Assembly (NCBI GenBank): GCA_903822205.1
Contig: CAIJOK010000095.1
Location: forward strand, 1-38,978
Direction: 5' to 3'
DNA length: 38,978 bases
Source of the DNA: an uncultured beta proteobacterium
GTDB lineage: Bacteria > Pseudomonadota > Gammaproteobacteria > Burkholderiales > Burkholderiaceae_C
Of this stretch, positions 1 through 38,978 are shown in pieces. The position numbers and the translations under genes are program-made. Below the pieces are notes generated by a model. It did not search any database and was not told the DNA's origin. It saw only the letters and a list, made by a program, of their open reading frames with translations. The number at the start of each line of letters is the position of its first letter. The stretch's first letter is position 1.

Positions 1-59
1 GTCAATCCCGGTGCAGTAATGCCAAGCCTTGGTATCACACTGGCATCGGAGAAAGACAC

Positions 60-275
60 ATGGACCTTGCCCCTGGCCTGAAACAAACCATTTGCGCCCT
101 GTTTGAAGTACACGAAGACAGCGCGTGTGTGCAACGCATCACCACGCCGCCTGAATACCCTGGCAGTAGCGACAAGGTGGTCATCCGTGTTCGTCAGCGA
201 CCCGATGGTTTTGAGATTGATGAAAACGGCGAGGCTTCGCTGTATGCCTGTCTGTTTAGCACCGCAAGACGGTAA
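60..275 (+). CDS. Short DUF1828-like protein, possibly truncated
   Basis: A 71-residue ORF. Its pattern (LKQTICALFE, then TPPEYPG, then a hydrophobic strand and FEIDENGEASLYA) resembles the N-terminal part of DUF1828 proteins, a family of unknown function, as I remember it. The family usually continues past the DENGEA segment, whereas here a stop follows within about a dozen codons. Downstream fragments in other frames (for example an LVQAMARRQIG-like stretch near 349-390) could be remnants after a frameshift, but I cannot prove this. It points towards the 3' end of exbD on the other strand. It may be a short intact gene or a decayed one. No function can be assigned. Confidence 0.4.
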   Translation: MDLAPGLKQTICALFEVHEDSACVQRITTPPEYPGSSDKVVIRVRQRPDGFEIDENGEASLYACLFSTARR

Positions 276-366
276 AGCCATCACGCTGGTCGGGCTGTAC
301 GTCAAACGATCTGGCAGCAAAAAAACTGGCTCATGGCTTTGCCGAAAGTGGACAGTCTGGTGCAGG

Positions 367-786
367 CTATGGCGCGTCGGCAGATTGGGTGGCAAATGTG
401 ATCTGGGAGAGTCCGGCGCGGCGTGCAGCTTCCATGACGGTGATCACGGCTTGGTGTCTGGCACTGGCATCCGCGTGAATGATCACCACAGAGTCTTTGC
501 CAGCCCGGGCACTGTTTTGCATGGCTGCGGCCAAGTCGGCAACGCTGCGCCCCGATACCGGTTGTTGATTGACACGGTAGTCGCCATCACTGGTGACGGA
601 CACCAGCAGTTCTTTAGGGTAGTCGCGCAGAGCCTGCACATCGGCGGTGGGCAGCCTGATCTGCATCTCGGTGAACTTGCTGTAGGTGGTGGACAACATT
701 AAAAAGATCAAAATCACCAGCAGCACATCGATGAACGGGATCAGGTTGATCTCGGGCTCTTCTTTGGGGCGTGGACGAAAGTTCAT
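367..786 (-). CDS. exbD: ExbD/TolR-family biopolymer transport protein
   Basis: 139 residues, a normal length for ExbD. A short cytoplasmic N-terminus leads to the NLIPFIDVLLVILIFLM segment (about residues 14-30), the single membrane helix carrying the conserved Asp (FIDVLL) that takes part in proton passage. A periplasmic domain of about 100 residues follows, with the family's VVIHAD-like strand near residues 100-106. With ExbB it forms an inner-membrane proton channel that powers TonB-dependent uptake or a Tol-type function. It lies 30 bases downstream of exbB on the same strand and is surely cotranscribed with it. No tonB is in the window, so the energised partner is not known. Confidence 0.9.
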   Translation of the reverse strand: MNFRPRPKEEPEINLIPFIDVLLVILIFLMLSTTYSKFTEMQIRLPTADVQALRDYPKELLVSVTSDGDYRVNQQPVSGRSVADLAAAMQNSARAGKDSVVIIHADASARHQAVITVMEAARRAGLSQITFATQSADAP

Positions 787-816
787 AAGGGCAGATAACC
801 CATGCAGCCTGGCTGC

Positions 817-1437
817 CTAGCGGCCAATTGACGACAGATGCCGCGCCAGACGGTCTGCGGCAAGCTCAAGGGTCAACAGATAGTCATCCACCCTGGCCCT
901 GAAGTAGCGCCAAAAAATCAAGGATGGAATGGCCACGATCAAGCCAAAAGCCGTGTTGTACAACGCCACAGAGATGCCATGCGCCAACTGCATGGGGTTG
1001 GCCGGGCCTGACACGGTCTGTGACCCAAAAATCTCGATCATGCCCACCACCGTACCAAACAAGCCCATCAAAGGGGCCACCGAGGCGATCGTGGCCAAGG
1101 CACTCAGGTAGCGCTCAAGCCGGTGCGCCACCAAGCGACCGCTGCTTTCCATGCAGGCCCGCAGCTCTTCGGAGCCACAGCGAGGGTTGTTATTAAGGGC
1201 ACGCAAACCGCTGGCCAAAACCTCACCCAGTGCCGAGTTCTTTTCCAGTTGATTGACCACATCCGGCCCAGGGACAGCGGTGCGTGCAACGGACAAAACC
1301 TCTCCCAGCAGCTTTTGGGGGACCACTTTGGAGGCCTGCAGGCTGATCAAACGCTCAATGACCAGTGCCAAGGCCAGCACCGAGCAGGCCACCAAGGGCC
1401 AAATAGGCCAGCCTGCAGCTTGTAGGATAGAAAACAC
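817..1437 (-). CDS. exbB: MotA/TolQ/ExbB-family proton channel protein
   Basis: 206 residues. An N-terminal membrane helix (WPIWPLVACSVLALALVIERL, about residues 9-29) is followed by a cytoplasmic stretch. Two further helices sit in the conserved region around APLMGLFGTVVGMIEIF and HGISVALYNTAFGLIVAIPS, the typical ExbB/TolQ signature. It is the channel-forming partner of the ExbD encoded just downstream. In related betaproteobacteria an ExbB gene commonly lies next to dapB, which agrees with the order bamE, dapB, lipB, exbB, exbD here. The start at 1437 gives a normal-length protein. Confidence 0.9.
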   Translation of the reverse strand: MFSILQAAGWPIWPLVACSVLALALVIERLISLQASKVVPQKLLGEVLSVARTAVPGPDVVNQLEKNSALGEVLASGLRALNNNPRCGSEELRACMESSGRLVAHRLERYLSALATIASVAPLMGLFGTVVGMIEIFGSQTVSGPANPMQLAHGISVALYNTAFGLIVAIPSLIFWRYFRARVDDYLLTLELAADRLARHLSSIGR

Positions 1438-1519
1438 GGTAACACTCCAGTGGAAGACAAAGGTGACAGGCCAAAAAAGCTGCCGGATTATGGCCCAGCA
1501 GGCCCGATGAGCGGGGCTA

Positions 1520-2236
1520 TCAGGGGGTCAAACCTGCGCACAGTTTTTGGCCCAGCACGGCTGCGGCATCAGCCCAACTGACGGGCACGCCCAAGGTTGC
1601 CATATCAACCGTTTGCAGCCCCGCGTAACCGCAGGGGTGAATCTGTCCAAAAGGTGTCAAATCCATCGCCACATTCAGCGCCACTCCGTGGTAGGTGCAG
1701 TGGTGGCTAACCTTGAGACCCAGCGCCGCAATTTTGCCCAGGCCCGTCCAGTCTGGCGTGGATGCGGGTGGATGGCTAAACCTCAGCACACGATGCCCAT
1801 AAAGGTCATCCAGACGCACATAAACCCCCGGTGCGCCCGTTACCCTGTGACCGGTGATGCCAAAATGCAGCAGGGTGTCGATCACGGCTTGCTCCAGACG
1901 ATAGACCAGCTCGCGCACAAAATAACCGGCACGGCGCAGATCAAGCAGGGGGTAGGCCACCACCTGGCCAGGCCCGTGGTACGTCACCTGTCCTCCGCGA
2001 TTGGTCTGGATCACAGGAATGTCTGACGTGTACAAGATGTGCTCTGGCCTGCCGCCCACACCTTGTGTAAAGACAGCGGGGTGCTCGCAAATCCACAACT
2101 GGTCAGGCACGTCAGACACTTCTGACGGGCTGTTTTGGCATCTTTGCTGCGTCAATTGCTGCATGGCGGCGTAGCACCCAGCGTAGTCCACGCGGCCTAA
2201 TACCAGGGGGACAAGCTCAGGCTGAGGCAGACACAT
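1520..2236 (-). CDS. lipB: Octanoyl-[acyl-carrier-protein]:protein N-octanoyltransferase LipB
   Basis: 238 residues. LipB moves octanoate from acyl carrier protein to lipoyl domains, the first step of lipoate assembly; LipA then inserts sulfur. Family landmarks are all visible: [12 protein letters not shown] at residues 80-91, the catalytic Lys in GLGKIAALG (K168), and the acyl-accepting Cys in HPCGYAG (C202). No lipA is seen in the window, although lipA often follows lipB. The Shine-Dalgarno sequence before the start at 2236 is weak, so a few residues of uncertainty remain at the N-terminus. The gap of about 180 bases back to dapB holds only a short TTGGCC-type repeat and no gene that I can see. 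Confidence 0.93.
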
Positions 2237-2415
2237 GAACCACTCAAGATGGGGCCGTTGTCAATGGAATGGACAAGATAGCCGCGCCGATGGGACAGGG
2301 CTGCACAAGCTATGAGCATGAATTGCACCTGGTGTCTTGGCCTTGGCCTTGGACTCTGCCTTGTTGATTCCCTCATACGACTGACGCAAAAACCGCCACA
2401 GCGGGCTAAGCGTGT

Positions 2416-3240
2416 TTAGGCAAGCTGCAAGACACCAGCCATGTCAAACAGGCCACTGCTGCGTCCATGCAAAAACCGGGCCGCGCGCAAACTGCCCTGG
2501 GCGTAGCTAACGCGGCTGCCGGACTTGTGGCTGATCTCGATGCGCTCACCCGTTCCGGCAAACAAAACCGTGTGGTCACCCACAATGTCGCCGCCGCGAA
2601 TGGTGGCAAAGCCGATGGACGAGGGGTCACGCTCACCGGTGGTGCCCTGACGGGCATAGACCGCACAGTCTGCCAGGTCGCGCCCTTGGGCATGGGCGAT
2701 CACCTGGCCCATTTTGATCGCGGTGCCAGACGGCGCATCCACCTTGTGGCGGTGATGGGCCTCAATGATTTCAACATCATAGCCCGTTCCCAGTGCCCGG
2801 GCGGCAAGCTCAAGCAGTTTGAAAGTCACGTTCACCCCCACGCTCATGTTGGGGGCCATGACGATGGCCACGTCCTTGGCGGCCTCTGCAATGGCCATCT
2901 GCTCGTCACGCGTCAAACCGGTGGTGCCCACCACGGCATTGACCCCCAAAGTGCGGCAGGCTTGCAAATGGGCCAGTGTGCCCTCGGGACGGGTAAAGTC
3001 GATCAACACATCGGCCCCGGCCAGGCCTGCTGCGATGTCGGAACGAACCATGACCCCACTGGCATGGCCCAAAAAGGCCGTGGCATCACTGCCCAGCGCA
3101 TCGCTGTCTGCACGGTCCAACGCGCCGGTCAGGCGGATGTCACCGGCCCCCTGGATGGCCTCAAGCAACATGCGCCCCATGCGTCCGGTGCTGCCTGCGA
3201 CGCAAACCTTGATAACGGGTGAATGTGTTGCTGTTGTCAC
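2416..3240 (-). CDS. dapB: 4-hydroxy-tetrahydrodipicolinate reductase DapB
   Basis: 274 residues from a GTG start at 3240. DapB reduces the dihydrodipicolinate precursor with NAD(P)H in lysine and meso-diaminopimelate synthesis. The dinucleotide-binding loop AGSTGRMG lies at residues 15-22. The family signature [15 protein letters not shown] carries the catalytic His and Lys. The reading frame is open 72 codons further upstream, but that stretch overlaps bamE in another frame and looks like shadow. Starting at the GTG gives the standard length and places the nucleotide loop where it belongs. It follows bamE by 16 bases, so the two are probably one transcript. Confidence 0.93.
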
Positions 3241-3256
3241 GGTGTGGCCCCTTGCC

Positions 3257-3814
3257 TTAACGCCGAGCGGTTTCAGCCTCAAGCGGCGGATAACTGGATG
3301 GCAGGGGCGGCAAGGGGACTGGGGCCGCAGAGGCCGAACGCACCGGCGGAGGCAGGGCATCAACTGGCAGCTCAAGAACAGGCACCGTGCCAGTTTGGCG
3401 GTCAGCGCCCAGCGTGGCCACAAACTCAGCCTCAGTGGGCAGGTCGTCAGACTCAATTTTGCTCAATACATCGTCCTTAAAGAACACGGTCACCCGACGC
3501 GCTTGGGGTTCAAGCCCTGGGCGCTTGAATGAAAAGACGTAGTCCCAGCGGTCAGCATGAAACACACTGGTCAAGAGCGATGTGCCCAAAATGTCGCGAA
3601 CCTGAACGCGGCTCATGCCCTCGCGCAGGGCAACAACCTGTTCACGCGAGACAAAGTTGCCTTGCACGATGTCCATTTTGTAAGGACTGACGATGCCGGC
3701 CAGTTTGAGACTGGCCTGGTCCAAACTGCCACAAGCGGTCAAATGCAACAAGGCAGTCAGGGCCGAAACCACCAACAGAGACCACCGGACACGATGACAA
3801 GCAGGTAAACACAT
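3257..3814 (-). CDS. bamE: Outer membrane assembly lipoprotein BamE (SmpA/OmlA)
   Basis: 185 residues from the ATG at 3814. A signal peptide ends in the lipobox LTAC, giving lipidated Cys28. The BamE fold follows, with the recognisable [19 protein letters not shown] and [29 protein letters not shown]-type region. BamE helps the BAM complex insert beta-barrel proteins into the outer membrane. The C-terminus carries a Pro/Ala-rich tail of about 50 residues (about 135-185) beyond the usual compact fold, which is common in betaproteobacterial homologues. An upstream start at 3922 is open but would put 36 odd residues before the signal peptide, so 3814 is preferred. It is first in the bamE-dapB-lipB-exbBD run. 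Confidence 0.9.
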
Positions 3815-3948
3815 GGGGTATTGGGAAAGATGAAGAAAAATGGAAGGGGGAAATCGGGGGGATTTGCAGGGCGGCGGATTGTAGGTATGGCCCGGCACGC
3901 CCTGAAAGCTCAATACAACCAATAAATTTTATACACTATATGATCATG

Positions 3949-3977
3949 ATAATATGGCTATGATGCACGACAATCAA
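3949..3977 (-). promoter_or_regulatory. Candidate sigma-70 promoter for bamE
   Basis: Read on the minus strand, TTGATT (3977-3972) and TATTAT (3954-3949) are separated by exactly 17 bases, in an AT-rich stretch between the heme oxygenase gene and bamE. Transcription would begin near 3942, leaving a leader of about 128 bases. Prediction by eye only. Confidence 0.4.
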
Positions 3978-4006
3978 GCGATCATAGCTATTGATTAGAT
4001 AGCGCA

Positions 4007-4624
4007 TCACACAGATAACTTATTAATACCCAATTCTGCTGATTGATCAAGATGTCGATGAACCAAGTTAAAGAGCGCCAGCGCGGTGTCCGCTGCATCG
4101 GTGTGCTGGTCCGGTGGACAGACGGCATCGGCAAAGCGCAAAAAGTCCTGCCAGCACGACATGGCAGTGTCGCCATTGCCGTCAAAAAACTGCAAGGGCA
4201 GATGGCCTGCGCCCATCTGGCGAAGGGTGCGGGCGATGATCTGTCCGCCCATGCCTGAGCCTTCAACGGTGTACAACACACCCACCAAGGTGGCGACGGA
4301 CTGCGGCAGCGGCAATGTGAGCGTCAGCGGATACGGCGACCTGTTCAGTGCAGCCAGATCGGCCTCCAGCAAAGGCAGTCTGCGCCTGGGGCGGTAGCCT
4401 GGCAGCTCAGCGTGTTGGTCCAAAAACGCATGGATAAAACCCTCAGACAGGGCGTGAACGCCGTGCAGTGCCGCCAGGGCATTGCCGTACTGCCAGGCGC
4501 TTAAACCTGGCTGTAGCAAGGGGGCCAACACAGGGTGATGGTCCAGACCGTGGTGCGCTTGTTTGCTGGTCTGGCGTAAGAGGTGGTGCAGGGGCGATGC
4601 CGCCCGGGGGTCATAGCTGCTCAT
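4007..4624 (-). CDS. bphO: Heme oxygenase (BphO-type, biliverdin-forming)
   Basis: 205 residues, a normal length for bacterial heme oxygenases. It opens heme to biliverdin, CO and iron. The N-terminal helix contains KQAHHGLDHHPVL, where a His of the heme-ligand helix is expected. The distal-helix signature LVGVLYTVEGSGMGGQII (about residues 113-130) matches the family's glycine-rich heme-contact motif. It lies 16 bases downstream of a bacteriophytochrome gene, the classical arrangement for supplying the biliverdin chromophore. The start is set in a 10-bp tandem repeat that offers ATGs in three frames at 4634, 4624 and 4614; 4624 is the one that continues this frame. A role in iron acquisition is the alternative, but the phytochrome next door makes chromophore supply more likely. 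Confidence 0.88.
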   Translation of the reverse strand: MSSYDPRAASPLHHLLRQTSKQAHHGLDHHPVLAPLLQPGLSAWQYGNALAALHGVHALSEGFIHAFLDQHAELPGYRPRRRLPLLEADLAALNRSPYPLTLTLPLPQSVATLVGVLYTVEGSGMGGQIIARTLRQMGAGHLPLQFFDGNGDTAMSCWQDFLRFADAVCPPDQHTDAADTALALFNLVHRHLDQSAELGINKLSV

Positions 4625-4634
4625 AGCTGCTCAT
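4611..4634 (-). repeat. 10-bp tandem repeat across the bphO start codon
   Basis: On the minus strand the unit ATGAGCAGCT occurs twice and is followed by ATGACC, so start codons recur every 10 bases in all three frames. The first ATG (4634) opens a seven-codon ORF that ends in a TGA overlapping the third ATG. Confidence 0.85.
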
Positions 4635-4640
4635 CACTGT

Positions 4641-6149
4641 TTATAACCAACGCAACAGGTTGTTGCGGAATTTGGCCGCGACGATCTGTTCCTCTTTGGT
4701 CCATGGGCGGCTGTAATCACTTTTGTTTTCAACCCAGCGCTCAAACGATCGGCGTGGCGACAAAGCGATGGCACCGACGTTTTCACTCATGGGCTTGTTG
4801 GGGTTACCGGCCCAGGCCACTTGTTGAGGCTCTGCCTGACGAAACCAGTAAAACCGCACCCATCCGGATCGGGGGGACTGGGCTTTGATGGCCATCATGC
4901 CGCTGGCCACCGAAAGCACCAGCATGTGATCCGGAAAAAGGTCCGCCAAGTGGTCAGAACTGAGGATCAGGTCTTTGCAGCGATTGACAAACCAGTCGTC
5001 GATCACGGCCAAGCCGTCAATGTCAGGACCGTCACCGTTGATCACGACGTTGTCTTTGATGGCCAGTGCAAACCCCTGCGCACTCAGCGCGTCCATGAGG
5101 GCCTGGCCGTTGGTTTCAATGCCGTCCAGGGGATCGGCATAAGCGCCCAGTTTTTCAAGGACACCGTCAATGCGTCTGTCCAGACTGTCGATGGTTTTAA
5201 GACGCTGTCCGGACAGGTAAGACGACAAGCCCAGCGCGTAGGTGTGGGTGAGCACCACGCAGGCATTGCGCTGGTCAGGGGTGAGGATTTGCGCGGTTTG
5301 GTGGTGACAGGCCACAAGCCCCCACATGTTGCCGTTGATGCGGATGGGCACCGAAAACGAGGCCTGAATGCCCATGTTGGCCAGATAAACCAAGTGAACT
5401 TCGGATGCACTGCGAAGGTCAGACCGGGTGAGATCGGGGATGGATTCATCGACACCCAGCACGGGAACGGTATCAGCCTTGGCATCCGGGATCATGCGGG
5501 CGGGGTTGATCATGTAAAGATTGCGGGCGATGGTTGGAATGTCGCTGGCCGGAAAGCGCAGATCAAGGTAGCTGCCAACGCCTGGTGTGGTGGCTTCGGC
5601 GATGACCTCGCCAGACCAGTCTGGCGTAAAACGGTAGATCATGATCCGGTCAAAACCGATGATGCTGCGAAACGCCTGCACCAAGGCCTGGTGGTAATGG
5701 GCTATTTCGTCGGGGTTTTGTGGCGCACTTAAAAAAATATGTTGCAAATGTTGCAGTGCGATAGGCTCTGCGGGGATGTTGTTGCGTTCTAGCTCAACGA
5801 GGATAAAACCATCACCGCGTATCAGCAAAGCGTCGATACGCCCCGCAGCATCCTGAAAAACCCCCCGAATGGCCATGGTCTGCCCCACCAGAGGCGAAAG
5901 CGGTGCGATCTGCTGGGATGTCAACCACGTGGACTGGTCGATGTGGCGGCCCAGCATGAAGGCAGGCGCTACACCCACAAAACTCTCAAGATTGGCGCTG
6001 GCGTGGGTCACGCAAAGGCTTTGGGTATCGATTCGCAACATCGCACCAAAAGACTGGATGGCCCCGGAAAGGTGCAATTTTTCGGCTTCACAGCCTTGCA
6101 ACAGTTGCTCCAGCGTGTGGGGGTGAACGTAAATATGTGTGTCGGTCAT
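4641..6149 (-). CDS. bphP: Bacteriophytochrome, PAS-GAF-PHY photosensory module without output domain
   Basis: 502 residues, covering exactly the photosensory core of a bacteriophytochrome. PAS is about 15-120, GAF about 135-305 and PHY about 320-495. The N-terminal Cys20 sits in the biliverdin-attachment context (CEAEKLHLSGAIQ). The chromophore-pocket landmarks are present: Tyr172 in MIYRF, the PASDIP motif with Asp203, His252 in EVHLVYLANMG, and the PHY tongue motif PRRSFERW (465-472). The usual histidine kinase that would follow the PHY exit helix is absent: the stop comes right after NNLLRWL. One deviation is IQSFG where most bacteriophytochromes have IQPHG. It lies between a CheB-CheR-PAS-GGDEF-EAL gene (76 bases upstream) and bphO (16 bases downstream), all on one strand. 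The output must therefore act in trans, perhaps through that neighbour. A recent loss of a kinase domain is possible, but no kinase remnant follows. Confidence 0.92.
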   Translation of the reverse strand: MTDTHIYVHPHTLEQLLQGCEAEKLHLSGAIQSFGAMLRIDTQSLCVTHASANLESFVGVAPAFMLGRHIDQSTWLTSQQIAPLSPLVGQTMAIRGVFQDAAGRIDALLIRGDGFILVELERNNIPAEPIALQHLQHIFLSAPQNPDEIAHYHQALVQAFRSIIGFDRIMIYRFTPDWSGEVIAEATTPGVGSYLDLRFPASDIPTIARNLYMINPARMIPDAKADTVPVLGVDESIPDLTRSDLRSASEVHLVYLANMGIQASFSVPIRINGNMWGLVACHHQTAQILTPDQRNACVVLTHTYALGLSSYLSGQRLKTIDSLDRRIDGVLEKLGAYADPLDGIETNGQALMDALSAQGFALAIKDNVVINGDGPDIDGLAVIDDWFVNRCKDLILSSDHLADLFPDHMLVLSVASGMMAIKAQSPRSGWVRFYWFRQAEPQQVAWAGNPNKPMSENVGAIALSPRRSFERWVENKSDYSRPWTKEEQIVAAKFRNNLLRWL

Positions 6150-6225
6150 AAAAAGGACTCTTGTGTGGATGGATGAAAAAAGACCCGGCAGACCACCCGT
6201 AGAGGCCAGTCAGGGACAGGTCGCA

Positions 6226-9200
6226 TCATAGGGTTTTTAGCATCGCACAGGCGGGCAAAACCTTGTCAGATGATTGCAGAACTGCGGCAAAATCCTCAAC
6301 AGACAGGGGGCGGTAAAACAAATAACCTTGGGCAATGTCGCAGCCGTCCTGTTTAAGCACGTCCAGTTGGGCCTGGGTTTCAACGCCTTCTGCGACGACA
6401 CGAAAGCCCAGCGCGTGGGCCATGTCAATGATGGTCTTGGCGATCGATCGGTCATCAGGCTCGGTGGCTATTTTGTCCACAAAGCTGCGGTCAACCTTTA
6501 ACTCGTTGAGAGGCAGCTTGCGCAGGTAGGCCAAAGACGAATAACCCGTGCCAAAGTCATCGACACTGACCCCCGTACCCATGTCGTGGAGTCTCATCAG
6601 CTTGCCGCGAACCACATCTATCTTTTGCATCAGGGCACTTTCGGTGATCTCGATGCTGATGCTGTAGGCCGGTAAACCGGCATCCTCCAGCCGTGATGTC
6701 AGTTGGGTGACAAAATTATCGTCACGCAACTGGTGCGCCGACACGTTGATGGAAATGCAGGGCACACCCAAGCCCTGCCTGCGCCAGCCTGCAATGTGGG
6801 ACAGCACCATGTCAACAACGCGCTCGCCGATGATCGATATCAAACCACAGCCTTCCGCCACCGGAATGAACTGAACCGGTGAAACATCACCCAAAATGGG
6901 GTCACGCCAACGCAGCAAGGCCTCGGCAGCCACGATCAAACCGCTGCTCAAGTCAATTTTGGGCTGATAGACCATGCGAAGGTGATCGTTTTCAAGGGCC
7001 ATGCGCAATCCGATCTCAAGCGTCATGCGTTGCAAGGCGATGACTTTCATCTCGTCGGCAAAAAACTGGTATTGGTTGCGGCCACGGTCTTTGGCTTGGT
7101 ACATGGCGGTGTCGGCGTTCTTCAGCAGACCCACGCAGTCCGTCCCATCGTCGGGATAGATGCTGATGCCGATACTGGCCGATACATGCAGGTGGCTGTC
7201 GTTGATAAAAAATGCGCTGGACATGCATTCAACAATCCGCGTGGCGATGGCATTGACCTCCGCAAGATCAACATCGGTCAGCACCGCCACAAACTCGTCG
7301 CCTCCCAGACGGGCCAACGTGTCGGCATCGCGGGTGCATTGCTGCAGACGCTCGGTGGCTTGCTTGAGCAAAATGTCGCCGACATCGTGGCCCAGGCTGT
7401 CGTTGATGTTCTTGAAATTATCCAGGTCAATAAACAAAATCGCCATGCGGTTGCCTTGGCGTTTGGCATGAAACAGGGCATGGTTCATGCGGTCGATCAG
7501 CAGGCTGCGGTTGGGTATGCCGGTTAGCTCATCGTGGGTGGCCAAAAACTCAACCCGTTGTTGCGATGACTTAAGAACCGCAATGTCGCTGAAAATGGCC
7601 ACATAGTTGATCAACATACCGTCATCGTCCTTGACGGCACTGAGGGTCAGCCACTCAGGATAGACATCGCCGTTTTTGCGACGGTTGTAGATTTCTCCTT
7701 GCCATGAGCCTTGCTCTTGCAGGCTGCGCCACATCGCTTGATAAAACGCTGGAGATGTTTGGCCCGACTTGAGCAGTCTGGGGTTTTTGCCCAAAACATC
7801 GTCAGCCGAATAGCCCGTGATTTGGGTAAAGGCCTGATTGACGCTGAGAATTTGAATATTGGCATCGGTGATGATGATGGCCTCACCGGCGCGGTCAAAT
7901 ACCTTGGAGGCCAGGCGCAATTGCTGATCGGCCTTGCGGCGGTAACTGACATCATTGGACTGTGTGCAGATCGATCGCAAATTGCCGTTGGCATCAAAGA
8001 TCGGAAAATGAACACTGTCCAGCCATACCGTGCCACCAGCCAGGGCGATACCGTCGGTGGTTTCGATGGCGGTTAGCTTGAGCATGGCCTCAAGGTCACC
8101 CGTTCGCATCAATTGGGCGATCTCAGGGCCAAACAATTGCTGGTCGGTCTTTCCGATCACGCTGGGGGCCAAAACCTGAAAAACCTGTTCAAAACGGTTA
8201 TTGACAAACTCATAACAACCAGCAGCGTCCTTGACCGAAATCAGCGACGTGGCGTGGTTCATGATCGACAACAGGCGCTCTTGACTGTCACGGGTGCGCT
8301 GCTGGGCCAGTGTCAGGTCGGTGTTGTCGATAACCACAAGCACTGCGCCTTGCACGGTATTAGGGTGGTTTAACACAGGCGTGACAAACACCTGGTAGGT
8401 GCGTCCGCCACCTTGGGCGGCAAAGCTGACTTTGCTGGTGTTGGAGATCGCGGCCTTCAGGTGACTGTCGATGTTTTGCAGGTGGGTCGGCAGGTTAAGG
8501 CGAACGACGGACTGCCCCACCGACGCGACAGAGAGGTCGTAACTGCGCATGGCGGCACCGTTGGCGCGTTTGAGTGCGAGCTGAACGTCCAGCAGCAATA
8601 CCGGAAAATCAACGGTGTTGAACAGGCTTTCAAAATCGCTGTTGATGACAGCCAGCTCGCCAGATTTGATCTGGCTTTCGTCATTGACACTGAGAAGCTC
8701 TTCGTTGGTCGCTTGAAGTTCTTCGTTGGATGTTTGCAGTTCCTCGGTCAGGGCCGACATTTCCTCCCTGAAGGCGCTCATTTCCTCCTCCATGGTCTGC
8801 AGACGTTCGCGCGCCAAAGCCAGTTCGTCAGCCAATGAGTTTTCAGTCTTGGTGTCAACCTCTTCGGTATCGTCAGCTGCGCCACCACCTGCAAAATGAT
8901 CGGCGTTTTCAAAAACGACCAAAAATAAATCACTGTCAGACAGGCACGTTACCGGATGAATGGCCAAGCGCCAAACGGCGTAGCCCAAAGACTCAATGCG
9001 GCGCTTGCGACTGTAGGCTGTCGCCTTGCGGCGCTGTGCTCTGAATAGGGTGGTCGAAACTTCATGGGTAAATTCGGGGACGATCAAATGCGCCAGATTA
9101 AGCTCGGGCGCGCCACTGGGAAAACTGATGAAACGCGCCAATTCACCGTGCGTGTGCAAAATGTGAAAGCTGGCATTCACCAAAATGGCTGACCCCACGC

Positions 9201-10749
9201 TGTCTGCGAGTGCCTTGAAAAAAATGGTTTCATTCGAACCGGGCAACGGGTGAGACGCGTCGCCCGGACGCTTTAACTGACCGCGCACCAGACGGGCCTG
9301 GGGGGTAGATTTAGGGGCCTCGCGGGACCTGAAAATTCGGGCCTGCAAATCGACCGTCGAAAACAAAGCTTCTTGCTGACTGATGGCCTCAGAGTGGCCC
9401 AAAAACACCAAGCCGTCTTGCAGCAGGCAGTGATGCACAATGGCCAGAACCCTTGCCTGAAGGTCTGTATTGAAATAAATCAACACATTACGGCAGGACA
9501 CCAAATCAATTTTTGGAAAAGTAGGGTCAACGGCAATATCCTGACGCGCAAACACCACGCAGTCGCGCAGGCTTTTGGTCACCTCAAAGCCTTTGGCATG
9601 CGGCTGAAAATAACGGCTGGTGTATCGAACGGGCATTTCAGCCAAGGCGGCTTGGCTATAGACACCCCGCCGTGCGACAGCCAGGGCATCGCCGTCGATG
9701 TCGGTGGCAAACACCAGCAGACGCACGGACCTTCCTGATTCTGAGACCAAGTCAAGACACATCATGGCCAATGAGTAGGCCTCTTCACCGGTAGCGCAGC
9801 CCACGACCCAGACGCGAAGCTCATCATCGGGCTGCTTTTGCTGCACCAGTTTTTGAAGATGCGGCCTGAGGGCACGAAAGGCATCTGGATCGCGGAAAAA
9901 CTCGGTGACCGAGATCAGAGCTTCCTTGGCCAGGGCATCCAGTTCGTCAGGGTGGGTATCGACATGCGCCAGATAGGCCTCAAGGGTGCTGGTTTTTGTC
10001 ACATTCATGCGCCGCTGAAGGCGACGCTGAACGGTAGCAGGCTTGTAACTGGAAAAATCGATTTGGGTGTGCATGCGCACCCGCTCAAGCAGGGTGGCAA
10101 AAGTAACCGAGCGAACATCAGGTTTGCTACCCATGGGCCTGTCGGTGACACCTAACGGGTCTGGCGGCAGGCGCAGCAGATGGTCAAGCACGTGGCAAAT
10201 CTCGTCAGGCGCAGCGACATAATCCGCTACACCTGCGTCGATGGCCGAGCACGGCATGCCGTCGTACTTGGCACTGTCTGGGGTTTGAACAAACGTCAAA
10301 CCACCAGCATCCTTGATGGCGCGCAAGCCCAATGTGCCGTCAGAGCCGGTGCCCGACAAAACAATGCCAATGGCACGTTGGCGAAACTCTTGTGCAATGG
10401 ACTGAAACAACAGGTTGATAGAAGGTTTAGGAATCCCTCCCCCGTCAGGCACACTCAAACGAAAACAGCCGTCGCTCATCACCAGGTTGGAGCCAGGCGG
10501 AACGACGTAGATGACGTTAAGCAAGGGTTTTTCGTCAGGCGCGATCTCTCGCACAACCATTTGTGTTTGCCGCGTCAGGATGTCGCTCATCATGCTTGGA
10601 TGGGATGCCGACATATGTTGGGCCACCACAAAGACACAGTCCGACTGTGTGGGCAGGTCGGTCAGAAATTGGCTGATCGCGTCCAGGCCACCGGCTGAGG
10701 ACCCAATGCCCACCACATAGTGGGGGAGACCGGTAGAAGCATCAGTCAT
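6226..10749 (-). CDS. CheB-CheR-coiled coil-PAS(3)-GGDEF-EAL fusion protein
   Basis: 1507 residues with no obvious membrane helix, so probably cytoplasmic. Domains in order are a CheB methylesterase at 10-190 (GIGSSAGG, His45 and GTGSDG with Asp137), a CheR methyltransferase at about 210-480 (VVGCATGEEAYSLAM at 315-329, DLVSCRNVLIYF at 415-426), and a coiled coil at about 637-705. Three PAS domains follow at about 702-810, 822-935 and 943-1060. The GGDEF domain (1062-1230) has LGGDEF at 1148-1153 and an intact RxxD inhibitory site at 1140-1143. The EAL domain (1245-1490) has AAEALLRW, ITES, DDFGTG and AEGVET. All sites needed for c-di-GMP synthesis and hydrolysis look complete, so direction cannot be told. 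CheB-CheR-PAS fusions more often end in a histidine kinase. It is the first full-length gene of the phytochrome/heme-oxygenase run. The start at 10749 lacks a good Shine-Dalgarno sequence; see the overlapping leader ORF. Confidence 0.92.
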   Translation of the reverse strand: MTDASTGLPHYVVGIGSSAGGLDAISQFLTDLPTQSDCVFVVAQHMSASHPSMMSDILTRQTQMVVREIAPDEKPLLNVIYVVPPGSNLVMSDGCFRLSVPDGGGIPKPSINLLFQSIAQEFRQRAIGIVLSGTGSDGTLGLRAIKDAGGLTFVQTPDSAKYDGMPCSAIDAGVADYVAAPDEICHVLDHLLRLPPDPLGVTDRPMGSKPDVRSVTFATLLERVRMHTQIDFSSYKPATVQRRLQRRMNVTKTSTLEAYLAHVDTHPDELDALAKEALISVTEFFRDPDAFRALRPHLQKLVQQKQPDDELRVWVVGCATGEEAYSLAMMCLDLVSESGRSVRLLVFATDIDGDALAVARRGVYSQAALAEMPVRYTSRYFQPHAKGFEVTKSLRDCVVFARQDIAVDPTFPKIDLVSCRNVLIYFNTDLQARVLAIVHHCLLQDGLVFLGHSEAISQQEALFSTVDLQARIFRSREAPKSTPQARLVRGQLKRPGDASHPLPGSNETIFFKALADSVGSAILVNASFHILHTHGELARFISFPSGAPELNLAHLIVPEFTHEVSTTLFRAQRRKATAYSRKRRIESLGYAVWRLAIHPVTCLSDSDLFLVVFENADHFAGGGAADDTEEVDTKTENSLADELALARERLQTMEEEMSAFREEMSALTEELQTSNEELQATNEELLSVNDESQIKSGELAVINSDFESLFNTVDFPVLLLDVQLALKRANGAAMRSYDLSVASVGQSVVRLNLPTHLQNIDSHLKAAISNTSKVSFAAQGGGRTYQVFVTPVLNHPNTVQGAVLVVIDNTDLTLAQQRTRDSQERLLSIMNHATSLISVKDAAGCYEFVNNRFEQVFQVLAPSVIGKTDQQLFGPEIAQLMRTGDLEAMLKLTAIETTDGIALAGGTVWLDSVHFPIFDANGNLRSICTQSNDVSYRRKADQQLRLASKVFDRAGEAIIITDANIQILSVNQAFTQITGYSADDVLGKNPRLLKSGQTSPAFYQAMWRSLQEQGSWQGEIYNRRKNGDVYPEWLTLSAVKDDDGMLINYVAIFSDIAVLKSSQQRVEFLATHDELTGIPNRSLLIDRMNHALFHAKRQGNRMAILFIDLDNFKNINDSLGHDVGDILLKQATERLQQCTRDADTLARLGGDEFVAVLTDVDLAEVNAIATRIVECMSSAFFINDSHLHVSASIGISIYPDDGTDCVGLLKNADTAMYQAKDRGRNQYQFFADEMKVIALQRMTLEIGLRMALENDHLRMVYQPKIDLSSGLIVAAEALLRWRDPILGDVSPVQFIPVAEGCGLISIIGERVVDMVLSHIAGWRRQGLGVPCISINVSAHQLRDDNFVTQLTSRLEDAGLPAYSISIEITESALMQKIDVVRGKLMRLHDMGTGVSVDDFGTGYSSLAYLRKLPLNELKVDRSFVDKIATEPDDRSIAKTIIDMAHALGFRVVAEGVETQAQLDVLKQDGCDIAQGYLFYRPLSVEDFAAVLQSSDKVLPACAMLKTL

Positions 10750-10816
10750 GACGGTCAGTCTGTAAGACTGTCAACCCTTGACACTGCCTTGATCTCTGGA
10801 ATTGTTGAATTTGCAT
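10742..10816 (-). CDS. Candidate 24-residue leader peptide overlapping the CheB-CheR fusion start
   Basis: A Gln-rich ORF of 24 codons (begins MQIQQFQRS) with a strong AGGAG six bases before its ATG. It runs in another frame through the start codon of the CheB-CheR fusion at 10749 and stops at 10742-10744. The fusion gene itself has no clear ribosome site, so translational coupling through this small ORF is plausible. It matches no family I know. It may be a regulatory leader rather than a functional peptide, or chance. Confidence 0.35.
   Translation of the reverse strand: MQIQQFQRSRQCQGLTVLQTDRHD
10756..10770. promoter_or_regulatory. Perfect inverted repeat at the translation start of the CheB-CheR fusion
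   Basis: CAGTCT-GTA-AGACTG, a six-base perfect inverted repeat with a three-base centre, lies 7 to 21 bases before the ATG on the minus strand, where a ribosome site should be. It could be an operator or an RNA hairpin blocking initiation. Confidence 0.35.
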
Positions 10817-10997
10817 TGTGAGCTCCTGAAATGGAATGCGACATAAGGTGTTAAGGCAGCATTGTGTCGTTTTGACGGCAGCAAACAACCACTGCGTCAG
10901 CATGGTTTGATCTTGACACGAATGGGGGTGGCCTACCATGCCCACCGAAACTGCAAGTCTCTCAGGTTTAGTATAAACAGGGCCATTGAAAAAACGT

Positions 10998-11025
10998 GGG
11001 GCAAAGGGGCAAAGGGGCAAAGGGA
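10998..11025. repeat. 8-bp tandem repeat GGGGCAAA, three copies plus partial
   Basis: Three perfect copies of GGGGCAAA followed by GGGA. It is one of several short tandem repeats in the window. Confidence 0.9.
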
Positions 11026-11102
11026 TAAACGAGCCTGAAGTCATATCCATCCTAACGCATCAGCTCGATGTTGGCCTGACCGACATTGGCCCGGTGTGTT
11101 CA

Positions 11103-11131
11103 CCGACAAACTCCAGGCGGCCCCCTAAAAT
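11103..11131 (+). promoter_or_regulatory. Candidate sigma-70 promoter for fdxA
   Basis: CCGACA (11103-11108), a 17-base spacer and TAAAAT (11126-11131) lie 41 bases before the fdxA start. The -10 box is one base off consensus; the -35 box keeps only GACA. Confidence 0.4.
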
Positions 11132-11172
11132 CGCGCCCCCTTTATCCAACTCATCCAACCCCGAATACCAAC

Positions 11173-11502
11173 ATGACCCATGTCGTCACAGAAGCCTGTA
11201 TCAGATGCAAATACACCGATTGCGTTGATGTATGTCCCGTGGACTGTTTTCGCGAAGGTCCCAATTTTTTGACCATTGACCCTGATGAGTGCATCGATTG
11301 TGCTGTATGCATTCCAGAGTGTCCGGCCAATGCCATTTATGCCGAAGAAGACGTGCCGCGTGATCAACAACACATGATCAAACTTAACGCGGAACTGGCC
11401 CGCTTGCCAGGCTGGAAAAATATCACCAAACGCAAGCCCCCCCTGCCTGATGCCGATACCTGGAAGGACAAAACCAACAAACTGTCGCATCTGCTGCGTT
11501 GA
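11173..11502 (+). CDS. fdxA: Seven-iron ferredoxin ([3Fe-4S][4Fe-4S]) FdxA
   Basis: 109 residues. By analogy with Azotobacter ferredoxin I, Cys9, Cys17 and Cys50 should hold the 3Fe cluster, and Cys21, Cys40, Cys43 and Cys46 the 4Fe cluster; Cys12 would be free. The [18 protein letters not shown] segment and the C-terminal [16 protein letters not shown] region are typical of FdxA in proteobacteria. It is a cytoplasmic low-potential electron carrier. The next gene, 42 bases on, is a ferredoxin-NADP reductase, its likely redox partner. The start at 11173 gives the family length; the frame is open further upstream without homology. No clear Shine-Dalgarno sequence precedes it. Confidence 0.93.
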
Positions 11503-11544
11503 AAGCTGGCATTTGGCTGTACGGACTGGATCGTCATCTGTGCT

Positions 11545-12621
11545 GTGATTGAAACCGATGCCCTGGTGGTTGGATGTGGGCCGGTCGCGCTCTTTTTGGC
11601 ATTTCAACTGGGTCTGCATGGCATACGTGCCCAGATGGTCGATGTGCAAGACGAGCCTGGCGGCCAGTGCATCGCGCTTTACCCCGACAAGCCTATCTAT
11701 GACATCCCCACAGTGCCTGTCTGCACGGGGCGTGAACTGATACAAAACCTGCTGCGGCAGGTCGCCCCCTTTGCGCCAGGGGTTTATCTGGGCCTGCAGG
11801 TTTGCACCTTGGCCTGTCAGGCTGACGGTCGCTGGCTGGTCACCACCTGCCAGTTGGCCTCATCGGCGCTGGTCCGTCCGCCGCCGCCCCAGTTCTTAGC
11901 CCGCACCCTGTTTATTGCAGCCGGCGCTGGCGCTTTTATTCCCAGAGAATTGCCCATCCCTGGCCTGTCCGGGTTTGTGGGCCGTCAGGTGTTTTATCAC
12001 GCACAGGTGTCATCCTTGTCGTTGGCAAATCAAAACGTGGTGTTGTCAGGCGGATCTGATGATGCCGTCGCTAGTGCCATCACCTTGGCGCAGAGTAGCA
12101 CGTGCCGTCCCACAAGCATCACTTTGGTCTATCGGCGCGATCAATTGCCTGCCAGTCCCGACGGTCTGTCACACTTCAATGATCTGCGTTCTGCGGGCCT
12201 GGTTCGATTTGTGGCCGGTCAAATTTTGGCCATCCAAACGAATACAACGGGGGATACCCTGACCGGTTTGGTGGTCAGCACACCGGCTGAACCATCGCTG
12301 CATCTGCCCGTGGATGCATTGCTGGTGTATGCCGGGCTTAGCCCCAGGCTTGGGCCTGTGGCACAGTGGGGTCTCAAGCTACAGAGCAAACAGCTTGATG
12401 TCGATCGCGAGACCTTTGCCACCAGCGCTGACGGCATTTTTGCGGTGGGCGATGTGGTGACCTATCCGGGCAAACAAAAGCTGATCGTGTGTGGTTTCTT
12501 TGAAGCCACGCAGGCGGCTGCGGCTGCGGCCGCACGGCTTTGGCCAGAACAACCGTCTGCTCTTCCGTACACCAGCAGCAGCACCTTGCTACAGAGGCGG
12601 CTGGGTGTCGGCACGGGGTGA
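11545..12621 (+). CDS. Ferredoxin/flavodoxin-NADP reductase, thioredoxin-reductase-like (YumC type)
   Basis: 358 residues from a GTG start. The N-terminal FAD loop is VGCGPVALFLAFQLG (about 9-23). GGQCIALYPDKPIYDIP (about 39-55) replaces the redox CxxC of thioredoxin reductases and is typical of YumC-like ferredoxin-NADP reductases. The NADPH domain has LSGGSDDAVASAITLA. The C-terminal FAD contact is GIFAVGDVVTYPGKQKLIVCGFFEA. The enzyme shuttles electrons between NADPH and ferredoxin. Its position directly after fdxA supports pairing with that ferredoxin. The C-terminal tail after the last helix is short and Ser/Leu-rich. The specific electron acceptor is inferred, not shown. Confidence 0.85.
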   Translation: MIETDALVVGCGPVALFLAFQLGLHGIRAQMVDVQDEPGGQCIALYPDKPIYDIPTVPVCTGRELIQNLLRQVAPFAPGVYLGLQVCTLACQADGRWLVTTCQLASSALVRPPPPQFLARTLFIAAGAGAFIPRELPIPGLSGFVGRQVFYHAQVSSLSLANQNVVLSGGSDDAVASAITLAQSSTCRPTSITLVYRRDQLPASPDGLSHFNDLRSAGLVRFVAGQILAIQTNTTGDTLTGLVVSTPAEPSLHLPVDALLVYAGLSPRLGPVAQWGLKLQSKQLDVDRETFATSADGIFAVGDVVTYPGKQKLIVCGFFEATQAAAAAAARLWPEQPSALPYTSSSTLLQRRLGVGTG

Positions 12622-12691
12622 TGCAAATTGCTACCGTTGCCGGCCGATTCTGCCCTTGAAATCTGCATGATCACCCATAATTCAAAGCCTT

Positions 12692-12727
12692 GCCGGTGTC
12701 AGTCAGTCTGATAAGCCGGCTTTTTTT
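12692..12727 (+). terminator. Rho-independent terminator after the ferredoxin reductase gene
   Basis: GCCGG (12692-12696) pairs with CCGGC (12716-12720), with an inner TCAG/CTGA stem, and is followed by seven T. It lies 70 bases after the reductase stop and 22 bases before htpG. Confidence 0.6.
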
Positions 12728-12749
12728 GATTCACAAAACCCATCACACC

Positions 12750-14903
12750 ATGAGCAAACAAACCCTTTCTTTTCAAGCCGAAGTGGCCCAACTATTGCAC
12801 TTGGTCACGCATTCGCTTTACTCCAATAAAGAGATTTTTTTACGCGAGCTTGTCTCCAACGCCTCAGATGCTTGTGACAAACTGCGTTTTGAAGCCCTCG
12901 AGAACACAGCCCTCTACGAAGATGCCCCTACGCTTGAGGTCAGGGTATCCTTTGACAAGGATGCCAAAACCCTGACCATCACCGACAACGGTGTCGGCAT
13001 GAGCGAGCAAGAGGCCGTGGAGCATCTGGGCACCATCGCCAAGAGCGGTACCAAAGACTTTATGAGCCGATTGAGCGGTGACCAAAAAGCCAGCGCATCA
13101 CAGCAAGGCCAGTTGATCGGCCAGTTTGGCGTGGGCTTTTATTCGGGCTTTATCGTGGCCGACAAGATCACCGTCGAAACCCGCCGCGCAGGCTTGACTG
13201 CCGCACAGGGTGTGCGTTGGGTCAGTGCCGGTGTCGGCAGCTTCGAGGTTGAAACCATCGACCGTCCCATACGTGGCACCAGCGTCACCTTGCACCTGCG
13301 CGAGGACGCGATGGACTATGCCAGCGCCTGGAAACTTAAAAGCATCATCAACAAATACTCCGAACACATCAGCCTGCCCATCTTGATGGAAAAGGAAGAG
13401 TGGAAAGACGGCGAACTGCTCAACCCCAACGATGAAAAAGGCGGTCGCCAGCCTGGCAGCATGGTCAAAACCGGCGAATGGGAAACCGTCAATAAGGCCA
13501 ATGCCATCTGGGCACGCTCCAAAAAAGACATTACCCCAGAGCAATACAACGAGTTTTACAAACAGATCAGCCACGATTACGAACCCCCATTGGCGCATAC
13601 CCATAACCGGGTTGAGGGCAGCACGGAGTACACCCAACTGCTGTACATCCCAGCCAAAGCCCCGTTTGATCTGTATAACCGCGAAAAATCAGCAGGGGTC
13701 AAGCTTTACGTCAAGCGCGTTTTCATCATGGACGATGCCAATGCCCTACTGCCCACCTACCTTCGGTTTGTCAAGGGCGTGGTTGATTCCAGCGACCTGC
13801 CGCTCAATGTCAGTCGTGAATTGCTACAAGAAAGCCGCGATGTCAAAGCCATTCGTGAGGGTTGTACCAAGCGCGTTTTAAGCATGTTGGAAGACTTGGC
13901 CCAAAACGACCATCAGCCAAACGCACCGCACACCTGTTGCCAACACGATGGCAAAGGCGGCTCGTGTTGTGCAGAGGACGGCAAGACTGACGATGGCACA
14001 GGTTCATGTTGCAAAGGGGATGACAACACCTGTGATGGAACGGGTCAGTGTGGCCACGAACACGCTGCATCAGACAAAGACGTGACCGACGTGACGGATG
14101 TGACCGATGTGACCGATGTGATCAGCGCAGAGGACAAATTGCAGGAAGGCAAATACACCCGCTTTTACAAAGAATTTGGTGCTGTTCTCAAAGAAGGGCT
14201 GGGCGAGGATTTTTCCAACAAAGACCGCATTGCCAAATTGCTGCGCTTTGCTTCCAGCACCACAGACACGGTGAGTGTCAGTTTTGCAGACTACAAAGCC
14301 CGCATGAAGGACGGTCAGGAAGCCATTTATTACATTACTGCAGACACTCTGGCCGCCGCCAAAAACAGCCCTCAATTGGAAGTCTTCAAGAAAAAAGGCA
14401 TTGAGGTGTTGTTGATGACCGACCGTGTGGATGAATGGGCGCTGAACTACGTGCATGAGTTTGACGGAACATCCCTGCAAAGCGTGGCCAAGGGCGCGGT
14501 TGACCTGGGCAAGCTTCAAGACGAAACCGAGAAAAAGGCCGCCGAAGAAGCCGCTGAAACGTTCAAGCCTTTGCTGGCCAAACTTAAAGAAGCCTTGAAG
14601 GACAAGGCTGAAGACGTGCGCGTGACCACCCGTCTGGTGGACAGCCCATCGTGTCTGGTGGTGCAAGACAATGGCATGAGCACCCAACTGGCCCGTATGC
14701 TCAAGCAGGCAGGTCAAACCACGCCTGATGTCAAGCCCGTGCTTGAGGTCAACGCCTCGCATCCGCTGGTTAAAAAACTGGAGGGGTCCGTGCATTTCCA
14801 TGATCTGGCACACATCTTGTTTGACCAGGCGCTCTTGGCCGAGGGCGGTTTGCCTGATGACCCTGCCGCTTACGTCCGTCGGGTCAATGCCCTGCTGGTC
14901 TGA
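12750..14903 (+). CDS. htpG: Chaperone HtpG (bacterial Hsp90) with a Cys-rich insert
   Basis: 717 residues, roughly 90 longer than E. coli HtpG. The N-terminal ATPase domain shows [24 protein letters not shown] and [11 protein letters not shown]. The middle domain shows [10 protein letters not shown] and [10 protein letters not shown]. The C-terminal dimerisation domain reaches the end. HtpG is a cytosolic ATP-dependent chaperone. The extra length is mostly an insert after LEDLAQND (about residue 389): eight Cys in 396-434 arranged as CC pairs in imperfect repeats, then GHEH at 435-438, then a DVT tandem repeat at 444-458, before the family sequence resumes at [12 protein letters not shown]. 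Comamonadaceae homologues, as I recall them, have a shorter acidic insert here without Cys clusters. The start at 12750 is chosen because [12 protein letters not shown] is the standard N-terminus; the frame is open 20 codons further upstream, inside the preceding terminator. Confidence 0.95.
14079..14123 (+). repeat. In-frame 9-bp tandem repeat in htpG (Asp-Val-Thr units)
   Basis: Five consecutive 9-bp units of the form GAYGTGACS; the last ends in ATC. They encode DVT four times and then DVI (codons 444-458), inside the HtpG insert. Confidence 0.95.
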
Positions 14904-14991
14904 CCCGTGCATCGCAGCGGGGGCCTGACTTTCATGGTTGCTGACGGCAGGCCCCTCACCATCGCATCACGGCATCACGGCTGATATCCTG

Positions 14992-16125
14992 ATGGCGCTT
15001 GTTCCCTACGCGTTGCTGCGTCCTTGCTTGTTTGGACTTGACCCCGAAACTGCCCATCGCTTGACGATAAGCGCCTTAGCACACACCCAGGGCACTGTTC
15101 TGCAATGGGCCTATCGCTGTCAGCCTGTGGCAGATCCCTTTGAACTGGCGGGATTAAGGTTTCCAAATCGGGTGGGCCTGGCAGCCGGCTTGGACAAAAA
15201 CGCCCGTTGCATCGACGGTCTGGCGGCCCTGGGGTTTGGCTTTGTGGAACTGGGAACGGTCACCCCTTTAGCCCAGCACGGCAACCCCAAACCTCGCATG
15301 TTCAGGCTGCCAACCGCAGGTGCCCTGATCAACCGCTTAGGGTTTAACAACGATGGTTTGGCGGCTTTTATTGCCAACATCAAACGCTCAGCGCTCTACC
15401 GTCGTCGCCAATCCGGTTCGTCCGGTTCGTCCTGTTCGTCCTGTTCGTCCAATTTGTCCCCTATGCTGCTGGGTTTGAATATTGGCAAAAATGCCGCCAC
15501 ACCCATGGTGTCTGCTGTGGAGGACTATCTGGTTTGTCTGGACGCTGTCTATCCGTATGCCGACTACATCACGGTCAATGTCTCAAGCCCCAACACAAGG
15601 GACCTGCGCAGTTTGCAGCACGATGCCGCGCTGGATGACTTGCTGGGTACGCTGTCAGAGCGCCGCGAACATTTGGCCAGACAGCACAGCAAACAAACCC
15701 CTATCTTTCTCAAAATTGCGCCGGATCTGGATGACGAACAAGTGGGTGTGATCGCACAGACCCTCGTTCGCTACGGACGCTACGGGCAAAACCGCGACGG
15801 ACAGGTCAATAACGCCTGGGGAGTGGTGGCATCCAACACCACGCTCAGCCGCTCAGCCGTGAAAGGGATGCCCCATGGCGAAGAATCAGGCGGGTTGTCA
15901 GGTGCTCCCCTGCTGTCTGTGAGCAACTCGTTGGTCACCCGTCTGCGCAGTGCCCTGGGGCAAGGCTTTCCGATCATCGGATCGGGTGGGATCATGAGTG
16001 CGGAGGATGCCGCAGGCAAGATACAAGCGGGGGCGGACGTGGTGCAGATTTACACAGGGCTGATCTACCAGGGGCCTGACTTGATTGGACAGTCAGCGCG
16101 TTTGATCCGTCATTTAGCACAATAA
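14992..16125 (+). CDS. pyrD: Dihydroorotate dehydrogenase (quinone), class 2 PyrD
   Basis: 377 residues, about 30-40 more than usual for class 2 enzymes. PyrD oxidises dihydroorotate to orotate at the inner membrane, passing electrons to quinone, in pyrimidine synthesis. An amphipathic N-terminus ([20 protein letters not shown]) is followed by [52 protein letters not shown] (the Ser is the class 2 catalytic base), [22 protein letters not shown] and IGSGGI. All the expected FMN and substrate motifs are intact. The extra residues come from two repeat-derived insertions: a Ser/Gly/Cys stretch near codons 138-156, and [12 protein letters not shown] near codons 259-270. The start at 14992 begins at the standard [11 protein letters not shown] sequence. 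The last 12 bases overlap the convergent receiver gene. Confidence 0.94.
15412..15459 (+). repeat. In-frame 9-bp tandem repeat in pyrD (Ser-rich insert)
   Basis: TCCGGTTCG twice, TCCTGTTCG twice, then TCCAATTTG and TCC, all in frame from codon 141. They encode a Ser/Gly/Cys linker not present in typical PyrD. Confidence 0.95.
15769..15786 (+). repeat. Second 9-bp duplication in pyrD
   Basis: CGCTACGGA followed by CGCTACGGG, encoding RYGRYG in a segment longer than in typical PyrD. Confidence 0.85.
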
Positions 16126-16533
16126 ATTTCGCAGGGCAGCCTGGCCTACGGGCTTGCAGACCGAACCCAGCAAACTAAAGTGGCGCAACCTAGCCACCAG
16201 GGATGCTGCGTGCATGACATCATCGTTTTGGCCCGACACGATGATCAATCCACCGGAAAAGCCCGCCTGGGCCAGTGCATCCATGAACTGAAAACCGTCC
16301 ATGCCCGGCATATGCAGGTCCAGCAGCAGCAGGTCAAAGGCTGAGGTAGCGCGGCCGGCATGAGCCAGTTGGTCCAGTGCCATGGCTCCACTGGTTGCCG
16401 TTGTGATGTCGAACAAACCCAGTCCATGCAAAAGACCGGTGATGTGTTCCAACTGAAAACGGTCGTCATCGACCAGCAAAACGCGGCGACTGTCGCCATC
16501 CAATGGCGCATGGTGTGTGGAACTGATCTTCAT
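16114..16533 (-). CDS. Stand-alone response-regulator receiver protein
   Basis: 139 residues, one REC domain and no output domain. The acidic pocket is VDDD (21-24), the phosphoacceptor Asp72 lies in [12 protein letters not shown] and the conserved Lys127 in LLGSVCKPV. The extra segment before the last strand ([14 protein letters not shown]) is shared with the REC-EAL protein and the other lone receiver in this island, suggesting a common receiver subfamily like that of RocR. It is encoded 9 bases downstream of the chemoreceptor gene and is probably cotranscribed with it. It may act like CheY, as a phosphate sink, or by binding a partner. Confidence 0.88.
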
Positions 16534-16542
16534 GGCGGTGGC

Positions 16543-17664
16543 CTATACGGCAGGTTGGTAAATCTGGTCATCCATGGTGGATGCTTCATTCATGGCATGC
16601 AGCCAGTCGTCGGCGTGGGGAGGCATCTGGCTGTCAAGCTGCTCCACGGTTTGCTGCATGCGTGCCATGTTGTCATGCACACCGAGCAGGATCTGCGATA
16701 CACGGTCTTGAAACTGCATGGCCATCATCAGCTTTTCAACCTCTTGGCGCACCACCATGCCGTGCTCGTGCATGGAGTCAGCCGATGCCCCCAGCTTGCG
16801 AACATGGCCTAAGACATGCTCGACCAGCTCACCGGACAGCGACACCGCACGTTTGTCCTGAATGGCGGAATCCTCGGCGGTGGTCATGGTGGCCTTCATG
16901 GTAGCGAGGATTTGACCCACACGATTACCGATCCGCTGGCCGGTGTCGGCTGAGCGCTGCGACAAAGCCCTGACCTCGGTTGCCACCACGGCAAAACCGC
17001 GGCCAGACTCTCCTGCGCGTGCGGCCTCGATGGCTGCGTTCAGGGCCAACAGATTGGTCTGGGCAGCAATGCTGCGAACCTCGGCACTCATAACCGCAAG
17101 CTCAAGCGTATCCTTGGCCAACTGACGAACGTTGGTCATCAGCGCATCTTTCCCCTCGATCAAACTGGTCAGGGATAAAACGACGGGTTGCAATTCACGC
17201 TCGCACAGGGTCAGCAAGCTGATGGTGGAATCGTCCCTGGTGCGCAGATCCGTCCCACCAATACCGGCCTGGTCAAACTGTTCCAGTACCGATCCAAAGC
17301 TGGTCGTCAGTTGCGTCACGGCTTGCTCTGTGTGGTTTTTGACCAAGTCAACCTGGTACTGCCAGGCGGGCAATACGTCTTGTAACAGGGGAGGCAGCCC
17401 TTGGAGCGCGCTGCCGTCCAGCGCGCTTTGCGGCGCTTGGTTGATGCGGTTTGCAAGCACACTCACCCTTGAGTGCAGCCACCACACGCTGGCTCCAGAC
17501 ACTGCGGTGGTGCCCAACAAACCTAGCCAGGGCAACCAATTGGCATCAAACAGCAGGGGTAAAGACGCAAACACTGCGGCCAACACGGGTGCCGCAAACC
17601 ACCAGCCTGTGGATGCTGCGGCAAAGTCAGGAGGATGGTTGCCGTTAGAAGGGTGATCTGGCAT
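16543..17664 (-). CDS. Minimal methyl-accepting chemotaxis protein without a periplasmic sensor
   Basis: 373 residues from the ATG at 17664, which has AAGGA eight bases upstream. Two membrane helices (about 21-40 and 43-63) are separated by only a few residues, so there is no ligand-binding domain outside the membrane. I see no clear HAMP domain. The cytoplasmic part is helical and holds the receptor hairpin tip [21 protein letters not shown] to [15 protein letters not shown] (199-235), which contacts CheA and CheW. A second conserved stretch is [11 protein letters not shown] (316-326). No C-terminal pentapeptide for CheR/CheB docking is visible. A longer start at 17805 is open but gives an unusual N-terminus. 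It may sense membrane state or redox, or report for another sensor. It pairs with the receiver gene downstream. Confidence 0.87.
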
Positions 17665-17838
17665 GGAGAAAATCCTTGTGGCTTCAAATAAAACGACGTG
17701 TGGTAGAGGGTGATCGGTGAATCTCTTGACAGCAACCTCAGGGTCCCGTGCAGGCGGTATGCTCTGCTGCAAAGCATCATAAACCCAAAAAACAGCCTGA
17801 CCCATGTCGCATAGGCACTTTGATCACGGATGGAATCA

Positions 17839-17865
17839 CAAAATGGCTCACAGCACCGCCATAAT
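17839..17865 (+). promoter_or_regulatory. Weak candidate promoter before the REC-EAL gene (FliA-like or sigma-70 -10)
   Basis: CAAA, 15 bases, then GCCATAAT resembles the flagellar sigma-28 pattern TAAA-N15-GCCGATAA with a mismatch and one missing base. CATAAT alone could be a sigma-70 -10 box. It lies about 55 bases before the gene. Confidence 0.25.
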
Positions 17866-17918
17866 CTGTCCCTTGAAATACCCTGTCATCCCGCCCCACT
17901 TACTGAAAGGCCTGCTCA

Positions 17919-19112
17919 ATGCGATTTGCACCCAACGCGATATTGGTCGTTGATGACGATGAATTTCAACGCGATTTGATCGGTCTGCAACTCTCCAATC
18001 TCGGCTGTCATGCCATTTTGATGGCAGCCAACGGTGCCGAAGCCCTTAAGCAGTTTGATCTCCACAAAGCCAGTCTTCGCTTGATCATCAGTGACCTGTC
18101 CATGCCCGACATGGATGGTCTGGTGATGATGCGCCACCTGGCTCAACGCGACTTTGGCGGGGCCATCGTCCTACTGTCAAGCATGCAAGACGAGATTTTG
18201 AGCAGTGCAGGTGGCCTGGCCAACGCCCACGGACTGAATATTCTGGGCTGCCTGAGCAAGCCTTGCAATCCCGAAAAACTGCGGTCATTGCTGGGCAGTC
18301 TGAGCGTTCAACCCAACCTGACGGTGCAGTCCAGCCTGTCACAGGCCCTAGCCCCCGAGCGTCTGGCGGCCGCGTTAGCCTGTGGGGAGTTTGTGGCTTG
18401 GTATCAGCCCAAGGTTGACCTGCACAGCGGCAAGCCCGTGGGGGCCGAAGCGCTAGCCCGCTGGCCACAGGCTGATGGCAGCTTGATCAGTCCTGCCAGC
18501 TTTGTACCGGCACTTGAGGCCGCAGGGCTGGCCGACGAGCTGTTCTTCGTCATGGCCACCCAAGTGGCTGGAGCCATGGCGCACTGGCGATCCAAAAACA
18601 TCCCCATCAAAACCGCGATCAACCTGTCCATGGACTCAGCGCTTAACCTAACCATGCCTGAGCGCCTGGGGCGTATCGTCAGTGCGGCAGGGCTGGCCCC
18701 CACTGACTTTGTGATCGAGGTCACCGAAAGCCGCCTGATGGTTGAACGCTCTCTAGCCATGGAAAGTTTGACCCGACTGTCATTGATGGGCTACACCTTG
18801 TCCATCGACGACTTTGGCACCGGTTACTCCAGTCTTGTGCAACTTATTGACCTGCCATTCAAAGAACTCAAGATAGACGGCAGCTTTGTTCAAAGATCAG
18901 ACACCGAGCGCAAGGCCCAGGCTATTTTGCGCATTGCCATCATGCTGGGGCAGGAGTTGGGTATCAACGTGATTGCGGAAGGCGTTGAAACCGTCGAGCA
19001 GCTTGAATTTATCCGTGCCAGCGGCGGCCACACAGTGCAGGGCTATTACTATTCGCGTCCCTTGCCGTTGCCCTCCTGTACCGAATGGTTCAAGGACAGG
19101 TTGCCCGCATGA
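17919..19112 (+). CDS. REC-EAL response regulator, c-di-GMP phosphodiesterase (RocR/PvrR-like)
   Basis: 397 residues. The receiver occupies 1-128 with VDDDEF, phosphoacceptor Asp59 in LIISDLSMPDMDG and Lys114 in LGCLSKPC. The EAL domain spans about 145-395 with GAEALARW (E177), AINLSM, VTESRL, DDFGTGYSSL, FKELKIDGSFV and AEGVET, a complete set of metal and catalytic residues. It should hydrolyse c-di-GMP to pGpG under control of phosphorylation. The arrangement matches Pseudomonas RocR/PvrR, which work with hybrid kinases carrying HPt domains, exactly the type encoded just downstream. AAAGG lies 9 bases before the start. Its stop overlaps the next start as ATGA, so it is translationally coupled to the first hybrid kinase. 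Confidence 0.93.
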   Translation: MRFAPNAILVVDDDEFQRDLIGLQLSNLGCHAILMAANGAEALKQFDLHKASLRLIISDLSMPDMDGLVMMRHLAQRDFGGAIVLLSSMQDEILSSAGGLANAHGLNILGCLSKPCNPEKLRSLLGSLSVQPNLTVQSSLSQALAPERLAAALACGEFVAWYQPKVDLHSGKPVGAEALARWPQADGSLISPASFVPALEAAGLADELFFVMATQVAGAMAHWRSKNIPIKTAINLSMDSALNLTMPERLGRIVSAAGLAPTDFVIEVTESRLMVERSLAMESLTRLSLMGYTLSIDDFGTGYSSLVQLIDLPFKELKIDGSFVQRSDTERKAQAILRIAIMLGQELGINVIAEGVETVEQLEFIRASGGHTVQGYYYSRPLPLPSCTEWFKDRLPA

Positions 19113-22100
19113 ATAACGCCATCAATCCCATCACCCCCATCAGTCCATGGTCATGGCGGTCGCTACAGACCCGCATCACGGTGCTGACGCTGTCGGCTTT
19201 TCTGGTCAGTATCTGGTCATTGTCTTTGTTTGCCGCCCGCACCCTGCACCAAGACATCTTGCAATTGCAAAGCGACCAGCAAATGGCCACCGTGACGCTC
19301 CACGCTGGCGACATCCACCGCACACTGACGGAGCGCCTGGCCTCACTTGAGTCCATTACGCCGCTCTTGACGCTTAACTTGCTACAGTCCCCCGCAGACC
19401 TTCAGGCATTCTTAGTGGATCGGCTAACCCTGCCTGTGCTGTTTAACGGGGGGTTTTTTGTAACCGATGCCAGCGGCACAGCCATCGCGTCCTTGCCGTT
19501 GAGTGCGCACCGGGTGGGTGTGAACTACATGGAGCGTGACCACGTTGCATCAGCACTGAGGCAAGGCATCAGCACCATCAGCAAGCCTGTGATTGGCAAG
19601 CAATTGTTGTCGCCGGTCGTGTCCATGGCTGTACCTATTCGCGACATCTTGGGACGCCGTATCGGCTGTGTCGTGGGGGTGATTGACTTGGGTCGTCCCA
19701 ACTTTTTGGACCAGATGCTCTCTGCTCATTACGGAAAGACGGGCGCGTATTTGCTTGTGGCCAATCCGTGGCGCATCGCGGTGTCTGCCACGGACAAACG
19801 GCATACCCTCAAAGACTTGCCGGGTGTAGGCGTTCATCAAGCCCTGGACCGCTTTGTGGGCGGTTTTGAGGGCACGGTTCTCATGCAAGACCTTCAGGGA
19901 GTTGATGTTTTGGCATCTTCTGTTCGCATACCGGTGGCCAACTGGAGCATGGTGGCGATGCTCCCCGTTGAAGAAGCTTTTAGACCGGTCAATCACCTCA
20001 TCCAGCTCATCGGGCTGGCCACATTCATAGCCTCTTTGCTGACGGGCACCCTGACTTGGTGGCTTTTGCGCAGACAGCTTAGGCCCGTGCATGAGGCCTT
20101 TCGATCCTTGGTTTTGCAAGGTGCGTCTTTGCAGCCTTTGCAGCCCTTGCCCAAAACCAGCGATGATGAAGTGGGCCAACTGATCAGTGGATTCAATGAC
20201 TTGATTCAGAGTTTGGCCCAGCGCGAGACCGACTACAAGCGGAGTGAACAGAACGCGCGCACCTTGGCCACCAGGCTGGACGAAGCCCAGAAAATGTCGC
20301 AGCTTGGTAACTGGACGCTCGATATCGAGACGGGGGCGTTGGACTGGAGCAGCGAGATATACCGGATGTTTGAGCTTACTCCCGAGCAGTTTGCCGCCAC
20401 CTACGAGGCCTTTCTGGACGCTATTCATCCGGATGACCGACAGATGGTGAACGAAGCCTACATTGCGTCCCTGTCTTCGCGAACACCCTACCAAGTTGAG
20501 CACCGCTTGCTGATGACCGATGGTCGTATCAAGTGGGTACAAGAGCGCTGCCGTTCCGAGTTTGATGCCGTCGGCCAAGCCCTGCGTTCGATAGGCACCG
20601 TGCTGGACATCACCGACAGCAAACTGGCTGAAACCGCCCTCAAAGAAGCCCACTACCTGCTGATGACCGTGATCGATGCCATACCGATGCGCATATTCTG
20701 GAAGGGCTTGCACCTGAACTTTTTGGGCTGCAACACAGAATTTGCCCGTGAGGCCGGCAAGCAAAGCCCTTCTGAGCTGATCGGCAGAGATGACTTTCAA
20801 ATGGGCTGGGCCGACCAAGCCTATTTGTACCGCGAGGATGACCGCAAAGTGATCAACACCGGTGTGCCAAGGCTGTTTTATGACGAGCCAGAGACACGCC
20901 CTGACGGCCAAACAACCTGGCTGCGCAAATCCAAAATTCCGTTGCGTGACCCCACAGGCCAAGTGGTGGGGGTACTTGGCATCATTGAAGACATCACGCA
21001 GCGCAAACTGGCCGAGGAGCAGTTGCGCAAACTGTCGCAGATCGCCGAGCAAAGCCCAGAAAGCGTGGTGGTGACCAATCTTGCCGCCACCATTGAGTAT
21101 GTCAATGAGACATTTGTGCGCAACACCGGCTATACCCGCGAAGAGGCGATCGGACAAAACCCCCGCATCCTTCAGTCTGACCAAACCCTCCAAGCCACGT
21201 ATGACACCATGTGGGAGACTTTGGTGCAGGGCAAAACTTGGAGCGGCGAGTTAGTCAATCGTCGCAAGAACGGCAGCGTTTACCATGAATGGGCGATCAT
21301 CTCGCCCCTGCGTGACCGTGACGATGTGATCACCCATTACGTGGCCGTCAAGGAGGATATCTCCGAGAAAAAACGCACCGCCAATGAGCTGGACCAGCAT
21401 CGTCACCGGCTTGAAGAACTGGTCAAAGTCCGCACCGAGGAACTGGACCGGGCGCGGCAGCAGGCCGATGCCGCCAACCGATCCAAGTCTGCCTTTCTGG
21501 CCAACATGAGCCACGAGATTCGCACCCCCATGAACGGTGTGATCGGGATGCTCGACATCATCATGCAAACCCACTTGAGCACCGACCAGCGGCGCATGAT
21601 GGCCACCATCAACAGTTCATCCATGGCCTTGTTGCACATTCTGAATGACATTCTGGATTTTTCAAAAATCGAGGCCGGCAAGCTTGAGCTTGAACACGTT
21701 CCCACCCATCTGCGCGAAGTGGTTGAGGATGCCGCCCTGTTGATGCAAAACGTGGCTGGCAACAAAGGCATGACTAACAGCGAAGGAAGCAACCAAGACT
21801 CTGAAATCTCTTTGTTTTTTGACCCCACCCTGCCTGAATGGATTCTCTCTGACCCCACCCGTTTGCGCCAGATTTTGCTCAACTTGTTGAGCAACGCGCT
21901 TAAATTTACGTCTCACCGTGCAGGCCACACCATGTTGCACGTGCAACCCTCCACCCTGTCTGACGGCACAGCCTGTATTCAAATGAGCGTGATCGACAAC
22001 GGCGTTGGCATGAGCGAGGACGTGGTCGCCAAGCTCTTTCAGCCCTTTACCCAGGCAGAATCGAGCACGATGCGCCGCTTTGGAGGTACAGGACTGGGAC

Positions 22101-23497
22101 TGTCCATCACGCACCATCTGGTTGATCTGCTGCATGGCAGCATCAAGGTGCAGAGCGCCTTGGGCCTGGGTTCTGAATTTACCGTTGAGATTCCGGTCAC
22201 GGTCACCGCCGCACCGCCGGGTCATCATCCACCCCTAATGCCTGATTTACGCGGGGTCTCGGTATTGACGGTGGCCCCCTCGGTGGCTTCCATGACGCTG
22301 TTTCAGATGTACCTGGGCGCTGCCGGTGCTCAGGTAATGGCTGTCCCCGACGTCGCTGCTGCACGCCATCGCATGGCACAGCCCGCATCCCTTGACGCGC
22401 CCATCGTCTTGTTGCTGGACAGCACCCAGACCGACAGGGCAGACCCGCAGCTCACGGGTTCGTTGGCGGACTTTGATTGTGACGATGATCAAACCGGTGT
22501 CGTACGGCTGGTCCGCCGAGGTCGCACAAGCACCAGCCGTCACGCTGTGGACGTGCTTACCTGGCCCTTGCTCTATGCGGATCTGCTGAGGGGCGTCGGT
22601 GTGGCGTCCGGTCGCATGGACATCCGTGACTTGGCGCAAGCCGACGGGCATCCATCACTGTTGCTGGGCCGTACGGCCCCAGACATCGACACGGCAGCTC
22701 GTCGTGGTCATTTGATCTTGGTGGCCGATGACAACGAAACCAACTGCTGCGTGATCCGCGAACAGCTCAAACTCTTGGGCTACGCCAGCGAGGTTGCCCC
22801 TGACGGCGCGGCAGCACTGGCCCTATGGCGCACGGGGCGTTACGGACTCTTGCTGACCGACTGCCACATGCCGATTTTGGACGGTTTTGAACTGACCGCA
22901 GCCATTCGCCAGGACGAGGGCACAGGTCCCCACAAACCCATCATCGCCGTCACCGCCAACGTGATGCAAGCCGACACCGACTTATGCAAGGTACACGGCA
23001 TGGATGACCACCTGAGCAAACCGCTGCGCATGCAGGCGCTGAGCGCGGTGCTGGCGCGCTGGCTGCCATTGCCTGCTGCCGATCAATCGGTTTCAGATGC
23101 CCCACTGCCCTCGGATGCAAACTTAGGCATCATGTCAAACCCGTCGCATGAGGACATGCCGGCAGAGTGGGATGCCAGCGTGCTGGGCCATCTGGTGGGT
23201 TATGACCCCGCCGTTTTGCAACACGTGTTTCAAAAGTTTTTGAGCAATACCACCCGCCAATTTGCTTGCCTAGAGCACGCCCTGGATACCCGTGACATGA
23301 ACACCCTGACGGCTTTGGCACACACGCTTAAGTCTGCAGCCCGATCGGTCGGAGCCTTGGCCCTGGGCGACCTGTGCCAGTCGATCGAAACCGCTGGCGC
23401 GTCAGGCCACGCGGAGGTTTGTTTGCAACTGGCTCAAGCCCTGCCTGCGGCACTGACCGCTGCTATCGCCCACATTCGCCAGCATCTGGCAGGCTAA
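19109..23497 (+). CDS. Hybrid histidine kinase 1: Cache-HAMP-PAS(3)-HisKA-HATPase-pseudoREC-REC-HPt
   Basis: 1462 residues from the ATG at 19109, which shares four bases with the previous stop. TM1 is about 22-44, then a periplasmic double-Cache-like sensor at about 48-290, TM2 at about 298-320 and HAMP to about 372. PAS domains follow at about 390-505, 515-630 and 640-755. HisKA has His802 ([12 protein letters not shown]). The HATPase spans 905-1030 with DNGVGM and GGTGLGLSI. A degenerate receiver at about 1045-1165 lacks the acidic pair and has LTWPL where the Lys should be. The true receiver has Asp1251 (LLLTDCHMP) and Lys1304. The HPt has His1405 ([10 protein letters not shown]). It is an inner-membrane sensor of an extracellular small molecule with a complete internal phosphorelay. 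The ligand is unknown. Confidence 0.93.
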   Translation: MNNAINPITPISPWSWRSLQTRITVLTLSAFLVSIWSLSLFAARTLHQDILQLQSDQQMATVTLHAGDIHRTLTERLASLESITPLLTLNLLQSPADLQAFLVDRLTLPVLFNGGFFVTDASGTAIASLPLSAHRVGVNYMERDHVASALRQGISTISKPVIGKQLLSPVVSMAVPIRDILGRRIGCVVGVIDLGRPNFLDQMLSAHYGKTGAYLLVANPWRIAVSATDKRHTLKDLPGVGVHQALDRFVGGFEGTVLMQDLQGVDVLASSVRIPVANWSMVAMLPVEEAFRPVNHLIQLIGLATFIASLLTGTLTWWLLRRQLRPVHEAFRSLVLQGASLQPLQPLPKTSDDEVGQLISGFNDLIQSLAQRETDYKRSEQNARTLATRLDEAQKMSQLGNWTLDIETGALDWSSEIYRMFELTPEQFAATYEAFLDAIHPDDRQMVNEAYIASLSSRTPYQVEHRLLMTDGRIKWVQERCRSEFDAVGQALRSIGTVLDITDSKLAETALKEAHYLLMTVIDAIPMRIFWKGLHLNFLGCNTEFAREAGKQSPSELIGRDDFQMGWADQAYLYREDDRKVINTGVPRLFYDEPETRPDGQTTWLRKSKIPLRDPTGQVVGVLGIIEDITQRKLAEEQLRKLSQIAEQSPESVVVTNLAATIEYVNETFVRNTGYTREEAIGQNPRILQSDQTLQATYDTMWETLVQGKTWSGELVNRRKNGSVYHEWAIISPLRDRDDVITHYVAVKEDISEKKRTANELDQHRHRLEELVKVRTEELDRARQQADAANRSKSAFLANMSHEIRTPMNGVIGMLDIIMQTHLSTDQRRMMATINSSSMALLHILNDILDFSKIEAGKLELEHVPTHLREVVEDAALLMQNVAGNKGMTNSEGSNQDSEISLFFDPTLPEWILSDPTRLRQILLNLLSNALKFTSHRAGHTMLHVQPSTLSDGTACIQMSVIDNGVGMSEDVVAKLFQPFTQAESSTMRRFGGTGLGLSITHHLVDLLHGSIKVQSALGLGSEFTVEIPVTVTAAPPGHHPPLMPDLRGVSVLTVAPSVASMTLFQMYLGAAGAQVMAVPDVAAARHRMAQPASLDAPIVLLLDSTQTDRADPQLTGSLADFDCDDDQTGVVRLVRRGRTSTSRHAVDVLTWPLLYADLLRGVGVASGRMDIRDLAQADGHPSLLLGRTAPDIDTAARRGHLILVADDNETNCCVIREQLKLLGYASEVAPDGAAALALWRTGRYGLLLTDCHMPILDGFELTAAIRQDEGTGPHKPIIAVTANVMQADTDLCKVHGMDDHLSKPLRMQALSAVLARWLPLPAADQSVSDAPLPSDANLGIMSNPSHEDMPAEWDASVLGHLVGYDPAVLQHVFQKFLSNTTRQFACLEHALDTRDMNTLTALAHTLKSAARSVGALALGDLCQSIETAGASGHAEVCLQLAQALPAALTAAIAHIRQHLAG

Positions 23498-23509
23498 CGA
23501 CCCACATTC

Positions 23510-24343
23510 ATGAAATTTGACCCTCTCTTTAAAAACGCTAACCACCTGCCGGTGCTGCCCAAAGTGCTGCAAAACTTGCTGGTCAGCTTTAACGACGATA
23601 CCCTGCGCGCTGACTTGCTGGCGCGGCAGATCGAGCAAGACCCCGTGATCAACGCCCGTCTGCTTCGTTTAGCCAACTCCGCCTGTTACCAGATGCCGCA
23701 GACCATCAGCACGGCCCATCAAGCCGTTCAACAACTGGGCATGGTCAATGTCCGTTCCCTGGTGATCAGCATTGGACTGGCGGGCTGCCTGTCGGGACTT
23801 CCGCCTGCCTTGATCCAACCCTACTGGCGGCACAGCCTGCACACAGCCACCGCTGCCCGCTACTGGGCATCCGGGGTGCAGATCGATGCCGAACTGTCCT
23901 ACACCCTGGGTCTGCTGCACGGAATAGGCCAGTTGGTGCTGCGCACGGTCTATCCGGATGCCATGCTGCGGCTTGACCAGCAAACCGGCCCATTTGCACC
24001 TGGGCGACGGGCAGCGGAGCGCGAAGAATTTGGCTATGACCACGCCGATGTAGGCGCTGGACTCGCATGTCACTGGCAACTACCGCCGCTGTTTGCCATC
24101 GTGATTGCTGGCGCAATGGCTACCTCCGACACCAGCGATGCCGCCCGTTTGACAGCACTGGTGCAGGTGGCCACCTGGCAATCGTGGGTATCTGACCAGC
24201 TTTTTAACGAAGACCAAATCGAGACCACCTGGCCGGCCCCGTTGGCCCTGCAGGTGGGCCTGGATCGCAGCGTTTGTGGACAGCACTTTCCGCCCTGGGC
24301 ACAGTTGTGCGCCGGCCTTGAGGACTGCCTGATCTTCACATGA
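23510..24343 (+). CDS. HDOD-domain protein
   Basis: 277 residues. The HDOD fold runs from about 12 to 205: LPVLPKVLQNLL at the start, IEQDPVINARLLRLANSA, then AVQQLGMVNVRSLV and LGLLHGIGQLVL. HDOD domains resemble HD phosphohydrolases without full catalytic residues and often sit among signalling genes as regulators of motility, c-di-GMP or stress responses. Here the gene lies between two hybrid kinases, 12 bases after the first and overlapping the start of the second by four bases (ATGA), so it is part of the same operon. No receiver or output domain is attached. Its biochemical role is not known. Confidence 0.88.
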   Translation: MKFDPLFKNANHLPVLPKVLQNLLVSFNDDTLRADLLARQIEQDPVINARLLRLANSACYQMPQTISTAHQAVQQLGMVNVRSLVISIGLAGCLSGLPPALIQPYWRHSLHTATAARYWASGVQIDAELSYTLGLLHGIGQLVLRTVYPDAMLRLDQQTGPFAPGRRAAEREEFGYDHADVGAGLACHWQLPPLFAIVIAGAMATSDTSDAARLTALVQVATWQSWVSDQLFNEDQIETTWPAPLALQVGLDRSVCGQHFPPWAQLCAGLEDCLIFT

Positions 24344-27300
24344 AATACCTGGCTTTCAAATTGGCGTTTGCCACGCTAGCCTATGCCGGAACGTCCTGGC
24401 TGGTGCAGGTGTATTTTTCTACCCAGTTCAAGGGCAGTATTTTCTTTTTGGCCAGTGGTGTGGCTCTGGTGGCCTTGGTGCTGGGCGGCAAGCGTTATTT
24501 TTTTAGCATTTTTTTGGGCGGTGTGCTAACCAATTGGCTGACTGACAAAACGTCTTACGCCAATTTGCTACAGGCCGGCGGTGCAGCCAGTGGGGCGTGG
24601 TTGGGGGCCTGGCTGCTGCGTCGTCGTGGACGGCTTGTGCATCATTTTGATGATTGTCTTGAAGGACTGCCCGATTTTTTGTACTTGATGGTGCTGGGTG
24701 GTCTGGTCAGTTGCAGTGTCAGCGCCGTGCTTGGCAGTTTCAGTTTGTGGTTACAGGGCTTTGTCAGTACCGGTAATTTTGGGGTAAGCGTGCTGGAATG
24801 GTGGATGGGCGACGTGCAAGGTGTGGTACTGCTTACACCGTTTGTTTTACTGTGGCGGCCCAGCCCCAACCGGCCTTTTGTCTTACCGTCCGCTCGCTAT
24901 TTGTCTGAAACTGCATGGGTTTTTGGGTCAACGGCGCTGGTGGCCTGCATGATTTTTTTGGACTGGGGGCAGGTCTGGTTTGACGCACATGCAGGACTGA
25001 TGCCCCGCGCATCTTCGCAGTCCTACTGGATGTTTGTCTTTATCACCTGGATAGCTGTGCGTCTGGGCCTGCGGGCCACCAGCTTGGCCATTCTGATGGT
25101 GGCGACCATTGCCGTGGTGGGCATCTATCAGAATGCGGGGGTGTTCAAACACGATATGGACCGTAGCCTGATCAGTTACTGGTTTTATACCCTGTGCCTG
25201 TCGGTAGTGGGCATGACGCTGGCGTATTACATCGACAGCAACAAACGGCTTGCAACCACCTTGTTCACATCAGACGCAAAAACCCGCCTGTGGCTTGATG
25301 AGTCCCCTGACCCCATCTTTAGCTTTACCCCAGACGCTCACTATGCCTATGTAAACAACGCCTTTGCAAAGCCGTTTGGCCTCTCGCCTGGGGACATCAT
25401 TGGCCGGACACCGGGTGACATCTTTCCGCCCCAGGAGGCTGAGCTGCGTGTGGCCGTCGTCAAGAACGTTTTTGCCCATGGACAAGAGCACAACCTAGAA
25501 GTCCGAGTACCAGCGGCGACCGGCGACCTCTTTTTTCTGACCCACGTCAAGCCTATCTTTAATACAGAGCGTCAAGTGGTGGCAGCGCTGGGCATCGCCC
25601 GTGAAATCACCCTGCGCAAACAGGCCGAGATGGCCCTTAAAACCTCGATGGCGCAGTTGGATGCCACCCTCAATGCCACCCAAGAGGGCATCTGTGTGAC
25701 CGACCAACAAGAGCGCGTCTTGCTCTGGAACCAGCGCTTCATCGACCTTTGGCATGTTCCCCCAGACATCCTTGAAAACCACGACCTCGTGGCTCTGCGA
25801 AAGTTTCAGACCGCGCAAATGGTCAATCAGACCACCCTATCATCAACCCTGGAGGGAAGCAAGCTTTCGCCTGGCAGCCATCACTTGGCCATGATTTGGC
25901 TGTCGGATCACCGGATTTTGTACGTCAGCGTTCAGCCACAGATCGTCGATGGGCAAATCACCGGCAGGGTGTGGTCGTATGCCGACGTGACCGACCTTAA
26001 AAATGCTGAGGAGGCGGCTCACGCAGCCGCCCGCACCAAGGCCAGCTTTTTAGCCAACATGAGTCACGAAATTCGCACCCCCATGAACGGCGTGGTGGGC
26101 ATGATCGACCTGCTTGATCGCACAGATCTTCAGCCTGATCAGCGTCGCATGGTGGGGGTGATGCAGCATTCTGCCGAAGCGCTTCTGGCCTTGCTCAACG
26201 ACATTCTGGATTACTCCAAGATGGAAGCCGGCAAAATGACCATCGAATACATTGCCACACCCTTGCGCCAGGTGGCTGAGAGCGTGATTCAGCTCTTGCA
26301 GCCGTCCGCCAGCGCCAAGTCTGTTGAGATGAACCTGTGGGTGTCACCTCAGTTACCGGACTGGTTTGTGTGTGACCCCACCCGTCTGCGCCAGATGCTT
26401 TTTAACCTGGTGGGTAACGCCATCAAGTTCACATCCTCTTCACCCGATCACACCGGTCGGGTTGTTTTACGGGTGATGCCCGGCACACAGGCAGACGGTC
26501 CCCAAATCGTGCAATGGTGCGTCCAGGACAACGGCATAGGCATCAGTCCCGATGTTGCGGCCACCTTGTTTACGCCTTTTACACAAGGAGACACCGACAC
26601 CACGCGCCGGTTTGGTGGCACGGGGCTGGGCTTGTCCATCACCTACCAGTTGGCAAGGCTGATGGGTGGAAGTCTGACCGTGCAAAGTGCGTTGGGCCAG
26701 GGGTCAGAGTTTCGCCTTCAGTTGCCTCTACAGACGGCCCCTGCCAGCAGTCCTATGGCTTTGCCGGACAAGACGGACGGGCCAGACCCACTTGACGTGC
26801 AGTTTTTGCCTGCACCCAGCACAAACCAGGCTATCGATCGCGGTCAATTGGTTTTATTGGCCGAAGACAACCCTACCAACCGCGATGTGTTGCATGAACA
26901 ATTACGACAGTTAGGCTACGCCGCCGAGATCGCTGAAGACGGTGTCGTTGCCATGGAGATGTGGCGCACGGGTCGCTATGCGCTGCTGCTGACAGACTGT
27001 CATATGCCTCGTATGGATGGCTTTGAACTGACGGCAGCCATCCGTGCCGCAGAGTCCCCCCATCAACATCACCCCATCATCGCCGTAACGGCCAACGCCA
27101 TGTCCGGCGAAGCCCGACGCTGCCTGGATGCCGGCATGGACGACTATTTGTCCAAGCCCCTGCGGTTGCACGAGCTGGGGCTGATGCTGGCCAAGTGGTT
27201 GCCGATCAACCCCGTCACTTCTGTCACGACACCGTTAGCCCCATCGGTTGTGGACAGCTCACCGGCATCACCAGCATCATCCACCCCCACAGAGGCTGGC

Positions 27301-27696
27301 CCGCAGGCTGTTTGGGATGACACCATGCTGGACCAGTTGATAGGCCACAACCCGGCCAAACAACGTGACTTGTTGCGCAAATACGTGACGAACTCAAACG
27401 CCCAGGTACTTGACATCATGCAAGCCGTGCAGGCCGTGCAGGCCGTGCAGGCCGGTGATCTGGCACATGTGGTTCAAGTGGCCCATGCCTTGAAGTCTGC
27501 CTCCAAAATGGTCGGTGCGCTCGTGTTGGGTGAGCACTGTAAGCAGATAGAACGTGCAGCACAGGTTGGTCAGGCCTTTCAGTGCCAAACACTGGTCGCC
27601 GCTTTGCCTGCCCTGTTTGAACAGGCGCATGTTCTGATCTTGGCCCATTTGGCCTCACCTTTGGCCCATGAACCCGATGAACCTTCGCATGAATAA
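24340..27696 (+). CDS. Hybrid histidine kinase 2: MASE1-PAS(2)-HisKA-HATPase-REC-HPt
   Basis: 1118 residues. The N-terminal 300 residues are multi-spanning membrane sequence of the MASE1 type (several helices, with the WWMGDVQGVVLLTPF segment near 154-168). Two PAS domains follow at about 313-428 and 440-555. HisKA has His576, the HATPase spans about 677-797 with DNGIGI and GGTGLGLSI, the receiver has Asp886 ([13 protein letters not shown]) and Lys939, and the HPt has His1049 (VAHALKSASKMVGA). The transmitter, receiver and HPt are close paralogues of those in the two neighbouring kinases, while the sensor differs. A 9-bp tandem repeat adds AVQ units near codon 1029 in the HPt. It overlaps the HDOD gene stop by four bases. 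MASE1 ligands are generally unknown. Confidence 0.93.
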   Translation: MKYLAFKLAFATLAYAGTSWLVQVYFSTQFKGSIFFLASGVALVALVLGGKRYFFSIFLGGVLTNWLTDKTSYANLLQAGGAASGAWLGAWLLRRRGRLVHHFDDCLEGLPDFLYLMVLGGLVSCSVSAVLGSFSLWLQGFVSTGNFGVSVLEWWMGDVQGVVLLTPFVLLWRPSPNRPFVLPSARYLSETAWVFGSTALVACMIFLDWGQVWFDAHAGLMPRASSQSYWMFVFITWIAVRLGLRATSLAILMVATIAVVGIYQNAGVFKHDMDRSLISYWFYTLCLSVVGMTLAYYIDSNKRLATTLFTSDAKTRLWLDESPDPIFSFTPDAHYAYVNNAFAKPFGLSPGDIIGRTPGDIFPPQEAELRVAVVKNVFAHGQEHNLEVRVPAATGDLFFLTHVKPIFNTERQVVAALGIAREITLRKQAEMALKTSMAQLDATLNATQEGICVTDQQERVLLWNQRFIDLWHVPPDILENHDLVALRKFQTAQMVNQTTLSSTLEGSKLSPGSHHLAMIWLSDHRILYVSVQPQIVDGQITGRVWSYADVTDLKNAEEAAHAAARTKASFLANMSHEIRTPMNGVVGMIDLLDRTDLQPDQRRMVGVMQHSAEALLALLNDILDYSKMEAGKMTIEYIATPLRQVAESVIQLLQPSASAKSVEMNLWVSPQLPDWFVCDPTRLRQMLFNLVGNAIKFTSSSPDHTGRVVLRVMPGTQADGPQIVQWCVQDNGIGISPDVAATLFTPFTQGDTDTTRRFGGTGLGLSITYQLARLMGGSLTVQSALGQGSEFRLQLPLQTAPASSPMALPDKTDGPDPLDVQFLPAPSTNQAIDRGQLVLLAEDNPTNRDVLHEQLRQLGYAAEIAEDGVVAMEMWRTGRYALLLTDCHMPRMDGFELTAAIRAAESPHQHHPIIAVTANAMSGEARRCLDAGMDDYLSKPLRLHELGLMLAKWLPINPVTSVTTPLAPSVVDSSPASPASSTPTEAGPQAVWDDTMLDQLIGHNPAKQRDLLRKYVTNSNAQVLDIMQAVQAVQAVQAGDLAHVVQVAHALKSASKMVGALVLGEHCKQIERAAQVGQAFQCQTLVAALPALFEQAHVLILAHLASPLAHEPDEPSHE
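27424..27450 (+). repeat. In-frame 9-bp tandem repeat in hybrid kinase 2 (Ala-Val-Gln units)
   Basis: Three perfect copies of GCCGTGCAG starting at codon 1029, in the HPt domain upstream of the phosphoacceptor His1049. Confidence 0.95.
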
Positions 27697-30600
27697 CACC
27701 CAAGGCACAGCCCCCGCCCCTGGGACTGTCGTGGGCCCTGACACTGAAGCCGTCTGCGGCATCAAACCATTGCCACGCTACCACCGCTACAAGCCCAGCC
27801 CGCAGGCTCTGCTGGTGGCCATGGGGGTCACGGGTTTGCTGTGGCAGCCATTGCGGCTGGACATTGTGGGTGTCATGCTGGGCACTTTGCTGGTGCTGCT
27901 CACCGAGCTAACCACACGTCTCGTGCATCGTCTGCAACAACAAACGGCAGAGCGACTGTCTCACCAACTGGCGCAGCAACAGGCAAAAGATCACGCTGCC
28001 CTGCGGCAAGAAGTTGAACAACAACTGCGTGACAGCCTATGGGCCATGAATGAGGCCCAGCGTATTGCACGGGTAGGCACCTACATCACCGACATCAAAA
28101 CCGGCCTGTGGACAGGTTCTGCCGTCTTGGACGATATTTTTGGAATTGACGACAGCTTTGTCAAAACCATCCCTCACTGGAACAGTTTGATAGCCCCTGA
28201 GTTCCGTCAAGAGATGCTGGATTATTACTACCTGGTCATCGGCAGTGACGGTCAATTCAATCGCGACTACCAGGTAATTCGCCCGATGGATGGGCAGCGC
28301 CGGTGGGTGATGGCCACCGGAGAATTTACATACGATGCCGATGGCAACCCGGCCTACTTGCGGGGAACGATTCAGGATATTGATCAGCGCAAACATGCCG
28401 AGCTTGATCTGCTGCAATACCGTGACCACCTTGAGGTTCTGGTTCAAGAAAAAACCGCCGAACTGCGACGCAGCGTTGATGCCACCCAAAGCGCTCTGGC
28501 TGAGCTTGAGCAGCAAAAGCGGGTGTTGGACCAACATGCCATCATGACCATCACCGACGCAGAGGGGCGCATCATCTATGGCAATCACAAGTTCACCGAA
28601 GTCAGCGGCTATGCCCCCGCTGAATTTTTGGGCCATACCCACCAGATGGTTTATTCTGGCCATCACACTGGCGAATTTTTCAAGGGAATGTTTGATGCGA
28701 TCAACGCAGGCCAGGTCTGGCACGACACCGTCTGTGACCGCGCCAAGGACGGCCATTTGTTTTGGATGGATACCACCGTACTGGCCGTTTTGGATGCAAA
28801 CGGTGTGCCCCAAAGGTACTTGGCCGTTCGCACCGACATCACGGCACGCAAGCTGATCGAAGAGCAACTGCGTTCCAGTCAGCAACGCTTTATGTCGCTG
28901 GTCGAAAACCTGAATGGTGTTGTGTTCACACTCAATACACACGGTGTATTTGAATATGTGTCGCCCCAGTGGACACGTTCGATAGGTCATGAGTTGCATG
29001 AGGTGATCGGTCAGCCGTTTACCTTGTTCATTCACCCTGATGACGTGGCTGCCTGCCAAGGCTTTATGCAGCGCATCCTTGAATCGGGCCACCAACATGC
29101 CGGCGTGGAATACCGCATACGGTGCAAAGACGGCCACGACCTGTGGTGCAGTGCCAGTGGGTCGCAGATCAAGGATGAGGTCACCGGTGTCGTCACGCTG
29201 ATCGGTGTGGGGCGCGACATCAGCCGTGGCAAACGCGATCGCCAGGCTCTTGAAGAGACGGTGTCTTTGCTCAATGCCACGCTTGAATCAACCGACTATG
29301 GCATTTTGGTGGTCAGCCATGACGGATGCATTGCCCGCTACAACCAGCGATTTATTGATCTCTGGCACATACCGCCAGAGCTGTTGAGTACGCCTAGCCA
29401 TAACCCCATTCTGGCTTTTGCAGCCACCAGGGTCAAGCAGGCATCGCAATTTTTGGCCAAAGTTCAAACTTTGTATGATGCCCCAACGGCATCCAGCGAT
29501 GACTTGATTGAACTGACCGACGGACGTGTGCTCAGGCGTATTTCGCACCCCCAAAAGATGGGTGATGCCGTTGTTGGGCGCGTGTGGTCATTTGACGATA
29601 TTTCTGAACTCAAACGCGCCGAGAGGGCAGCACAGGCCGCCAGCCGCGCCAAGTCCGAGTTTTTAGCCAACATGAGCCATGAAATTCGTACCCCCATGAA
29701 CGGTGTGGTGGGCATGGTGGATGTCTTGCAACATAGCGATCTGGATGACAAACAACGCAGCATGTTGGACACCATTCACCGCTCAGCATCAGCGCTTTTG
29801 AACATTCTGAACGACATCCTGGATTACTCCAAGGTTGAGGCCGGCAAGCTGACCATTGAACACATTCCCACCCATTTGCGGGATGTGATTCACAGCGTTG
29901 TGCAATTGATGAGCGCAGGGAGTAGCAGCACATCGCTGCCCCCGCCTAAGCTATCGGTTGGGATAGCGCAAGAATTGCCTGAGTGGATTTATTCTGACCC
30001 CAGCCGGCTGCGCCAGGTGCTGATTAATTTGACCGGCAATGCCATCAAATTTAGCCAAGGCCATGGTGGGCAAGAGGCCCGTGTGGTCTTGCGAGCCGAC
30101 CCAGGTTTGTTGCCGGATGGTCAGTGTGCTTTGTTATTGCGCGTGGTGGACAACGGCATTGGCATGACTCAGGATGTTCTGGGGCGACTGTTCACACCCT
30201 TTACCCAGGCCGACAGCAGCACCTCACGCCAGTTTGGCGGCACAGGTCTTGGCTTGACGATCAGCCGACGCTTGGTCTCGTTGATGGGAGGGGACATCAC
30301 GGTGAGCAGTGTGCTGGGGCAAGGGTCGGAGTTCACCATTGCACTGCCACTCAAGGCTGCTCCTGCGGGCAAGATGACCCTCCCTACTGAAGATCGCCGT
30401 CACACACCACGCTTGCCCGCACCCAGCATCGAACAGGCTGCGGCAGCCGGCACACTTATTTTGCTGGCCGAGGACAACCCAACCAATCGCGATGTACTTC
30501 GTGAACAATTGCAGTTGCTGGGCTATGCTGTCGATGTGGTCAACGATGGCCAGCAAGCCTTTGAGAAATGGCGCAGCGGTCGTTATGCCCTGTTGCTGAC

Positions 30601-31321
30601 CGACTGCCACATGCCCCACATGGATGGTTTTGCGCTGACTGCGGCCATTCGGTCCAACGAGCCTGCAAACACCCATATCCCAATCATCGCTGTCACCGCC
30701 AATGCCATGCAGGGCGAAGTCGACCGCTGCCTGGACTGCGGCATGGATGACTACCTGAGCAAGCCCCTTGAACTTGGAACGCTTCGACCCGTGCTGCGCA
30801 AGTGGCTTGATCTTGCATCTGCTTCTCCATCCGTTCCACCATCGACGGAATCATCTCTGGCCGCGCCGGCAACCCAAGGGGATGCAACTGATTCTCAGAA
30901 TGTGACGGAACCTCTGGCGGTCTGGGATGCCCTCACGCTGCCCACGTTGCTAGGTGACAAGCCCTCAGCGCACTGTCGCCTGCTCAAGCAATTTCTGGGG
31001 CATGCAACGGGTCAGGTGAGTGACATGCAGACTGCGGCGCGTCAGGGCAATACCACCGCGCTGACCACGCTGGCGCACACCCTCAAGTCTGCGGCCCGCA
31101 CGGTAGGGGCGCTGGCACTGGGTCATCTGTGCCAACAAATTGAACAGGCCGCCATAGCGGGTCAGGCAGACACCTGCCGTGATCGGGTGGCAGAGCTGGA
31201 TGATGCCTTTGGAGATGCCAGGTCGCTCATTCTGGCAGCTCTGCCACTGATGGAACCCCCATGTGAAGTACCAGAAAATTCTGATGCAAATGCACCCGAT
31301 GGCGGCCATTTGCAACAATAA
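27668..31321 (+). CDS. Hybrid histidine kinase 3: PAS(4)-HisKA-HATPase-REC-HPt
   Basis: 1217 residues from the ATG at 27668; other in-frame ATGs at 27677 and 27689 are equally possible, as none has a clear ribosome site. A hydrophobic stretch at about 46-85 suggests one or two membrane helices with almost nothing outside, then a coiled coil at about 87-125. Four PAS-type domains follow: about 124-245, 275-395, 402-525 and 528-650. The last closely resembles PAS 2 of kinase 2 (NQRFIDLWH is shared). HisKA has His671, the HATPase spans about 770-893, the receiver has Asp979 and Lys1032, and the HPt has His1137. It overlaps the end of kinase 2. With so little extracytoplasmic sequence it probably senses an internal signal such as redox or a bound cofactor. 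Confidence 0.92.
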
Positions 31322-31403
31322 TGCACCCTTTGGCACAATCCCCCGCTTATCGGCGGTGTGCCTCTCTTTGATTGATTTGCCACACACACAATAAGGAGTA
31401 TCC

Positions 31404-31847
31404 ATGAGTCAGACAACGTCAGCCAGCGTCGCCCCCACCCCCACCGTGCTTGTGGTGGACGACGATGACTTTAGCCGCGAAGTGATAGGTGAAATGCTCA
31501 AAGTGCAGGGCGTGACCGATGTGTCATGCGCCGGCAGTGCAAACGAAGCCCTGAACATTTTGTCCGGCATGAACAGTACGCCTGACGTGATGATTTGCGA
31601 TGTGTTCATGCCCGACATGGACGGCATCGAGTTCATGGGCGCTCTGGCCGATCGGCACTACACCGGTGCCGTGGTGCTGGTCAGCGGCGTTGACGTACAG
31701 ATGCTGTCACTGGCAAGTGACATTGCCGCAGGCGGCGGTATCTTGTTGCTGGGCACCTTTACCAAGCCCCTGCGCCCAGATGCTTTGTCAGCCATGCTGG
31801 CCAAATGGCGCGGGTTGTCTGCATCTGGACCGGCTCAAATCCCTTGA
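31404..31847 (+). CDS. Stand-alone response-regulator receiver protein
   Basis: 147 residues, a single receiver domain with VVDDDDF (17-23), phosphoacceptor Asp66 (MICDVFMPDMDG) and Lys121 (LLGTFTKPL). It ends soon after the fold, with no output domain. AAGGAG lies five bases before the start, the strongest ribosome site in this island. The ASDIAAGGGILLLG segment before the last strand matches the receiver of the REC-EAL protein and the receiver gene at 16.1 kb. It follows hybrid kinase 3 by 82 bases and is likely a target of one or more of the three HPt domains. It may bind a flagellar or other partner, or drain phosphoryl groups. Confidence 0.9.
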   Translation: MSQTTSASVAPTPTVLVVDDDDFSREVIGEMLKVQGVTDVSCAGSANEALNILSGMNSTPDVMICDVFMPDMDGIEFMGALADRHYTGAVVLVSGVDVQMLSLASDIAAGGGILLLGTFTKPLRPDALSAMLAKWRGLSASGPAQIP

Positions 31848-31916
31848 GGCTTGTAGCCTGCGGCTATGTGACGGAGTGGTTTTGTCAACGTCTTGGCAGC
31901 TTTGCGTGAGTTCTGC

Positions 31917-32903
31917 TCATTTAAGCCACCCGCGTTTTCTGAAGTACCACATGGGCACCAGGGCGCTGAGCAGCATCAGCACCAAAGAGTAAGGGTAGCC
32001 AAACTGCCAGGATAGCTCTGGGATGATCTTGAAGTTCATGCCATAGACACTGGCGATCAGGGTGGGTGGCAGCAGTGCCACGCTTGCCACCGAGAAAATT
32101 TTGATGATTTTGTTTTGGTTGATGTTGATGAAACCCACCGTGGTGTCCATCAAAAAGTTGATCTTGTCGAACAAAAACGCCGTGTGCGAGTCCAACGAAT
32201 CAATGTCCCGCAAAATTTGCCGCGCCTCTTCAAACTGCTCGTTGTTCAGCATCTTGGTTCGCATCATGAAGCTGACGGCACGGCGTGTGTCCATGACGTT
32301 GCGGCGGATGCGTCCGTTCATGTCTTCGTGGCGGGCAATAGCCCCCAGAACCTCGCCAGCCATGGCATCCGTGACATCGCCGCTCAGCACCTTGGCGCTG
32401 GCTTTTTCCATTTCGTCGTATATCTCTTCCAAAGTGTCCGCCGAATATTCAGCATCAGCATCAAACAATTTGAGCAGCACTTCACGCGCATCTTCGATCA
32501 ACCCGGGTGCGCGGCGGGCACGCATTCGCAGCAGCCTAAACACGGGCACATCCTCGTCATGGATCGAAAACAGGATGCCCTTGCTTTTTAGTTTGTCATT
32601 GACCAAGTTGAGGATGAAAGCGACACGCACGGTGTGGGGGTCTGCATCATCGGCCACCAAAAAGTCGCTGCGAATGTGCAGTTCACCGTTGTCTTCTTTA
32701 TAAAAACGTGCCGATTCTTCAATGTCTTCGTCCATCGCGTCCTCCGGGATGGACAGGCCAAAATACTGTTTAACCCAGCGTTTTTCTTCGGGCGTTGGAG
32801 ACTCCAGATCAACCCAGATGGGCTGAAACTGCGACAACTCTTCAAGCGATTCGATCTCTTCCTGAAACAGGCGGCCGTTGGCAAGTGTAAAAATGTTAAG
32901 CAT
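31917..32903 (-). CDS. corA: Magnesium/cobalt transport protein CorA
   Basis: 328 residues, the usual CorA length. A large cytoplasmic N-terminal domain with long charged helices (about 1-265) leads to two C-terminal membrane helices. The first ends in the selectivity motif YGMN (287-290), and the second ends in PMWYFRKRGW before a basic tail. The loop after GMN reads FKIIPEL, close to the usual MPEL-type sequence. CorA is a pentameric Mg2+ channel of the inner membrane. It converges with the lone receiver gene and diverges from hpf. I see no Mg2+ riboswitch or leader in front of it. Confidence 0.94.
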   Translation of the reverse strand: MLNIFTLANGRLFQEEIESLEELSQFQPIWVDLESPTPEEKRWVKQYFGLSIPEDAMDEDIEESARFYKEDNGELHIRSDFLVADDADPHTVRVAFILNLVNDKLKSKGILFSIHDEDVPVFRLLRMRARRAPGLIEDAREVLLKLFDADAEYSADTLEEIYDEMEKASAKVLSGDVTDAMAGEVLGAIARHEDMNGRIRRNVMDTRRAVSFMMRTKMLNNEQFEEARQILRDIDSLDSHTAFLFDKINFLMDTTVGFININQNKIIKIFSVASVALLPPTLIASVYGMNFKIIPELSWQFGYPYSLVLMLLSALVPMWYFRKRGWLK

Positions 32904-32995
32904 GGGCAGTGCGTCTCAAAATAATCGGTTAACGGGTGGCAAAATGGCCGACGCGGTGTCTGGGCCTTGGGGCGCGGCGCATCAAGTCAAGTGTC

Positions 32996-33024
32996 TTGAA
33001 GCCTGCGCCTTGGCGCTGTATCAC
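32996..33024 (+). promoter_or_regulatory. Candidate sigma-70 promoter for hpf
   Basis: TTGAAG (32996-33001), a 17-base spacer and TATCAC (33019-33024) lie about 110 bases before hpf, in the 231-base divergent gap with corA. The match is weak, and other combinations are possible. Confidence 0.25.
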
Positions 33025-33134
33025 CCGATAATGCTGCAATGCATCATCTTGATTGTTGCATTGAATGACGGGTAGGGACATCGAACACCAAGATGCAATC
33101 CACATCGTTTATTAACAAGTTGAAGAGGTTTTAT

Positions 33135-33464
33135 ATGAATTTGACAATCAGCGGTCATCACCTGGAAGTTACCCCTGCCTTGCGCAGCTACGTCACCAAC
33201 AAGCTTGACCGCATCAAGCGTCACTTTGACCACGTGGTCGATGTCAAAGTGTTGTTAACCATAGAAAACCTCAAAGAAAAAGAGCGCAGACAAAAAGCCG
33301 AATGTAATATCCACATCAAGGGCATTGAGCTGTTTGCTGAAAGCGCCCACTCGGACTTGTACGCAGCGGTCGATGATCTGGTGGACAAGCTTGACCGCCA
33401 GGTCGTTCGCCACAAAGACCGCATGCAGGCGCATCACCACGATGCCGCCAAGCGCCTGATGTAA
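33135..33464 (+). CDS. hpf: Ribosome hibernation promoting factor, short form (HPF/YhbH)
   Basis: 109 residues: [20 protein letters not shown] at the N-terminus, then a [19 protein letters not shown] strand-helix pattern and the [23 protein letters not shown] helix near the C-terminus. It binds the 30S decoding region in stationary phase and promotes inactive ribosome dimers or particles. It lacks the C-terminal extension of long HPF. AGAGG about eight bases before 33135 supports this start over the upstream ATG at 33093. It precedes ptsN and hprK, as in many proteobacteria, but rpoN, the usual upstream neighbour, is not here. Confidence 0.92.
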
Positions 33465-33535
33465 GTCTGTTGCCTGCCACTGTCCATGCGGTGGTGGCTA
33501 TCCCCTTCTGTTTCAACCGTCTCATTTTGCTCATC

Positions 33536-33994
33536 ATGAACCGACTCTCTGCCATCCTTGCTGAAGACCAAGTGCTTATCCAAACGGATGTGACCAGCAA
33601 AAAAAGAGCTTTTGAAGAAGTGGGCCTGCTGTTTGAAAACTTGCATGGCTTAAGCCGCAGCCTGGTGACTGACAGTTTGTTTTCAAGGGAGCGGTTGGGT
33701 TCTACCGGATTGGGCCACGGGGTGGCCATACCACATGGCCGTATCAAGGGCCTAAAAACCCCGATGGCTGCGGTTTTGCAACTGGCCCACCCCATCATGT
33801 TTGAGGCTCCTGATGAACAGGCCGTCGGTTTGATGATTTTTTTATTGGTCCCTGAGGCCGCAACCCAAAAGCACTTAGAGATTTTGTCTGAAATTGCTGA
33901 AATGTTGAGCGATGCCGATTTGCGCGATCAGATGATGCACTGTACCGTGTCCGCTCAGTTGTACCGTCTCATCACCTCATGGCAACCTGCCTAG
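33536..33994 (+). CDS. ptsN: Nitrogen-regulatory PTS protein EIIA(Ntr)
   Basis: 152 residues from MNRLSAIL at 33536. The phosphoacceptor is His67 in HGVAIPHGRI, the EIIA(Ntr) active-site motif. ATQKHLEILSEIAEML is a typical later helix. It accepts phosphate from the PtsP/NPr branch and adjusts potassium transport, stress and nitrogen-related functions. It lies between hpf and hprK; in betaproteobacteria HprK would modify the HPr that feeds this pathway. No ptsP or HPr gene is in the window. The frame is open 22 codons further upstream, but that extension does not look like family sequence. Confidence 0.93.
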   Translation: MNRLSAILAEDQVLIQTDVTSKKRAFEEVGLLFENLHGLSRSLVTDSLFSRERLGSTGLGHGVAIPHGRIKGLKTPMAAVLQLAHPIMFEAPDEQAVGLMIFLLVPEAATQKHLEILSEIAEMLSDADLRDQMMHCTVSAQLYRLITSWQPA

Positions 33995-34069
33995 AGTTTG
34001 TCATGCCCAAGTTTCTACCCAACCGACTGTATTTACCGATGTCGATGACACCCTTCAGGTGATTGTTGT

Positions 34070-35017
34070 ATGAAAGCCAATGTCATCAGCGCGGATGTCT
34101 TGTTTGAAGCCTTTCGTTCGTCCCTGCGCTGGGAATGGGTGGCAGGTTTGGGTGCATCAGAGCGCAGGTTTGACGAAATGGCGGTGACGGCCGCACGTTC
34201 TGGGGCAGACCTAGTGGGCTACCTTAATTACATCCACCCTTACCGTGTACAGGTTTTGGGTGAACGTGAGATCGCCTATCTGACCTGTGCATCAGCTGAG
34301 GACTGCCAGCGCCGTATCGCCCGTATCGTCACCCTTGAGCCACCCGTGCTGATACTGGCAGACCGGCAGGCGGCCCCGTCTGCCCTGATGTCGATGTGTG
34401 AACGTGCCCAAATCCCCATGTTTGCAACCGACGACTCGTCGGCCTTTGTGATCGATGTGTTGCGGGCCTATCTGTCCAGGCATTTTGCCGATCGCTGTAC
34501 CATGCATGGCGTATTCATGGACATTCTGGGTCTGGGTGTGCTGATCACAGGTGAGTCTGGTCTGGGCAAGAGTGAGCTTGGCCTTGAACTGATCTCGCGC
34601 GGCAACGGCCTGGTTGCGGACGATGCCGTGGATTTGTACCGCATCAATCAGGACACCATTGAGGGCCGCTGTCCTGAGCTTTTACAAAACCTGCTTGAAG
34701 TTCGCGGGATCGGCCTTTTGGATATTCGCTGCATTTTTGGAGAAACTGCCGTGCGGCGCAATAAACGCCTGAAGCTGATCGTTCACTTGGTACGGCACGA
34801 AGTCATGGAACGTGACTATGAACGCATTCCGTCTGAGCCGCTGATACAAAACGTGCTTGAAGTTCCTATCCGCAAGGTGGTCATTCAAGTGGTGGCTGGT
34901 CGCAACATTGCCGTTCTGGTCGAGGCCGCTGTCAGAAACACCATTTTGCAACTCAGAGGGATCGATACATACCGGGATTTCATTGAGCGGCACAACCACG
35001 CGATGAACGAATCCTGA
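34070..35017 (+). CDS. hprK: HPr kinase/phosphorylase HprK
   Basis: 315 residues. The Walker A loop is GESGLGKS (161-168), His146 lies in TMHGVFMDI, the catalytic acidic pair is in VADDAVDL (184-185), and the family signature [13 protein letters not shown] is at about 208-220. It adds and removes phosphate at the regulatory Ser of HPr. In proteobacteria it usually works with the PTS(Ntr) system rather than classical carbon catabolite repression. It follows ptsN by 75 bases. rapZ, the common next gene, is absent; gyrA converges instead, leaving about 50 bases that contain an 11-bp tandem repeat including the hprK stop codon. Confidence 0.94.
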
Positions 35018-35044
35018 GCCGCCTTTGAGCCGCCTTTGATCCGC
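35015..35044 (+). repeat. 11-bp tandem repeat at the end of hprK
   Basis: TGAGCCGCCTT occurs twice and is followed by TGATCCGC, a diverged third copy. The first TGA is the hprK stop codon. Confidence 0.9.
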
Positions 35045-35069
35045 ATTTTCGCAATACCACCCTCGCCAG

Positions 35070-37760
35070 TCAGATGTCGTCCTCGGTTGATCCGGTGGTG
35101 TCGTCGCTATCGGATGGTCTGCCAGACAAGTCATCAGGCGGGGAGTTTTCAGAGGCACTCTCGGTGGCGGGAACGATGACATCGTTTTCAACAATGCGTT
35201 GCAGGCCACTGAGCTGCGATCCCTCATCCAGCCCGATCAGCGTGACCCCTTGTGTAGCACGGCCCAGTTCACGAATCTCGCAAACTCGGGTGCGAACCAG
35301 CACACCCCGGTCGGTGATCAGCATGATCTCGTCGTCAGCATGAACCAGCGTGGCGGCCACCACCTTGCCATTGCGCTCGGACTGCTGAATGGCAATCATG
35401 CCCTTGTTGCCTCTGCCGTGGCGGGTGTATTCGGCAATATTGGTACGTTTGCCGTAGCCATTTTGCGTAGCGGTCAGCACACTTTGAGACTCATCCTCAG
35501 CCACCAGCATAGCGATCACGCTTTGGCCGTCGTCCAGACTCATACCTCTCACTCCGCGTGACTGGCGTCCATGTGCTGTCACTTCGTCCTCATTAAAGCG
35601 CACAGCTTTGCCGCCATCGCTGAATAGCATCACATCATGCTTGCCGTCGGTAATGGCCGCTCCAATCAAAAAGTCACCATCGTCCAGAATGACGGCGATG
35701 ATGCCAACCTTACGAGGGTTACTAAAGTCAGTGAGGGGCGTTTTCTTGACCGTGCCCATGCGGGTGGCCATGAACACGCAGTGGTCAGGCGGAAATTTGC
35801 ACAGATCGCCAGTCAATGGCAATACGACCGTGATCTTTTCACCGTCTTGGAGCGGAAACATATTGACGATGGGCCGGCCACGTGATCCTCGAGAGCCTTG
35901 CGGGACTTCCCAGACCTTGAGCCAATACATCCGACCCCGGTTGCTAAAGCACAGGATGTAATCATGGGTGTTGGCAATAAAAAGCTGGTCAATCCAGTCA
36001 TCGTCCTTGGTGGCTGTGGCTTGTTTGCCGCGTCCGCCGCGCTTTTGGGCACGGTATTCGCTCAGGGGTTGGCTTTTGATGTAGCCGCCGTGGCTGAGTG
36101 TGACCACCATGTCGGTGGGGGTGATCAGGTCCTCGGTCGAAATATCAAACGAGCTGTGCTCCACCAAACTGCGCCGTGTACCGGGTTTGGTCATGCCAAA
36201 CTCTGTTTTGATGGCGGTCAGCTCGTCACCGATGATGATGGACACACGCTCGGGGCGTGCCAGAATATCCAGCAAATCGTCGATCACAGCCATGACATCT
36301 TTGTATTCAGCGACGATTTTGTCCTGCTCCAGACCCGTCAATCGTTGCAGGCGCATCTGCAAAATTTCTTGCGCCTGTGTGTCAGACAGACGATACATGC
36401 CATCAGCGCCCATCCCATACTGTCTATCCAAACCGTCCGGGCGATAGTCATCCGCATTGATCACACCGCCGTCGGCGCGGGCGCGGGTTAGCATTTCGCG
36501 CACCAACTTGCTGCCCCAAGGGCGGCTCATCAGCTCAATTTTTGCCACCGAAGGGGTTGGAGATTCGCGAATGATGCGGATGAAATCGTCGATATTGGCC
36601 AGTGCTACCGCCAGCCCCTCGAGCACGTGACCACGTTCTCGTGCTTTGCGCAGTTCAAACACAGTACGCCGTGTGACCACTTCACGGCGATGGTTTAAAA
36701 AGACCTCGATCAGGGTCTTGAGGTTGCACAGCTTGGGCTGACCGTTGATCAAGGCCACCATGTTCATGCCAAAGGTATCTTGCAACTGGGTTTGCTTGTA
36801 CAAGTTGTTCAGCACCACCTCGGGCACTTCACCGCGTTTCAGTTCGATCACCAAGCGCATACCTGACTTGTCCGATTCATCCTGGATGTGGCTGATGCCC
36901 TCGATTTTTTTCTCATGCACCAGCTCTGCCATGCGCTCTTGGAGCGTTTTTTTATTGACCTGGTATGGCAGTTCATCGACGATGATGGCCTGGCGCTGTC
37001 CCCTGTCGATGTCCTCAAAATGGCACTTGGCACGCATGACCACCCGCCCACGCCCCGTGCGGTAGCCCTCACGAACACCCTGAATGCCGTAGATAATGCC
37101 TGCCGTCGGAAAGTCGGGGGCAGGGATGATGTCCATCAGATCATCGATCGATGCCTCAGGATGGTGCAGCAGGTGCAGGCAGGCATTGACCACTTCATTG
37201 AGGTTATGGGGCGGAATGTTGGTCGCCATGCCCACTGCAATGCCTCCTGAGCCGTTGACAAGTAGATTAGGCAGACGGGCGGGCAGCACCAGCGGTTCTC
37301 TTTCAGAACCGTCGTAGTTGGGGCCAAAGTCAACGGTCTCTTTGTCGATATCTGCCAGCATCTCGTGCGCAATTTTGGCCAAACGAATCTCGGTGTAACG
37401 CATGGCGGCAGCACTGTCGCCATCGACCGACCCAAAGTTTCCCTGACCATCGACGAGCATATGGCGCATCGAAAAGTCTTGTGCCATGCGAACGATGGTG
37501 TCATAGACCGATTGGTCACCATGCGGGTGGTACTTGCCGATGACATCTCCCACGATGCGAGCTGACTTTTTATAGGCCTTGTTCCAGTCGTTGTTTAACT
37601 CGTGCATGGCAAACAGTACACGCCGATGCACGGGTTTCAGACCGTCACGGGCATCAGGCAGGGCGCGCCCCACGATCACGCTCATGGCGTAGTCAAGATA
37701 GCTGCGACGCATTTCCTCTTCAAGACTGGCAGGCAGAGTTTCTTTGGCAAATTGGGTCAT
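35070..37760 (-). CDS. gyrA: DNA gyrase subunit A
   Basis: 896 residues. The winged-helix breakage-reunion domain has the catalytic Tyr122 in AAMRYTE, and numbering agrees with E. coli in this region. The quinolone-resistance region reads [10 protein letters not shown]: position 83, Ser in E. coli, is Gln here, and Asp87 is kept. The GyrA-box QKRGGRG starts the C-terminal beta-pinwheel that wraps DNA. An acidic Ser/Asp-rich tail ends the protein. With GyrB it introduces negative supercoils. It is divergent from the OmpA-family gene, an adjacency I recall from related betaproteobacteria; serC, which commonly follows gyrA there, is not next. Confidence 0.96.
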
Positions 37761-38010
37761 AAAGAGGCTTCAAAGTCTGTACAAGATACCGGGTCGCGGG
37801 CATTTTATGCGGTGTGGCATCCTCACAACGGATGAACCCGAAAGTGCACTTTTTTCAGACACCTACACAATCCAGCCCAAGCGCCATGGGCCGCCAGAGT
37901 GGCTGGCTGTGGCACAATCAATGCATCGCTTGGGTGATAAGCACTCTAGGCGAACGATTCAAACGATTCACCCATGCAGCGCTGCTGCAAATTTTCCCTG
38001 AAGGAGAACC

Positions 38011-38667
38011 ATGAACAAGTTAACCCAAGTGGCCATGCTGGTTGCCACAGCAGCCCTCGCTACCACTGCCAGTGCAGAAACCCCCTCCACCCTCGACAAC
38101 TGGCGCAACGTGGACGGTATCGTATGGAAGAATGTCAACAGCGAACTGTGCTGGCGCGATGCTAACTGGACTCCTGCGACGGCAGTTTCAGATTGCGACG
38201 GTGCAATTGCAGGGCCTGTCGCAGATGCCAATCCGATCGTGGTTCCCAAGGTGGCTACGCCGCCTGCGCCTATTGCCACACCGCCCTCGTTACCTCCTGA
38301 GCCTGTTGCTGCCGCCAAGGTGACGTTTGCTGCCGATGCCTTCTTTGACTTTGACAAAGCCGTCCTTAAGCCCGCCGGCAAGGCCAAGCTGGACAACTTG
38401 GTCACTAAAATTAAAGATATCAACCTTGAGGTCATCATTGCAGTGGGTCATACAGATTCTGTTGGCTCTGATGCCTACAACCAAAAGCTTTCGATGCGCC
38501 GTTCAGAGACTGTCAAGGCTTATCTGGTGTCCAAGGGCGTTGAGAAGAACCGTGTCTATGCCGAGGGCAAGGGCGAGAAGCAACCTGTCGCTGAGAACAA
38601 AACTGCGACAGGCCGTGCTAAGAATCGCCGCGTCGAGATCGAAGTTGTGGGCACGCGCACCAAATAA
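38011..38667 (+). CDS. OmpA-family outer membrane protein
   Basis: 218 residues. A signal peptide is predicted at 1-22 with cleavage after ASA. A short N-terminal segment with two Cys and a Pro/Ala-rich linker (about 70-97) precede the OmpA C-terminal domain (about 103-218), which has FFDFDKAVLKPAG, VGHTDSVGSDAYNQKLS and GRAKNRRVEIEV, the peptidoglycan-binding signature. There is no large N-terminal beta-barrel. It probably ties the outer membrane to the cell wall. AAGGAG lies four bases before the ATG, and a strong terminator follows, so it is likely a single, well-expressed gene. It is divergent from gyrA with a 250-base gap in which I could not settle a promoter. Confidence 0.93.
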   Translation: MNKLTQVAMLVATAALATTASAETPSTLDNWRNVDGIVWKNVNSELCWRDANWTPATAVSDCDGAIAGPVADANPIVVPKVATPPAPIATPPSLPPEPVAAAKVTFAADAFFDFDKAVLKPAGKAKLDNLVTKIKDINLEVIIAVGHTDSVGSDAYNQKLSMRRSETVKAYLVSKGVEKNRVYAEGKGEKQPVAENKTATGRAKNRRVEIEVVGTRTK

Positions 38668-38707
38668 TTCTGCCATTCTGCATTTATTGGGCGATGCGCC
38701 TATCACC

Positions 38708-38735
38708 AAAAAACCCGCCTATCGGCGGGTTTTTT
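38708..38735. terminator. Strong bidirectional rho-independent terminator after the OmpA-family gene
   Basis: Six A, CCCGCC, loop TATC, GGCGGG, six T: a perfect stem of at least six G/C pairs flanked by A and T runs, 40 bases after the stop codon. Confidence 0.93.
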
Positions 38736-38978
38736 GTTTTGGATATGCCTACCTTCTCACGTGCCGATGCAGACAGCACAGCGGGTACGGCAATGCCGGG
38801 GTGATTGTGCGTGAATCCTCAAAACGTTGTAACTACTCAGCATCCCAACCCCGCACACGGGCTAGACGTTCCTAAAGAAACATGGGGCTAGGTCTGTGCT
38901 ACGCGCAAATTTGCGTTAAAAAGCGAATGGCAGCGCCGCAATGACCGCAAAAGCATTGGTGCGAACTCGCAGTGGTTA
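38736..38978. other. Right-end stretch without a recognisable gene
   Basis: About 240 bases to the window edge. It holds only short ORFs that resemble no family I know, and no RNA gene. It may be the upstream region of a gene beyond the window. Confidence 0.5.

Follow-up and report, generated by a model that had tools for sequence, protein, structure and literature searches.

A phytochrome core lacking an output domain is co-inherited with a CheB-CheR-PAS-GGDEF-EAL fusion and may form a split light-signalling module

The window analysed here, a stretch of 38,978 nucleotides from an uncultured beta proteobacterium, encodes a bacteriophytochrome photosensory core without an output domain, together with a large CheB-CheR-PAS-GGDEF-EAL fusion and a heme oxygenase. 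Judged from core sequences, this output-less phytochrome belongs to an old clade, and it is co-inherited with CheB-CheR and PAS-GGDEF-EAL coding sequence, present either as the fusion or as separate genes. We propose that these components constitute a split light-signalling module, in which the detached phytochrome probably signals to the fusion in trans, chiefly through c-di-GMP.

The three-gene locus and its phytochrome

The open reading frames and Pfam matches place the fusion (6226-10749), the phytochrome (4641-6149) and the heme oxygenase (4007-4624) on the minus strand, with intergenic gaps of 76 nt and 16 nt and no overlaps, and thus agree with an earlier note that had described three same-strand genes with these spacings. 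The G+C content of the module (0.556) is unremarkable against that of its flanks (0.587 and 0.560), and we dropped the idea of recently acquired foreign DNA. Scans identified six promoter-like sites (4.2 in shuffled sequences, sd 2.1) and 13 terminator-like sites (8.8 in shuffled sequences, sd 2.9); one minus-strand terminator-like site (4667-4651) lies at the extreme 3' end of the phytochrome gene, and the scan decides nothing.

The 502-residue phytochrome has PAS (Pfam PAS_2; 5787-6092), GAF (5265-5690) and PHY (residues 331-500; 4650-5159) domains, all scoring above the Pfam cut-offs as expected of a bacteriophytochrome core. An output domain in the same chain, which is usual for bacteriophytochromes but not strictly defining, is absent, and the chain ends with PHY. 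The match to the kinase-bearing BphP family (NCBIfam NF041576) is 218 bits against a curated score of 1040, and Pfam reports neither the PAS9 nor the HOS segment that follows PHY in the type 3 phytochrome with a PpsR partner. The predicted structure (mean pLDDT 83.1, pTM 0.75, 14 sequences) has a last helix at residues 485-501 that ends with the chain, and it matches solved photosensory modules such as those of DrBphP and Agp1, with TMq values of 0.73-0.86 among the matches listed. FiDCB is a cyanobacterial phytochrome of Fischerella.

Motifs typical of bacteriophytochromes include a biliverdin-binding Cys that precedes the PAS domain, the DIP motif and PRxSF. The window phytochrome has Cys20 (codon 6090-6092), Asp203, His252 and the PRxSF tongue motif; the latter three are present in all 15 output-less rows of the phytochrome tree, and Cys20 in 14 of them, the exception being L101, whose open frame does not contain that stretch. 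The 14-row alignment of output-less phytochromes excludes L101 and L118. The presumed source of biliverdin is the 205-residue heme oxygenase (Pfam 27.8 bits, cut-off 23), which adjoins the output-less phytochrome at 13 of 17 loci; elsewhere there is a heme-oxygenase-like protein two genes away (L022), a heme oxygenase on another contig (L096), or weak matches in other parts of the genome (L119 and L120).

The lack of an output is not peculiar to this copy. Among 80 distinct phytochrome frames, 17 including that of the window stop 0-6 aa past the last modelled residue (two of these being a piece of the frame-broken gene L108 and L118, whose start is cut by a contig end), and 61 extend 180 aa or more past it; the remaining two are L102, truncated at a contig end, and the second fragment of L108. 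Because the heme oxygenase begins 16 nt past the phytochrome stop codon there is no room in the window for a kinase or its remnant, as the earlier note had also read from the end at residue 502. That note had allowed that a kinase might be recovered by correcting a sequencing error at 4641; this is excluded, since relatives stop at the identical position and the following gene begins there. A candidate output-less copy in G273 was rejected because a contig end truncates its frame, and the family scan also returned a short-frame partial phytochrome match in G388.

The CheB-CheR-PAS-GGDEF-EAL fusion

The 1507-residue product of the upstream gene, which we presume to be the receiver of the light signal, has the order CheB-CheR-PAS-helix-PAS-PAS-PAS-GGDEF-EAL as determined from the reading frame, Pfam and motifs, with the first PAS-like fold and the helix taken from a predicted model (mean pLDDT 79.4, pTM 0.33). 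The CheB methylesterase domain (residues 13-186; 10192-10713) has its Ser, His and Asp motifs, and the CheR_N and CheR methyltransferase domains (residues 217-470; 9340-10101) have the SAM motif. These are followed by a PAS-like fold at residues about 506-615 (8905-9234) that has no Pfam match, and a long Glu-rich helix at residues about 639-712 (8614-8835), for which 10 relatives show a repeated EELQ-type motif; in the model this helix is probably a coiled coil. PAS1 (PAS_10; residues 707-808; 8326-8631) is a Pfam match, PAS2 (residues about 836-933; 7951-8244) is delimited by the model and is one of three PAS_4 stretches in Pfam, and PAS3 (residues 951-1057; 7579-7899) is recognised both by Pfam and by structural alignment. 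The best structural match of PAS3 is the FAD-binding PAS domain of NifL, and its fold matches include LOV domains. LOV photoreceptors have a photoactive Cys in the LOV motif; the PAS3 sequence at that place is GKNPRLL, without the Cys.

The C-terminal GGDEF domain (residues 1070-1226; 7072-7542) has the GGDEF motif and an RxxD I-site, and the EAL domain (residues 1248-1481; 6307-7008) has its catalytic motifs. These motifs, like the CheB Ser, His and Asp and CheR SAM motifs, are those typical of the respective enzymes, and the fusion is predicted to be a bifunctional GGDEF-EAL c-di-GMP enzyme that also carries putative CheB and CheR adaptation enzymes. There is no receiver domain in the chain, CheB beginning at residue 13 in the Pfam match, so that no known control by phosphorylation applies to this CheB.

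Conservation of these motifs bears on which activity would be the principal output. The GGDEF and RxxD motifs are present in all 10 intact fusions aligned, and so are those of CheB and CheR; moreover, the EAL motifs are degraded in L120, where CheB and CheR stay (in L119 the EAL motifs are partly changed), and CheA is encoded by 14 of 14 host genomes. Apart from the GGDEF and RxxD motifs, these features would suit a module whose main output is light-controlled chemoreceptor methylation, with GGDEF-EAL either secondary or sensing c-di-GMP. We consider this unlikely, because L098 has lost CheR and most of CheB, and L023 the front part of CheB, while both retain the phytochrome and GGDEF-EAL, and because a CheB without a receiver domain has no known phosphorylation control. 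The damage at L098, L023 and L120 means that none of the enzyme parts is intact everywhere, and the CheB/CheR losses at the first two make control of receptor methylation a possible but weaker part of the proposal that the phytochrome acts mainly through c-di-GMP.

Distribution and gene neighbourhood of the output-less clade

The 15 output-less rows form one clade (support 100/99, recovered in 100% of 200 bootstrap trees) in a phytochrome tree of 73 cores, and a single label change separates output-less from output-bearing cores. The tree excludes seven of the 80 rows, which are incomplete or disrupted (L118, the two fragments of L108, L079, L080, L007 and L008). The search alignment was built from six output-less rows, which biases search scores towards the clade; the tree is independent of those scores. 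The output-less rows come from six families in two classes, with one family outside the class of the window, and also include one named metagenome bin, of a lake type as its name is read.

Phytochrome matches occur in 16 of 90 genomes of the genus, and output-less ones in seven of the 90 (eight copies). In the wider samples, with the best three or four candidates per genome scored, there are matches in 14 of 369 genomes of the class (E <= 1e-50) and 47 of 398 of the phylum (E <= 1e-80), four genomes in each having an output-less phytochrome with the window's own included; in the family sample (91 of 399; E <= 1e-30) the window's own copy is the only intact output-less one recognised among the matches listed. 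A collection of named genomes contains three relatives (79, 78 and 65% identity), two of which are contigs of G500 and G498. The 122 plasmid records with phytochromes are all below 60% identity, and the 15 of these that were listed carry a kinase or ATP-binding-protein annotation or none at all.

Eight other phytochrome-like matches, of which several are kinases, occur in the genome of the window, and phytochromes are dimers according to PMC6899989. The output-less protein could accordingly act in trans on other phytochrome kinases, through mixed dimers or modulation, with its gene neighbourhood reflecting shared regulation. This seems improbable, as the genus scan shows it to be the sole phytochrome match in G498 and G501, and both phytochromes of G011 are output-less (although these assemblies are 89, 93 and 53% complete, respectively); an output-less phytochrome thus need not pair with another. 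Nor would such a role explain the CheB-CheR/GGDEF-EAL neighbourhood.

That neighbourhood is not a matter of chance. Seventeen loci were seen, counting the window, and CheB-derived and GGDEF-EAL coding sequence adjoins the output-less phytochrome in 14 of the 15 with visible upstream DNA, a figure that is not a tally of independent events because the loci are related. A full fusion lies directly upstream in the window and in L094, L095, L021, L096, L097, L099, L100, L119 and L120, in L117 it is split over two adjoining frames, and in L098 it is present without CheR and most of CheB. Separate genes are found in L023 (CheB-CheR, PAS-GGDEF-EAL, phytochrome) and L101 (PAS-GGDEF-EAL, CheB-CheR, phytochrome). 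The one exception is L108 (G406), which has a frame-broken phytochrome of the output-less type and a heme oxygenase, and no fusion within 14 kb. L022 and L118 begin at contig ends, which hides their upstream DNA; L022 has only a PAS-GGDEF gene downstream of the phytochrome. The arrangement is kept while the flanking genes vary (gyrB, thrS and leuS among them), and the fusion and phytochrome genes overlap by 4-8 nt in four of 13 junctions listed (L094, L095, L096 and L099). With the same profiles, neither CheB nor CheR was found near output-bearing phytochromes at any of 40 loci (11-16 kb each), which were hand-picked from the family, class and phylum lists rather than drawn at random; three of these have a separate GGDEF-EAL gene (L128, L141 and L144), and three carry GGDEF within the phytochrome chain itself (L157, L158 and L160).

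The reverse search, with a model of the helix-PAS region of the fusion, gave a similar picture. Scoring the best 15 candidates or fewer per genome, close relatives (>600 bits) occur in six of the 90 genomes of the genus, all among the seven with an output-less phytochrome, and the next best score is 269 bits; the seventh has separate genes instead. In the class sample, where the best three or four candidates per genome were scored, the model matches four of 369 genomes: the window's own, G586 and G754, the fusions of the latter two scoring >950 bits and both genomes having output-less phytochromes, and G051 (334 bits), which has none. In a tree of GGDEF-EAL domains 12 module rows, one of them from G880, group together (100/97) in an order much like that of the phytochrome tree. 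The domains of L023 and L101 are of other lineages, indicating that a c-di-GMP enzyme was joined to the output-less phytochrome more than once, and that one is kept beside it even when of a different lineage.

It could still be argued that the gene order is coincidental or simply inherited, the phytochrome being a relic or a biliverdin store and the fusion sensing something else, for instance redox state through PAS3. We regard this as quite unlikely, since the motifs of the chromophore pocket and the tongue persist across the six families and two classes, where a relic would decay, and since the neighbourhood is found at 14 of 15 loci as against none of 40. The recurrence of an output-less sensor beside the fusion in distant bacteria instead suggests that the light signal is probably passed from protein to protein. 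The in-trans action put forward in the earlier note thus gains strong comparative support from the old clade, the co-inheritance with the fusion or with separate genes, and some stop/start overlaps; against it, the fusion architecture also occurs twice without an adjoining phytochrome, as a second copy in G501 (L181), where the phytochrome-linked fusion copy has no CheR, and in G051 (L187), showing that this architecture can work with other inputs.

Comparison with known systems and biological meaning

In the module that we propose, the phytochrome core would bind biliverdin from the adjoining heme oxygenase and alternate between two states under red and far-red light. It would bind the fusion, with the PAS-long helix-PAS region as the likeliest site, and alter the GGDEF and EAL activities, so that light would set the c-di-GMP level and with it motility versus attachment; with CheB and CheR in the same chain, the same signal might adjust chemoreceptor methylation. 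We infer photoactivity, binding, the binding site, the direction of the light effect and methylation alike.

The closest parallel is RpBphP1-RpPpsR2 of Rhodopseudomonas palustris, in which, as described in PMC6899989, a kinase-less phytochrome acts in trans on a PAS-long helix-PAS-PAS partner. RpPpsR2, a relative of PpsR that is bound in trans by the phytochrome according to the same source, is a PAS-Qhelix-PAS1-PAS2 repressor, and RpBphP1 is a type 3 phytochrome. The two systems differ in that PAS9 and HOS follow PHY in RpBphP1 and nothing follows it in the window phytochrome, and in that RpPpsR2 is a DNA-binding repressor of photosynthesis genes, whereas the partner here is an enzyme; a photosynthetic reaction-centre protein was found in none of the 14 host genomes tested. 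PpsR is the first Foldseek match of the PAS-helix-PAS-PAS region of the fusion, with the weak geometry of TM-scores of 0.17-0.21 and 12% identity; it is not among the 50 matches listed in a second structural alignment, which is filled by matches to PAS3.

Phytochromes also control GGDEF/EAL domains within one chain, as in IsPadC (PHY-GGDEF) and BphG1 of Rhodobacter sphaeroides, and fused one-chain phytochrome/c-di-GMP enzymes occur in the genus (L030, L031 and L106). PAS domains lie between phytochrome and GGDEF/EAL in L030 and L106, and a heme oxygenase adjoins L030. Unlike the split module, these have sensor and enzyme in one chain and lack CheB and CheR, and in the trees neither the cores nor the GGDEF-EAL domains of the L030, L031 and L106 type group with it. 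For this reason we gave up a 'Rosetta stone' argument from one-chain phytochrome-PAS-GGDEF-EAL proteins, and treat them only as a parallel case. CheB-CheR-PAS-kinase fusions, for example that of L182 (3000-7223), share CheB-CheR, a Glu-rich helix and PAS with the fusion, but end in a histidine kinase and receiver rather than GGDEF-EAL, and at that locus there is no adjoining phytochrome. The split module is undescribed in the open-access literature searched, including passages of PMC4618731, PMC10813442, PMC5812497, PMC8396549 and PMC8846402. One-chain phytochrome/c-di-GMP enzymes and the in-trans RpBphP1-PpsR2 system are known, and within that literature no account was found of a split phytochrome combined with a CheB/CheR-bearing c-di-GMP enzyme.

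In the accepted picture, a phytochrome passes its signal along one helix to an output domain that it carries itself. With an output-less clade kept over six families, the in-trans route would become testable as a general mode, and the phytochrome and fusion would provide a natural two-part red-light c-di-GMP switch. More tentatively, a dedicated clade of detached phytochromes could, in non-photosynthetic bacteria, use red light to set c-di-GMP and chemoreceptor methylation together, in trans and through one enzyme, possibly with added redox sensing through a flavin PAS domain. Direct control of CheB and CheR by light would be a novel link between photosensing and chemotaxis adaptation, and if both outputs are real, a single light switch would tune both whether the cell swims and where it goes.

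Ends of the fusion and heme oxygenase genes

In the window the heme oxygenase gene starts at a 10-bp tandem duplication (4615-4634) that takes in an ATG; relatives show a stop/start overlap at this position instead. At the other end of the module a 24-codon reading frame (10770-10815), preceded by a purine-rich site, runs into the start codon of the CheB-CheR-PAS-GGDEF-EAL fusion; no such frame was obvious in the upstream regions of relatives inspected by eye.

Other signalling genes in the window and its genome

The window contains a further run of signalling genes (16543-31847), beginning with a minus-strand chemoreceptor gene that is followed on the plus strand by genes for a receiver-EAL protein, a hybrid kinase, an HDOD protein, a MASE1 hybrid kinase, a PAS hybrid kinase and a receiver, in that order. 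The window's 3.05-Mb genome (loci L024-L029) has nine phytochrome-like matches. Several of these are hybrid kinases with multiple PAS domains, the longest about 2000 aa, and a search of the same genome for a photosynthetic reaction-centre protein found none.

Variant loci in other genomes

At locus L101 of genome G652 (9043-12064) the CheB-CheR and phytochrome frames have about 390 nt in common and the phytochrome lacks the region around Cys20, the presumed biliverdin-binding residue; this reflects either a deletion or an assembly fault. In the three-contig genome G406 (L108, 5905-9901) the phytochrome core is split over two frames and followed by a heme oxygenase gene, with no CheB-CheR-PAS-GGDEF-EAL fusion within 14 kb, a state attributable to either decay or error. 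Genome G501 has a second such fusion (L181, 7673-12103) with no adjoining phytochrome.

Genome G011 has, on contig C45 (L022, 81-7486), a second phytochrome that belongs to the outputless clade. It is followed by genes for a membrane-sensor-PAS-GGDEF protein, a 431-aa heme-oxygenase fusion, a B12-binding protein and a kinase, and this run is perhaps a second light cluster in that genome.
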